A stretch of 64,000 nt of DNA, from positions 750,603-814,602 of the forward strand of contig VCMS01000025.1 in NCBI GenBank assembly GCA_022539475.1, given 5' to 3'. Below are positions 1 through 64,000 of this stretch, piece after piece. Below the pieces are notes generated by a model, which ran no database searches, had not been told where the DNA came from, and worked only from the letters and a program-made list of their open reading frames with translations. The DNA is from Gracilaria domingensis. Its lineage: Eukaryota; Rhodophyta; Florideophyceae; Gracilariales; Gracilariaceae. The stretch's first letter is position 1. Each line of letters begins with the position of its first letter. The translations under genes and the position numbers were made by a program.

Positions 1-2
1 CG

Positions 3-1427
3 GAAGCTAACCCGTCAGTCTCGAATGCCGCACATGTCCACACGCGGATACTGGCCCCTCCGTGGATATTAACCACCGCCCCCGACGCTCCAACTGAGGA
101 GGGGGAGGAGGCGGATCGCTCTTCGTCGTTGTCACCGTCGTTGAGGGAATTACCTTCGCAGGCCTCGGCCTCGCCGCAGCACGCGCTGACGCAGGAGAAG
201 AAGCCGGAGATCCGGAGCCAAGAGACTGAACCGCAATTATCGCGGAAGCCTGAGGAGGAACGCAACACTTCGGTGAAGCACGAAGCCGGAAAACCGGAAG
301 AACACCAGGATGGAGGTGCTGCAGAAGTCGCCGCTTCGTCCGTGGATAGCACTGTACGGCCGTCACAGACGGAAGGACAAGAGCCTGCCGCAGCCGTGCA
401 GCGTGAGACCGGTACGCCAGAAAAGATGGTGGTAACCACCGCAGCAGCCGCGTCCAAAGCGGAGGATGCATGCTTGCCGCAGTCGGAGCCCGGCAGCGGC
501 AGCGCACTTGCGTCAGAAGAACCCGGAAGACCGGAAAAGAAGCCTGTCCAGAAAGACTGTGTTGTTACGGCAGACCCGATTTCGGGATATTTTACGGAAG
601 CATCGAGTGATGAGGCCGTTGAGAACACGGAGGTAACCGCCGCAAGAGCGAGCCGACATGCCACAGTAAGTGGGCAGCAGCCCGACGCTGCACACGCGCA
701 CACAACGCGCCAAGTGTCTGGCTTCGCCGGCGATCCGCCTCCAGTGGAGGACAACAGCACACGAGCCGGCCACGTGCCCGCTGTAAGGCTCGCGGCCGCC
801 GAAAACGGAAATTCCGAATTTGAATCGACAACGCACAGCCGTGCAACGGCGCAGGTCTCACCGCCAGCAATGCTTGGCAAGACCTCGCCTCGGCACGTGC
901 CGCGGCACCACTCGCTGGCACACCGCAATGCGAACCGTTCACCCTCACTTCGGGAGATCTTGCCGGAACACCGGAAGCTCGCTGTTCGAGAAGACCGAAG
1001 CAATTTCACAGCCCGACAATACGGGAAGGAAAGCCAGAACTCTGTAAGCCTGAATGTCAGGAAAACACCTTGGTCAACGTCGCCTTTGCCTGGTGTGCAG
1101 GATGTGTTGCCGTCAGGACGGAAGCCGCCTACATTTGACGATGCCCACGATGGGAACAGGAGCGATGACGCCTCGAAAGAGGATTCTTCGACCAAGCCGC
1201 ATCCTGAGCGGAAGGTCCTCAATGAGGAATATATTATCGACCGTCTGGTAAGTCACGGCTACGCCCCTGACGGGGAACTACTGTATCGAGTCCGTTGGTA
1301 CGGCTACGCCTCTTCAGAGGATACGCACGAGCCCATTGAGCACTTGCCTCGCTCGAAGGTCTTGCAGTACCGCCGTCGCACACGGACACCGATACCGGCT
1401 ACGCTGGACAAGGCCCAAGTGGGCTGA
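3..1427 (+). CDS. Ty3/gypsy Pol, C-terminal part with chromodomain (partial, runs off left edge)
   Basis: The frame is open from the first bases of the window, so this is the end of a longer polyprotein. The first ~400 codons are low-complexity and rich in Glu, Pro, Ser and Thr. The last ~65 residues form a chromodomain with the motifs YRVRWYGY and EHLPRSK, ending at TGA 1425-1427. Gypsy elements with an integrase-linked chromodomain (chromoviruses) use it to direct integration to chromatin marks. The same tail, with close wording and the same HLPRSK motif, ends the element at 52.7-64 kb, so both belong to one family. No catalytic domain lies in this window for this copy. There is no in-frame break, unlike the right-hand copy. 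Confidence 0.85.
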   Translation, partial: EANPSVSNAAHVHTRILAPPWILTTAPDAPTEEGEEADRSSSLSPSLRELPSQASASPQHALTQEKKPEIRSQETEPQLSRKPEEERNTSVKHEAGKPEEHQDGGAAEVAASSVDSTVRPSQTEGQEPAAAVQRETGTPEKMVVTTAAAASKAEDACLPQSEPGSGSALASEEPGRPEKKPVQKDCVVTADPISGYFTEASSDEAVENTEVTAARASRHATVSGQQPDAAHAHTTRQVSGFAGDPPPVEDNSTRAGHVPAVRLAAAENGNSEFESTTHSRATAQVSPPAMLGKTSPRHVPRHHSLAHRNANRSPSLREILPEHRKLAVREDRSNFTARQYGKESQNSVSLNVRKTPWSTSPLPGVQDVLPSGRKPPTFDDAHDGNRSDDASKEDSSTKPHPERKVLNEEYIIDRLVSHGYAPDGELLYRVRWYGYASSEDTHEPIEHLPRSKVLQYRRRTRTPIPATLDKAQVG

Positions 1428-1824
1428 CCACCCACGACTCAATTGAGCACCGCCGTCTCAGACGGAATATGCCGCTTCATGCGGACAGCTTTATGCTGAC
1501 AACACACGCCGCGAAACGCGGAAGCCACTCTACAGTGGAAAAGAAGATGAAGAATGAAGCCTAAGAAGAAGGAAAAAGAAGCCAGGATACTGGAATGAAG
1601 ACTATGAAGTTATGATGCTACAGCCGCTCACTGCGGAAGGCTAGCCCCTCTCTCGTGGGTCACTCGCAACAGCCTCGAACGAGTTATTGCCCATTGAGAA
1701 GGGGGAGAGCAGAAGAAAATTCAAAGCCAAGCCGGCAACAGCCGGAGAAGTTTACTTCAACTACGGGGCGTTACCCCTCGCTACTGGGGTCCGTTTCAAG
1801 TTTCGATTACCCTCCTTGGGAGGC
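1428..1824 (+). other. Gypsy 3' non-coding spacer with a first polypurine tract
   Basis: A purine-rich stretch at about 1540-1600 (GAAGA/AAGAAG runs) resembles the purine-rich spacer after pol in the right-hand gypsy copy. A 14-bp tract TGAGAAGGGGGAGA lies at 1695-1708. The identical 14-mer recurs at 3683-3696 directly before the LTR. No gene is supported here on the plus strand. Confidence 0.5.
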
Positions 1825-3654
1825 CTAAGCGCCAGATGGCCCAGTACCTGGGGTGATACTACCGCCGGGGGCACCGGAGAAGTGCTGCGCCGCGATGGCT
1901 TGCAGAGCCGACTCGTCGGTCACCGTATCCGGCACGGCTACACCCACTCCTCGGAGGAAGTCGCGAATGACCACCGCACGTGGCGTCATGGAAGCGCCGA
2001 CAGCGTCGGTTGTCACAACGGGTTGCCCCCAGGGGACTTCAGGCTCAGGAGCCGCTTCGGCGGGTGGGTCGACGTTTTCGACAATGTCGCCCTCTCCCGC
2101 TCCATCGGGCTCTTGCTCCTCTACCGTACCCATCGGGCTTCCCTCTTCCATCGGGCTTCCTCCCTCGGCAGGGTCATCACCGTCATCGTCGACGTACACG
2201 AACCCACGCGGGTGCCCTTCCGGGTTATGTCGGTCCTCCCGGCGGCGACCAGCCGCTTCAGCGGGTCCGATTATCTCCCAGATCCATGGGTCAAAGTACA
2301 CAAAGTCGCTGGCATCGGTGTTCCGTCCTGGAGAACGGTCAGACTGCCGACGAACCCCATCGGAAACCTGGCTAGCAGGCACTTCGTTCCAGTCGATCTA
2401 GTCAATGACGTCCACCAACGCGGTGGCTTCTCGCGCATTACGGACCGAGCCGAGTACCTCGGAGAGGTCCAACGTCCGGATCGCTTGCCGGATGAGTTCC
2501 GGAATGAACCACAACCGGTAGGACTCATATGCCTCGATGAGGAGAAAAGCCGCGACGCGGACGGTCCACTCGGTGGCCAGGATACTCCAAAGGCCGCGGG
2601 GCGGATCATTGAGAAAATAGGACCCTATGTACGTCAGGCAGGGCGGGAGCTCGACGTAACACCCTCGTGGGACTTCAACCGCAGGCCAGAACGACGGCAG
2701 CGGCAGATAACGCCCACTGTGGGAGTGACGAGCGATGCGCTCAACCTCCGTACACTGCTACGGCACGAGTGCCCCGAAACGAGAACGCCATTTCCTCTCG
2801 AACCTGAGGCCCTCATGGAATTGAGACCGTGCGGGACGGCGAAGATACCGAAACTCAGCACGAAGAATGGGCCCAGCCCACAGAATCAACTCCTGTTGGG
2901 GCTGCACCGTGTCCGAAAATCGGTCTATCTCGTCCAACGCGTTGGCTAGATGGTCGCCGTAGCCGACCTCGCCGAAAGTTCGGTAACGTGCCACATCATA
3001 TTGGTACTGAGCCGGCACCGGATGCTCGTTCGGAGCTCGAAAATGTCGCGCGTACCCGATGCGGGCCATCTCATTACGAGCAAACTGCCTCGTCTCGTTT
3101 CGACCTACAAACAGGGAACTCGGTGTAACCGCAACGACGGCGATCCAGTCCCAGGAACGGGTCACGTCAGCAGGAAGCCCACCAGGGAGTTGACTGTCGA
3201 CCGCGTACGAGTCGACGAGCTCTGTGTCCCGAACGGCCTCGGCATCAAGCCAGGGAGCCTGGGCGAAAAGAAAGCTGTGCCGGTGCGGATCCCGGATGCG
3301 CAACGCGCCTGCCGTAGGCCATCCACCCAGCGTAGCTGGCATCTCGGCGTTGAACCAATCCCACGCGGGGGCAGAACCAGCTGGAGTTGGACCGGGATCT
3401 TGACCGGAAGGACCCGGCTGGGCGACAGCCGCCGACTGCGGAAGCGGAAATGACCGGAACGGCGGGTTGGAGACTTGCATGCGAGCCGTCGAGGACGAAC
3501 GAGCGCTCGGGATGTTCGAGTTGTTCGCGCCGGACATATCTGTTGGACTCTTAGGAGCAGGGGAGCTTGTGGCACTCGGTGTGCATGGTTCCGAACATTT
3601 CTCGGCAGATCCCTCCGAGGAGGCGTCGTTATATACCCTCATCGCGAGGCGCAT
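1825..3654 (-). pseudogene. Antisense accessory ORF of the gypsy element, broken by two TAG codons
   Basis: From ATG at 3654 the minus strand stays in one frame to the stop at 1825, about 610 codons, interrupted only by TAG at 2758-2760 and TAG at 2398-2400. It lies between pol and the LTR, opposite in sense to the element's own genes. The N-terminal third is Ser/Pro-rich, the middle is rich in Trp, Arg and Tyr, and the C-terminal third is acidic (runs of Asp/Glu). A C-terminal stretch with RAVVIRDFL aligns with RAAVIAQFL in the antisense frame of the right-hand gypsy copy at 62.0-62.5 kb, and both have a GHPxGF motif upstream. I do not recognise the family. Accessory antisense genes in this position are known in some plant and fungal retroelements, but the function is unknown. 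A 420-codon plus-strand frame (1687-2949) overlaps and cannot be fully excluded as the coding one. Confidence 0.5.
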
Positions 3655-3682
3655 CTAGCCGATGGAGTCGGGTGTCTCAGCC

Positions 3683-3696
3683 TGAGAAGGGGGAGA
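3683..3696 (+). other. Polypurine tract of the gypsy element
   Basis: TGAGAAGGGGGAGA lies immediately before the LTR start TGTAGAGC. This is where plus-strand priming occurs in LTR elements. Confidence 0.65.
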
Positions 3697-4209
3697 TGTA
3701 GAGCAAAACGCTCTGAACAGGGATGCACTGAGGTGCTTGTCATAGTTTGTTGATCCGTTACCGGCTTCGCCACCTCATTTATGAGAAGGCATCGTGGCAA
3801 TTGCCCATTTTGGGATATGCCTAGGAAGGGTAGCGTTTCTGCACACGTGTGCTGAGTTGGCCCGATAGCGGGTGCGCCGTGGCAAGCCTGCCACGGTTGC
3901 ACACCTGTAGTGTGTTGGCCGGCAGCGTCGGATAGTTAGATATTTTAATTGATATTTTCAAGTGCCGTATATAAGTGGCGGCACTTGCCGCCACTGCACG
4001 GGAAGTAAACCTCAAGGAGGCTTCTGGCTCTGACTTTCTTGCCGCTTGCGAACGGTCTTCGTCCCGTACCGGGCAAACGGCCGCGATCCCGGGCTAGTCA
4101 TCCGACCTCTACCACTGAGGAGTTCTAGACCGTCGTTACGCCATCTTTTCTTTTATTTTCTTGTTATTATTTCCGTCATACGGCTCCTATCACTCTGCCC
4201 TGTTATACA
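3697..4209 (+). repeat. Gypsy LTR, 513 bp
   Basis: It starts TGTAG and ends TTATACA. It aligns in order with the LTR at 52662-53146: shared blocks include GGGAAGTAAAC, a GGCTCTGA block and the end CCCTGTTATACA. A TATA box (TATATAA, 3968-3974) lies near the middle. The copies are clearly diverged. Sequence after the LTR resembles the gypsy leader, so this LTR may serve as the 3' LTR of the left element and as the 5' LTR of a second, truncated one. Confidence 0.7.
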
Positions 4210-4545
4210 GGTTTGGCCCACATTGTCTGGGAATATTTCTTGACCTCGAGAGTCAGTGCACCACTGCGCGGCTCGTAATTTGCCCCCTTTGCCCAACACC
4301 GTTAGCCTGGATATCCCACTTGACGTGGCTCGCCGAACAGCTCGGATCTCACCCCGATTCTAACCCACCCCCACCTCCGGCTGCACTCCCAGGACGGGGC
4401 TGCCCGGATTTACACCCGGCATGTGTCAGCCCTACGGGAGGGTTCTATCGCCGTCCCTACCCTTATAGGGAGCGGGGCTCGAACACCCCGTCGGGGCACT
4501 TTCCGCGACGCGGCTCTGGTTTGCCCACTCGTGCGATTGCTCCAC
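4210..4545 (+). mobile_element. Truncated gypsy leader after the LTR
   Basis: Sequence around 4400-4535 resembles the leader of the right-hand gypsy element at about 53340-53480; both contain TTACACCCGGCAT followed by a similar GGGAG/TCTA and GGTTTGC order. The similarity stops near 4545, where integrase sequence of the minus-strand element begins. The minus-strand pol frame runs through the junction, giving a fused tail of no likely function. This suggests a tandem gypsy arrangement cut off by recombination or insertion. Confidence 0.5.
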
Positions 4546-6337
4546 AATACACTCCACGTTTGGCGATTCCGGCTAACTCTTGGCTTTTGGCGTCATCAAA
4601 AAGCTGAGAGGTTCCTCTTGAGTCGGACGGATGCAATATTTCTGTAAAATACACGGTCGGTAGGGGCTTGGACCCAAAGTGTTGCAAGCCTTCAAAAAGG
4701 CGGCTCAGTTCACGATCATTGAACGAGGACGGATCGGGTAAGATGTGCGCAATGTTGTACTTTGCCAATCGTCCGTCAATGTCAATTGTGGCTTCCTTGT
4801 CAATCGTTTTCACAACGGTGTGGGGCCCGCGCCATTGCTTACTCTTCTCATCGTAGTAGTGCACTTTGTCGCCAGGTTCAATGAGATATCGTGTAGCAGG
4901 GGGAATTTTGGCTCTCAACGCCCGTTGAATACGTAGCTTCGTGGTGATTGTAGACATCTCCTTTCGTGCTACATCCAGCGCTCTCAATCGTTCCTCCTGT
5001 TTGGGAACCGGTGAGTTTGACATTGGTAGGCGAGGGAGGCAACCGTACACGAGTAATGATGGAACCAATCCCTCCGGACCCATGGTATCGTTCATACCTT
5101 TAACTGCAAATCGAAGGGCAAGTTCTGGGTCAAGTTTGGGGCAAGAGTGCAACATTGTGTTGAATATGCGTCTTAAGGGAGCGTGATAGCGCTCGCCGAC
5201 ACCAATGCTGTTGTGAGACTGAATGCCAGATGTTTGGAGTTCTATTCCGAAGTCTCCTGTGCACTGTTCCCAGTATTTAGACGTGAATATAGAGCCTTGA
5301 TCCGTTCTCATCTTGTTCGGCATTCCTGTGTAGGTGGTTGCCCATGCCTCGAGGAAAGCATCCCAGACATGTTCTGCTGATTCACCTTTGAGGAACACTG
5401 CGTTCTGGTAATGCGTTTGTGCGTCTACAATGTGCAGGATAGGGATACGTTTGCGCCTTTTGTACGTGATGTACATCAGATCCAAGGCGATCTCTTGGTT
5501 GAACCGTATGTTACCTTCTGGTATGGAGACTCGGAAGCGAAACGGGGCAGAAGAGTAATGCTGACAGGACCTGCAATTCTTGGCAATGTCCTGGAGTATC
5601 TTCTAGGTCTCCGCTGTGGTGTCCTCTGGCTTAGCTCGCTTAAGCAAATTGAACAACTTTTGAGTGGAGGGGTGGTAAAAGTGTTCATGGAGCTTAACAA
5701 GCTCGGCTCGCGTGAACAAGATAGAATATTTATCCCATTCCAGAAAGATATGACCATGCTTGGGAACAAGAGATAAGAAGGACTTGGTGCCATTGTGAAC
5801 CAGGCGGTTGGTAACATTGTTGAGGTATACACCGCAACCGTTCAGTAGGTCTAGTCCGATTAGAAAGGGTACGTCGGCATCAACCACGTCCATCCAGAAA
5901 GTTTCAAATGTATTGGCAGGAAGTGGAATTCTAACCATCAGCTGTCCTATGCTGTTCCGGTTTCCATCGCCAAATTTGAAGGCATACGGAGACGGTCGTA
6001 GTTTGAACTTCGTGCTGGATGCATCACAGTAAGCCTTGGCTTGAGCATATCCGCAAACCGATTTATGTGCGCCAGGGTCAACGCATGCACCTTCATACTT
6101 AGTGCTCGAGAAGACTGCTGGTGCAACAGAGTTAATCCGTTGTGTGAGAACCTCTTTCACTATTCGTGCCGTGTACAGTGGGTTTTTGTTTGGTTGACGA
6201 TGGCGTGAACGTCCGATACGAATTGCGGGAGGGGGTTGTGGTTGTATTGCGACACGAGGATTCTCGGTGATTGGATCAGGAGGTTTAGGCCTTTGTAAGG
6301 AGAGCGGACGGCCACGTCGATCTCCAGCTAGAAATTC
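4463..6337 (-). pseudogene. Copia-order pol: protease and integrase, truncated before reverse transcriptase, one in-frame TAG
   Basis: The minus frame opens at 6337, inside the end of gag, and runs to 4463 with one internal stop, TAG at 5603-5605. In order: a protease region with an atypical DPGAHKS in place of D(S/T)G and a later GLDLL; an HHCC zinc-binding pre-integrase segment (HEHFYHP, then after the TAG, CRSC); and an integrase core with DLMYI, RTDQGSIF and a glutamate in GVGERYH. Protease and integrase upstream of the lost RT is the Ty1/copia order. No RT or RNase H follows; the frame crosses at about 4545 into gypsy leader sequence. The element cannot be autonomous. The TAG sits between the His pair and Cys pair of the zinc site. 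Confidence 0.65.
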
Positions 6338-8034
6338 TCATCTGAGCTGTCCACATTTCCACTTGTCTGCAACAGCGGGACAGTGGAACGACCTTGTGGA
6401 AGGGGATGGGCGGTATAGGCGTTCAAGATATTTGTCCGATTTGGCTCGAGCTCTGCGTCCGTAATGCAGAGGTCGTGGTTGAATGATAACGGCGGGTCAT
6501 CCGCGGGAGATCCATCGTGGATGAGAAGCAGTTCGGTTAGCTGCTCTACAACGGCTTGTGAATCCTCGTCTGCATCCACTAAATTGATACGTCTCTCTCG
6601 CTTTCTCCTGTACCAATCTTTGGCGAGCTGCTTGTTCCGCTTGATGCGAGCTTCGTTTCGTGGTTTAGGACAAGAGAAAAGCCTGCATCCTTTCTCTTGG
6701 CAATTCCAACACACCTTCAGAAGGAATGAGATTTCAACGTGTGGCGCGGAAGCCCCATTCTGGTAAAACCTTCTTTCGTAATGCGACGGTTTAAAAGTAG
6801 AACGACTTGAAGGTGTACGCGCGTAGCGTCCTTGGCCTGCGAACAAAACGTCATGAGGATCTTCCAATGCTCCCTTTGCCACATATGCGGTGGAAATCGA
6901 GGGGCGGTATGTTACGTCATCGGCGGATGGGTCTCGAGATTGATGTCGTCCTTGGGAACGTCGCTGCTCCACCCATAACTGACGGTGATTTCTCTCAGCG
7001 CTGAAAAGCTCTGCTACGAGGTCTCTGTACGTCAGATGCTTTGCGTTGTTTTGCGACAGGATATTTTGGGACCATGAAATGCCCTGCACAGCATTACGCA
7101 AGAATTTGCGCTTGAGTCTGTCTGTTCGGTTCTCTTGATGTGCCATAGGAGCCAAACGATCTATCTCCTTGACAAGAAGATCCAATGCCTCACGAGGAGG
7201 ATCTTTTTCTTTCAAGAGATCCGAGAGGTGTAGATCCTCCAGCTTCGAGGACATGTCTTCTCTGTTTGTTTCAGATGCGTATCGAGAGTTAAACACCGCA
7301 ACGATAGCGCCCCAATTGAGTATCTTTCCCTTTAACGCTTCCTTGAAAAAGTGTAGTGCATCTCCGGCGAGTGCGAAATGCAAATACTGAATTTTCGAGT
7401 CTCCATTAATTTTCTGCAGGTTACAGTAGTCCATAAACGAGGAGACGTGATCATTCCAGTCTTCTTTTAGATCTCTTTTGAACGTATCTCTCCTTCCTCG
7501 GTAACGGTTTGTGAATAAAGTAACAAGCTTGTTCTCATACTCATCGTCTGCTGCGACACCGTATCCAGCTTTTTCAGCTGCCTGCAAACCGACAGGGTGG
7601 GGAGTCTGAAGTTGGAAAGGAATCTGCGCACTACTGGGTGAGGATACACCAGTGAGGGGATACAAAACAACGTCTCCATTTCGAACGGCATCGAAATACT
7701 CCATGGCTTGTTTACGGGGAACGTCGTACTGCGTCCCGTGCCAAATTGTAGCGATCACTCGCTTAGAAATAAGTCGTCCAGTTTCAGCAGTTTGTGGGAC
7801 ATCGACCTTTCGATCTTCCAAGAACTTGCGAATACGTTTAAAGATCTCGTAATTGCTGACGATGTCTGGGTTCACCAGCTGCATTGCTCCCATGTCTTCT
7901 CTGAACGCCTCCAATAGTTCCACGCCTTCGAGAGGGGGATCTTCTTGCATGTAGCTGAAAAATGAGTTTTCCAATCCACGTTGCACATTATTATGCAGCG
8001 ATATAACGCCCCAAGGCTTTTGGGCGTCTGCCAT
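6328..8034 (-). CDS. Gag of the minus-strand copia-order element, 568 aa
   Basis: The frame is intact from ATG 8034 (MADAQ) to TAG 6328-6330; the open frame further upstream begins with GTG and has no ATG. The protein has a helical capsid-like middle and a late zinc-knuckle-like motif CWNCQEKGCRLFSC, which has Cys in place of the usual His (C-x2-C-x4-C-x4-C). A basic tract (RRKRERR) follows. The pol frame is shifted by -1 and opens exactly at the end of gag. An intact gag next to a truncated pol suggests either recent loss or use in trans. Gag packages element RNA in cytoplasmic particles in this class. Confidence 0.6.
   Translation of the reverse strand: MADAQKPWGVISLHNNVQRGLENSFFSYMQEDPPLEGVELLEAFREDMGAMQLVNPDIVSNYEIFKRIRKFLEDRKVDVPQTAETGRLISKRVIATIWHGTQYDVPRKQAMEYFDAVRNGDVVLYPLTGVSSPSSAQIPFQLQTPHPVGLQAAEKAGYGVAADDEYENKLVTLFTNRYRGRRDTFKRDLKEDWNDHVSSFMDYCNLQKINGDSKIQYLHFALAGDALHFFKEALKGKILNWGAIVAVFNSRYASETNREDMSSKLEDLHLSDLLKEKDPPREALDLLVKEIDRLAPMAHQENRTDRLKRKFLRNAVQGISWSQNILSQNNAKHLTYRDLVAELFSAERNHRQLWVEQRRSQGRHQSRDPSADDVTYRPSISTAYVAKGALEDPHDVLFAGQGRYARTPSSRSTFKPSHYERRFYQNGASAPHVEISFLLKVCWNCQEKGCRLFSCPKPRNEARIKRNKQLAKDWYRRKRERRINLVDADEDSQAVVEQLTELLLIHDGSPADDPPLSFNHDLCITDAELEPNRTNILNAYTAHPLPQGRSTVPLLQTSGNVDSSDENF
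6331..6337 (-). promoter_or_regulatory. Putative -1 frameshift heptamer at the gag/pol junction
   Basis: On the minus strand G AAT TTC is followed at once by the gag stop TAG. The -1 frame has a TGA at 6338-6340 and is open from this heptamer on, so the overlap of the two frames is only the heptamer plus the stop. That tight fit supports slippage here. Confidence 0.4.
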
Positions 8035-8384
8035 GGTAAACGGTAACGGTTTGTCTTCTATTTGCGAATGTCGACAAACGGGGGGGGTGGTAACGGTGCC
8101 CACCAAAGAACACGGGTTCTTTGGCTGTCCACAGGGACGGGCGAAGAAGATAGCGTGCGAGCGTACCGACACGGGTCGGCAGCGTCGAACACTTTACTGT
8201 TTGCAACAAGAATATCCTAGCTCGAGAAGAAAGAGCGTCATGCTTCCTTCTCCATCTCTGATAAACAGTGAAAGATGCTGCGCAGACGATATCGCTAAGA
8301 ATCCTGCCCAAACTATCGATAACCTGTAGTAATCTACAATCTACATCGAGTCAGCCCATCTTCACCATGAAACAAATGTCCCGC

Positions 8385-8651
8385 TCACGCGCAGAGTTTG
8401 CCTTCCTTGATCTCTTTGTTCAGCAGTCCTACGCGCAGCAGTGCGCACCGCGATGCGATGCACCGCGGCCACAGAGCCAATCTCACTCGCCACAGTTCCT
8501 GTGCGACGTAAATATCACGGTCGTCCGCAATCCCGACAGCTCTGCCACCGCTACAAAGAGATACCCACTCTCCTTCCCCACGGGCCGCGAACTCGTTCGA
8601 TGTATCGCTCTCATTGACGGAACAACAGGTCGAGCGAAACGTAGACGGCAT
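8385..8651 (-). CDS. Possible small protein, 88 aa, below a TATA box
   Basis: ATG at 8651 opens an 88-codon frame ending at 8385. A good TATA box lies about 255 bp upstream on the same strand (8906-8914). I recognise no family. Plus-strand frames of similar quality overlap the same bases, and the segment could also be the promoter and leader of the retroelement whose gag starts at 8034. Weak call. Confidence 0.15.
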   Translation of the reverse strand: MPSTFRSTCCSVNESDTSNEFAARGEGEWVSLCSGGRAVGIADDRDIYVAQELWRVRLALWPRCIASRCALLRVGLLNKEIKEGKLCA

Positions 8652-8905
8652 GCGCAAGAACCTCACGGTGTTTAATCACAGTCCTCTCGAGTCTGTATCC
8701 GGGAGTAACGAAGTTATGGTGGCTCTTCCAGTTGGAATTCCAACCCGAAAATGGAGAGCGCCCGCTCTGTTCACCGTGCGATACGTTCTCGATTTTGCTG
8801 TGACGCAATTTATCACTGCGTGCGACAGAGACGCCACTGTAGTTGTTGATGAAGGTTGAGAGGCTTGAGGCGGAAGAACAAGGCCAGCGGCAGTGGCGGT
8901 GGGCG

Positions 8906-8914
8906 CCTTTTATA
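8906..8914 (-). promoter_or_regulatory. TATA box (TATAAAAGG), minus strand
   Basis: It is flanked by GC-rich sequence and points toward 8.0-8.9 kb. It may serve a host transcript or the minus-strand retroelement. Confidence 0.4.
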
Positions 8915-10436
8915 CCGCCCCGGGAAGGGGGGGGGCATCGTGGCGAGACCTGGAAGCGGGCGCTCTCGCAGCTCAAATTGACGCGTGCGAGGAGAGGAAG
9001 GAGTGCGCGAGAGGCGGCGCCGCGTGAGCATTTCGGCTGATAGGAGAGGCAGTTTTGACAAAAGTGTACGTGGCGTCACGACAAGACGCGCGGAAGGCGG
9101 GCACAGCGCGCTCGTGGCGAGGTGGAGGCGCGTACCATTGGCGTCTGCGCGGCGCCGATAACGCGGCGCTTCGAATTCAGCTCTCGCACAAACCGCGTGC
9201 GCCCTGCGCATTGTGGAGTGCGCAGCGCGCAGTGCGCAGTGCGCAGCGGGTGCGGGAATCCGCACGCGCCGTGGCGAGAGGCGCGGCTGCTCCGACACCG
9301 CTCGCTGTGGCCACGTGCAGCGCAAGTTGGTCTCTTCCAGTTATTCGCCAGACAATCTGACGAACAGTTCTCTCGGAGCCAGCACCAGCTTCGAAGCACG
9401 TTTGGTGAAAAAGGCTATGGATCAGGTGAGATATCAGCATTTTAACCGAGGAGGCCTTGAAGCGGATGGCATCAAGGCCTCTTCAGAGTGTTGAAATGCA
9501 GTACGGCGGTACAGTGCATCGCCAGCGAGTACAGACATTTCCAACATTCGCAGCATGGCCAAAACGACACAAGAGTCTCGCAGCAGTGTCTCTCTGCTGG
9601 CTCGCTGCAGATACATGTGACAGTTAGGCTAGGTCGGGAATGCTGAGAATGCTCGTCTCTGACTATACTTGAGGTGCGTTAGTCGCAGCTTAGGAATTTG
9701 CATTGCGTGTGGAATTCTTCTTGGTTACGTTACTCGATGTTCGTCTTCACTCACTTGCTTACGTCGGTATAAATTATGCCAACTGAGTACTCGCCGCGCT
9801 TCTTTGATTGTGAAGCAGAGTTTACGGCTCTCGTCGTCGAAGTTAAACATAATATGTAAGGCAGGTGCACTGTTTGAACTCTTTGTGGGGTGTAAGATGC
9901 CCGACCGAGCAGCCTAGCAGCGTCTGCAGGCACTCAGTCAGCCGTTTTACTGTTGTTCTAGGATTTGAAAGACTGTTGATCGTGTGATCTTTTAGCTCTT
10001 ATGCTTAAGCTTTTGAGGACTGAGCATTGAACCGTCATTAAGTACCAAAGGTTTGACGCGATTCTCTCTATCCCTGTTAGTGAGTGTAACGTGCCCACTG
10101 GGTACGTTACAGAACGTTTTTGTTGAAGAAAACGTTCTCTCACTAGGGATGCCTCACCTTTTCCTCATGACTCTTGATCGTTGAAGTCTATTCTTTTCCA
10201 ATAATGAGCAATTTCCAATTGCTTCTTATTCTTTTTGGAAATCCTGAGTTGCACAAACTTTCGCACGGCCGGGCATCACGATGTCGCCAGATAAGTGTCT
10301 AGTGTCAGTTAGCCTTCAGTAAGTTGGAAGTACAGGTTGAAATCCGAAGAATACCTGCTCCTGAAAATAATGCGATGTCTACCATTGAAAAGAAAAAGCT
10401 GTTGATATACAAGGTGATACAGATGATCGGCACGGT
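8915..10436. other. Intergenic; GC-rich block then ordinary DNA
   Basis: 9120-9310 is GC-rich with a GCGCAGT microsatellite (about 9216-9250). From 9.4 kb the sequence is of ordinary composition, with no frame longer than about 120 codons and no family I recognise. It contains the folded element at 10070-10150. Confidence 0.5.
10070..10150. other. Near-perfect three-way-junction inverted repeat, 81 nt
   Basis: Three nested stems use almost every base. Outer stem: 10070-10084 pairs with 10139-10150, 12 bp with a 3-nt bulge (GTT). Second stem: 10085-10096 pairs with 10100-10111, 12 bp including one G-T, loop ACT. Third stem: about 10111-10120 pairs with 10129-10138, 10 bp. The stems meet with no unpaired bases. 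It could be a structured RNA, a cruciform regulatory site or a fold-back transposon remnant. Conserved hammerhead core bases are absent. Confidence 0.6.
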
Positions 10437-11075
10437 TCACAGTACGGTGATGTTCGTAGTAGCGTTTGCAATGCTCAAGCACACATCGACCTCCGACAGA
10501 AACTTCTCAAGTTTCTCCTCGAGTTTCTCCGCCAGTTTCGAGCAACTGAGTGGATCAATGAGGGTAGCCATGCTGCCTTCCTTGAAAGGACGCGCTATTC
10601 TCTCAAAATCTTCCTTCGAGAGCTGCTTTTCACGGTTACCATACGAAGTCTCCAGCAGTTTCGCAATGCGTTCATTAACCAAATAATTGTGCTGATCTAC
10701 TTCTTCTTCACCCTCTGCCAAAGCCGCGCGCACTTGCATGAGTATTCTCTTTTCCGTACTAGCCAGATTCTTCTTCTCAATCGCCTCGGCAATTGTTATC
10801 GTCTCCCCCGCAACTTCGACTGTAGTGGTGGCATTCTTCACCACAAGAGCCGTTTTGATCTTCCGCCGCCTGCTCATGAGATCATTCAGCGATTGCCAAG
10901 ATGCGCGCTGATCCTTCTCAAACTGAGCCTGCGACTTGATGAAAGCTGGAAGCACATCCCCCTTCTTCACGGCGATGAACCTGATAGTATCAATCTTCTT
11001 TTCGATACGTTTGGTGAGCAATTTCAGCTCCACCAATGCCTTGGTGAGCGTCATGGTCTCCGCGACTGCCGACAT
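10437..11075 (-). CDS. Phage-type conserved protein of unknown function, 212 aa
   Basis: I place the start at ATG 11075 (MSAVAETMTLTKAL), because a TATA box at 11188-11195 makes an earlier start unlikely; the open frame extends 50 codons upstream. The protein is mostly helical and charged. Its order of motifs, a start like TKALVELKLLTKRIEKKI, a central SRRRKIKTALVVKNATT, then GETITIAEAIEKKN, and a C-terminal EVDVCLSIANATT, matches from memory a conserved family found in tailed phages and phage-bearing bacteria. No function is known to me. There is no transit or signal peptide and no membrane segment. It sits alone in a eukaryotic promoter context, which suggests old transfer from a virus or bacterium followed by adoption. 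Confidence 0.6.
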   Translation of the reverse strand: MSAVAETMTLTKALVELKLLTKRIEKKIDTIRFIAVKKGDVLPAFIKSQAQFEKDQRASWQSLNDLMSRRRKIKTALVVKNATTTVEVAGETITIAEAIEKKNLASTEKRILMQVRAALAEGEEEVDQHNYLVNERIAKLLETSYGNREKQLSKEDFERIARPFKEGSMATLIDPLSCSKLAEKLEEKLEKFLSEVDVCLSIANATTNITVL

Positions 11076-11187
11076 TGTGAAGCGGAGGTTGGACGGCAAC
11101 AGAAGTGTGCTGAGTGGGGGTGAGAGGGTGATTGTGTAGGTTGTTGGGGTGGAGAACTGAGAGGGCGTTGCTCGCGACTGCAAGGCA

Positions 11188-11195
11188 CTTAAATA
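11188..11195 (-). promoter_or_regulatory. TATA-like box (TATTTAAG) of the phage-type gene
   Basis: It lies 113 bp upstream of ATG 11075, giving a predicted 5' leader of about 80-90 nt. Confidence 0.5.
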
Positions 11196-11264
11196 GAGCC
11201 CCAGGCATGCGAGGATCCAGCTCATCCGTCCATGAAATTGGCAGAGCTTAGCTTTACAGCCTCG

Positions 11265-11343
11265 TCTCTACACGTGCAAAACCTGATGAAGGCACTATGA
11301 TAACCTAATCAAAAGGCGTGTTCTCTACACGTGCAAAACCTGA
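11265..11343. repeat. Two perfect 22-bp direct repeats with a CACGTG core
   Basis: TCTCTACACGTGCAAAACCT plus GA occurs at 11265-11286 and again at 11322-11343, 57 bp apart. It lies 70-150 bp upstream of the TATA box of the minus-strand phage-type gene. CACGTG is the G-box bound by bHLH/bZIP factors and is common in light-regulated promoters. A pair of identical copies is most easily read as an upstream activating element. Confidence 0.5.
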
Positions 11344-11703
11344 AGAGTTTCACTTGGGTCATGTTGTCAGTGTAGACGTACGGGGCTTTCTCCGCCGGGC
11401 CCTGAGGTCACAGGGGCAAGTATTCATCAGATCATCACACTCATTGGAAGACGTCCCGTCAAGAGGAGGTGCCAACTGGATGTGAGCGTTTTGCAGTTCG
11501 ATTTCTGCCGTTGTTTTCCATAATGATTATTAGGATCTTAGAATCCGGACGGTGCGTCTGTAGAGTAATGCATAAAAAAAACAGTGTTGCGAACTCAAAG
11601 GAACTCAACGGAGCAAGAAATTCATGTACACACGAAGAGCAATTTATTCCGCTAGGCTAATTTAGAGTCGTAAGTCAAAACATACTCCAGTAGCACCTCG
11701 AAC

Positions 11704-12012
11704 TCAAAGACCAAGAGCGTTGGTTACTGCAGAGATGTCCCCAAGGGCAGCCAATTGACCAAGAATGCCCTTTCCAGTAATCGCTTCAGTAGCGATTGCG
11801 AGCACGAGTCCGAGCATAGCAGCGCGGCCGTTCAAAGTCTCGGAGAATGCCGTAAAGCCCTGAGGGATCTTCTCCTTCTCAGCCATCATGACGACAGCCG
11901 ATCTGCGAACAGGGGCTGTGTTTGGGCGGCGTGCCGAAAACGATGTGACGTTGACGGATGGGGTGGCGCGGGCGAGAACTGGGGTTGCGGAAACGAAAGC
12001 TGTGGAGACCAT
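11704..12012 (-). CDS. Plastid one-helix chlorophyll-binding protein (HLIP/OHP type), 102 aa
   Basis: ATG 12012 opens a Ser/Thr/Arg/Ala-rich transit peptide with the AVVMMA cleavage region typical of red-lineage plastid proteins. The mature part holds one chlorophyll-binding helix with FSETLNGRAAMLG, the ExxNGRxAMxG motif of the light-harvesting superfamily, at about residues 60-75. A single helix, with no second or third, makes this a high-light-inducible or one-helix protein. These sit in thylakoids and protect photosystems during assembly and light stress by binding pigments. The open frame extends 42 codons further upstream, but the TATA box at 12137-12143 places the transcript start near 12110, so the shorter start is preferred. 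Confidence 0.9.
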   Translation of the reverse strand: MVSTAFVSATPVLARATPSVNVTSFSARRPNTAPVRRSAVVMMAEKEKIPQGFTAFSETLNGRAAMLGLVLAIATEAITGKGILGQLAALGDISAVTNALGL

Positions 12013-12136
12013 TTTTCCTTTGTGTTGAAGAGGAGTGGAGCGAGAAACGTTCGAGATGCTTGAGCGAATTTTCGTTGAGGTTGTGGAGGGAAGTGCTGAG
12101 GAGAGATGTAGCATACCAGTGCTGGATGTGGGGAGC

Positions 12137-12143
12137 ATTTATA
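12137..12143 (-). promoter_or_regulatory. TATA box (TATAAAT) of the one-helix protein gene
   Basis: It lies 125 bp upstream of ATG 12012. The leader contains a short CT-rich stretch. Confidence 0.6.
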
Positions 12144-13701
12144 CTGCTGAAAACTAGAGGCAGTGAAGGATTGGAAAGATGTAGTTTCCGCAGCAGAAGT
12201 AGGATGAATTTAATCTGCTGTCAATCCGAAAGGGAGTGGCTTGAAGACAAAGCTCCGCGGAGCAGAACAGTCGCAAACTACTCGCTTCAGCGCTGAGGCA
12301 CATTGTGCGCGAATCAAGTCATCCACACAAGACCTGTTTCAGGGCGAAGCCGAGATGAATTCTCGCTGAATCTCGAGCAACGGATTTGCATTTGAGCACA
12401 GCTAGTCATATAAAATACACTTTGACGGCGATGACATAACACATGAACATGCCCGAACGGCCATCGAAACGGCGGATGGCGGACGAAGAGGAATGCGTCG
12501 TGTCGGTCCGAGATATTTGGAAAATGTGGTGTCGTTTGGTACTTTTTTGTGGTTGAGATTTTTGAAGTGCGCAGACGGTTGGAATCAGGCGAACGACGGA
12601 CGCGCCGTCAGTGACGCCTCATCCAAAGTTCTTTCGGGCGGGGCATCGCCCACTAGCTACACGTGTAGCGTTATCCGCTACGTAACTCAAAAAAATCTAC
12701 CCCCAAAACAATGTTACTGGATTCCACTCGATAAGCGCTGGCTTGAGCGGTTTGGGATACTTCCCTACAAGGGAAGTATCCCAAACCGCTGTAGTACGAG
12801 CATGCGTTTTTCGCAGCCGGGACAGTGCCGTACAAAGAGTGCACGTTGCTGGCTGTCTCCCAGAGCTCTCTCTCTGTTCATGGTTATTCCAGCCTAATTC
12901 GGACGAAACAGAAACGCCCTCTCATGAGAAAGGCCAGCTGGCCTTCTCAGGGCTGGTAGATGATGGGGAGCGTGATTATGGCCACAGCAGACACGGCCGA
13001 TGCGAAGCTTGTGCTCTGTAATGCGTGAATTAAAAAACGAAGTTGCACCTCTCATCAGAAGATGTCTGTCACACTTTCAGGGCGTCGGGAGCACTCGTGC
13101 GTCGTTTAGTGCGCGCCCAGTTTCAGTAGGAGGACGAGTGTGCATCATGCAGATTCGTGATGATGATCAGTGCGCGATTAGCTTTTCCCAAGCAGTGCCA
13201 AACCGGCACGTACGCAGAGTGGCAGGAAACGAAGCCCACGGGTGCTTCCTCACATCACATGATGTCGCAATTCGACCACGCGATGGACGTGTCGCGTGCG
13301 GTTGTGCTGTTGGGGCGTCGTTCGGTTCGATTGAGAGACAGTGCTGTTGTGAGCCCTCTACCTTCGTACTGAGTATCAATTTCAAGAGGTAAGCCCGCGC
13401 GATTTGAACGAAGCAGCTCGGCGTTGAAGATCGTACAGGAGCCGGACGCTCTCCAGAGGTCCGAAACCGCGGCGGTGAACGCAAGCAGTGCTGGACGCGG
13501 GTTTGCGTGGCGGCAAGCGGGCCTGCACGTATGAGGCCCGATTCCGTGCACAGCTCGGTCCATACACGTTGCACGGCAGATCAAGGCGCGCGCAAGCGCA
13601 GCGTCATCGACAAGGCGCGCACCGCTGGGCCACGCCGAACGCGCTGCAATCCACACAGCGCACGCGCGGCGCACCCTCCAGCCTTTGCCGCGACCAAAAC
13701 G
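12144..13701. other. Intergenic between the one-helix gene and aminopeptidase
   Basis: No gene is supported. It holds the perfect palindrome at 12746-12790. From about 13500 the composition turns GC-rich toward the aminopeptidase start. The aminopeptidase frame is open upstream to 13507, but the residues before 13702 look like untranslated leader. Confidence 0.5.
12746..12790. repeat. Perfect inverted repeat, 21-bp arms, 3-bp centre
   Basis: AGCGGTTTGGGATACTTCCC begins the left arm and the right arm is its exact complement. No gene ends here, so it is not an obvious terminator. Perfect arms suggest recent origin or selection. Confidence 0.7.
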
Positions 13702-16578
13702 ATGCATCGTGCCGTTCGCCGCACCGCCTTCGTCACCTGTTTCTCCCTGCTGCGTCCCGCCGCGAGCCCGTCGCTCGCTCGCACTCGCTCCGCCTTCACG
13801 CCGCCCTTCACGGCCGCTCTGCGTCGTCGCGCAATGGCCGCCCCCGCCGCTGCCGCGGTTGCGTCGGCTCGCGCTGCCGCCGACGTTTCCACGGAGCCTG
13901 TCATGGCGCCGATTTCCGCCGAGCCGAAGGTCAAGTATTTGGCGGACTACGCTCCTCCGCCATACTTTGTTTCGCACGCAGACTTGTGCTTCGAGCTGGA
14001 TGATGACGGACTGGACACGCTGGTTCGCGGCAAGCTGCAGATCCGTCCAGCTTGTGACGCTGGCACGCCGCTTGTTCTCGACGGCGAAGCGCTTGCCTTG
14101 CAGCCGGCGTCGCTCAAGATTGATGGAACCGTGCTCCAGGATTCGGATTATGTGTATGATCAGGCAGCAAGTACGCTCACCATTTCTCCCGCCGTACTGC
14201 CTACCAGTGACTTTACTTTTGAGAGCGTTGTGAAGATTCGCCCGGCGAAGAATACGGTTCTGGAAGGCCTTTACATGTCTCAGGGTGACTATTGCACTCA
14301 GTGCGAGGCTGAGGGCTTCCGCAGAATTACATTTTACGTAGATCGCCCGGATGTCATGGCCACCTTCTCCGTTCGTTTAGAGGCGGATCGCAAAAAGTGT
14401 CCTGTGCTTCTCAGCAATGGAAACTGCGTGTCTTCTGGAGAGTCTTCTGACAATCGTCATTGGGCTCAGTTTGAGGACCCCTTCCCCAAGCCTTGTTACC
14501 TGTTTGCCTTGGTTGCTGGAGATCTGTCTCATTTGAGCGATAAGTTTGTCACAATGAACGGAAGAGAAGTCAATCTCAAGGTTTATGTGAAGGGAGAGTC
14601 GGAGGTCCGCAAGTGCCATCACGCCATGCGAAGTCTCAAGAAAGCAATGAAATGGGATGAAGATGTGTATGGTTTGGAGTATAACTACGATATCTTCAAC
14701 ATTGTGGCGGTGCCCACTTTTGTCTTTGGTGCCATGGAGAACACTTCCCTCAACATCTTCAACAGCAAATATGTACTTGTAAGTCCGGAGACAGCGACAG
14801 ATACCGATTTCAACAACGTCGAGGGTGTTGTAGCCCATGAGTACTTCCATAACTACAGCGGTAATCGCGTTACTGTGAGCTCTTGGTTCCAGCTTTCTCT
14901 AAAGGAAGGATTGACCGTGTTCCGCGATCAGAGCTTCTCTGCCGACATGAACTCAGAGACGGTGAAACGAATTCGTGACGTGGCCATTTTGCGAACTGCG
15001 CAGTTTGCTGAGGATGCTGGACCAATGTCGCACCCGATTCGTCCTGCTTCCTACATCACCTGCAATTCGTTTTACACCGCCACTGTCTACAACAAGGGCG
15101 CTGAAGTTATCAGAATGCTCAAGACCCTTGTAGGCCCGGAGGGTTTCCGCAAAGGCACTGACATCTACTTTAGCCGTAACGACGGCAAGGCTGTTACCTG
15201 CGAGGATTGGGTACAAGCGATTCAGGATGCTAATCCAAATGTGGACCTAACTGTATTCCGAAGGTGGTATAATCAGTCCGGCACACCGGTTGTGACGGTT
15301 GACGTTTCGTACAATGACGGGGATTCTACACTTTCTCTGAAACTCAACCAGATGATTCCGGCAACCTCGAAACAACCGACCACGGAAGCAATGCTCATTC
15401 CTATCCGCATGGGTATTATTGGTCCGGATGGGTCCTCTGTGCCTGTTGACTTGGGGGATGGCTCTGAGCCAACGCTGACCAAGGTTTTGAACTTTTCATC
15501 CCGAGATGAGACGTTCGTTCTCTACAATGTTCCGAAGGGATCGGTGCCTTCACTGCTCCGCGGATTCAGTGCGCCAGTGAAACTTGAAAGGGTGGGTGGT
15601 GTGTCAGATGACGAGCTGGCATTCCTCATGGCAAATGATACCGATGAGTTTAACCGTTGGGAGTCTGGACAGAAGCTTGCGTTGAACTTCATTGTAAAGT
15701 GTATCAGTAGTGACGACGAGTTCCCTCCGGTGCCTGAAGCGATCATCAATTCCTTCAAGCAGACATTGACGAATACGGAGATTGATGCCGCATTGCGTGC
15801 GGAAGTGTTTGTGTTGCCGCCAGAGGCGTACATAACTGAGCAAGTGGAGGTAGCTGACCCGGTCCGCATCCGAGCTGCTCGAAAGTATTTCATGAAGCAG
15901 TTGGCTGAAAATCTTCGAGCAGACCTGCAGAAGATATTCGACGAAGGCGTGGCGGACTCCAAAGAGTACAAACTGGATCCGGACTCGCAGGGTAAGCGTG
16001 TATTGAAGAACGTTGCGTTGACATATTTGGCAACGCTCGGAAGCAAAGCGGTGTTTGAGCTGTGCCTGAAGATTGTGCGCAGCGGTACAAACATGACAGA
16101 TGTGTTGGCTGCTTTGCGTATTTTGGCTTCGAGCACCAGCCCAGAACGCGAAATTGCTCTGGAAGAGTTCTATGAAAAGTGGAAGTCAGATCTTCTGGTC
16201 GTCGACAAGTGGTTGGCTATTCAGTCCACCTGCACTCGAGACGATGTGTTCGACATAGTCAAGGGCCTCACCGCTCACGAATCTTATAGTGAGAGCGTAC
16301 CGAATAAGGTGTATGCATTGTTGCGCGGATACGGATCAGCAAACGTCCACATGCCCATCGATGGTAGTGGCTACAAGTTCCTGTCAGAACAAGTATCTCG
16401 ATTGGACCGCATGAACCCACAGGTTGCCGCGCGAATTGCGAGATCGTTTACTCGGTGGCGCAAATACGACGCGACCAGGCAATCTCAAATGGAGGCAGAG
16501 TTAAAGAAAATCAAGCAGACTGAGGGGTTATCAAAGGACGTGTTTGAAGTTGTTAGCAACTGCTTGGCTCAGGCGTAA
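13702..16578 (+). CDS. Aminopeptidase N, M1 family, organelle-targeted, 958 aa
   Basis: It is an M1 zinc metallopeptidase of the bacterial PepN type and removes N-terminal residues from peptides. From ATG 13702, the exopeptidase motif GAMEN is at residues 343-347. The zinc site is HEYFH at 379-383 with the third ligand E402 (in LSLKEG), the correct HExxH-x18-E spacing. The stretches VTVSSWFQLSLKEGLTVFRD and RRWYNQSGTP are PepN-like. A C-terminal helical domain of about 330 residues follows, as in PepN. Upstream of the catalytic part, ~100 residues rich in Arg, Ala and Ser form a plastid or mitochondrial transit peptide. The length is slightly above the usual 870-890 aa because of this extension. 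I chose ATG 13702 (MHRAVRR) over the frame upstream, which reads like leader. The 5' end is much richer in GC than the rest. Confidence 0.93.
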   Translation: MHRAVRRTAFVTCFSLLRPAASPSLARTRSAFTPPFTAALRRRAMAAPAAAAVASARAAADVSTEPVMAPISAEPKVKYLADYAPPPYFVSHADLCFELDDDGLDTLVRGKLQIRPACDAGTPLVLDGEALALQPASLKIDGTVLQDSDYVYDQAASTLTISPAVLPTSDFTFESVVKIRPAKNTVLEGLYMSQGDYCTQCEAEGFRRITFYVDRPDVMATFSVRLEADRKKCPVLLSNGNCVSSGESSDNRHWAQFEDPFPKPCYLFALVAGDLSHLSDKFVTMNGREVNLKVYVKGESEVRKCHHAMRSLKKAMKWDEDVYGLEYNYDIFNIVAVPTFVFGAMENTSLNIFNSKYVLVSPETATDTDFNNVEGVVAHEYFHNYSGNRVTVSSWFQLSLKEGLTVFRDQSFSADMNSETVKRIRDVAILRTAQFAEDAGPMSHPIRPASYITCNSFYTATVYNKGAEVIRMLKTLVGPEGFRKGTDIYFSRNDGKAVTCEDWVQAIQDANPNVDLTVFRRWYNQSGTPVVTVDVSYNDGDSTLSLKLNQMIPATSKQPTTEAMLIPIRMGIIGPDGSSVPVDLGDGSEPTLTKVLNFSSRDETFVLYNVPKGSVPSLLRGFSAPVKLERVGGVSDDELAFLMANDTDEFNRWESGQKLALNFIVKCISSDDEFPPVPEAIINSFKQTLTNTEIDAALRAEVFVLPPEAYITEQVEVADPVRIRAARKYFMKQLAENLRADLQKIFDEGVADSKEYKLDPDSQGKRVLKNVALTYLATLGSKAVFELCLKIVRSGTNMTDVLAALRILASSTSPEREIALEEFYEKWKSDLLVVDKWLAIQSTCTRDDVFDIVKGLTAHESYSESVPNKVYALLRGYGSANVHMPIDGSGYKFLSEQVSRLDRMNPQVAARIARSFTRWRKYDATRQSQMEAELKKIKQTEGLSKDVFEVVSNCLAQA

Positions 16579-16609
16579 ATGGATGAGGTAGACGCTATGA
16601 TAATCTGAC

Positions 16610-16615
16610 AATAAA
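16610..16615 (+). terminator. AATAAA polyadenylation-like signal
   Basis: It lies 32 bp after the aminopeptidase stop codon. Confidence 0.4.
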
Positions 16616-16764
16616 AGAGAGGCACGGCTCTGCCTAAACAAAACAGGATTCATACGAAGTCAGCAATGGTTCGCATTCCATTCTGCAGCTTGGGTATGGA
16701 ACGAAGGTGACACGAAAAGACTCAAAACCCAGGCGATGTTGCGTTAATGTCGATACTCTGCGTG

Positions 16765-17835
16765 CTAATGAGAAGGGTAGAACATCACGTAAGATGCGTA
16801 CAAAGTGAGTCCGAAGGCTCCGTACACAACTGCTTGACACCATAGCCAATAACCCCACGTCATTCTATTCCAGCGCATTGGGCGACCGTCGAACTTGCCG
16901 TTTGCTCGGAAACCTTTGAGCAGTTCATCCTTCTCTTCGTAGAGGCGGTATACCCATTTCTTGAGCTCCTCGTCATCTTGAGGAAGCTCTGACATGGGTA
17001 TGCGACGCTGGTGAACATGAATGACGCGGTCCTTCCGTGAGGGTGTGCCGTACATTTCCTGGAAAGTGGGGTTCATTTCGCCGCTGTCCAGCTGTGAGTA
17101 ACCGATGGTGACATCGTACACGGCCTGGGCGTCGGCTCGTAGCGCGTGCACGGTTGAAACGAAGCCCTTGGTTCGCGGCTGTAGGACCTCGTCCAACACC
17201 TTGAGCTGTCTGTTCCTCGCAAATTGAACGGCTTCCTCACGCTTGGCTGTGGTGAAGCGGGTGCCCTCCAGATAGTTGATGAGCCAGAACGGGACGTGCC
17301 GTCGGCGCGGGTCGGTGAGACTGGAGAACATTTTGTTGAGGCGACGACCGGCGCTGGTGGACTGTCGCTTGATGAAAATGACCACGTCCAGCACCCAGCC
17401 TGCAAACCCGTAGACTGGGAATACCAATAAGGATCGCTTGGCTAGAAACTTGACGTCGCCGTGCATGCGCACCTGGCGCGCAAGCGAGTAGATGACGACG
17501 GTGTCAGCCCACGATCGATGGTTGCACACGACGAGCGCGGATTCATTCGGACGGAAGGCATCACCGGTAGCGACGAGGGTGAGGCGTCCAAAGATCTCGA
17601 GATGGCCCATGAAGATTGAGAACCAGGTGCGAATGACGGAAGTGGAGATATGAATCATGGCGCGATGGTTGAGGCGGAGAAAGCGCAAGGCGGTGACGGT
17701 GACGCCAATGACGCCATTGACGAGAATGACGGTGACGACGGAGATGAGCACGGAGAAGAAGGCGGTGTAGAGAGAGCCGATGGCATGGAACAGCGCTCCG
17801 TCAGCAAGCGCCATTGGGAAGGCGGAGGCAGTCAT
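16765..17835 (-). CDS. 1-acyl-glycerol-3-phosphate acyltransferase, ER-type (LPAT), 356 aa
   Basis: It transfers a fatty acyl chain to the sn-2 position of a lysophospholipid, probably lysophosphatidic acid, in membrane-lipid and triacylglycerol synthesis. ATG 17835 is preferred; the open frame two codons earlier begins with TTG. Motif I is NHRSWAD with H106 and D111 (HxxxxD). Motif III is EGTR at 190-193, followed by FTTAKREEA and PRTKGFVSTV, wording characteristic of plant ER LPAT2-5 rather than plastid or bacterial PlsC. A long N-terminal hydrophobic segment (about 20-50) and a C-terminal one (about 325-350) anchor it in the membrane. It diverges from the plastid membrane-protein gene across a 370-bp shared upstream region. 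Confidence 0.88.
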   Translation of the reverse strand: MTASAFPMALADGALFHAIGSLYTAFFSVLISVVTVILVNGVIGVTVTALRFLRLNHRAMIHISTSVIRTWFSIFMGHLEIFGRLTLVATGDAFRPNESALVVCNHRSWADTVVIYSLARQVRMHGDVKFLAKRSLLVFPVYGFAGWVLDVVIFIKRQSTSAGRRLNKMFSSLTDPRRRHVPFWLINYLEGTRFTTAKREEAVQFARNRQLKVLDEVLQPRTKGFVSTVHALRADAQAVYDVTIGYSQLDSGEMNPTFQEMYGTPSRKDRVIHVHQRRIPMSELPQDDEELKKWVYRLYEEKDELLKGFRANGKFDGRPMRWNRMTWGYWLWCQAVVYGAFGLTLYASYVMFYPSH

Positions 17836-18000
17836 GGACAACGACTCGGGGCGCGCGCGCTGTGCGGACGGAGACGAGGACTCGGGGGCGAGCGCGGAGG
17901 AGGTTGTGCAGCCATACGTTCTGCAGCGTGTCCGTCTGCCAATAAAGCGCGCAAACTGCGCTACGTGCTGCGCAGTTTAACATTACCTCCATTATTTATT

Positions 18001-18007
18001 TATAAAT
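18001..18007 (+). promoter_or_regulatory. TATA box (TATAAAT) for the plastid membrane-protein gene
   Basis: It lies in an AT-rich patch between two divergent genes, about 200 bp before ATG 18209. Confidence 0.5.
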
Positions 18008-18208
18008 GCCAGTACGGTATTACGGAATCGCACGCGTGCGGTGCCACCCGTTCACGTGTTCATCCACGTTCATCCACGTCGCACACGCCCCCACGTGGCG
18101 GGCGAAACGGGGCAACCCGCAGTGTGAGAGACGTGCCCCCGCGCGAGATCGCAGATCAACTCGCTCTTCGGCGCGCCAGTCCTCTCTCCCTCTCTGTCCA
18201 GCGCCGTC

Positions 18209-19099
18209 ATGCCCGCCGCCGCGTTTGCTGCGCCGCGGCCGCTGCCCCTCCTTCGCCCCGCCTGCGCGCCGCTCCCGCCGGCCAGCGCCACCTGTCCGCA
18301 AATCGAGTGCGCGAAGAAGCGCTCCAATCGACGAAGAAAGCGTCCGGAACGTCCGTTTCCGAAGCCGTCTTCGCCAACCTCGCTCCCGGACGACACTGAC
18401 ACTGAAGCAACCCTCGCATCAGGCGCCTCCGGCGCCTCCGTTGCGCCAGAACCCGCCGGCGATGACACCGTGGCGCGCGCTGACGGCGCCGAGCCGCTGC
18501 CCGTGGCAGATGAGGCGCGATTGCAGTTGCCGGATTTGGGCGCCACGTCGCGGCGGCGGAGAAGAAAGCCCGTGCAGAAGCCGGTCGAGCAGCCCGTGAA
18601 AGAGCGGGAGGTGCTGGCCACGGACGCCGTGCAGCGACTTGCGGCCGCGTATCGCGCGGGCGGGAAGGAGGCGCAAAAGGTCATTGACGAGCTGGAGAAG
18701 GACCCGGACTACTTTCTTCAGACGGGCAACGCAAAGGGCGAGTATGATTTTGCCAGCGCTTTGATCGGTACTGGCAAGCCGAACAAGCAGGGCATTTATG
18801 TGCAGCCGTACCTGCAAAGTGGTCACGTCTTGTTGCTGGGCATTGTCTTGTTGATTGCGTTTGTCTATTATCCGGGCTTCCCGCTTACAGAGGCGAGTGA
18901 TCAGACGCGCGATTTGTTGAAGAAGGGACTTGCGATTGTTTCCATTGCAAATTCGGTTTTGGCTGTGTATGCGTATCGTGCCGCCAAGTTGAGGGCTCAG
19001 CCTCCGTTCTTCTGGGCGGTCAAGACTGTCTTTCTTGGTAATCTTGCGTTTAATGAGCTCAAAACGAATGCTCCGCTTGTAAACGACAGCGATAAGTAA
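18209..19099 (+). CDS. Probable plastid membrane protein of unknown function, 296 aa
   Basis: The N-terminal ~130 residues are rich in Pro, Ala, Arg and Ser, with an RRRRRK tract, as expected for a long transit peptide plus basic linker. A charged segment (EKDPDYF) and then YVQPYLQSGHVLLLGIVLLI lead into two or three hydrophobic helices (about 207-228, 238-260 and possibly 270-285). The ordering (short conserved block, then paired helices) resembles plastid-envelope or thylakoid proteins conserved among algae and plants, but I cannot name the family. The 5' half of the gene is strongly GC-rich. Its promoter region is shared with the divergent acyltransferase gene. Confidence 0.7.
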   Translation: MPAAAFAAPRPLPLLRPACAPLPPASATCPQIECAKKRSNRRRKRPERPFPKPSSPTSLPDDTDTEATLASGASGASVAPEPAGDDTVARADGAEPLPVADEARLQLPDLGATSRRRRRKPVQKPVEQPVKEREVLATDAVQRLAAAYRAGGKEAQKVIDELEKDPDYFLQTGNAKGEYDFASALIGTGKPNKQGIYVQPYLQSGHVLLLGIVLLIAFVYYPGFPLTEASDQTRDLLKKGLAIVSIANSVLAVYAYRAAKLRAQPPFFWAVKTVFLGNLAFNELKTNAPLVNDSDK

Positions 19100-21155
19100 C
19101 CATTCCTATCATCACAACCCCGACTATCAGATACGGCTCTCTCACTGAAGTCAGTTGAATGCGAAACGACGCTCGAACGCGCTGAGTTCTATTCTGTGGC
19201 TCTTCTTGCATTCTGCCTGTCCTTGTATTCTTTCATGTTTCATGATGTTCTGCTGGTTGACCACTATGCATGTAGCGAGGGGAATAGAACTGGCTAGACA
19301 ATGCCCGCATAGACTGTTGGCCTTTTTGACGAGAGAGATCTCTGTCTGCGTTAATGAAGAAGAAGAGGAGAGGGCAACAAGGCTACCTTTGGTCAAGGGC
19401 AATCAAATGTCGATACGGAATGCTTTCTGTGTGGTCAATGGATGAATGACGATTGAAAATAGAAAAAGTTGAAGTTATTTGAAGTTAGTTGCGGAAGACG
19501 CATTAATATCCCCGTGGCTGTAGGGCGGAGATGCCAGGCCATCCTTTGGTCGGGATTCGAACCTGTTCTGATTCTCTTTTGCGTTGTGGAGCTTGTCCAC
19601 TAAGCCATTTCATCTTCTTCAGGTGCGGGTCGGGAAGTCTCGCTCAGTCGAGTTGCATTTAAAGCTGAAACTGTGGAAGTCATGTGATGAGGCTACGTGA
19701 CACGAAATATTGAAGTAACGTATTGAACAGAACAGAACTAACTGAAAACAGCGGTGCTGCAGAGAATTAACAGACATTCATCGACGTCAAAAGAGGTTCA
19801 TATTGTTATTCCCCTTTGCATTCATTGGCAAGCCGTTCATCTTTGAACGGCTCTTCTTCAAGAAAACTCTGATAGAGAATATCAGTTTTGTACTTTTCAT
19901 ACCTTCAATGCTGGCCTCGGTACAGGGCTGTTTGTGTAGATCGAAGTCTGGGACCGCACAGGGTCCGATCGTGTGTGGAAGAGTTTGCTTTGCTTTGCTT
20001 TATACCAAGTTGAAATACATCTCTCCGACTAGAATTGAGAAACTCAATGGCCTTCCAATGACCACTACTTTGTCATTTGTTGTTTAGTTGTTTGTTTTTC
20101 ATGCCAAGACATTGGGCGAGTTGATGGAAAGCAGTGAATGGCGGTTGATACCAGCACGAAACATTCTTCAGGCTATCACACATGTTTGGGTATAGTGGCC
20201 TAGTCGCCATCGTTTTTGCGAGGGTCTTTCGCAGAGTCTACTCGTGTATGTATTCATGTGCTGGCAAGAGATTTGGGACGAGCAGTTGTACTCAACCATA
20301 TCAGCAGTGTGAAAACTTCTACAATGATGCACGGGTGGCGTTCAGTGGCTTGCTTGTATCTGCGCTCACTGAGGTGCTCCAACGTGCGCTTTCGAGGACA
20401 CAGCCGTTCAGTCACATGGACAAATCGACATTGTTTTTTGGATGGAACCGACAAGTTGTTGTTGATTGTTGAAGCGCGTCGTGCGGATCATGATGATAAT
20501 GGTAAAACTAATGATGATGATCATGACATTCATGAGCAGAGATGCGTTATCGAATTGGGATAATTGATCACATTGGGCACTTCGACAGTCAACAAGATAA
20601 AGCTAGGCTTTACCATTCCCGGAATTATGTTTCGTCCAGAAAAGTGTCAGCGTGGCGCAAAGGTATGGAACGTTTCCAGCTGATCATTTTTTTTTCATCA
20701 AGGCATGAAGGTGAAACAATCGTGTCAGATGTGCAAAGACAAAACGCGATATGTGTTTTCAGGAGTTATGCTTGCTCCGTGATATGGGATTGCGTATGTC
20801 TCAAAACGAGTAGGGGCGCGCTCAAATTCGTGATTCATGTGTTGCCAAAATGCGACGTTTAACCATCTGGAACTTCCAATAAGTGCCTCCAGATTGGCGC
20901 AAGCAGACAAAGTGAAATCGAAACAGATCAAAATGGGCATGAGCATCGAGGAAAGATCCGCGACTGGGACAAGGTGCGTGATTCACGAAAACAAGCAATA
21001 GAAGGCGCAATGAATGGAATATGTACTAGCTAGCTGTGACGTGTGGGCGCGTCGAAGCAAAGCGTCAAGCTTTACTGATATATATGGGTACTCTTAAAGA
21101 GTATTTATGTTCACGATGGATACAAGGCTGCACGTGTTTTCCAAAAATGAGATAA
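19100..21155. other. Intergenic, about 2 kb
   Basis: No protein gene is supported. A tRNA-like A box and B box occur on the minus strand at about 19540-19615, but the fold fails (see rejected items). The remainder is ordinary AT-moderate sequence. Confidence 0.5.
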
Positions 21156-21980
21156 TCAACAAGCCTTCTTCGCATCCCCATCGGCGGAAGAATCGGCGGC
21201 GGCGGAAGGCGACTGCGTGTGCTCCGCGCTGGTCTTCAACTTGCGCTTGTTGTAGCTCCTGACGTAAAAGTCGCAGAAGAGCTTGAAAAAGCTCAAGCCC
21301 ACAGCCTGCCCAAAGAACCAGCCCCTCATACTGCCGGAGCAGCCCGTGGCAGAAAAGTAGAGGAATGGATACGGCCATGTGGCCGTGAGGTCAATGATGA
21401 ACTGCACAATCTGTGCCTGCGTGATGTACTTTTTCCACCACACCTTGACGCCCATGGCTGCCATGGCGTAGTAGTAATACATGGCGACGTGAACGGAGGA
21501 ATTGGCGACCACGAGAATCCACTGCAGCACCATGTTGGTGGACATGTACACATAGAACAGCGGCAGCACAACGCAGTGGTGGTAGACGTGCAGAAAGTTG
21601 AGCGGTCGTTTCTTCAAGACCATGATGACGGTGTCGAGCAGCTCGTAAAACTTGGACAGGTAGAAGATATACATCCACCAGCCCATCCGGCCGCGCATCG
21701 CGTGGCCGGACAGGTCGCACAGCACCTCGCGGGCGGGGCGCGCGGCGGTGAAGCACGTCTTGAGCACCTCGAACAGCACGCCGATGGCCATGGCGACGGA
21801 CAGCACGCACAGCAGCACGTTGTGCACGACGGTGGGCAGCCGGAGCGCGACGGGCGCGCGCGAGCGCATGAACTTCTGCAGCGCGAAGATGAGCGCCAAG
21901 TAGCACACGATGGCGACGACGGGGTAGCGCACGGCCGAAAACGGCGCGCTGCGCCACTCGAAGCTGGTGGGCAGGTGCAT
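21156..21980 (-). CDS. ELO-family fatty-acid elongase, 274 aa
   Basis: ELO proteins are the 3-ketoacyl-CoA synthases of ER fatty-acid elongation, condensing malonyl-CoA with acyl-CoA. The start is ATG 21980 (MHLPTSFEW), which opens straight into the first membrane segment; the open frame before it is Arg/Ala-rich GC sequence. Motifs in order: KFYELLDTVIMVLKK, the histidine box HVYHH at 131-135, then NSSVHVAMYYYY and a Q-hxxFxxxxT-like TQAQIVQFIIDL. Six or seven hydrophobic segments are present. The last four residues KKAC fit a dilysine ER-retrieval signal. Substrate preference cannot be read from sequence; the elongase type with a Gln-rich QAQ segment is often found acting on polyunsaturated substrates. 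It lies 267 bp after the stop of the upstream ABC-F gene on the same strand. Confidence 0.9.
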   Translation of the reverse strand: MHLPTSFEWRSAPFSAVRYPVVAIVCYLALIFALQKFMRSRAPVALRLPTVVHNVLLCVLSVAMAIGVLFEVLKTCFTAARPAREVLCDLSGHAMRGRMGWWMYIFYLSKFYELLDTVIMVLKKRPLNFLHVYHHCVVLPLFYVYMSTNMVLQWILVVANSSVHVAMYYYYAMAAMGVKVWWKKYITQAQIVQFIIDLTATWPYPFLYFSATGCSGSMRGWFFGQAVGLSFFKLFCDFYVRSYNKRKLKTSAEHTQSPSAAADSSADGDAKKAC

Positions 21981-22246
21981 GGCGCGCAGGCGAGGGACGC
22001 GATCGGCAGCTCTCGGCGGCTCGCGGCGGCTCGCGGCGGAGCTGTCGGCGGACGCGCGGCGGGCGGGCGCGCGGCGCACGTCGACGGCGACGATCGAATA
22101 GACGCGCACGGCGCCGATGGCAAACGAGCGGCACGCGTGCGCGCACGGCGCGCGCGAACATGAGCCATAACGGCGCGCGCTGTGGCGCGCGCGGCGCCTG
22201 TGGACAGCGCCGACAGGCGGCGGCGCGCTGTCAGCCGCGGCGCGGC

Positions 22247-24514
22247 TTACTGCGCGCGCTCGGCGAGCGCCAGCCAGCGCTCGGTGCGGCGCTCGATGGC
22301 GGCGGCCACGTCGGCCAGCTCGGCGCTGCGCCGCGCCAGCGCCTCGTAGCCGGCGCCGCGCAGCGCGCCCACGGCGTCCGCCAGCTGCGCGTGGCGCTCG
22401 TGCAGCCGCTCGATCTCGCCCTCCAGCGCGTCGAGCTCGCGCTTCTCCTTGTAGCTCAGCCGCGCCTTCTCGCGCGGCGGCGGCGGCCGCCGCTGCGCCT
22501 CCGCGCCGGCCGCCTGCCGCCGCGCCTGCTTCTCGGCCTGCCGCTCGGCCTGCCGCAGCTGCCGCTCCGCCTCCAGGTAGTCGCTGAACTTGCCCTCCAC
22601 CACCGCCGCCTGCCCGTCGCCCTCGAACACCAGCAGGTGGTCCACCAGCCGGTCCAGCATGAAGCGGTCGTGCGAGCAGAGCACCAGCACGCCGCCGTAC
22701 TCCGCCAGCAGCTCCTCCAGCATCGTCAGCGTGTTGAGGTCCAGGTCGTTCGACACCTCGTCCAGCAGCATGAAGTTGGCGTTCTGCAGCAGCAGCGCAA
22801 TCAGCTGCAGCCGCCGCTTCTCCCCGCCCGACAGCGAGTGCACAAAGTTGAAGTGCTTGTCGCGCCCAAACCCAAAGTGCTCCAGCAGCGTCGTCGGCTG
22901 CATTCGCGCCAGCGCGTTCGAGTTGCGCTCCGTTCGTTTGGACGTGCGCACCGTCACGCTGTAGCTCAGCTGCTCGATCTCGTCCGCCAGCCGCTGCTCC
23001 GCGTCCTCAGCGCGCGCCGCCGCTCTGCTGGAGCGACGCCCGTCCGAACTCGCGTCCGCGTCGCCGTACTCCGCGAGCAGTTCCCTCACATAGTCCACCA
23101 CGCGCACCTGAGTCAAGTCGCCGCCTTTCATCGCCAGTCTCGACGCCTCTGACAGCCGTTGAAAAACGTCCCCGCCCTCCTGGTCAAAGTGTCCAAACTT
23201 GACCGTTTCCCCCACATGAATCTCCCCGCTCTCCGGCGCGATCTTTCCCAGCAGCATCTCAATGAACGAGCTCTTCCCCACCCCATTGCCGCCCACAATG
23301 CCCATGCGCTCGCCGCGTTCAAACCGGTAGCTGAAGTCCTTCAATATCAGTGTATCCCCACGTTTTAGGCTTACGTTTTCGACGTGCACAACATCTGAGC
23401 CCAGTCTGGAGGTGGTCGTTCGCAAGTCCTTCACAGCCGCTGTTGCCAGCCGATTCTTCCGCACTTTCAGTTGCTCCTGCATTTTCAACACGTCCGCGAT
23501 TCGCGCCTTAGACTTCGAACCCCGCGCCTTCGGTTGTCGTTTCATCCACTCCAACTCCTTTCTATACGCCTTTGCCAAATCGGACACCAACTTCTCCTCA
23601 CGCTCCAACGAACTGGACTTTTGTTCAAGGAAGGCGTCGTAGCCAGCGCCATATCTAAAAAGCTTCCCCTCCAATTCCCAGATACCCGAAACACAAACGC
23701 GATCCACAAACCACCTGTCATGCGAAATGGCCAGCACGGTCACACTCGGATCTGCCAACACCTCTTCCACGAACTGCACAGCGTCAATAGAAAGGTGATT
23801 AGTAACCTCATCCAACAGCAACACGTCCGGCTTCGCTACCAACGCAGCCGCAATCGCAATGCGTCGTTTCTGCCCTCCCGACAATTTGGAAAGCGGAACG
23901 TCAAGCGGAACCTGCAGTCTAGAAAGCGCAGCATTCATATAACTGTCCATCTCCCAAGCGCCAGAAGTTTCATCCATATGAGCAGTAGCATCAGCCAGCA
24001 ATTGCAAACAGTCATCACCCAATTCGTTTTGTACGCGTGCTGTAACCGATGCATACCGCAACGCAGCTCGGACTGCTTCGTTATTTGTGTAGCGTGAAGC
24101 AAGCACCATAACTGCCTCAAGTACATTTTCAGCCTCAACTTGAGGCAAGTCCTGGCTGACGTACGCAATACTGGCGCCGCGACGAAGCGTTACGCTGCCT
24201 TCATCTGGCGGTGTTACGCCAGCGAGTATGGACAGCAGCGTAGATTTTCCCACGCCACTACGACCTAGCAGCGCCAACTTGGCACCGGCAGGGACGTCGA
24301 TGGAGAGATTGCTGAACTGAGAGGTACGGCCATCATGTGACTTGCTCAGGTTGGTCGCCCATAGAATGCGCTCCGCTTGCATTGTAGGGAGACGACGACG
24401 CGCACATGTTCGAATGGGACGAACATGGTTTGGATAAAGACATGGCGGGGAGAGAAAGGCGGAGATTGGGAAGAGTACCGTTAGTGGCGACAGCAGCGAC
24501 AATGCGGGCGCCAT
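22247..24514 (-). CDS. ABC-F family ATPase, Uup-like, plastid-targeted, 755 aa
   Basis: It is a soluble protein of two ABC domains without membrane segments, the ABC-F class that acts on ribosomes. First domain: Walker A GRSGVGKST near residues 84-92, signature LSGGQKRR, Walker B LLLDEVTNHLS. Second domain: GGNGVGKSS, LSGGEKRR and LLDEVSNDLD, then SHDRFMLDR. The second domain's wording and the C-terminal charged coiled coil match bacterial Uup. Both Walker B motifs have Val in place of the usual Pro (DEV for DEP). The first ATG is 24514 (MAPALSLL); the ~40 residues that follow look like a transit peptide, and an alternative start lies at 24382. GC content jumps sharply after about 23.2 kb toward the 3' end. 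A copia element sits 135 bp upstream of the start. Confidence 0.9.
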   Translation of the reverse strand: MAPALSLLSPLTVLFPISAFLSPPCLYPNHVRPIRTCARRRLPTMQAERILWATNLSKSHDGRTSQFSNLSIDVPAGAKLALLGRSGVGKSTLLSILAGVTPPDEGSVTLRRGASIAYVSQDLPQVEAENVLEAVMVLASRYTNNEAVRAALRYASVTARVQNELGDDCLQLLADATAHMDETSGAWEMDSYMNAALSRLQVPLDVPLSKLSGGQKRRIAIAAALVAKPDVLLLDEVTNHLSIDAVQFVEEVLADPSVTVLAISHDRWFVDRVCVSGIWELEGKLFRYGAGYDAFLEQKSSSLEREEKLVSDLAKAYRKELEWMKRQPKARGSKSKARIADVLKMQEQLKVRKNRLATAAVKDLRTTTSRLGSDVVHVENVSLKRGDTLILKDFSYRFERGERMGIVGGNGVGKSSFIEMLLGKIAPESGEIHVGETVKFGHFDQEGGDVFQRLSEASRLAMKGGDLTQVRVVDYVRELLAEYGDADASSDGRRSSRAAARAEDAEQRLADEIEQLSYSVTVRTSKRTERNSNALARMQPTTLLEHFGFGRDKHFNFVHSLSGGEKRRLQLIALLLQNANFMLLDEVSNDLDLNTLTMLEELLAEYGGVLVLCSHDRFMLDRLVDHLLVFEGDGQAAVVEGKFSDYLEAERQLRQAERQAEKQARRQAAGAEAQRRPPPPREKARLSYKEKRELDALEGEIERLHERHAQLADAVGALRGAGYEALARRSAELADVAAAIERRTERWLALAERAQ

Positions 24515-24648
24515 GTTGGTGTGGCTCACGCGGGGAGGTATTTGCGAAGATGCTCTCGGTGATCTGTGTGTGTAGCTTCAACCTCGTTTGACGATTCAAG
24601 CAAGGCAGAAGTACTTTTTGTGCTTTTGGTACTTTTTGTGTTGCATTT

Positions 24649-24746
24649 TGTTATCACGCCATCGAGTGGCCACGTAGCAACCCCTAATAAAGGGCTTGCC
24701 CGCCGGCGACCGCCGGCAGGGCGGCCATCGATCTTGCCTCTTCTCA
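24649..24746 (+). repeat. Copia 5' LTR, 98 bp, internally deleted
   Basis: It lacks 75 bp that are present in the 3' LTR; the deletion ends fall in CACGC repeats. The rest matches the 3' LTR. Confidence 0.9.
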
Positions 24747-24756
24747 GGTTATGGGC
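24747..24756 (+). promoter_or_regulatory. Putative primer-binding site, complementary to initiator-tRNA anticodon loop
   Basis: GGTTATGGGC follows the LTR directly. Its complement GCCCATAACC equals the anticodon-loop region of eukaryotic initiator methionine tRNA (CAT anticodon). Drosophila copia and yeast Ty5 prime from such half-tRNAs. Confidence 0.65.
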
Positions 24757-27700
24757 ACCAGCGCGCCACAGCGCAACACCTCTACAAGTCAAAGCTCGAT
24801 CCACGGTCCGAGCATCGCTCCCGTGTCCACAGAGCATTGCTCCCAATCCACGCCGCTCACTACACGCCAAAAACGCTACCACTACCGCGAAACGCGCACG
24901 ATCTGGCTTGATCTTTGGCGTCAAGTACAACAAGAGATTGGTCACTCGCCACACCCGTCAACACTGCCAAGAAAAATGGAATCGAGTTCGATTCCCCACA
25001 CACAAGGGTCCCTATCCTACCCTAAGTGGCGATTTACAGAGGAACTCATTGAACTGACAACGGAAAACTACTACCAGTGGTGGCAAAACTTGGAAGATAT
25101 TCTAACAGAACACGACTATATTGAGCTCATCAATGACTCATTCACCCCGCAAACAGCGGAAGAACAGAAGGCAATTGCCAGTATACGACGAGTTATCACA
25201 AAGAGCATCACACAAGACGTCCTTAATATGATTGCCGACCCTACAATCTTTACATGCTCACCATCACAAATTGTTAAGACGATTAAGGACACATTCGACT
25301 CTCAAGCCACGAAAGACTACTACAGCCTTTCCCTCGAAGCCACGAATCTACGCAGGACAGGCACCATCACGGAGTACATTAATCAACACATTGCCATCCG
25401 CCGCAAACAAATCGTAGCACAAACGCCAGGAATCTCCGACGAAAGGATGACAGTCACTTTTATCTTACAAGGCCTGGTATCGGACGACAGGTTCTCGCAG
25501 AGAGCTATTTCCATGATGATCGACAACCCGCCTCGAACCATTCGCGAAACCCAACACCGCCTCGAACAATATGAAAACCTTCTTTCTCAGCAAACTCCAA
25601 TGGACCTCTCTGGCACACGACCGTCATCCACACAGCACCGCCCGAGCGGCAGTTCTTATCGGGGAGGGCGCGGTCGTGGTCGCGGACGATATGGAGGATC
25701 CAGCGCGCGAAGTCTTCGCAATGCTATACTCGACCTAACCAAGAAAATCGATGATATCAAACCACCTCGGCCACGCAACACGCGTGGTCGTTCCACCGCG
25801 AAGCAGGCCTCCGCCGCAGACGACGCTATCGCCGCTGAAATCGCTCAGGCCATGAAAGCACTCGAGACCCTTCCCGAAACCGACACTCCAGACCCCCAAC
25901 AGTGTACGTACTCACTGGACTCGGGCGCTCACCCGAGCATCGTATCGCACTGCACAGAAGACGAAACTGACCTCGAAACCCCAATTCTGACACACACCGC
26001 ATCACCCACACCCTTACAGACAACGAAGAGGGGCACTCTTCGAATGATCAGTGATTTGGGGGCCTCCGTCAACATCCCCACACTCATCAACCGAAATGTT
26101 AATGGAAACCTCATTTCCGTCCACTCGATCACGCAAAACCTCGGTCCCGTCATATTTACACCACACAATGCATACATTCTCAGTCGCACCATCCCAATTA
26201 AAGTACTTGGCACCGCTTCCTGGAACAACAACACCTACACACTCAATCTAAGATCCCCTTCCAGCACCGCCAAAACCGTCCACTCCGAAAGCTCCGAAAC
26301 GCATATTCCGCTCCACAACTCCAAACCAGAGACCATACCAGCCCCACTACCCCGCAGTCAAAACAACCGCGTCACCTCAACCCCGAAAACCCGTTCCAAG
26401 CGCTCATTCCGTCCGCATCCCATGGCGCTCATCACGACACCTTCCCAAAACGAACAACCATCCGACCCCGAGCTCCACAAATGGCATTTGATATATAACC
26501 ACGCCCCGCCCACAAAACTGGCACGACTTGCCTCCCTCAAAATCATTCCCAACCCGCGCCTTCGACATGTTGGCCAACGAACCATCACATGTAGCGGATG
26601 CAAGCAAGGACGCCTCAAACGCCAACCGCACAAGAAAGCCAAACACCAGTACCCCCTCGGGAAAGCACTAACATCCGACATATGCGGCCCCATGCCACAC
26701 ACGTCAACACACCACAACCTCTACTTCATCACATTTCTTGAATTATACAGTCGATACCTGCTTCTCTACTTCAGCCAAAACCGACAAGGTTTGTCCAAAA
26801 TCCTCGCGTTCGCCCTACGCTTCTTCAAAAACGCAACAGGTACGTCCCCCACCATATTCCTCTCCGACAACGCGAAAGAGTACTTGAGCAAAACGCTGCG
26901 ACACGTACTTTCCGAACATGGCACAACCCAAGTTACCTCCACCGCTTATACACCGCAACAGAATGGCATTGCAGAGCGTGTCAATCAAACACTCTGCTCC
27001 GTTGCGAGAGCCAACCTCATCCACAGCGGCCTTAGCGATGAGTTCTGGGAAGACGCAATCCGCGACACGGCTTTCAAGTACAACCTGACCCCACACTCAG
27101 CCACCGGCAAAACCCCATACGCAGCCATATTCGGCTCCACGGCCAAACCTCGAGCACTGCATGCCTTTGGCCAGCTCGGCTACGCCTTACTCCCCACCAG
27201 TACTCAGTTACAGTCCAAGCTCGACAGCAGGGGAATACCCTGCCGATACATGTATGGAGTGACTCCCCAGAACATAGTCGTGATGGCACTCGGCACCGGC
27301 CAATACATACAAATACCCGCACACAACTTTCATCCTTACTCCCGAACCACAGACCCCGTGGCATCACAGTCCAACGCGTTTAAAAACCACGTGCCGCATC
27401 GCACACCAAACAAAGTAACAAACACCACCCCCGCACCAACGAGCAGAAAGCAGGCCACCAAATACCCGGACGCACGAGCATGGTCACTAGCACACAACAC
27501 AGAGCTCGAAAAGCTCGACAAGCTGCAAGCCATAAAATGGCTGCCACAGTCACAGCTCCCAAAACGACTGATCCCATTAACCATGACCTACAAATACAAA
27601 CGCACACCAGAAGGAGACATTATCAGTCGCAAGGCCCGATGCTCCGTACGCGGAGATAGAATGATACCGTACAAGGACTTCAATCCAGAAGAAACAGCTG

Positions 27701-29025
27701 CACACCTCTCCCAAAAAGCCACGGTCCGACTGCTCTTCGCTATCGCTGCACAACACGGACTGGAACTCGAACACTTCGATATAACTTCCGCCTTCACGCA
27801 CGAAAAGTACCGACACACGAGTCCAGTCTACGTTAGACAACATCCAAAATTTGATGGCACGTACACACATCCAGAACCAGGCAGGCAGCTCATCTTAAAT
27901 CTATATGGCACCCCTCCAGCCGGCCACTACTATCTCGAAGAAGCATGGAAGTACTTACAGTCACTCGGATTTGAACAATCGCCCGACGATCCAGCCCTTT
28001 TTGCTGCCCGCGACCCTCACAATCAATACACTTTTGTAGTGCTGAACATCGACGACTTCGTTATTGCTGCTACAAGCAAACATAGAATCGATAAGCTGTT
28101 CTCACAACTCCAGCAAAAATACACCATCAAACGACTAGGCACTCCCGCCCAATATCTCGGATGGAAAATCACCAAAAACGACAACGGCGCAATCGCTATC
28201 TCGCAACCACACACTGTGCAGCAGATCCTCACACTGCTGGGCCTCGAAAAGGCCAATGGCAAACGCACTCCATACACGTCCGGTGTCGGCTACCACCCGC
28301 CCGACGCAAATGACGTTCCGTCGACGAAGTCAAAAAGTCTATATGCCCAGGTGGTCGGCTCCCTCCGATGGCTTTCAGACTGCACAAGGCCTGACATTGC
28401 ATTCGTCACCTCCAAATTGGCCCTTGCATTAACCAACCCTACTGCACGCCATTGGCAACATCTCAAGTCTGTAGGCCGATATCTCAAAGCAACTGCTACC
28501 CTCGGGCTGTACTACCCACGTAGTGTCTCAGTGAACCAACTAACGTCATACTCCGACGCAGACTTTGCGGCCGACACAACCACGCGCTGCTCCACATCGG
28601 GGGCCACGCATTTCTTGAACGACAGTCTTGTCGATTGGACATCTAAAAAGCAGTCTGTCCCCGCTCTCTCTACGTGCGAGGCTGAATACTATGCAGCCAC
28701 TGCTGCAACTCGGGACGCTGTGATGTTCAGAAGAATCCTTCAATTCTTGGGCTTTGCCATGAGAAATCCAACGCCAATGAAAGTGGACAACCAAGCAGCA
28801 ATAGGCGCCGCTCTCCAACAAGGCTCGACAAAGCGGCGAAAGTACCTTGACCTCAGGCACCACTTTCTGCGACACCACATTCGCAAAAGAAACATCAAGC
28901 CAGAACACGTCCCGTCTGCTGCACAACGATCGGACATCATGACAAAGCCACTCCGACCACAACAATTCGAGCACAACATACGCTTGCTGAACTTACGGCC
29001 CGTGCGACACATCCGCAAGCCCTGA
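24751..29025 (+). CDS. Copia Gag-Pol polyprotein, 1424 aa
   Basis: A single frame without stops. The ATG at 24751 overlaps the putative primer site. Gag covers about residues 1-330 and ends in a glycine-arginine segment (RGGRGRGRGRYGG) instead of a CCHC zinc knuckle. Protease: YSLDSGAHP with the active Asp near 390. Pre-integrase HHCC zinc site: CSGC motif and preceding His pair. Integrase: DICGP, FLSDNAKEY and NGIAERVNQT give the D,D-35-E set. Reverse transcriptase: FDITSAF and LNIDDFVIAA, with Ile in place of the usual Val before DD. RNase H: SDADFAAD, then STCEAEYYA and DNQAAI. The order protease-integrase-RT-RNase H defines Ty1/copia. All catalytic motifs look present, so the protein may be functional. 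Confidence 0.92.
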   Translation: MGTSAPQRNTSTSQSSIHGPSIAPVSTEHCSQSTPLTTRQKRYHYRETRTIWLDLWRQVQQEIGHSPHPSTLPRKMESSSIPHTQGSLSYPKWRFTEELIELTTENYYQWWQNLEDILTEHDYIELINDSFTPQTAEEQKAIASIRRVITKSITQDVLNMIADPTIFTCSPSQIVKTIKDTFDSQATKDYYSLSLEATNLRRTGTITEYINQHIAIRRKQIVAQTPGISDERMTVTFILQGLVSDDRFSQRAISMMIDNPPRTIRETQHRLEQYENLLSQQTPMDLSGTRPSSTQHRPSGSSYRGGRGRGRGRYGGSSARSLRNAILDLTKKIDDIKPPRPRNTRGRSTAKQASAADDAIAAEIAQAMKALETLPETDTPDPQQCTYSLDSGAHPSIVSHCTEDETDLETPILTHTASPTPLQTTKRGTLRMISDLGASVNIPTLINRNVNGNLISVHSITQNLGPVIFTPHNAYILSRTIPIKVLGTASWNNNTYTLNLRSPSSTAKTVHSESSETHIPLHNSKPETIPAPLPRSQNNRVTSTPKTRSKRSFRPHPMALITTPSQNEQPSDPELHKWHLIYNHAPPTKLARLASLKIIPNPRLRHVGQRTITCSGCKQGRLKRQPHKKAKHQYPLGKALTSDICGPMPHTSTHHNLYFITFLELYSRYLLLYFSQNRQGLSKILAFALRFFKNATGTSPTIFLSDNAKEYLSKTLRHVLSEHGTTQVTSTAYTPQQNGIAERVNQTLCSVARANLIHSGLSDEFWEDAIRDTAFKYNLTPHSATGKTPYAAIFGSTAKPRALHAFGQLGYALLPTSTQLQSKLDSRGIPCRYMYGVTPQNIVVMALGTGQYIQIPAHNFHPYSRTTDPVASQSNAFKNHVPHRTPNKVTNTTPAPTSRKQATKYPDARAWSLAHNTELEKLDKLQAIKWLPQSQLPKRLIPLTMTYKYKRTPEGDIISRKARCSVRGDRMIPYKDFNPEETAAHLSQKATVRLLFAIAAQHGLELEHFDITSAFTHEKYRHTSPVYVRQHPKFDGTYTHPEPGRQLILNLYGTPPAGHYYLEEAWKYLQSLGFEQSPDDPALFAARDPHNQYTFVVLNIDDFVIAATSKHRIDKLFSQLQQKYTIKRLGTPAQYLGWKITKNDNGAIAISQPHTVQQILTLLGLEKANGKRTPYTSGVGYHPPDANDVPSTKSKSLYAQVVGSLRWLSDCTRPDIAFVTSKLALALTNPTARHWQHLKSVGRYLKATATLGLYYPRSVSVNQLTSYSDADFAADTTTRCSTSGATHFLNDSLVDWTSKKQSVPALSTCEAEYYAATAATRDAVMFRRILQFLGFAMRNPTPMKVDNQAAIGAALQQGSTKRRKYLDLRHHFLRHHIRKRNIKPEHVPSAAQRSDIMTKPLRPQQFEHNIRLLNLRPVRHIRKP

Positions 29026-29051
29026 CGACGACCTGCGCTCATCAGGGGGCG

Positions 29052-29224
29052 TGTTATCACGCACCGAACGGTGCGCTCATGCCAGATAAGCGCCGATCGC
29101 CGCCAGCCAAACATTTGTTCTCACGCTGTCACCACGCCATCGAGTGGCCACGTAGCAACCCCTAATAAAGGGCTTGCCCGCCGGCGACCGCCGGCAGGGC
29201 GGCCATCGATCTTGCCTCTTCTCA
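29052..29224 (+). repeat. Copia 3' LTR, 173 bp, full length
   Basis: It is preceded by a short purine tract (CAGGGGGCG). The first part includes the 75 bp missing from the 5' LTR. Confidence 0.9.
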
Positions 29225-29793
29225 CATTTTTCACACGATTTTCAAGATATCGTAGGTGTATTGTTGTAAATGATGAAGTTGTAGTTGAAAGAGCACGATG
29301 TCTTTGCCCTGTATGAATCTCCAGTCCTTACCTTTCTTTCCATCATCTCCACCGCTTCATACTTAGAAGGCTCAGAGGCTGCGAGAATACAAAACAGATT
29401 TTCTACCAAACTGAAGAAGTTGCTTTATTAATTGCATGAAATTCAAGCAATTCACACTATGGACGAACCAGGGACGAACACCAAGCGCAAAAGATCACAG
29501 TTGCAGAAGAGCTACCCAAACCTAAACAGATTCAAGCAGTTTTTGCCACGGTCTGGCTTCCTGCATCTAAACGAAGTGAAGCGTAGCTGTGAGCCAAACT
29601 AAAACAACCGTAACTCTCTTTAGGTTCAAAAAAAAATTAATTCACGTCAGAAACAAAAACACACATGCAAAACATGTGTGTGAAAACATCTGCAGCCTAT
29701 GTGAGCCTTCCAGGGGAAAGACAAACGAGTCCAAAATAGAAATTTATTGAACAGAATGTTAGATGCGAAACATACGAAGTAAGGAGATGAACA

Positions 29794-29941
29794 TCGTAGA
29801 GTTGGATTCAATTAGAAGCTGGAGGAGACGGTGTTGTGCTCCGTGGTTTAATTACAACTGGCTTGGCCTGGACGGCAGCCGGACACGACTATAAAGGCAC
29901 CCGACCGCTGCGATTTGCGATCAGCAGCAGGTCAGGAGACG
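29794..29941 (+). repeat. Duplicated promoter-like segment, copy 1
   Basis: It shares with 35047-35198 an ordered set of blocks: CGTAGAGTT, CTCCGTGG, TTAATTA, GGCCTGGA, a TATA box and GCGATT..GATCAGCA. Copies are roughly 75-80% alike by eye. Both point to the right. Confidence 0.5.
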
Positions 29942-30301
29942 ACGAACGGTTGCCTGAAACTCGGTGCCGAATCATTGCTCTGCGGCTTGATTTATCACAG
30001 GGGGATTGTGTTGGAAGACGGTGTCATTTTACGACAGGTGTTCTGACATCTTCATATTCCACGGGTAATCATAACCTTGGCGGCTACTCGCACTTGATCA
30101 AAGAAGATGTACTGACAAAAGTCCGAGTGCGTGCAACTGTGGGCACTAGCACGTCTAGGACAAACAAAATATGCATGTAATATATACGATGAGTTCTCCT
30201 ACCTATGTGAATTCAAATTAATCTTTGCGGCATTCGTTTCAATATGCAACTTTTCCAAAACACGAAGAGTTCGTTACAGCAAATGTGGCCATTTCGCCGC
30301 T

Positions 30302-30330
30302 CTGTGTACTACACACTGTGTAGTACACAG
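30302..30330. repeat. Perfect inverted repeat, 14-bp arms, 1-bp centre
   Basis: CTGTGTACTACACA is followed by its exact complement after one base. No gene end is adjacent. Confidence 0.6.
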
Positions 30331-30627
30331 TGTAGGGAGCTCTGTACTGCAATAATTGTTCCTGTTTGTTGAATCCAGGAATCGGAAGTACACATGTACG
30401 CGTAGATATGATCATACTGTGCTTCAAAGACAAGTTCGATAAGTGGCGCAATCACCGCGCATATGCTCTTACGTGTTTCAAACTTTTTACAGAACCAGGC
30501 CATTCGGATCCAACTCCACCACTCCACATATGACTATCTAAAACGTTTCTATAAATGCATCCTAAATGTCGGAATGGATATGTCAGGATGTCCCAGCCCC
30601 CAGCGTACATTCAGCAAGCAGAGGAAT

Positions 30628-32634
30628 CTACGCAATACCGACTTGTGCCTGGACCTGGTCCAGCTGGTTCAGATTGTTGACCTGCAGAAGCGTATTCGAC
30701 ATCGACCACAGGTATTCCCTGCCGATGATCGCATTACGCTTGATGCTACGGTTCCACCACTCCCACCAGTTCAGCCCGGTCGTGTTGTGCGTCACCCGCC
30801 CGCGCTCCGTGATACTTGTTTCAGACACGTCCAGCACAATCGCGCCCGTGAACCGCTGTGAGAACGAGTACACGTTCACAGGCATCACGGCCACGCGGTC
30901 TTCTCGCCAGTACAAGAACGCGCGGTGATCCCACTCTGCGTCTGAGTAGCTTCCCGCTAATGTCCATCCGGACAGCTCGCGCGGGTTCGTCTTGTCGCTC
31001 ACATCGAACAGCGACACCTTCGCGCCTGTCGTACGTCCCGTCAGCGTGGCCTCCTGGCCGACACCGAGGATACGCCCAGGTCCTACCGGGTGTAGGTAGG
31101 AGCTGAACCCAGGGATCTTGAGCTCACCTGTCACGCGCATCGCGCGCGGGTTGGACAAGTCGATGATGTACAGCGGGTCAATCTCGCGGAACGTCACCAC
31201 GTAAGCCGTGTCCCCGATGTATCGCACAGCGAAAATGCGCTCGCCAATACCGAGGTTGCCGACCTCGCCGATCTGCACCAGCTGGCGCGTGTTTCGATTG
31301 GGCAGGAATGCAGTCACCTTGCTGCGGCTCAGATCGCGGTTGCTCCACCAGGTGGCGCCGTCCGTCGTCGCGATGAAGAACGTATCGTGCATCTCGTGCA
31401 TTGCAAACTGATTGATGATACTCCCAGATACTGCACCGCTGGCGATGTAGGAAGCTCCGGCGTCCGAGAGTCCGAAGTGATGGATCGCTGTCTGGTAGTT
31501 GGCGCCCCATCGCGGCGAGCTGTCGGGCACATCCTCGAAACGGACTTCGTTCGTGGTTACAAACATCGACTTTTGCGTGGCAAACACAGTATCGGCGTCC
31601 GACATGATGGATGCCGAGCTGGAAGGTTCCAGGAAGCCGGAGATGGGCAGCGTAACGACCGTGAGGAGGTTGAAGCCCGAAAACACGTTCTGCGAGTAGT
31701 AAATGTCACTGCATGTGGCGTACACACCGTATTGCTCTCGGCCATTGCGCTGCAGGCGGTACGTCGGCAGCCAGTTGCCCGCACGTGAGTACTGGATGAT
31801 CTCACGGTTCCACTTCTCGGCCTGCGCGCTATTCACATTGCGCGTCGGGTAGTACAGCCAGATAGACGACAGCGGGCGGAAGCGCAGGACAAGGCGGACG
31901 ACCCCTTCGACCTCACGAGACTTGACGTAGCTTCCTTCGAGGAAGAGTGTAGACACGAGTCGTGGTATACCACCATTGACATGGATCTGATAAACGACTG
32001 TGGCCTGCTCGCCATACGAAGGGTCCACGTTGTACCTTTGATGCACCGGACGCCTGTACGAATAGACATCGCCGAGCGCAAGCAAGAAGTCACCCTGAAT
32101 GAGCATTTCCCGCGGGGCCGTGGGAAGCTGCAGCTTGCCGACGCGGCGGCCGCGCTTTCCTCCCTCCAGCACCTCCACGACGGAGAACGTACTGCCGCTC
32201 ACGGTGAACACACGGCGGCCATCTGTCTTGATGATGTCAGGTTCGTCGACCCCTTCGACCTGGACGTTAGTTGTCGAAAAGTCAACGCCCTCGATCAGAC
32301 CGTTTGGTTCGGCGTCATCGAAGCTGGTGTCGCGATCAGCATCAGTAAGATTGCCGCCGGCGACACGCTGCGGCTCGGCAAATGGGCGGTGAAGGGGAAG
32401 GCCGGCGGGGCCTCCGGGTGTTCCAGGGTCATCCAGGGGTCCGTCGGGGGAACGAGTTTGGGTATATGCATTATAAGAATTGAGCCCGTACGGACCGACC
32501 AGATTGACGGCACGGTTGATGTAGTAATTGTTGAGTTCCGGGCAGTTGCCAAACTTGCTTATGAGGCGTGCATCGGCGCCGTTTGTAAGGAAGGCGAAGA
32601 GAAGAGCAAGGGAGACTGAGGTGAGCAACCCCAT
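30628..32634 (-). CDS. Secreted beta-propeller domain protein, 668 aa
   Basis: The hallmark TNVQVEGVDEPDIIKTDG near residue 125 and the later YLHPVGPGRILGVGQ, KVSLFDVSD and DHRAFLYWREDRVAV blocks are those of the prokaryotic C-terminal beta-propeller family distantly related to WD repeats (Beta_propel). ATG 32634 (MGLLTSVSLALLFAF) starts a clear signal peptide; the frame upstream begins with TTG. The whole protein after the signal is this domain, with no membrane anchor, so it is probably extracellular or in the wall. The biochemical role of the family is not known. It is mostly bacterial and archaeal, so presence in an intronless algal gene suggests horizontal transfer. An upstream ATG at 32716 in another frame could lower translation. 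Confidence 0.85.
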   Translation of the reverse strand: MGLLTSVSLALLFAFLTNGADARLISKFGNCPELNNYYINRAVNLVGPYGLNSYNAYTQTRSPDGPLDDPGTPGGPAGLPLHRPFAEPQRVAGGNLTDADRDTSFDDAEPNGLIEGVDFSTTNVQVEGVDEPDIIKTDGRRVFTVSGSTFSVVEVLEGGKRGRRVGKLQLPTAPREMLIQGDFLLALGDVYSYRRPVHQRYNVDPSYGEQATVVYQIHVNGGIPRLVSTLFLEGSYVKSREVEGVVRLVLRFRPLSSIWLYYPTRNVNSAQAEKWNREIIQYSRAGNWLPTYRLQRNGREQYGVYATCSDIYYSQNVFSGFNLLTVVTLPISGFLEPSSSASIMSDADTVFATQKSMFVTTNEVRFEDVPDSSPRWGANYQTAIHHFGLSDAGASYIASGAVSGSIINQFAMHEMHDTFFIATTDGATWWSNRDLSRSKVTAFLPNRNTRQLVQIGEVGNLGIGERIFAVRYIGDTAYVVTFREIDPLYIIDLSNPRAMRVTGELKIPGFSSYLHPVGPGRILGVGQEATLTGRTTGAKVSLFDVSDKTNPRELSGWTLAGSYSDAEWDHRAFLYWREDRVAVMPVNVYSFSQRFTGAIVLDVSETSITERGRVTHNTTGLNWWEWWNRSIKRNAIIGREYLWSMSNTLLQVNNLNQLDQVQAQVGIA

Positions 32635-32742
32635 TGCTGCGTTGAGTTGGTTGGGGTTGATAGGTCGTTTCGGCAAGTACTTGATGAGTTGAACAGAGGA
32701 GGTAGGAGACGGACATTGTTGACGCCGACCTGCCAGAGGAGC

Positions 32743-32749
32743 TTTTTAA
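32743..32749 (-). promoter_or_regulatory. TATA-like box (TTAAAAA) of the beta-propeller gene
   Basis: It lies about 110 bp upstream of ATG 32634, in GTGCTTAAAAAGCTC context. Confidence 0.4.
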
Positions 32750-33826
32750 GCACTTTCGAGAAAGTAGAGGGCGATACTCTCCAGGACATGCTAAGTGCCT
32801 GCAAAGCCAGTTGATCTCGAAAGGAGGGAGGAGACATTGTGCACTGTTCTTGAAAACACCTACACGCTACATACATGAATTCAACGGAATGTTTGGATTT
32901 TGGATACCCATGCATCATGATGATGACCCGTGGTGTCATCAACGTGAAACTGATAACGGTTCTGTTCATGTCAGGAACCGTCCTGCTGGATCGCATCGTT
33001 CACATCTCAAAATAACTTAGGTTTTGAGGACGGCCGGGACACATGCCCGTCGCATAGTGGGAGATTTGTACTGGGATTCATCTCTCGCATTGTGCTTTGC
33101 TGGTCACCCAGCCTTGAGCTGCACGCTAGCGTAGCCCACAAAACTAGCTACCCCTGGTAGTCAAAGGTCCCCAGTTAACGACCTTGTAGTTTGGTTACAG
33201 TGCGAAAACGATGACCAAGCACTACCGGCATTTTACTTGTCGACAAAACTTTACGGTTACGAGACATTGGGGAGTGAACGGTTATCAAACGAGGTTTAAA
33301 AAGAGATGAAGCTCTCATCAAACGCATTCATGGCCAGAGATAAAGTTGGAGAGAATAAATCTTCCAGTGCACCCAGAACAGCGTTGTAAAGCATGTTGAT
33401 ATTTCTAGGGAGCAAACTCGCATATGAAATTCGTTATATCAACCTCACGAGGGCTTCCAAATTTGATAGTGAGACTGAGGCACAGTAACAGCACAATGGA
33501 GCTGGTGACTCGGTCATTCAGCCATGTGGACAGCGCCGATCCATATCAGAGCTTTAATACATATCTATGATGATGCACGAGCCAGCAGCGCAAGGCTTTG
33601 CAAGATTTTAACAAGTGCTCGTGACATTTCATCGCTGTAAACCGCACAATGCATAGCTGCGAGCCTGTCTGTGAAGCGAACTGTGCAGGCGTCTTCCGCG
33701 AATTGGCGCTGGATTTCGAATCTACCAAGGGTAGCCCTGGCTACTACTACACTTGCTCCTTGCTGAGTTACAGAAGTTCATGTCAATTTGACCCACTGGG
33801 TCACTGATTATAACGGGTTTTGACAT
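32750..33826. other. Intergenic, about 1.1 kb
   Basis: No gene or repeat recognised on either strand. Confidence 0.45.
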
Positions 33827-34612
33827 TTGGTTCAGCCGGAAAACGATGGCACGCTGGGCCCAAGTGGCCAGCATAGTCAGTGTGGCCGTTCTCTCACTGC
33901 CATTCTTGTCTGCACAGCTGCCATCTTATTCGAAGCAGTCATACTCGCCCACGCTCCTTCAGCAGGCGACCAAGGCGCAGACGAATCCACACAACCCCAA
34001 CGGCCTCAACTTTTCCGCGTTTTGCTCGTGTGTCTCTTCGCCGCCACTCCCGTGTACGCTGTTCTTCACCGCAATGATGGCCACAAACTCTACATCTTCG
34101 ACGCTCGATTATCGCTACTGCCGTACATAGCACTTCTGAATAATGCTGTGCTTAGAGCGCTCTCGATTCTGCTTCGCGCGCATCCTAGCGAGCGACACGC
34201 TGTGTTTGGATTCCTCGTCAAGCTTTCGAACCCAATTCTTGACCTTGCATTCGTGTTTCCGGTATACTCGTACATGTTGACGTGCATTGCTTACACGATG
34301 GGCATGAATGGCTCACGATGGTCTTTGTTCAAGGCCATATTCTTTCCGTTCCTGAACCGTGTGTTGGCGATCCCTGCATGTTTGCTCGCGAGTTTAGCGA
34401 TGGAATATCCTGGACTGCAGGTAGACGAGGGCTTTAGCGACAAGACATTCGTGTTCGGAGAGAATATGGGCGACACGTATCATGGGCTCATTGTCTCCGG
34501 TTGGATGATGCGCGTTTTCGTTCCGCTCTCGGTAGTGCTTTACACCCTGCTCTTCGTCGGCACTGTCGGGTACCGGATTTACAAAGGCTGCGAGCACTTG
34601 TCTCAACCTTGA
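33827..34612 (+). CDS. Multipass membrane protein of unknown function, 5' end unclear
   Basis: The frame encodes about 260 residues with five or six hydrophobic segments (near 20-42, 65-82, 96-116, 132-155, 170-190 and 230-250) and short charged loops. I recognise no family. There is no in-frame ATG near the start: the preceding stop is TGA 33821-33823 and the first codon is TTG. A CAG at 33833-33835 after a T-rich stretch could be a 3' splice site, so the true first exon may lie upstream; an alternative is a frame error. An ATG at 33846 opens a different frame with a signal-like start, but that frame loses its hydrophobic pattern. Confidence that the frame is coding is moderate. Confidence 0.45.
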   Translation: MVQPENDGTLGPSGQHSQCGRSLTAILVCTAAILFEAVILAHAPSAGDQGADESTQPQRPQLFRVLLVCLFAATPVYAVLHRNDGHKLYIFDARLSLLPYIALLNNAVLRALSILLRAHPSERHAVFGFLVKLSNPILDLAFVFPVYSYMLTCIAYTMGMNGSRWSLFKAIFFPFLNRVLAIPACLLASLAMEYPGLQVDEGFSDKTFVFGENMGDTYHGLIVSGWMMRVFVPLSVVLYTLLFVGTVGYRIYKGCEHLSQP

Positions 34613-36047
34613 TGCTTGATGTAAATTGCTTCTGAACATATTCTCAGCGATTCTCACTCACCCTTTCCAGACCATCTCGGCCCTTCTATAATTACTCTGC
34701 ATGCTCTCAGCCGCCTGTGCGTTCAAAAGGGCGTGAGTATAGGGAGTGGGAAGTGTTTCGCATCTTCATCGCATCTTTGATCAACCTCTCAAGCACTGTG
34801 TTGCTTACGCAAATACTCTGGAAGTTGTAAAGCCTTCAGCCTCAATGGCGCAATCTGAAGCCTGCCATTCTATGTGAAACACATATGGCAAAGAGATTGT
34901 GATGGAAAGCCAAGTGAATAGAACGGGGTTTGGTTTGCATTTTAGTATTTTTTCCTCGGGAACGCACTACGCTTGTTTTAGTGTTATCCGCAATTGGGAG
35001 AGTTCTATATTATTATATCGACGACTTTCCAAGACGCTTATGACAGCGTAGAGTTCGAGTTAACTAGAAGCGAGCGGAGACATTGTCGTCCTCCGTGGCT
35101 TAATTAGAATCAGTATGGCCTGGATGGCAGCTGCAGACTACTATAAATGCACCTGATCGCGGCGATTCGTGATCAGCACGAGGTGAAGGGAGGCAGGAGG
35201 CCCCCAGACAAACTTTTTGTCGTCCCGTGTCTGTAAACCAAAAAACCGATACGGTCGCAACAATTAAGAGCATTCCTCTGCCATGAAAACTATCACATTC
35301 AATCACCCTTACATGAAATCCCCCTGGTCTTTTGCGCTGAGCAGGCAGAAATGCACTAATCAAAAGAATGAAGAGCGCGATCGAGCGACAGCGTTCAAGA
35401 AACGAAGAAAACCAACGCAGCAGAACATCAACCGACAACAAGGGCATCGTAATGACAGGAAGCCAATATTCCCTTGCTTGATACTGCCTGTGTCAGCTGA
35501 CGCTTTTTCAGCCCCAGTTCTGTGCGCGAGCGAAGGCCAGATATTCAGTCGGAGTTCCAAATCTCAAATGAATCAGTCAAGAATGTCCAGCCCTTCAAAC
35601 AGCGATGCTTGATCCATCCTAAACCAATACGGGAACTTCTGAATAATCATAGTCCGGTCTCATTCTTGAAGGCTGCCGAGTCACACAAGCAAGCCTCAAT
35701 CCCTGAATTCATGCCTTCCTGCCGCCCTACCTTACCATGTTTGGCTCATTGTCGGCGGGATTTCTGAAGATGGGGGAGGAGGGAGACGCGGCGAGGTTGA
35801 ATGAGATGCCTCCCCCCTCCCGTGATGAGAGATGGTCGACAGCGGTTGGGATGCGCTCGAATGGCGGCTTTTATATAGAGTTCGGAAACCAATCGAGAGA
35901 ACCGACAGCTGTTTTCAATTTGTATCTTGGGCAGGCGAGATTACGGGAGATAGAGGAGAGGCTAGGGAAATCATCCCAGAGGACAGCGAGAGCGACGTTA
36001 TGGCCGCATTGATTAGAATTGGGGGGTGAAGATGCTCACGGCGTGCG
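34613..36047. other. Intergenic with second duplicated promoter-like segment
   Basis: 35047-35198 repeats 29794-29941, with TATAAAT at 35142-35148. A 109-codon frame at 35283 follows but has no recognisable content. TTATATAGAG near 35870 could be the TATA box of the TIR gene. Confidence 0.45.
35047..35198 (+). repeat. Duplicated promoter-like segment, copy 2
   Basis: It is the partner of 29794-29941, in the same orientation, 5.25 kb apart. The two copies bracket the beta-propeller and membrane-protein genes. Similarity ends abruptly on both sides. Confidence 0.5.
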
Positions 36048-36993
36048 ATGGCTATCATTCGCTCAACACCCCAATTCACTGCCTGCGAACGTGGCGAACT
36101 TGCAATCGCTCGTTGCAGCCTTTCTTTCTCTCATCGCCCGAGTCCCGGACAGCAGACGTGGCGAACTTTCCACCCTACGCCGAGCGGCATCAACCGATGC
36201 GCTCTGCATCATGTTATCCTAGGCTTCTCCCACCACCCCCCATCAGCGAATTGGCAGGAGCTGCCGCCGGAGGCGAGCCATCGCCCTTCGTTCATACGCC
36301 AGCAGCCGATGCGCTCTGTACCATATTCTTCGCGGGATCCTCCGCCAACCACTGTCAGCGAATTGCAGCGGTTGCAGCCCGAAGCCAGCCATTTCGATTC
36401 GCTTCAAGGCAAGCAACCGCGGTTTCGCATCTTCCTTAGCCACGCAGATGAAGACAAGGAGACCATCGCCCGCCTGCTGTACCACTGCCTGCGTGAGCAC
36501 GGTCTCTCCGTCTTCTTCGATGTGGAGTCGTTCGAACTCGGCGAACACTCTCCGGACGTCATGAACCTCGCCATGGTGACCGCGCCCGTCGGCGTGTTCA
36601 TCATGGGCCCTGAGTTTGTGGCCAAGGAATGGCCCATGCGCGAGCTGCTCGCATTTGTCCGCCGCTACGACCGTGCCCGCGCAGCGAAGCTCACACCACC
36701 GTTGCTCATCTCCGTGTTCTACCGGCTAACCACCGGGGAGTGCCGCAACTCGGACATCATGGACACCTACAGCGAGCTTTTCCTTCGGCATGGACTGTTC
36801 GAACGAGCTGCCGACTGCTCAGTTGCCGATCGATGATGTGTCGCACGCGCTAGACACGGCTGCCAAATTGTGGAGCATCGAAAACGATTCTGGTGCTTCA
36901 AATTCCGACTGCCCAAACATGAAGCGTACCCGGAAAGCGTTCATTCAAACGGTGCTGAAGAAGATTTTGGAACGCCTTGGTGCAGAGTTCTGA
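36048..36993 (+). pseudogene. TIR-domain protein gene with broken frame
   Basis: Residues 126-230 of the first frame form a TIR domain: RFRIFLSHADEDKE (box 1), GLSVFFDVESFELGE, then FIMGPEFVAKEWPMREL with a glutamate (about E199) where NAD-cleaving TIR domains have their catalytic Glu. The frame then ends at 36836 in residues unlike a TIR end. The expected last helix (KRTRKAFIQTVLKKILERLG) is in another frame, 36790-36993, so a frameshift or short intron lies near 36790. The Pro-rich N-terminus carries a 112-bp tandem duplication that itself shifts frame. TIR proteins act in immunity and cell death in plants, animals and bacteria. Whether this copy is expressed is doubtful. Confidence 0.6.
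36194..36417 (+). repeat. Two-unit tandem repeat, period 112 bp
   Basis: CCGATGCGCTCTG recurs at 36194 and 36306; each is followed by CC-rich sequence and a CAGCGAATTG block. The period is not a multiple of three, so the two units read the same protein motif (QPMRS, then SEL) in different frames. Confidence 0.65.
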
Positions 36994-38901
36994 ACTTCCA
37001 AGTGCGCAAAGGATGTTTCATTGTGGAACGGAGCCAGCGGGCTAGCTCAACCGTGCATAGGGGGCGCGGAGATCGGCCAAAGGCACAACTCTCTGCGTGC
37101 AGCGCCATATATCTCGCCGCCTGACAACTCCAGCTCCGCTCTCGCGCTTGTTCCGCAGCATCATCAGCGAATCCCACGCTCCCACCCTAGAAGCATCGTT
37201 GTTCAGGGCAAGTTGCACTGTTCCACAGCAGAACCTACTAGCTTAATATTTGTATATATATTGTATATACAAAGTTCTCTCATTGCCTGGTGAGGCAACC
37301 ATTGAACCGTCGCACCAAATGTACGGTAGCAGCCGAACATCGACGAGCGTGGCACACAATGCACTCGTGGTGTTGCTCTCATGCCTTCGAAGCATGCCTG
37401 CAGTCAAAAGAGCACGGCTTCAACCTTGTGGAATGGCGGTTTGCTAGCCGTGTCGTCGCCGAGTGGTGGCGGAGGCTCTACCACTTCCCATTATCTTGCG
37501 TATTTCTTCTGCTTCTGGAGTTCATGCGGAGAAGCCACCAAAGCCGAATAGCATTCTCCTCACGCAACTTCTGTATCAGCTTGATGCTGTAGCAAAGGTA
37601 GCGCTTTTCCCAGTGCGGCTGTGATCATCAGGACTCTGTCGGCGGAGAGAACCTGCGAACTTGCTCACGTGCGAAGGAGATGCCAGAAATGGAGCGCACG
37701 AAACGGCATGAGGGAGCGGTTGCGAGGAGCAGCGGCGGAGTAGGTGTTAGTTGATGGTATTTGTTTGCCGCTTGCATGGTGTGGGCTACAGCACGGCGAC
37801 TGCTGAGGCGGGCTGATAGCCACAGCATCCGATTTGGCGGATGGGAATTGCCGGGCGCGACCAAGCTGCGTAGAGCGCGACGGCTGTGGTCGAGATCGAA
37901 AGGCTGGGACGGCCTCGGCAAGTGTGTCAAACAGGGTAGCTAAAGAACCTAATGCGGTACTGGCGGTGTTCACGACCTACAAAGGCCGTGCAGCGCTTAT
38001 CGTGCAGCCACCACTGGATATGAGACAACGATCGACGATGAGGAGACGCAGCAGGCACAGACCGCTCCTCACATGCCTGTGCGCGCACAAACAGAGGCGC
38101 GGATGATGCGACAGGTAGTTGCGCGCAACACGATGCAGAGCCCAACATGCAGAACACGCGACAACACCGGGGTCTGCGCCGAAGACGAAGCAAGCACATT
38201 ATTCCAGATGCCGCGCGCAGCGGCGAGCACGCCGGGCGCGCTGCGCGCGCGCGGCGGAGGCGGAGACGGTGATTGCGAAGGGGACAAAGAGACAAACGCT
38301 CACGACTTGAGCTCTTTGGATGGAATCAGTCGGCGGCAGGGGAGCAGGCGAGGGCGGCGGATGGTGACTTGGGCGAAACGCAGCCCGGCGCTTGCTGCAA
38401 AACTGAATGCATAGAAGAGCGCCGCAGAGACGCAGATCGCGAGAGGAGAACGACGCGGGTTCTGCGGCGCTGCGACGGCGATGGCGACGGCCGGCCGGGA
38501 TATTCGCCAAAAACGCTGCTTGCATACCACGAGCGCCGCCGGCGCTCTTTGCACGTACGATACCAAGGGTTATTATCTACCGACGGTATCTACCGATAGA
38601 TCTCCAATCCACTCTCCGTTCAAAATACTGTAAATCATCCTCTTCGTGGATCAAAATACCGTTGTGTGACACGTGGTATACCGACAGTAGATGTTATGGT
38701 AGCTACAAGTTTATTGCCAGCGTTACAGTAGATACCCCTCTGGCGTGCGCCTCGTGTGGCTTCACAGAACTCGATACTGGCCAGAATGGTTCATCACCCA
38801 CGCTCGTATCCTACGAGATCAAAAATTGCTCGAGTTCATTTTAATCTGCGCATATGCCTGTCCACGCATATGCGTACATAGCAGTGCAGTATAACTGCAT
38901 A
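36994..38901. other. Intergenic, about 1.9 kb
   Basis: Several frames of 90-145 codons exist on both strands between 37.2 and 38.9 kb, but none shows a family or codon pattern I can defend. Confidence 0.4.
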
Positions 38902-41900
38902 CTACACTTTGTCTACAAAGTACTTCAGCTTGTTGGAGAAAGCAAATCGAGCCATGTCTTCCGATTCATCCACTATCTTCACGCGGATACCTGTGACGTT
39001 CGTGTCCGCAGAAAACACTTTCCAGAGATGTTTTACTGCTTCCTTCACGATCTGAGCTTCGACTGCCTTGGAAACAGTGTTCGCGTACAGCGCCAGTGTA
39101 ACATTCATCGTTTCATTTGGCTTGGTTGATACCCACATCTGATACAGGCAAAGCCCACCAAAATATTTTTCGAACAATTCTCCTACCGAGGTCGCCACGT
39201 CCACCCAACACACTTTCTTGCTTCCAAATGCGCGTTGAACAGACGCTAAATTGCGCCCCAATAAGTCAAATTTGTTACGCTCCTGGGATGGAAACCGGGC
39301 CAGATCTCCCGTGAAATATCGCACTTGGGGATGAATTTGGCGCAGAATATTAGTTACGACAAGCGTGCCCGCTTGTCCCGTTGGCACTTCCTTTCCCTCG
39401 CTATCAACAACTTCAAGATGGACACTGTCAGGCATAGTTTCGTAATACTTTTCTTCAGGAGGTTTGAGGGCAAAAATTCCAGCTTCACTGCTACCATAAA
39501 CCCCATAGGTGCGAACATCCTCGTTGAAAACATTTGAGAATTTCTGTGTCACTCCTGGATTAAAGTTCTCTCCACCATGCAAAATGCGAGTGACTGTAGG
39601 TAGACGACGACCGTTTCGAAGGCAATAAATGGCCAACTGGATCATATAAGAGCCCATCCCAACCAACATGTTTGCTCCGTACTGATCAATGATATTGCAA
39701 ATGGTTTCATCAGAGACGTTTGGCCCAACTCCTAAATGGGTAGCTTCTGCCCATCGCAAAACCTCACATTGGACCTCCATGCCCGTACTTAAATTATCTG
39801 AGCAAAGCAGATTGACACACACGGTTTGCGAGTTAATGAGTCCCTTGTCCATGTAAAGCTCACTGAGGTTCTTTCGCATTATGTGCATTTCAGAGGAGGC
39901 TGTTGGGAGCGCCACTCGACTAGTACTCGAAGAAGTGGAGCCTCCAGATGGACTCCAGTACAATGACCCCTTCCCAAAGAAATCACTACGAAAGACGGCA
40001 TGCATGCTTTCCACGTACTTAGATTTGTGCAGTAAAGGCCAGTTATGAAACTGAAATGGATTGGCTTTGATTCTCTCAGCTGTGCCAGGGGGACAGTAAG
40101 TGAAGTACTTCTCAAAAAGTGGGTGTCGAATAGCCGCATCAAGAGAGCGATAGAGTTCTGGTACGAAAGGAAGGTCAAAACCTACTTGATCGATGCCACC
40201 GGGAGAAATGGAATGCAAAAAGGAGTGATTATCGAACATCAGAAGACAAGGTGCAGCGATAACCACCTTGTTCTGGCTTGCTTCTAAACAAATCTGTCTG
40301 CAGAACGCACCAAACGCTTTGTTGAAATCATCGAGTTGGGGTTGAGCAAGATGGTCTGTGAACATGCTGCCAATATCGAATCGTGCTCGTGAATCAGAGA
40401 ACAGAACCGGGGACAGGACTGATTCAGCAGGCATATCATCATCTCTGTTCGCCACTCGCCACTTGATACGCACGGTTCGCAGAACATGACGACTGCAGAT
40501 GTCGAGTTTCTCGACCACGTGCCGAACTCTAATAAGCCGGCAGGTAAACAATTGAGTATCGACTGCAGAGGTGTTATTTGCAAACGCCACAATACGGGGT
40601 GGACGAAAGTTCTCACAAGCCGCAGTTCGAAATGAGGAAACGTCAGACATATCTACAACTGTAGAGGGAGGAACGGACACACCACACTTTTGTGACCCCC
40701 ATACGAAATTCTTCGCCTCCATCTTTCCTCGCAAATATTGACCAAGGCTTCTCTCTCCTGGTGCGTTCTCAAGCGCGACAAACGCTGGCTGATCGTTGGC
40801 AAGGGCGCGAATTAAAGTATCGCGGGAGAGTTCATGGAGCACGGGTGAGTACAATTTGTTTACACTAGTACTAGACATAAACTCCAATTCCCTATTCAGA
40901 GTTGGGAGGTGAAGATCAGGGCTGAAAGGAGCTTGGCACTTGAAATATGCCGGGCCACAGAACACATTCGTCGCAGAAATTATAATCCCGCAAGTGTCTG
41001 GAGCGACATTGGATACCTGCTTTCCTAAGTCAACCTGAAGGAACTGCACAACGAAGGGAGAATCACGTATGGCAGACACAGCATCGCAAACATCCTCCAC
41101 ACGAGCGATTGTCGCGGCGGTGGCGGATATGTCGAAACGATGGCGTAGAAGGAAAAAGGTATTGGAGAAGTGGAGCATGGAGGACGAGAAGAGACGGACG
41201 GGGACCGTAGGTACGATGGCCTTGCGAAGAATCGCTCGAAGATGTTGCTCGACGGGAAGTTGATGAAGATGACGACGGAGAAGGTAGAGGAGATGTCCGT
41301 CTTCTGCCATAGACGAGAGACGGAGGTCTGCAAGGAGCTTTGACTGGCTCGCTAGGGCAAGAATTGGAGAAATGTGTTCGTTGGGATAGTCAAGCAGTTG
41401 GCGGATGGGTATTTCTAAGGAAGCCATAGTGATCGGTTGGGGCTCGGAGGTGGCCGTACTTGTGTAGTGGGGAACATTATTGATGAGAGAGAGATGAGAG
41501 GGAGGGCAGAGGTGTACAGCAAACGGTAGGGGAGGGAGACACAGCGTTTCAGAGGGAGCATGGATGAGAACCAGAGGATTTCGAGGTGCTTCAGATTGAA
41601 GATAAGCAGTGATACGAGAGAATAGCAGAATCGATGGGGTGTTCGGAGGTGTGGGAGCTTTGCAGAGAGACTCGCGTTCATGTTGGAGAGATGAAAACAA
41701 TGTAGAGATGTGAGGAGAGTGAAAGGCAGAAACCTGGGGGTCTGTCGCGGAGCAATGGAAGATAGGGAAGGGAAGTAGAACGTGGGAAGTTGAGTAGGAA
41801 GGCAGATTCAGATCCGAGAGGATGGACGGGACTGGAAGTTCTGCTTGGAGCTGGGAATCCGATATGAGAAAGTGGAGTAGGTGCGGGAGGGCCTGTTGGA

Positions 41901-41934
41901 GGGCCGTCGCGGTGTCGGTGAGGATGGCCGACAT
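38902..41934 (-). CDS. Fusion of degenerate ATP-grasp/TauD region and adenylate-forming domain, 1010 aa
   Basis: The C-terminal part, about 625-1010, is an adenylate-forming (AMP-binding) domain close to PaaK-type CoA ligases: phosphate loop SPSGGSTSSSTSR at 661-673, YGVYGSSEAG at 810-819, and the ribose-binding aspartate in YFTGDLARF at 873-881. It would activate a carboxylic acid as acyl-AMP. The first ~590 residues align in order with the neighbouring 685-aa ATP-grasp/TauD protein, but key residues are gone: its LKPCMYGKGAG loop is LRHRFDISATA here (263-273), its HTD metal motif is RTA (436-438), and the distal DNQKYAH becomes DNHSFLH (568-574) with no following arginines. So this half is probably a pseudoenzyme with a binding or scaffold role. 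The start is ATG 41934, with a TATA box at 42007-42013. No carrier-protein domain is present. Confidence 0.75.
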   Translation of the reverse strand: MSAILTDTATALQQALPHLLHFLISDSQLQAELPVPSILSDLNLPSYSTSHVLLPFPIFHCSATDPQVSAFHSPHISTLFSSLQHERESLCKAPTPPNTPSILLFSRITAYLQSEAPRNPLVLIHAPSETLCLPPLPFAVHLCPPSHLSLINNVPHYTSTATSEPQPITMASLEIPIRQLLDYPNEHISPILALASQSKLLADLRLSSMAEDGHLLYLLRRHLHQLPVEQHLRAILRKAIVPTVPVRLFSSSMLHFSNTFFLLRHRFDISATAATIARVEDVCDAVSAIRDSPFVVQFLQVDLGKQVSNVAPDTCGIIISATNVFCGPAYFKCQAPFSPDLHLPTLNRELEFMSSTSVNKLYSPVLHELSRDTLIRALANDQPAFVALENAPGERSLGQYLRGKMEAKNFVWGSQKCGVSVPPSTVVDMSDVSSFRTAACENFRPPRIVAFANNTSAVDTQLFTCRLIRVRHVVEKLDICSRHVLRTVRIKWRVANRDDDMPAESVLSPVLFSDSRARFDIGSMFTDHLAQPQLDDFNKAFGAFCRQICLEASQNKVVIAAPCLLMFDNHSFLHSISPGGIDQVGFDLPFVPELYRSLDAAIRHPLFEKYFTYCPPGTAERIKANPFQFHNWPLLHKSKYVESMHAVFRSDFFGKGSLYWSPSGGSTSSSTSRVALPTASSEMHIMRKNLSELYMDKGLINSQTVCVNLLCSDNLSTGMEVQCEVLRWAEATHLGVGPNVSDETICNIIDQYGANMLVGMGSYMIQLAIYCLRNGRRLPTVTRILHGGENFNPGVTQKFSNVFNEDVRTYGVYGSSEAGIFALKPPEEKYYETMPDSVHLEVVDSEGKEVPTGQAGTLVVTNILRQIHPQVRYFTGDLARFPSQERNKFDLLGRNLASVQRAFGSKKVCWVDVATSVGELFEKYFGGLCLYQMWVSTKPNETMNVTLALYANTVSKAVEAQIVKEAVKHLWKVFSADTNVTGIRVKIVDESEDMARFAFSNKLKYFVDKV

Positions 41935-42006
41935 ACCGAAGATAGGAAGAGTGAGTTTGAGAGATGCTATTCACGATGTGTGAAAAGAGGAGCTCGTGGG
42001 AGGCGA

Positions 42007-42013
42007 ATATAAA
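42007..42013 (-). promoter_or_regulatory. TATA box (TTTATAT) of the adenylation gene
   Basis: It lies about 75 bp upstream of ATG 41934, giving a leader of roughly 45 nt. Confidence 0.45.
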
Positions 42014-42259
42014 GCACTACGCGAGCCTCACGAAGCAACAAACGTTGTCGATTCACCGAGTGGTCATTGATGCTTGCCCTTGACGGAAGTTTGGGCTCTA
42101 TGAGTATGATGGAACCCATCAAAAGACCGTTCATTCCAACCTGGCTGCATCGAGACGGGAATGAGTCCAGGAAGCACATGATATATTTCGTAACATTAGT
42201 ATGGACGGTATCAAGGGTAGATGTCTAAAGTATGTGGAGATGACTGCTATAAGCACTGT

Positions 42260-43633
42260 TTAGTTTTGTACGTGTAGCAGTCTCCATCCCCACGGATGCA
42301 TTACCAGGATGAAGCCAGCAACCACTGGAAGCGCACACACACAATAGTGCCAGGAGCCAAACAAATCCACGATCCAGTTGGCAAAACAGAACTGAATCAC
42401 GGCCGGGCCCACACTACAGATACTCCACAAATACCCCATTTGTTTCCCTGACTTTCTCCCTCCCACCGTCTTGCTGAACGTGCTGAAAACTGCGGTCAGG
42501 AAGAAGTTCGATGCCTTGATACAGAGAATAAACCCAGCTACAAATTGCCATCTCTCTACCTCCCCACTCCATGGAAGGCACAACAACGTGCCGCATAGCT
42601 TAAGGACCATTCCGATCACAAGAATGTCAAAATCTTTCAAAACTCTCGATAACAGAGCCACTACCACTGGTGGAACTAACGCCAGTGCCCCCACAATACC
42701 GTACGTTCTTCCAACCTCCTCCTCATCGGCTCCATACACCCCAATTAGTACTGGTTGAAAACTAACCTTCACCAGCGCCATTGTAGTTTGCATTAGCAAA
42801 GTCAATAAACAAAAGAATGTGAACTTTCGTACACCTCTACCGGGAGACTCTTCGACATCATTGCTATGCACATTAGAGGTGGAGTCTAATGGCACTTCCA
42901 CGCTCTTCCCACCCGCCTCTGACTTGTGCTGTCCCCCCTCATCACCGTCTTGTGTCATTGAGACATCCTCCCCAGTTGGAAGCGATCGAATTGTCATCAT
43001 TCCAAGAAAGAACATCCCGACAAGAATCCCAATTGACACCAAATAGTTGACGAAGAAGCGGTCAATGACCACCACACTTGCTACAGAAAACGTGCTACGC
43101 CATTTCTGAATCATGATCCACAACAGAGGCCCAAGCATAGCCCCTATTGGTGCCATGAGTTGATGAATAGCCATAATAGTCGTGCGTGTTGCAGATGGTA
43201 CAACTTGTGCGATAATACTCAGTCGCACTATTCGCAGCGTTAAACATACAGCGTACACAGCGTAAGCTACGTAGAACAGGCATCTACTTTGGCGAAATAG
43301 AGTTATCATTAAGATGCCTGCTGCTACAACCAAGTAGGCAAAGCAGAGCGTATTACCAGCTCCAAAACGAGCTGAAAAGATTCCCAAGATTGGATTTGCA
43401 AAGATCGGAAGTAGAAGAGCTAGGGCGGAGGCATTGAAATAGATACTGTTGGCATTGGACAGTGAACTGGCGTTCCTAAGATAGAGCAGTAATGTCCAGT
43501 CAACGCAAGAAATGACGAGCATGGTGCATATTGCCATAAAAAGGACAACAACAACCGGTGTGGAGAAGTGAGCATTGTGGCGTTTTCCATGGAGAAGCGG
43601 CTTGGAGCTTTCATCTTTCGTTAACAGGGGCAT
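42260..43633 (-). CDS. Major facilitator superfamily transporter, 457 aa
   Basis: ATG 43633 (MPLLTKDESS) is chosen because the ~110 residues of open frame before it are not membrane-like and the decayed duplicate preserves the same start region. About 11-12 hydrophobic helices are split by a long hydrophilic loop rich in Glu, Ser and Gly after the sixth, as usual for MFS. Motif ILGIFSARFGAGNTL in the first half fits the helix 2-3 loop. The substrate cannot be inferred. It lies 326 bp upstream of the adenylation gene on the same strand, and the pair was duplicated together, so a shared role such as export of the product is reasonable inference. Confidence 0.82.
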   Translation of the reverse strand: MPLLTKDESSKPLLHGKRHNAHFSTPVVVVLFMAICTMLVISCVDWTLLLYLRNASSLSNANSIYFNASALALLLPIFANPILGIFSARFGAGNTLCFAYLVVAAGILMITLFRQSRCLFYVAYAVYAVCLTLRIVRLSIIAQVVPSATRTTIMAIHQLMAPIGAMLGPLLWIMIQKWRSTFSVASVVVIDRFFVNYLVSIGILVGMFFLGMMTIRSLPTGEDVSMTQDGDEGGQHKSEAGGKSVEVPLDSTSNVHSNDVEESPGRGVRKFTFFCLLTLLMQTTMALVKVSFQPVLIGVYGADEEEVGRTYGIVGALALVPPVVVALLSRVLKDFDILVIGMVLKLCGTLLCLPWSGEVERWQFVAGFILCIKASNFFLTAVFSTFSKTVGGRKSGKQMGYLWSICSVGPAVIQFCFANWIVDLFGSWHYCVCALPVVAGFILVMHPWGWRLLHVQN

Positions 43634-43999
43634 TGTCCTTGAAATACTGAAGTGGAAAGAAACGGTGAAAATCTGTATCTTACTTGCCGGGGATTCAAAC
43701 ACCAGCGTGTTCCAAGCAGGGAACGAGAAATAGCATATGGAACGGAATTCCTTACGGAAAACTCGCCTTCCCTGTTGTCCTGTCAAAATGGTCTCGTGCA
43801 TCAAGGGTAAGCTTCTTGAAGCTTCAACACTGCTGTTTTCGGGGCTTATAGAAATGGTGCCAAAAAAACCCATGCGAGTTTCCATCGTGTCAAACATGTT
43901 TGATCTACCGTTGTGTACAACACACGAAATGGATATGTTGTCAGTGAAGGAAGCACTCTGCATCTACTGTCTACTAGTGCATGGCGGGACTCAAAACTG

Positions 44000-45144
44000 A
44001 GTTTCAGAGGTGCAGATACGTGTACAGTGCACCTCCTATTACAAGACTATAGGCTGTAGTATTCAGCCCCTCCGGGCCAAGGAGTCTGGGGCAGTCGTCT
44101 TGTAATGTAAGAGATCTCTTGGAATCAAGGACAACCGGAGGATAGAAAGTTGAAGGTTATCCTCATAACTTTAGAAACGTGTGACTCTACCTACACCTTT
44201 CTACTGCACGAAAGGTTACGCAGCGTGCGGTACGCGAGTACCAAGAGTAGCCTGGAGGGCTACCGTTGGTACGTGTACATTCGGTACAAGGGGATAGAGG
44301 GCTAGCCCTCTTTAGGGAGACGCTCTTCGCCCTCGCCCCAAGGCCCCTCACCTCGCATGGATTAATCCATGCGAGGTGAGGGGCCTTATATTATCCTGCT
44401 ATCTAGATTGGATATGCAAATTTGGGTGTAATTAGCGACTTGCTCGGATCTCCGCTGCAAACCGTGAAAAAGAAAACCCATTGTTATTTCTACACCGTTC
44501 GGTTTGGTAGATGGTGTCTACTGTATCCCGAGCACTTCTGCTTCCTTTTCGCGCCACCTGTCAAGCAGACCAACTGCATCAATTCCATCCCACTCCATTA
44601 CTGGTACCATGTTTGAAACATTATACACGCAACATCATAATGACTCAAATGATTTTTGAGAAGACAGAAACAAACTTGAATGCTTCAGACACGTCTCTAC
44701 AGTACAGAAATTGTCAGATGTTATTGTTGATGCACTCAAGATCTGTAGATCGAACTCGACCGATTCGGTCATACGAATTCAAACAGTATTGCCCATCTCC
44801 TCGAAGACGTTGATCTGGGTGCAACTCTTACATGACTATCAAAGCAATCTGTTCTTGTCTCCAGTAGGGAGGCTATTTTGCAGCAAGCAGTGACTCATTA
44901 AAAATATTCTCTTTGATTGCCCGTGAGCGCCGCTGCCATCGGCTTTACTATTCAGATAAGCTTCGACAGAAGCATTGGAACGTCTTTTTTAAAAGGAAAG
45001 AATCCTTCCGTGGCATGCATGCAATCAATTACGCGTTGGTCAACGTACCCTATAAAAACTTGCGCGTAAATCACCGGCCCAGAGGAGAACTTGGTTTAAA
45101 ACCATCATGCTTCCAATGAAAGCCCGTCAGTCAGGCCGCTCAGC
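44000..45144. other. Intergenic spacer, source of a segmental duplication
   Basis: No gene. 44540-45120 is related to 48830-49310. It contains the palindrome at 44340-44387. Confidence 0.5.
44340..44387. repeat. Perfect 48-bp palindrome (24-bp arms, no spacer)
   Basis: AAGGCCCCTCACCTCGCATG begins the left arm; the centre is GGATTAATCC. Every base pairs. It stands in a non-coding spacer. Confidence 0.75.
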
Positions 45145-45927
45145 CGAAGATGAGAGGGAGGACAGACGTGTACGTCGAAAGGGAGATGAGGGAAAAGTTG
45201 GTTCAAAGGGAGTATGGTTAAAGACAAGAAACGTTCGGGGCGAAATGAGCAGTGATACGAGTTGGAAGAATTGATGGGATTTTTGAATGTGCGGTAGCCG
45301 TTAGAGGGTAGTTGATGTTGGAGTCAAGGAAAAGTGGAGAGGCTATGTACCCCTACCTGCTTGCTATTTTTGTGCTTCTTATATACCAAATAACTCTTAA
45401 AAGTAATGGTCACAGAACATTTGCGCTCGTTTGATTCTGTGATTGTGTCAGCTCCGAGCATTTGTTTAGGGCTGCTGTCTCTGTAATGATCAAAATTGGA
45501 ACTTTGATGCAAGCCCAACGTCTCGCCCTACCAGAGCAACTCGATGCTGTCGTGTTCTCACGATAGTGGCGCTCTCAAGTCGTTTGGACACTGTTGCCCA
45601 AACAATTTTATGGCTCCACTTTGGATGTGTTTGGCTGTAGCAGTCTCGCAACAAAAGCTTGGCAGAAAGACTCGCGTTTACGTTGGAGAGATGGGAACAG
45701 GGTAGAGATATGAGGAAGGTGAGAGGTGAAAACCTGGTGGTCTTCAGGGAGGAAAAGGAAGATATGTAACGGAAGTAGAGCGTGGGAAGTCAAGAAAAGC
45801 ATAATTCCGAGAAGATGGACGGGAGGTGGAGTTCTGCTCGAAACTGTGAGTTCGATGTGTGAAGGTGGCTCAGTTACGCTAATGCCCGTTGGAGAGCTAT
45901 CGCGGTGTCGGCGAGGAAGGCAGACAT
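45145..45927 (-). pseudogene. Decayed 5' fragments of the adenylation gene
   Basis: The start region is still readable: ATG 45927 opens MSAFLADTAIALQRALA, like MSAILTDTATALQQALP of the intact gene. Further on, HLPHISTLFPSLQRKRESF matches HSPHISTLFSSLQHERESL. 45660-45927 corresponds to about 41670-41934, and 45145-45330 to about 41490-41690, with ~320 bp of unrelated sequence between them. Frames are broken and the ATP-grasp, oxygenase and adenylation regions are absent. Confidence 0.75.
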
Positions 45928-46031
45928 ACCGAAGGTATGAAGAGCAATCGCTACGAATGTTTGAGAACAGGTGCCGATTGGGGAGTGGGGCGGCGAAAAG
46001 CACAGCATGAGTATACCGAAGCCTTGCTTCG

Positions 46032-46310
46032 TAACACTAACGCAATGACAAGCTTTGTCTATTTGCTGAATGACCATTGGTGCTCACTGAGCACCAATGG
46101 TCATTGGTATAATGCATCGTGAGACTAACTCAATCACAAGCTTTGTCTATTTGCCGAATGACCATTGGTGCTCACTGAGCACTGAGCCATGAGCACCGAT
46201 GGTCATTCGGCAAATAGAAAAAGCTTGTTATTGCGTAGAATGACGATGTATTATACCAATCGTCACTCTGAGCACTGTCACTACTCAAGAGTGACGATTG
46301 GTATAATACA
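46032..46310. repeat. Cluster of fold-back hairpins
   Basis: Hairpin 1: 46071-46086 with 46088-46103, perfect. Hairpin 2: 46137-46174 with 46190-46227, 38-bp arms with two mismatches. Hairpin 3: 46247-46269 with 46288-46310, 23-bp perfect arms. The left arm of hairpin 2 is also duplicated at 46049-46086, so 46040-46236 forms a larger fold. It looks like a composite fold-back element next to the decayed gene's upstream side. Confidence 0.7.
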
Positions 46311-46355
46311 CCGTTCTAATTTTATTTCGAGATCAATGCGTAATGTGGTCTAGAG

Positions 46356-47220
46356 TAGGCATTTATCCGGACGGCTAGCCGTTTGAATGCACCCGTTGCA
46401 AACCCATCCAAAATTACCCTGGACGAATTTGGAAAATCGAAAACTACATTTTAATTTATCCGTCTTCGCCCACATTATAAAAACTGTTTTCGCAAAACAA
46501 CCGAGTCCAAACATTTATGATCTTATCGGTTCCGGAAAAAACCAATACGTTTGCGATTATGGATAATCCGAAATAGTAAAAATTTCTAAACGGATTGTAT
46601 CCGATGTTTTCTATTTGCAAAACTGCTTTGAAGATTTAAACTCCGTTTAAATTCATAATCATTTAGTCTGATAAGATGAAAAACTTCTTGTTGCCTTTTT
46701 ATATGCAGTTTCTTTGTAAGTATATGCTAGAACACTGTATAAACACAGCAGGCAACGAAAGGTTTTATGTTCAGACCTGAAACCAATACCCCAGGAACGG
46801 CTTATTGACAAAAGAACTCAATGTTTTCACAATAAATATATAGTTGACACTTATAAAGACTCAGAAAAGGAATTACAGTTCTTTGAGATAGCTTAGTTCA
46901 ATTTTGAAAGCTACGTGTAGTTATTTGGAATTATTTGGTTAGCAATGAATATAATTTCTCGTTTAGAAAAATTTCGTTACTTAACGAAAACGAATACTGT
47001 TAGTTTTTGAAAGAACACATATATCAAAACCGTGGCATCCGTTACTGTTTGAAAGTCTGCAGAAATCATTCTTTACGATCCATATTGGTTTGTTGTAGTT
47101 TTTCTCAAATTCATATCCGATTATGTCCGGAATTTCTACACGCCATTCTTGTTTCTAGTTGTTTATTATGCATCGTACTTCAGAGCCTATATGGATAATA
47201 TCCGTCCGAATAAACCCCTA
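46356..47220. mobile_element. Non-autonomous hAT-type transposon (MITE), 865 bp
   Basis: Terminal inverted repeats TAGGCATTTATCCGGACGG and CCGTCCGAATAAACCCCTA match with few mismatches. The 8-bp duplication GTCTAGAG flanks both ends (46348-46355 and 47221-47228). An 8-bp duplication and TAGGG-like termini are the hallmarks of hAT elements. The inside is AT-rich, repeats TTATCC-GGAT motifs, and encodes no transposase. Confidence 0.75.
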
Positions 47221-47470
47221 GTCTAGAGGACCCTCCAAAGGCATTCTGGACGCTTCCCGTTGACGGTGCTTCCGTTTCACGAAAGCACGGGCATGAGCTT
47301 CTACGAAGGTAGATTAGAAGTTCTAATACAAGGTTACACAATCCCGTTGTAGTTCCAGATGCTTCAAAAATTATCTCGAGACGAAGATCTCTTGTATACT
47401 CATAATTACGCAAGATACCTACTGTACTGTACGTGTAGATTACTGCTTAACTGCACTGCTTACCTTGGTA

Positions 47471-48125
47471 CGTGTAGTGGTCTCCATCCCGGCGGATTCA
47501 ATACACTGCCAGTAGTTGCTGGCTTCGTTTCCTGGGAAAGAAGCCAGCAACCACTGGAAGTGCGCACACAAAATAACGCCAGGAGCCAAACAAATCCACG
47601 ATCCATTTGGCAAAACACAACTTAATCACAATTGGTGCCATGCGTTGATGAATAGCCATAGCAGTCGTGCGTGTAGCAGAAGGCATCCTTATGCAACTTG
47701 TGCGATAATACGCAGTCGCACTCTTTACAGCGTTAAACAGCATGGAAAGCTGCGTAAAACAGAAATCTACTATACCGGAGAGCAGTCTTATCCAGTCAAC
47801 GCAAGAAATAGAGCATGGTGTATATTGCCATGAAACGCACAACGACAACAGGGTTGGAGAAGTGAGCATTGCGACGTTTTCCACGGAGAACAGCTTGGAG
47901 CTTTCATCCTTCGTTAACAGGGTCATTGTCCTTGAAATAGATGAAGGGGAAAGAAGTTGTGAAAGTCGTTCGTTTTTCTTGCAGGGAATCGAGACGAGAC
48001 AAAAGGCACATAGTTCCTTATTTGTTGTGACAAATTGGTGAGGTCTGGTCACGAGAGAATGCGGGTAAGTTTCTTGAAGCACCAGCCCAAATGAAGAATC
48101 TCTTTCGGCGCCATGTGGTGGCAAA
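47471..48125 (-). pseudogene. Decayed copy of the MFS transporter gene
   Basis: Segments match the intact gene in order: 47471-47636 with its 3' end (FANWIVDLFGSWHY region), then SATRTTIMAIHQ-like and CVDWTLLLY-like pieces, then the N-terminal MPLLTKDESSK start (here TLLTKDESSK) and the upstream sequence to about 48125. Two internal deletions remove most helices. The 3' end carries an extra inverted copy of 18 bp (47509-47526 against 47540-47557). Confidence 0.8.
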
Positions 48126-48829
48126 AAGCACAGTAACAGTTACTTTCTGTGGCAGAGGATAACGATGGTTACCAAGATGACGGACGCCAGGCATGACGTG
48201 CGCTTCTTCATACGTTTTCGAGGGAGATGATGTAGGGTAACTGGTTTCATCTCAATTCTGAACGGTTGTGGAGCAAAGTCGCCCGCACTGCATCGAATAC
48301 GATATTCCGCGTTAAAAACTTTGTACCGGATTTGCTGCAGGCGTGTTACGCGAGTTTTCATCACTTCGAGCATCAACACCTGCGCGCAACAAAAAATTAC
48401 AAAGCGTACCAAGCCCAATTGACATGATGTCGGTGAAGAAGGTACATGCAGTTCGAACGAACCGTTTTAGTTTTGTCCTTTTCTACAGTTCATGAAGCGC
48501 ACCGTACAAACGGTACAGTGCCCCTGGGGGGCAAGGTATTACTCGGTCTGAGGGGTCCTGTCTTAACAAGCGGTCTCGTTGACAAGCGGTCTCGTTGACA
48601 AGCGTTGTCGTTGACGGGAGATCTCGAGAGTTTATCCCCACGTATCATTCACCCGTCGTAACGACTGTTCGAATCGCCCAGGGCCTGCTCCAGTCCGAGG
48701 ACTTCCTGCACAAATCCAATGCAGAATCTGCAGGGCGCAGATCACGTGTCAGACATGCAAAATTTGCAATTTAATTGGACCGAGCCGGGGGTGTGATGAC
48801 TCTGCCAATTTGTAACGCAGAACACTGCT

Positions 48830-49310
48830 GCTTCGCGCGCGCGCCACAGAGCGTGCATGTCAACCAACTGCGTCAATCCCATCGCACTCCATGTTTGAAA
48901 CAGACGCGCAACAACTGGGGATCCCAATGCTCGTTGTAAAGCTGCTCGTAGAGACGAATTTGTTTCTTTTCTCCACAGCTTCTGAATATCGCAAGCCACC
49001 GAATACAAATACGAAGGGGATCACGATTTTACGTTATGATTGGTGATAATACAGTCACTAAAAGGGAAGCTACTTTGCTTCTAACGGTGGTAGCCTTTTG
49101 CTCACGGGTTTTTTCCTTTGAATGGCATTGATTGGCCATAGGTTCTCCCTTTCGGAGATCCATCGACAGAAGCAATGGAACGTCTTTGGAAAGTGAAAGA
49201 ATCCTTCCCGCTCAAAAGTGCTGGCATTTAATCAGTTCCACATTGCTTCCCTTGGTGCCATAACAACTTGCCGATTGCTTAAGGCACTGGGTCTGGCATG
49301 CTTCCATTGG
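48830..49310 (+). repeat. Segmental duplicate of spacer 44540-45120
   Basis: Shared blocks in order: CCAACTGC(G/A)TCAATCCCAT then CACTCCAT..TGTTTGAAAC; GACAGAAGCA(A/T)TGGAACGTCTTT; AAGAATCCTTCC; CATGCTTCCA. Together with the two pseudogenes it shows that the whole adenylation-MFS-spacer unit was duplicated. Confidence 0.65.
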
Positions 49311-49423
49311 AAGCAATTAGTATAGGATATGAATAATACTATAACGTATAGAAAAATCCGGCAGATTGCGGATATCGTCAAATGAATCTTCCCAAACCTT
49401 GTCCGCGGCCCTTCTGAGTTTCC

Positions 49424-49430
49424 TATAAAT
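49424..49430 (+). promoter_or_regulatory. TATA box (TATAAAT) of the ATP-grasp/oxygenase gene
   Basis: It lies 140 bp upstream of ATG 49570, with a leader of about 110 nt. Confidence 0.55.
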
Positions 49431-49569
49431 GCGGATCTTAACAGTAGAGGCTGCAGAGCACCTGTTCTTCGAACTCAAACTCAGTATCGAGCTCGGTTTG
49501 CAACTGTGAGTAATTCTGCTTTGAGCACATTCTCCGTTCTTCACCATCTTCGAACTGCTCTCTTACGCG

Positions 49570-51627
49570 ATGTTCTCAAATCTTGTCTCCAAAAGCCCTG
49601 ATTCCATCGAACAGGGCCAGAAAGTATATCAAAACCTTCAAGAAGCATTCCGCAAAGCTTCATTCACCCCTTCCTTTACTTCTGCTCTATCGCATTGCTC
49701 GCCATCACCGTTCCTTGTCGATATTGAGACGTACCGTGAATTTTCAGTCGCTCATGATGCTATCGTTAAAGGAATACGGGCCATCGTTGCGCAGTGGCCC
49801 AATAACAAGAGGCTTCGCCAATTGCTTTCCGTGCATCCCAGAATTGAACGAGTTCTTCTCAAAGCCCCGCACAACTACATCATGGGAACTGTCCGGCCTG
49901 ATGTGCTTTTTGCAGAAGATGGCAGCTTCAAGGTTTGTGAGATCAACTCTCGCTTCTCACTGAATGGGTATCTGGTGGCTGCAGTTAGCAATACTGTCAT
50001 GCATAATCTTTCCATGCAACCGTCGTCGTTATTGGCACAGCACGGGCTTTCAGCGATCAGCTCGCTCCTATCTTTCATGCCGGATTTGAAGAAGAGACTT
50101 ACTGCCGACTGCGTCGACACGGTCTGGATCCTGAATGGAAGGGAGCCCGAACATGATATTGCTGCCATCAGTACTACTCTGGATGTTAACGTTCGCCATT
50201 GCAAACCGGAGCAGCTGACGTGTGGGGATAACTGTATGGGCAAGATATATTGTAGAGAGACGAATGGATGTATCACGGAAATTCGTTCTTGTGTAATTGA
50301 GCTTCACCAAGACGAGTTCCTTTCTTTGGAAGATGATGTTTTAGAAGCACTTGCTTCTCTATCATATCGTGGTCATGCGCTCAACGACTTCCGCACTATT
50401 TTCTTGGCCCATGACAAACGTTTGCTCGCCTTACTCCTTTCCGACTACTATGAAATCGACTCATACACCCGTGGACTGTTGCAAAATTATCTTGTCCCCA
50501 CGACGTTCATCGAGAATTCGGATCTTTGTCTTGAGTTTCTGGAAGGGAAGTCACTCGTCTTGAAACCATGCATGTACGGCAAAGGTGCAGGCATTTTGAT
50601 GCAGAAGAACATGACCGATCAAGACTTTCTCGACAATAGCAGGTTAAACAAACAGAAAGTCCCTCATGTTTTCCAAGAATACATCAAACAACGCCAGATG
50701 GAACATCTTCATCCTGACGGGCAAATTTCCAAATTTAAAACGGTGGGAATCATATCTTCTATGGACGGAAAGTTTTATGGCCCAGGAATGTTCCGTAGTA
50801 ATGGTGGTGATACAGTATCAATCCATGGCGGGGGCCTTGGTTCGTTTCCAGTCTTGGAAATACATGGAATTCCATCGCATACACGCTCAATGTGCTCCGA
50901 GCTCCGATTCGCCGATTCTTCCGCAATTCTCAAATCGCTTGCCAGAGATGGAGTTGCTCTTATTGGTGTTCAGAAACGTCTCGGTGACAAGGAAGAATTC
51001 GCGAAATTCTTGAGGGAGAAGCTCGGTGCAAAATGCCGAACCCACAGCGATCTGGACGGCGAAGTTTGGGACATAAAGCCGGTGGAGAAGTGGACTGCTC
51101 AAAATGCACGATCACACACCACCCGTCCATTTGAAATCCATACGGATGCATCATTTGAGAAGGAACCGCCCCGGTTCGTAGCAATGTCTGTAATCCATGC
51201 CGATAGGCGTGGAGGCGGCTTGTTCTCAGTTTCGCGTATATCAGATGCTGTATCTGAATTGGAAAAAGAAGATGTCAAGAATCTGATGACCATAAAGGCC
51301 AGGTGGATCGTCCCGAATGAGTTCCGTAAGACTGGAGAAAGAGATACTTTCGCCCCGGTTTTGATGTCCCATGATAAGGCTCGCTTTCGTCAGGACAAGG
51401 TTGTTACGGACCACTTACCCCTAGAGGAGGCGGAGAGGTTCAGGAAGTCATTCAAAGCATTTTGTGGAGCAGTTACGAAGGGGATCAGCGATGAGTACTT
51501 AGTTCCCCAGCAAACTGTGATTATCCTTGATAATCAGAAATACGCACATTGCCGAACTGAAGTGATGGACTTTGATCGCCATCTACAACGAGTACGATTC
51601 GATCTAGCAAACTGTCTCGAAATTTGA
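49570..51627 (+). CDS. ATP-grasp ligase fused to TauD-type Fe(II)/2-oxoglutarate oxygenase, 685 aa
   Basis: The N-terminal ~430 residues form an ATP-grasp-like unit: RPDVLFAEDGSFKVCEINSR at 109-128 and a nucleotide-binding stretch SLVLKPCMYGKGAGI at 328-342, then FQEYIK and GPGMFRSNGG, as in glutathionylspermidine-synthase-like ligases that make amide bonds through an acyl phosphate. Residues ~445-685 form a TauD/BBOX-type oxygenase: HTD at 524-526 gives the first His and Asp iron ligands, H660 in LDNQKYAHCR the second His, and R670 and R674 in RHLQRVRF the 2-oxoglutarate arginines. All oxygenase catalytic residues are present. No signal or membrane segment is seen, so it is probably cytosolic. 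It stands apart from the degenerate relative at 38.9-41.9 kb, which shares the full architecture. Reaction and substrate are unknown. Confidence 0.78.
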   Translation: MFSNLVSKSPDSIEQGQKVYQNLQEAFRKASFTPSFTSALSHCSPSPFLVDIETYREFSVAHDAIVKGIRAIVAQWPNNKRLRQLLSVHPRIERVLLKAPHNYIMGTVRPDVLFAEDGSFKVCEINSRFSLNGYLVAAVSNTVMHNLSMQPSSLLAQHGLSAISSLLSFMPDLKKRLTADCVDTVWILNGREPEHDIAAISTTLDVNVRHCKPEQLTCGDNCMGKIYCRETNGCITEIRSCVIELHQDEFLSLEDDVLEALASLSYRGHALNDFRTIFLAHDKRLLALLLSDYYEIDSYTRGLLQNYLVPTTFIENSDLCLEFLEGKSLVLKPCMYGKGAGILMQKNMTDQDFLDNSRLNKQKVPHVFQEYIKQRQMEHLHPDGQISKFKTVGIISSMDGKFYGPGMFRSNGGDTVSIHGGGLGSFPVLEIHGIPSHTRSMCSELRFADSSAILKSLARDGVALIGVQKRLGDKEEFAKFLREKLGAKCRTHSDLDGEVWDIKPVEKWTAQNARSHTTRPFEIHTDASFEKEPPRFVAMSVIHADRRGGGLFSVSRISDAVSELEKEDVKNLMTIKARWIVPNEFRKTGERDTFAPVLMSHDKARFRQDKVVTDHLPLEEAERFRKSFKAFCGAVTKGISDEYLVPQQTVIILDNQKYAHCRTEVMDFDRHLQRVRFDLANCLEI

Positions 51628-52661
51628 GAACAAAACGATCAATAGCCTTATGACATCGAGAACTGAGTAGAAATATTGCGTACAACTCTTTTCTTCACTA
51701 AATATATACGGAGATGAAGAGATTTCTTTTAGATCTTCTCGTACGATACATTCTTCGTCACGATTCAGTTCAGAAAACTCTGTTGTTTAAAACAGAGGTG
51801 CAATATCCAATGAAAGGGTAGCTATTATTCGCACTTTCATCAAAATTTTGGCATGCTTCGATGAAAAAGAAGCAAATTACCGGGCACTTCAGAAGCTGGG
51901 TTTACTAAACCCCCAGACCCCAAGCGGAAGCGCTGCCATAGTTTGTTCCATTAACCCTTTTGCTACGAAGCGTTCAAGCCTATGGAATAGATATAAGCTG
52001 TGAACCTGATTGGAAAATAGAAAAATGGTTCGTTCTCAGATTGCCACTTGCCTTTTTCACTTATGTCTATCTCAATAGACATAAAAGCAAACGTACACCG
52101 ATGGTTTCTACTACAATCATTACGTATCATGACCAATTACTGCGGATGTTACTGAACAGGCGTTCGCCAATAGAAATTGCTGATTCAAAGACCATGTTTG
52201 GTATGCATACCACATTTTGTACTACTAGGCATACAACGAAAATAAGTAATTGTTCCGTAGTAGGTGTATCTTTTAATTTTTTACCTTTTCTTTCTAGAAA
52301 TAAGGTGGTATACGAGAATATACTATAGAATGGTTACTTACTTCAAGACCAAATAAAAAATGTTACTTACGTTCTTTATCTTCGTTACATATTTTATCAC
52401 GTTACTTTCACGTTACTTACGAGGGCGCCAGCAATGCTCGAGATCCCGATCTGCTCATGCCTTACGAATCATCTTTTCTAGTGGCAACACTTGGCCATCA
52501 CTGCCTTCATATCAAGTGTCTATGCTGATTATGAAATCTTGAAGATGGATACCAGAAAGTGACAGTCGTCGCCTTGCTACGCAAAACTCCATATTCCTCA
52601 CATGCAGATAAACATCACTATTGCTTAGCAGCCATCGTTATCGACGATTCCAAAGTCTCAG
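51628..52661. other. AT-rich intergenic DNA, about 1 kb
   Basis: No gene recognised. The GC content is clearly lower than in the flanking gene and in the gypsy element that starts at 52662. Confidence 0.5.
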
Positions 52662-53146
52662 TGTAGTGCAACGCAATTGCGGGACTCCTTCGCTGATGCG
52701 ATTCATAACATGCACGGCGATGCCGGGAGGTGGTGGCACACAGTATGAGTAACTGGTGAGATCAGCCCATTCTTGGGTATACTTAATATTAGAATTAGTG
52801 TTATGAGGCGCACGGCTTAGCCGGTGGGTCACACACGTGTGGGAAGTTTGCACCCATTAGTTGGGGTATTTTAGATGTTTATTCTAGATATTTTCGCTAC
52901 ACCGCTTGACAGTGGGTTGGCACTCTACACTACTTAGTAGGTTGAGCTGCACCCATTGTCGGGGAAGTAAACGGACTAACCGAGTGTTCGGCTCTGATGT
53001 TTCACCCTTGGTGACCGATATCCTCCTCCCGGAGAGTCGACACCTTGTGCAGGGTTCATCATCCGCCTCGCGGCATCATTAACACCACTACCGCTTTCGC
53101 GTGTTTACTTTGTGTGTGTTTTCTTTATTTCTGTCCCTGTTATACA
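52662..53146 (+). repeat. Gypsy 5' LTR, 485 bp
   Basis: It begins TGTAGTGC and ends TTATACA and aligns in order with 3697-4209. Confidence 0.7.
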
Positions 53147-53917
53147 GGTAGCACTACTTGGTGTACCGGTGCATACCGTTCGTGGCTCGACACACTCGCG
53201 TGGGCTATTACCGCTCTCGCGTGTCATCGCCACACTCGTGGGTACCGCGTGCTACGCACGTGACGCTACTGCCGACTTGTGTCGTGTGTTCTCTACCGCT
53301 GGACGCTTCTTCTTCGCCGCTTCGCTCCCTCCATTACTTGGGAAGGGTCGACCCCGGTCTTACACCCGGCATTGCCGTGTCGTACCTGTGGGAGCGCTCT
53401 ACTGCTGTGCTCGCCTCTTGAGAGAGGGTCTGAACCGCCTTTGCGTGTCTTTCCCCATCGCTGGGTTTTGCACAACAATTGGTCTCCCGACTTAGAAGTC
53501 GCGTTGATCCAGCAAGTTGGCTTTCTGATCAATTTCCGGTTTGCCGGTTCGTATCTGGTCGTGGAAATACACTACACAGTTTCTACTGGAAGGCTCTGCC
53601 GACAGACGTCGTGTTGGTACTGCTTTCTTCATTTTGGGTTGTTGTTTGGACACGGTTTACTACCGGTGGCACTACCTATTTCCGTAGTGTGTGATTCCCG
53701 TCGGTACGGTTGTTGTCACCCCGTTTGGGTTGTCTACCGTTCCCAGCAATCTGGTCGAATCAGCCCTAATTCCGTATACGGCTGTTCCCGTTGGTACGGT
53801 CGGTTCGTCCGATTTGTCGGTTATCGTCACTCGCGTGAGGACGCTACACTCATTCGAGGTTAATTTGTTGTTTTGCTTTCCTGGTCCCAGTTTTCTGGTT
53901 GTATCTCGTCGTGGACG
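53147..53917 (+). other. Gypsy 5' leader, 771 bp
   Basis: It lies between the LTR and the gag ATG, with no clear primer-binding site in the first bases. It is rich in short pyrimidine runs and shares TTACACCCGGCAT with the remnant at 4.4 kb. Confidence 0.5.
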
Positions 53918-56002
53918 ATGGTGTCGGGCAAGCGCTCGAGCCCTACGAAGTCTCGCTCCGTTGGCTCTGGCTTGCCCCCACGTCTGCGGTCTGTTCCTGA
54001 ACCCCTACAGGGTGATGGAAAGAAACCCGGAAACCGGAAACAGCCTGACAAGTCGTCTGACGCCCCAGTGGCTGGGCCCTCATCTGCTCCTTTGGAGGGT
54101 CTTATACCCGCTGTCGCGGCGAAGGATGCGCTCGTAAACGAGTTGGAGACTCAAGTTCGTGTGCTTGAGGCTCAGACTGCTGTCATGAAGAGTTCTCATG
54201 AAGCACTCGTTTCCGAGGTCGACACACTTCGTTTGAAGGTTGACGCAGCCCTCAACGGAGGTGTATCAGATGATCTACGTATTTTACGGAAGGATGTTAA
54301 TGCCCTCTTGGAGGTTCTTCAAGGATATCCCAGTTTCACCGAGGAGGTTAACACGAAGTTCATTCGGATCCTTGGCCGTCTTGAGACGTTAGAGGCCACC
54401 ATCCGTGAGGATGACGGCCCTGCTGCCGCCTCTGCGGGAGTGTCTCGTGGTACACGTGACCGGAAGTCCGGGAAGAGTCGCTCTAAGAAGAGGAATGTCG
54501 ACGAGTATGACTCGGATTCGTCACAGTCTTCTGGTATTTCAAACCGCTCGGCGGGTTCCTTGTCATCGAGCTCGTCAAGTGACGGTGAACGTCGCGCTCG
54601 TTCTACGCGTTCGCGGAGTTCTACGTCCACCTATGGTGTTGTTGGTACCCGGAAACGGGGGCGAAAGCACTCAGGTTTGAGGGAACTGGAGCCGACGAAT
54701 CCCTTGTTCAAAAGGTTGTTATCTTACCGGTATTACCGTTTAGAAGATTCAAGTCTGAACCGAACGCCCCGTGGCACGGGTAAGGTGAAGGACTGCATCA
54801 AACGCATGTCCTTAACCTTTCGCAACCAGTTGTTCACTGGGGAGGATCCCATTCTGGTGCTTGACTTTCTTTCACGCTTTGTAGCGGAAGCTGACATCCT
54901 CGGCATGAGTGAGGGGCAAGCTTATGTTGCCTTACCGTATTTTCTACGGGGACTCGCTGAAGATCAGTATAACTCTGTAAGAGGTTCATCTCGCGCCTCT
55001 GAAGGAGGGGTCACCTGCTGGCCCGAAGCAGTGCAGTATTTGTTGCGCTCGTATGCGACAAATACCTCTATCGAGGAAGCAATCACCGCGTTGCGGGAGA
55101 CGAAACAACGCCCGAAGGAGTCGGAAACCGAGTACTCGGTACGCCTGAATAAGGCATTCCTCCGTTGTGGCAATGTTTACTCCTCAAACGAGCGCTGTAC
55201 GCTGTTTATCAACGGATTGAATCCGGCTATTCGCACTCTGGTTGCCCAGCGACGGGAAGACCGGAAGAAGACTACCTATCTGGAGTTAGTGCAGTACGCG
55301 AAGGCGGAGGGAGACGCCTTGCGCGCACGCACCGGATACCGGGTTTCAACCAAAGCGTTGCACCTCGAAGAAGGGTCGTCATCGGCTTCACTGCTACCGC
55401 AGGACTTTTCTGGCCACGATGTGGATAACTTACATCTCGCACAGGTGGACCTGGATTCTATTCCGACTACGGAGTTGCCTTCTACTTCAGAAGCCTCGTC
55501 GAAGACGGAAGATGCGCTGCTTTACGCAAACCGTCCACGCGTTCGCGGTCCTCAAGTACCCTATTCAGGGAGTCGTTACCAGCGACCGGGTTGGGTAGAC
55601 CCGCGAACGGTGAAGTTCCAAGACCCACGGAGTTCCGGAAGACCACCCCTGATCTGTTTCACGTGTTACAACCACGGTCATGCAGCTCCGAACTGCAACC
55701 TCTCGATGAGGGAAATGCCCACGGTTGTGGCGAATTTTGAAGCGCTGACCCCCGCCGAACAGGCGTCAGTGCCGGTAACCGCATATCTGCGTGCGAAGGC
55801 TGAGTACCCCCGTAGGGTGTCTGCTGCAGAATTGGCTGCGTTACTGCACTCTGGTTCGACCCAGGTCAATGTTTCACCGGCTCAAGCCGTGGCGGCAACC
55901 GCTGTTGCGGGTAGTTCTGTCGCTGTTCCACAGGAATCTGTGAAGATGCCTGCTGCACAGGACGCCGTTCCCGTTAGAACGGATGGAACTCAGTTAAACT
56001 GA
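53918..56002 (+). CDS. Gypsy Gag, 694 aa
   Basis: The start is ATG 53918; the open frame just before begins with TTG. A basic Pro-rich N-terminus is followed by heptad-like helices (about 60-160), a Ser/Arg-rich segment (about 170-260), the capsid region (about 280-480), and one CCHC zinc knuckle with C580, C583, H588 and C593. This is the element's RNA-packaging protein. The stop TGA at 56000-56002 directly follows the GTTAAAC heptamer. The frame is intact although pol is broken. Confidence 0.85.
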   Translation: MVSGKRSSPTKSRSVGSGLPPRLRSVPEPLQGDGKKPGNRKQPDKSSDAPVAGPSSAPLEGLIPAVAAKDALVNELETQVRVLEAQTAVMKSSHEALVSEVDTLRLKVDAALNGGVSDDLRILRKDVNALLEVLQGYPSFTEEVNTKFIRILGRLETLEATIREDDGPAAASAGVSRGTRDRKSGKSRSKKRNVDEYDSDSSQSSGISNRSAGSLSSSSSSDGERRARSTRSRSSTSTYGVVGTRKRGRKHSGLRELEPTNPLFKRLLSYRYYRLEDSSLNRTPRGTGKVKDCIKRMSLTFRNQLFTGEDPILVLDFLSRFVAEADILGMSEGQAYVALPYFLRGLAEDQYNSVRGSSRASEGGVTCWPEAVQYLLRSYATNTSIEEAITALRETKQRPKESETEYSVRLNKAFLRCGNVYSSNERCTLFINGLNPAIRTLVAQRREDRKKTTYLELVQYAKAEGDALRARTGYRVSTKALHLEEGSSSASLLPQDFSGHDVDNLHLAQVDLDSIPTTELPSTSEASSKTEDALLYANRPRVRGPQVPYSGSRYQRPGWVDPRTVKFQDPRSSGRPPLICFTCYNHGHAAPNCNLSMREMPTVVANFEALTPAEQASVPVTAYLRAKAEYPRRVSAAELAALLHSGSTQVNVSPAQAVAATAVAGSSVAVPQESVKMPAAQDAVPVRTDGTQLN
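55993..55999 (+). promoter_or_regulatory. Putative -1 ribosomal frameshift site G TTA AAC
   Basis: In the gag frame the codons are TTA AAC TGA; pol lies in the -1 frame, which is open through this point. GUUAAAC is an established slippery heptamer in arteriviruses. A 7-bp stem CGAGGCG/CGCCTCG lies at 56052-56069, and a shorter TCTCC/GGAGA stem at 56012-56024. Confidence 0.6.
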
Positions 56003-59000
56003 GTACGGGAGTCTCCAATGGAGAGGCGCCCGAGTCGAGGTCTACGGCGCCCGAGGCGTCACCGCCTCGCTCCCAGGTCAAAATCCTTTCGAGGAAACAG
56101 ACCGTCTTAGACGTGGACTCTACCACCATCGGTGTGTTACGTCGCCCGTGGATACGGTTCAGGAACAACCGGATCCCGGATCGAGTCATGGTGCTGGCCA
56201 AGCGAAACTACAAGATATTTGCTGACCTTGGCCTATCCACCCAGTATATGGTGCGTCATCTCTCTGTCTTGGATACAGGTGCTGGCCCCAACTTCATCGT
56301 TGAGTCGTTACTACCGCCGGAAGTCCGTTGTCGAATCCGCTCTGGACCCGTCATGGACGTAACAGATGCTAACAATAACCCGTTACAAACGGCTGGAATG
56401 GTTTCACTGATTGTCAGGATTGGTAACTGCATCGAGCAGGTAGAATTCATCGTCTGCAAGACGCTCGCTGCCCCTGTCATTCTAGGGTGTGACTTCTGCG
56501 ACAGATATGTCGAAGCCATACGACCGCGTGCGCGTGAAGTGGAAATGGAAGATGGTTCGGTTGTACCGATTGTTCGTCGCTCATTACGCCGAGCGTCAGC
56601 TAAGCTGGTACCACTACCCGCTCCTCTACAGGATTCCTCACCTCCGAAGGAGTCGCCGAAGCTCCGCGTAGCGCGTGCAATTTCTATTCCGCCAGAATCC
56701 CAGGTTTGGGTTGATGTTACTGCCGCACCGCGTGGTTTGCGGGTTGTTCAACCATTGAACTCGTTATACGAGAAGTATCAGGTCGCGTTGGCGAACGGAG
56801 TTGTTCAAATCAACAGCGAACACCCCTTTCGGGTTATGTTGGCCAACTTTGGCAAGAAGCCCCAGTATCTGGTGAAGAACCAAGTAATTGGTACTGTCTT
56901 ACCGCACCCTACGGCGCTTATCCCTACAAAGGTGACTGCCGCCGAGATGCTCGGGCTTGCTGAAGAACGCACTGGTTTGCTTCACCCTAAGGAGGGGGAG
57001 GGAGAATCGTCGCGCTCGTCTGCGTCGGACCCGTCCCAGACGGTTGAACACACGAATGACTCGGAAGCTAGGACCGTTCCTACGAGTTATGACAAGATTG
57101 ACCCTATCAAGGAGTTAGAAGAATTGAATCTCGGTCATGTACCGGTTTCACACCGTGAGAAGTTGCGCAGCATGTTGCGAGAGTTTACACCAATGTGGGA
57201 TGGTTCCCTCGGAGAGGTTTCAACTACGGAACACCGGATTGACCTCCTGCCGGAGACCAAGCCGATTGCTCAGCACCCTTACAGGGCAGGCCCGAAAGCA
57301 CGGGAAGAGGAAGAGTTTCAGATCAACAAAATGCTCCGCGCTGGCGTGATAGAACCGGCTCAGTCGCCGTGGGCATCTCCAGTTGTACTGGCTCCGAAAC
57401 CCGATGGGTCCTGGCGCTTTTGTATCGACTATCGTCGCTTGAACGATGTCACCGTCAAAGACGTGTACCCCATACCTCGTATGGACGAGTATATCGACTC
57501 GCTTGGCGATGCTACTGTTTTCTCCACTTTGGATGCAAACTGGGGTTACTGGCAAGTACCAGTTAGACCGGAAGACCGTGACAAGACCGCGTTTACCTGT
57601 CATTCAGGACTATACCGCTTTAAGCGTATGCCGTTCGGGTTAACGAACGCCCCCGCTACGTTTCAGCGTGCTCTGGACATTTTGTTAGCTCGCTTCAAAT
57701 GGCGGAGTTGCTTGGTATACCTCGATGACATCATCGTGTTTTCCAACAGTTTGGACGATCACCTCGAACATGTTCGGGAGATAATGACCGCTTTGCGGGA
57801 TGCTGGAATTACTCTCAAATTGAGGAAGTGTGAGTTTTTCACTGACTCAGTGAAGTATCTGGGCCATGTCATACGTCCAGGACGGTTACTGATCGAGGAA
57901 GCTCGCGTGAAGTCCCTCAAAGAGGCGAAGCACCCCACTACACAGACAGAGCTACGCTCCTTTCTGGGGCTATGCAACGTTTATAGACGGTTCATTTCTC
58001 GCTTCGCGAAGATCGCGGGACCGCTCAACGAACTCCTGAAGAAGGGACAACCGCCCAAATTGGGACCACTTACCCCCACGCAAGTGGAGGCCTTCAACTC
58101 TCTTAAAGAGGCTGTTACCACGGCACCCGTGTTAGCGTTACCAAGAACGGGTTGCCGTACACCGTGGATACGGATTCGAGCGATTACCAAATTGGCTGCG
58201 CTCTCTTTCAGACTACACCCGAAGGGGAACGCAAACCAATTGGCTATTGGTCTCGTACACTCAACGTGCACGAGCGCAATTACTCGGTATCCGAGAAGGA
58301 GTGTCTCGCCATGGTATGGGCTTTGCAGACTCTACGACCATATCTTATGGGTGTGCACTTTACCGTCAATACGGATCATTCCGCCTTGCGTTGGTTAATG
58401 TCAGTCACGGAGCCTTCCGGACGCTTAATGCGTTGGCGTCTTCGGCTTGCCGAGTTTGACTACGAGGTCACCTATAAGAAGGGTTGTTTAAACGCGCAAG
58501 CGGATGCTCTTTCACGTCTAGGAACTGAAGGTGAAGCTTTACCCGTCGATGACGAGGATGAAGATATCCCCTGTTTCCTCATGGAGGAGGGTGATGAAGA
58601 CTACGACATCGTGTCGGACGACATCTGTGATGATTTGCTCGTCGCAGACGGTGAAGACCCGGAATCCGGTACATTCGTCCCCATTACTCCAGAAGAGCTG
58701 GTGCGGGAACAGCAATCTGACCCGTTCTGTACGAGGATACGCTCCCAAATTAATGGTGGTGCTAACATCCCGTTCGGGGTCAACACACAAGGTTACCTCG
58801 TCAGAGTGGTTCGTTCTACCCCACAGATTGTGGTTCCTCACTCCTTACAAACAAGGGTATTGCATCTCTCGCATCACTCGCGGATGGCTTCCCATCCGGG
58901 TGCTAAGCGGTTATACACGACACTGCGTCGGGATTTCTACTGGCCCGCGTTAGCGTTGGACTGCTACACCACCGTGAAGGCGTGTACACATTGTGCTCGC

Positions 59001-61531
59001 GAGCGAGTTAAACAGCGTCGCCATGCGAAGAAACTAACACTTTTCCCCGCAAGGGCGCCGTTGGAGTTTATTGCCATCGATATACTCGGTGAGTTCTTGC
59101 GTACTTCCCGAGGAAATCGGTTCTTACTCGTTATTACGGATAGATTCAGTAAGCTAGTCCGGACAGTTCCGTTGAAGTCGATTACAGCACGCAGTGTTGC
59201 GGAGGCATTCGTTCGCCATTGGGTTATGGTCTACGGTCCCCGGTCAATCTCCTCTCAGATAATGGTCCGCAGTTTACTGCACGTTTCTTCCAGGATGTCT
59301 GTCGGATACTCGACGTGAAGAATCTCTTCACGACGACGTATCATCCCCAATGCAATGGGCAAGTCGAACGGTTTAACCGGACAATGCTCTCCACGTTGCG
59401 AGCTTATACAGTTGAACACCCGAAAACTTGGGATCTCTACACGGATACCGTGACGTATGCGTATAATACGCAAGTTCACAGAGTAACTGGTTTATCGCCC
59501 TTTGAGCTCGTGCTCTCACGGACACCACCGCCAGTTGCGGTTGAACCATCAGCAAAGCTGGATACGTCACCGTCAATACGGGATCACTACTTGCAATGGA
59601 AGCAGTGGTTATCCCCAATGGTACCTGTCGCCAGGTCGTCAATGGCGAAAGCACAACACGCTTACAAGCGGAACTTTGATGCCCGGGTACGGAGACCACT
59701 ACCGCCACTGAAAGTGGGAAACCTCGCCTTTGTCAGGAAGGAGTACTACAACCCTGAAAAGGAGCGGCGCCACAAGCTTTCACCCATCGCTGATGGTCCA
59801 TACCGCATTATTAGCGTGAATACGGACACAGTCGTACTGGAAGTTGGCGACGCTCATGAGCGTTTCTCCCGCGATCGCGTTGTGCAGGGCCCAACCGTGC
59901 ACACGGAAATAGTTTCAGATTCACAGCAGGAAGCTGGACAGACACAGAACCGAGAATTCTCGTCGCAGAACACTACACCTACTGTGGGGCTTCGCAACCC
60001 TGCAAGGGGTCTCGCAGAGGTACCGATTATATCGTCCCAAGCCGAGATATCGGAACATACACCGCTGGTGAAATCGCGTTTCACAGCGTCTATTACACCG
60101 TCAACAGACGTGATGACTGCTCCCCGTAACGCTCCACCTAAGGAGGGGGAGGAGGATTCACGCGTCGTCGCGGAGAGTGAGTCACCGGTGTCGCTACCGT
60201 CGCAGCACCGTGATTCACGGGAAGATAATGAAGAGGAGGCGGGGTCGCCTCAGGACACCGTCGAAGACGTAGTTGCTACGGACACCACTGTCAGTGGGAA
60301 GGATCACCCGCTGTCGCGTGTTGAGGCCGCGAAGGACGCGCTCCAGTCGGCCGCTGTCGCGCAGAACTCCGCGGAGAATGCACAACCTTCTACGAAGGAT
60401 CGCGACCTTTCTGAAGGATACCGCACGCAACGAACGGACTCGAGGTTGTCCCAGGATCTTGGTATCGCTCACCCGCTGGGGGAATTGTCGCCAGAACACG
60501 CGCCCATCGCCTCGTCGGCGCAGGACGCGGAGCATGCTCTCGTTCGCGACGTTACCACGGCAAGGCCTGAAGTTGATCAAGAACACTCGACTTCTCGGCA
60601 GAGGGAGGCTACAGCGAAGCTGGATAGTGTATCACGGAGTATTCCGGACGCGCAGTCGCCGCAAACCGTCGCTGACGACCGCCACATACCGCCTTCACGG
60701 GCGCGCACTAAGGAAGTCACGGCAGATCCCGGTACCTTAGACACTGCAGAGCAGGAAGAAGAGGAGACGCTCGCTGAAGCGAAGATCACACACCCCGGTT
60801 CGGGTAATGGTAGTGCACCGTTGCACCCAGCCGTGGGGAAGTCGCAAGTCGCACGTCATGACGTTTCGATAAGTCATGACGGCGCACCGCTCGCTGGAGA
60901 TACGGATTACAGCCCTGATTTAGGGAAAACGCACACTGCATCTGCAGGAGCGCTTGCGCACCACAAATCTTGGGGTGCGCAGCGCGCGCCACACAATGGG
61001 CCAATCACAGCTCGTGGCAGTGCCACCACAACGAAACGTCGCGTGTCGTCACGTGAACCGGCACGTGCCGTGGTGAACAATCCGCCTCCGCGTCTGCCTT
61101 CACCGTCAGGACGGGAACTACCGCGTGAACTAGCCGTTCGCGGACCCGCCGAAGCGGCGAAGCTGCTTAAAGAAGCCCGGAAACGGGAAACGAACACTCA
61201 GCAGAGGGCAAGTCTACCGCCGAAGGCGTCAGGAGAAACTCACAGCACCGCTGGTGACGAAGTTACGGCACCGCCGCGGCGCGCTGACGACCCTTCGCAG
61301 GAAGAGCTCGAGCGGGGCGTATACTCGAAAGAGTTCGTCGTAGACCACATCGTGGGACACAGTTGGAACCCGAAGGGGTATGTTCAGTACCAGGTACGCT
61401 GGTATGGCTATCCGCCGTCGCGGGATTCGGACGAACCCGTGGAGCACTTACCCCGATCGAAGATCGTGCAGTACCATCGTCGAACTAACACGGCGTTGCC
61501 GGCTAACCTACATCAAGCGATGGTCGGATAA
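56003..61531 (+). pseudogene. Gypsy Pol with two frameshifts
   Basis: Protease: LSVLDTGAGPNF. RT: RRLNDVTVKDVYPIPR, MPFGLTNAPATF and the catalytic YLDDI, intact. The frame changes by -1 near 58141, just before RNase H (TVDTDSSDY, later DHSALRW and ADALSR). Integrase: HHCC zinc site (HHSRMASHP, then CTHC), first Asp in FIAIDILG. The frame changes by -1 again near 59231-59245, before the second Asp (LLSDNGPQF) and the Glu (NGQVERFNR). A long Glu/Ser/Thr-rich tail and a chromodomain (YQVRWYGYPP, EHLPRSK) end at 61531. Both breaks fit single-base losses, the second near a CCCC run. No motif is otherwise missing. Confidence 0.8.
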
Positions 61532-61727
61532 CACACGTCGTGGGAGACGGAGGCTTATCACGTACCGCGCACGAACGGTCCTACGAACGACAACACTCAA
61601 TCGAGGAACACTGCGACAACCTCCAGAGGAGTATTGTACCGCTACTCGCGTGGTGAGGAGACACTCTAGGGAGAGAAAAGTTGAAGTTCGAACAGTTATG
61701 CCCTCAGGAAGAGGAGACGATAGATAC

Positions 61728-61822
61728 ACTCGAAAGAGGAAGAAGACTCTATAAAGAGGAAATGAAGCTCGAAAGAGAAAGAAGAACTCTATGAAGAGGA
61801 AATGGAAACTCGTAAGAGGAAG
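61728..61822 (+). repeat. Purine-rich tandem repeat, about 40-bp units
   Basis: CTCGAAAGAG..GAAGA..CTCTAT(A/G)AAGAGGAAATG is repeated about 2.3 times. A weaker purine-rich counterpart lies at about 1540-1600 in the left element. Confidence 0.55.
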
Positions 61823-62006
61823 ATTACCCCGAAAGGGAGAAGTTATGAAGTATGTACCTTGAGAAAGGAAAGAAGCCTTGAAGTTAAGAGAAGTCACAGT
61901 TTTACTGGTTATCGTAACTATGTTGCGGCTCGCTACTCGAGCCCGCAACCGCCTAGCTAATGGGTATTACCCAGGGGGGGGCTCCATGGAGGAGAAGTTG
62001 CACGAG

Positions 62007-62513
62007 TTACTCGGAACTAGGCTGATTGTTCGCGAGCTGCGCAAGGAGAGCATCGCGCATTTGCGAAACGTCCCCCGACGCTGCGTCGGAAGCACCAGCC
62101 TCGCTGAGGAACTGAGCAATCACGGCAGCCCGTACTTCATCAGAGATACCCGCGTTCGCGGCTTCGTTCGGCGCAGCTGACGCCGCCATCGCAGAATGGG
62201 CAGCACTCTCTGGAGTCGAGACAACCACTGGTGTGGGTACAGGAACCGCTTGAGGCGCAGAAGGAACATTCACCGCGCCCGACAAGGTCGCGTTAGCACC
62301 CGCTTGGGGACCTGGCACTGCTGAAGCAGGTACTGTCCCCTCCACCGGAGCTGCTGCGAAGTCGTCGTCGCCGTACTCGTCACCGTCATCGGGAGCGTCG
62401 TCAACCATGATGTTCTGGTCCCCAACAGGGTGGAAGAACTCATCAGTTATGATGAAGCCCGTAGGGTGCCCCGGAGGGTGACTCGCTCGGCGTTTCCGAC
62501 AGGAGCTCCGCCT
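62007..62513 (-). CDS. Antisense ORF of the right-hand gypsy copy, C-terminal domain
   Basis: The frame is open from 62513 (after a TGA) to 62007, with an ATG at 62408. Residues before the ATG include GHPTGF, matching GHPRGF in the left element's antisense frame. An acidic stretch follows, then an Ala/Pro-rich linker, then RAAVIAQFLSEAG, matching RAVVIRDFLRGVG. The N-terminal ~400 codons seen in the left copy are not readable here. Whether the 134-residue form is expressed is unknown. Confidence 0.4.
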   Translation of the reverse strand, partial: RRSSCRKRRASHPPGHPTGFIITDEFFHPVGDQNIMVDDAPDDGDEYGDDDFAAAPVEGTVPASAVPGPQAGANATLSGAVNVPSAPQAVPVPTPVVVSTPESAAHSAMAASAAPNEAANAGISDEVRAAVIAQFLSEAGASDAASGDVSQMRDALLAQLANNQPSSE

Positions 62514-62516
62514 TCA

Positions 62517-64000
62517 ATCGCCATACTGGCGACATGCGGTCTTCTGTTTTTGCCGCGCGGGAGTGTCTGGCTTGGGAAAGGAACATCGTCAGTTGATGAT
62601 GAAAGCCGCGGATAAACAGTTTTTATAGAGTGAGTGTGGATGTCGCCCCGGGGCCGAAAGGGACGGATAAATTAAAAGTACGTTGTGTTCGATGTTATCC
62701 GCCATAATTCGTCCCGGCGTTTCCCCAGGAAGTCGAGGAGCTCCGCCGCCTTCCGAGGCGCGGAGACCGAGTTTTGCGGTAATCGGCACCCGTGTCCAGG
62801 CGGGGTTCGTAATTTATGGTAGATGTAATCACCCCCGACAGTGGGACCTGCGGACCCGGAGAGGGGACTGTTTTGCAGACGGAGAGCCTCGGTCATTCAA
62901 TAGCGGTGGCACGTTGCAAAACTCGCCTACTTGCGTCCCGCCGCCCGGAAGTGCTTGCCGGCGAAGAGAACTTGACTGCACAGTCCAACGCCATCGCATA
63001 TCACTCGCAAGAGGCACTATGACTTACCGAGAAAGAAGTTTACAATACCTCTGCCGATTGATGACTTAAATGCGCGTACTCTTAGACCACATTACGCTAA
63101 TAGTGAGATATCTAAATGGCCTTCCGGATGGAGGATTTGCACGACATAAAACTGAAGCGCGGTTAGGATTTATGAACCACTTAGTTCGATACTGGTCATT
63201 TATTACCTCGTTGAGAGATTACTACCCGCTGTATAGAGTCTTTTAGAACGGCTCTTTTGGTGTTCGCGCCTGGCCCTCACTCCTTTGTATTCTTTGAGAA
63301 CAAACATCTATTCCACCCATTTCCCGTATAAACGGGTTGTCAAGAGATTATACAATCCTTTCGATCACTATCTCCTACATACGTGCTGATTGAGCAGAGG
63401 GGGTGGATTTACACTCTAGACGCACTGCCAGACCTCCACGGACCGCCCACACCAAAGGGTGAGAGAACATATCTCCCACCGCATTGGCGCGCTGCGAACG
63501 GATACGGTTTGGGACTCCGTGTTTGATACGGAGGATTGTAACAGTGTTAAACCCATATTCGGAGTTAATACGATTGCGTCATTGCATACCGGGCCAGCGT
63601 TCGTAATTCACGAGGGCTTTTATCTCGAGTTTTGCATTGTTTGAATGGAGGTGGATCGCCGCGTACGCGTCCGGGAATGGAACCAAGTATCTCGAGAATC
63701 TGCACGCAGACGGACGGGTGCCTATGCCGCGACAGAGAGATCCCCCTCCCCTCTCGAGTTGAGTGACCGCGGCTCACGTATGGCACCAATGGTCTCTATA
63801 TTCGTAACGCTTCGGACAAATAGACAAAAGCCTATACTGGCGTAGCACGGGCGTAAGATTCGATTGGTCTCACCATACTTTGGATTTTATGCGTTGTTCC
63901 GAGGCGGATGGCATTGTTCGGTCAAGAAGGCTCACGTTCAACGATGACAACACGTTATTGCATCTGCGGGTGCTCAAGTGAATCGGGCGCTCTGAAGTAC
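62517..64000. other. Decayed or unrecognised 3' region of the gypsy element
   Basis: No intact frame. A minus-strand segment at about 63565-63650 has weak likeness to the middle of the left antisense protein (TRxxxxREL..LARY against TRQFARNEM..ARH). No LTR end or polypurine tract is identified. Confidence 0.35.

Follow-up and report, generated by a model that had tools for sequence, protein, structure and literature searches.

The genome of the red alga Gracilaria domingensis carries a three-gene locus that, judging from its domains and catalytic residues, probably represents the E-64-type, NRPS-independent amide pathway in red-algal form, with a product that we infer from the enzymes. E-64 is a natural inhibitor of protein-cutting enzymes, made by fungi (PMC12568646), and the best reading of the algal locus is that two of its proteins, A and C, would jointly make an epoxysuccinyl-type pseudo-dipeptide amide. 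What is new is the red-algal genome, the fused architecture, and a protein, A, in which a dead ATP-grasp and a dead oxygenase precede an intact adenylation domain. An earlier, sequence-only reading had proposed a locus that makes and moves an unknown amide-containing metabolite. An amide-forming biosynthetic unit gains support, the same ATP-grasp, adenylation, and oxygenase genes being neighbors in 7 of 41 bacterial loci, but its kind is not new, being that of the E-64 pathway (PMC12568646). The companion statement that no red-algal pathway with this gene set has been described stands, as far as our searches of open-licence PMC papers reach. If our reading is true, a protease-inhibitor pathway of fungi and cyanobacteria would extend to red algae, an unannotated locus would gain a named and testable product class, and A and C would exemplify the splitting of a fused biosynthetic enzyme whose dead domains were long kept.

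Layout and surroundings of the locus

The locus occupies 38902-51627 of the window (the whole 64,000-nucleotide stretch of DNA that was analyzed), where A, B, and C are each open from end to end:

38902..40077, minus strand: gene A, PaaK-like adenylation (amide bond synthetase-type) domain with intact motifs, followed by the stop
40165..40899, minus strand: gene A, pseudo-oxygenase (residues 346-590), RTA in place of HxD, distal His retained
40900..41934, minus strand: gene A, N-terminal pseudo-ATP-grasp (residues 1-345), without catalytic residues
42260..43633, minus strand: gene B, MFS transporter, 457 aa counted from the likely ATG; the open frame reaches 43963
about 45148-45954, minus strand: remnants of a second gene A start, interrupted by stops
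about 47429-47990, minus strand: decayed second MFS copy, interrupted by stops
49570..50865, plus strand: gene C, ATP-grasp half (residues 1-432), Cp1B-like, with R139, D141, E163, and N165 of Cp1B kept
50866..51627, plus strand: gene C, Fe(II)/2OG oxygenase half, TauD family, HTD...H and RVR intact, followed by the stop

The genes for the ATP-grasp, oxygenase, and adenylation activities are grouped within 12.7 kb. The likely starts are ATG 49570 for C (685 aa), ATG 41934 for A (1010 aa), and 43633 for the MFS gene, which has further in-frame ATGs upstream. A Pfam scan returned AMP-binding for A (3.2e-10), MFS_1 for the MFS protein (9.5e-17), and TauD for C (2.9e-10). The ATP-grasp part of C had no match in the Pfam copy scanned; it was called from homology to Cp1B and from PF28486, precomputed on nine homologs of C. 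The open frames, Pfam, and the Cp1B homology together confirm three genes with ligase, oxygenase, acyl-adenylating, and transport domains, as first proposed. Describing A as an adenylation fusion was right about its AMP-binding domain but overlooked the degenerate ATP-grasp and the degenerate oxygenase ahead of it.

Searches of the genome (E<=0.01) returned, with C as query, C itself, A, and a copy of C on another contig, C8; with A as query these three sequences came back along with the A remnants. A and C are, by sequence, paralogues. Since they lie close partly for that reason, their closeness alone is weak proof of a cluster, and the evidence for clustering has to come from bacterial neighborhoods. 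The MFS and A remnants sit between B and C, in the strand and order of the intact B-A pair and with stops, so the two genes were most likely duplicated jointly once and the copy then decayed; the joint duplication noted at the outset thus holds, but of the second copy only broken remnants survive. Elsewhere in the genome the MFS gene has one paralogue (36%), and a search for solved-structure relatives of its protein gave no match at E<=1.

The start of contig C8 overlaps the locus over 8,008 alignment columns, and these two assemblies of the stretch disagree by small gaps. In the C8 version the frame of C is broken in its first half; homologs back the frame read on the window contig. With 15 gap openings and a single mismatch, the differences look like assembly error, and a second genomic copy of C on C8 was ruled out in favor of contig overlap. 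Chance or artefact was likewise rejected for the locus as a whole, because the open frames of A and C are long and have relatives elsewhere and the contig carries a phycobilisome linker gene. Such linker genes mark the genome as red-algal: PF00427 has 14 matches on nine contigs, the window contig (C25) and C8 among them, and in 14 control genomes it matched Synechococcus elongatus only.

Around the locus, an open frame at 36030-36836 on the plus strand, about 2 kb left of gene A, holds a TIR_2 domain (1.4e-12). Retroelement-like open frames, also on the plus strand, lie at 24691-29022 (RVT_2 and rve) and, by eye, at 53864-61528; a repeat at 52662-53477 recurs on C8, as would be expected of an LTR. 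Beyond the overlap, the ORFs listed for C8 look by eye like mobile elements. A scan of 8 further window ORFs for a PLP decarboxylase gave no match (E<=0.001), and no Cp1C-like decarboxylase was recognized near the locus.

Gene C and the proposed chemistry

The ATP-grasp half of C is homologous to Cp1B of the Aspergillus E-64 pathway. The four carboxylate-activating residues of Cp1B listed above read RDEN in C and are lost in A. The side-chain pocket of Cp1B (F175, V228, V477, and I488) has become V, H, M, and I in C, so the amino acid used by C may differ from that of the E-64 route. In the oxygenase half, HTD, H, and RVR, motifs of an Fe(II)/2OG oxygenase, are intact; among solved structures it most resembles amino-acid hydroxylases (AsnO, clavaminate synthase, and KDO1) and BBOX1. 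A mycosporine-type ATP-grasp was rejected for C: its ligase matches Cp1B, though the red-algal ATP-grasp literature features mycosporines and sunscreens. An algal gene-neighborhood paper describes a mycosporine cluster that differs from the A-B-C locus (PMC7826186).

In the proposed pathway, the oxygenase half of C would supply the warhead, a small acid that is most likely trans-epoxysuccinate formed from fumarate, and the ATP-grasp half would phosphorylate the warhead acid and couple it to an L-amino acid. In the next step, A's C-terminal domain would adenylate the free carboxylate of the pseudo-dipeptide and transfer it to an amine, and the MFS protein would export or store the product. The dead ATP-grasp and oxygenase of A would be retained as structure, their likeliest role being to pair with the living versions in C. 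For the algal locus we infer the substrates, the product, the A-C complex, and the transport, and the order of the steps is one that we borrow from E-64. Several observations count against this pathway: the hydroxylase-like oxygenase and the changed pocket of C, the CoA ligases in the group of A's adenylation domain, the weakness of closeness between paralogues as proof, the 31 of 41 bacterial loci that showed no oxygenase, the dead ATP-grasp being seen in A and P0011 alone, the lack of a recognized decarboxylase among the ORFs scanned, and a survey of L017's phylum in which the starting genome alone had a strong ATP-grasp.

The same cassette logic could also serve another chemistry, in which the substrate of the oxygenase is an amino acid or another small acid, to be hydroxylated or desaturated, and the two ligases build an epoxide-free amide. 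The hydroxylases and BBOX1 closest to the C oxygenase fit this alternative, as do the altered side-chain pocket and the fact that the fungal enzymes, without Cp1A, still yield malic and fumaric acid analogues (PMC12568646). We nevertheless hold it to be rather unlikely, though the most serious rival, because the ATP-grasp of C is directly homologous to the epoxysuccinate ligase, carboxylate-activating residues included, and because the three-enzyme set equals the minimal E-64 cassette.

Gene A, its relatives, and the bacterial loci

The proposed epoxysuccinyl pathway would assign the second amide bond to A, whose adenylation domain carries YWSPSGGST, YGSSEAG, YFTGD, GR, and a C-terminal K, the motifs of an ANL-type adenylation domain. 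Its fold is PaaK-like, in a group that also contains CoA ligases. A plain PaaK CoA ligase and DdaG were both rejected as identities for A, since it scores 20.5 bits against a cut-off of 646.3 with TIGR02155 (PaaK) and 11.5 bits (E 0.11) against a cut-off of 700 with NF041596 (the NCBIfam model for DdaG, a fumarate-diaminopropanoate ligase).

Relatives were sought in three protein searches that scored the 7,990-7,997 candidates sharing most words, so that the counts are lower bounds: at least 9 matches with C, at least 5 with A (the window's own protein included), and at least 23 with a profile. The named profile matches are one bacterium and eight fungi (Wilcoxina, Trichophaea, Peziza, Pyronema, Sphaerosporella, Jimgerdemannia, Paramyrothecium, and Letrouitia), six of the latter also having a TauD domain. 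In the Paramyrothecium protein (P0033) an ATP-grasp of C's family is joined to an ABC transporter, which may be a gene-model fusion. Viral relatives were discarded (40 pattern matches, none confirmed). Proteins that group with C or A (P0001-P0005, P0011-P0013, and P0014) are termed red-type.

Four A-type proteins form one clade (support 100/99) and have all lost the HxD of the oxygenase, a loss that must therefore be old. The dead ATP-grasp is found in only two of them, A and P0011; in P0012 and P0013 just 10 and 23 of the 345 residues align to this region, which may reflect truncation or true absence. An HMM whose building set excluded A also recognizes the dead ATP-grasp in A (2.1e-5) and P0011 (1e-6), in a small database. 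Between A and P0011 the dead parts align over 343/345 and 240/245 residues at 39-40%, and the adenylation domain, at 58%, is the best conserved part of A. Given this long preservation, the dead domains would most simply be a docking scaffold for C. The predicted model of A is of fair quality only (pLDDT 72.0, pTM 0.56), and because the modelling alignment contained C-type rows, the resemblance of this model to Cp1B does not count as wholly independent evidence.

Bacterial neighborhoods were scanned at 41 ATP-grasp loci with oxygenase and adenylation HMMs (E<=0.01). Both genes lie beside the ATP-grasp in seven (L013-L018 and L020), with the oxygenase on the opposite strand in L015 and the ATP-grasp fused to the ligase in L020. 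An oxygenase without a ligase was found in three more (L019, L025, and L047), two of which, among the 16 of 41 neighborhoods listed, end at or about 1 kb past the ATP-grasp; the remaining 31 of 41 showed no oxygenase at this threshold. The oxygenase adjoins the ATP-grasp in L020, L025, and L047, from Ca. Aquarickettsia rohweri, Rickettsiella massiliensis, and a Midichloriaceae, all of them bacteria with a life inside other cells. Six loci (L026, L028, L029, L031, L032, and L038) have T for N165 and form a separate ATP-grasp branch; the six rows examined are from gut- or rumen-type bacteria (Prevotella, Fibrobacter, Lachnospiraceae, and kin), and neither oxygenase nor ligase was found alongside them (HMM, E<=0.01). 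By eye, the ATP-grasp of L028 and L029 sits beside genes resembling sugar-polymer biosynthesis, and L023:7372-11206 (Ignavibacteriales) has three ATP-grasps in tandem followed by carrier protein-, short-chain reductase-, and ketosynthase-like genes.

A search for a Microcoleus-type mfa operon, run on a sample of 386 genomes from L017's phylum, did not reach one. An ATP-grasp match was present in 13 of these genomes, strong only in the starting genome, and a TauD match also in 13, with no ligase adjoining in the 12 new regions. The nearest approaches came in one region (L089) where the ATP-grasp gives a weak match (2.5e-5) some 6 kb from the TauD match, and in another (L090) where the adenylation match, some 4 kb from TauD, is very weak (0.034).

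P0014 (1128 aa) unites ATP-grasp, oxygenase, and adenylation domains in a single chain with the motifs of all three intact, though its AMP-binding score, 22.4, is below the Pfam cut-off of 29.9; if the chemistry holds, it would be a one-protein biocatalyst. These results bear on the idea that A lies outside the pathway of C, as a diverged paralogue that duplication left next to C and that now uses its adenylation domain for regulation or as an acyl-CoA ligase. The paralogy of A and C and the lack of catalytic residues in two of A's three domains would suit it, but we give it little credence in view of P0014, the seven bacterial loci with all three genes together, and the superior conservation of the adenylation domain. 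That the pathway is dying in the alga, as remnants of MFS and A, dead domains in A, and the broken C8 frame of C might suggest, is very improbable, since A, B, and C are open throughout on the window contig, the HxD loss is shared by the whole A-type clade, the dead parts still align to P0011 over nearly their full length, and the C8 differences look like assembly error.

For the split assembly line that would make an epoxysuccinyl cysteine-protease inhibitor, a possible, tentatively held origin is a three-domain single-chain ancestor like P0014 that was duplicated: C would have lost the ligase, the ATP-grasp and oxygenase of A would have died with their folds kept, and these dead domains would dock on C. 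The best tree places the A-type proteins with P0014 without support (77/52), and two alternatives have AU p values of 0.36 and 0.39. With the trees undecided on which of the two types, A or C, is closer to P0014, duplication and split is a reading, not a result.

Comparison with known systems

Fungal ATP-grasp/TauD fusions (Wilcoxina, Trichophaea, Peziza, Pyronema, Sphaerosporella, and Jimgerdemannia) have both domains of C in one protein, in the order of C in two aligned proteins; unlike A, they have no adenylation domain listed. The bacterial cassettes (Obscuribacter, Isosphaeraceae, and Deltaproteobacteria loci) resemble the alga in their three adjoining activities but use separate genes, save for the fusion in L020, in variable order and strand. 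The mfa genes of Microcoleus are also a bacterial three-gene cassette (PMC12568646). The dapdiamide pathway employs DdaG as ABS, DdaF as ATP-grasp, and DdaC as oxygenase, with further steps between the two amide bonds (PMC12568646). The DdaG model matches algal A far below its cut-off, yet two carrier-free ligases and a 2OG oxygenase suggest a shared chemical logic.

The closest parallel is the E-64 pathway of Aspergillus, which combines an Fe/2OG oxygenase, an ATP-grasp, and an ANL amide synthetase, encoded in the cp1/cp2 cassettes of Aspergillus flavus/oryzae (Cp1A, Cp1B, and Cp1D) together with a PLP decarboxylase that is accessory and dispensable in A. nidulans (PMC12568646). No decarboxylase was recognized among the ORFs scanned at the algal locus, which does include an MFS gene, whereas the word "transporter" is absent from the main text of PMC12568646. 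The alga has two fused proteins where the fungi have three, and A retains dead copies of the other two domains. In both, however, an Fe/2OG oxygenase and an ANL-family adenylating enzyme are encoded by clustered genes, and the ATP-grasp of C is a Cp1B homologue that shares its catalytic residues.
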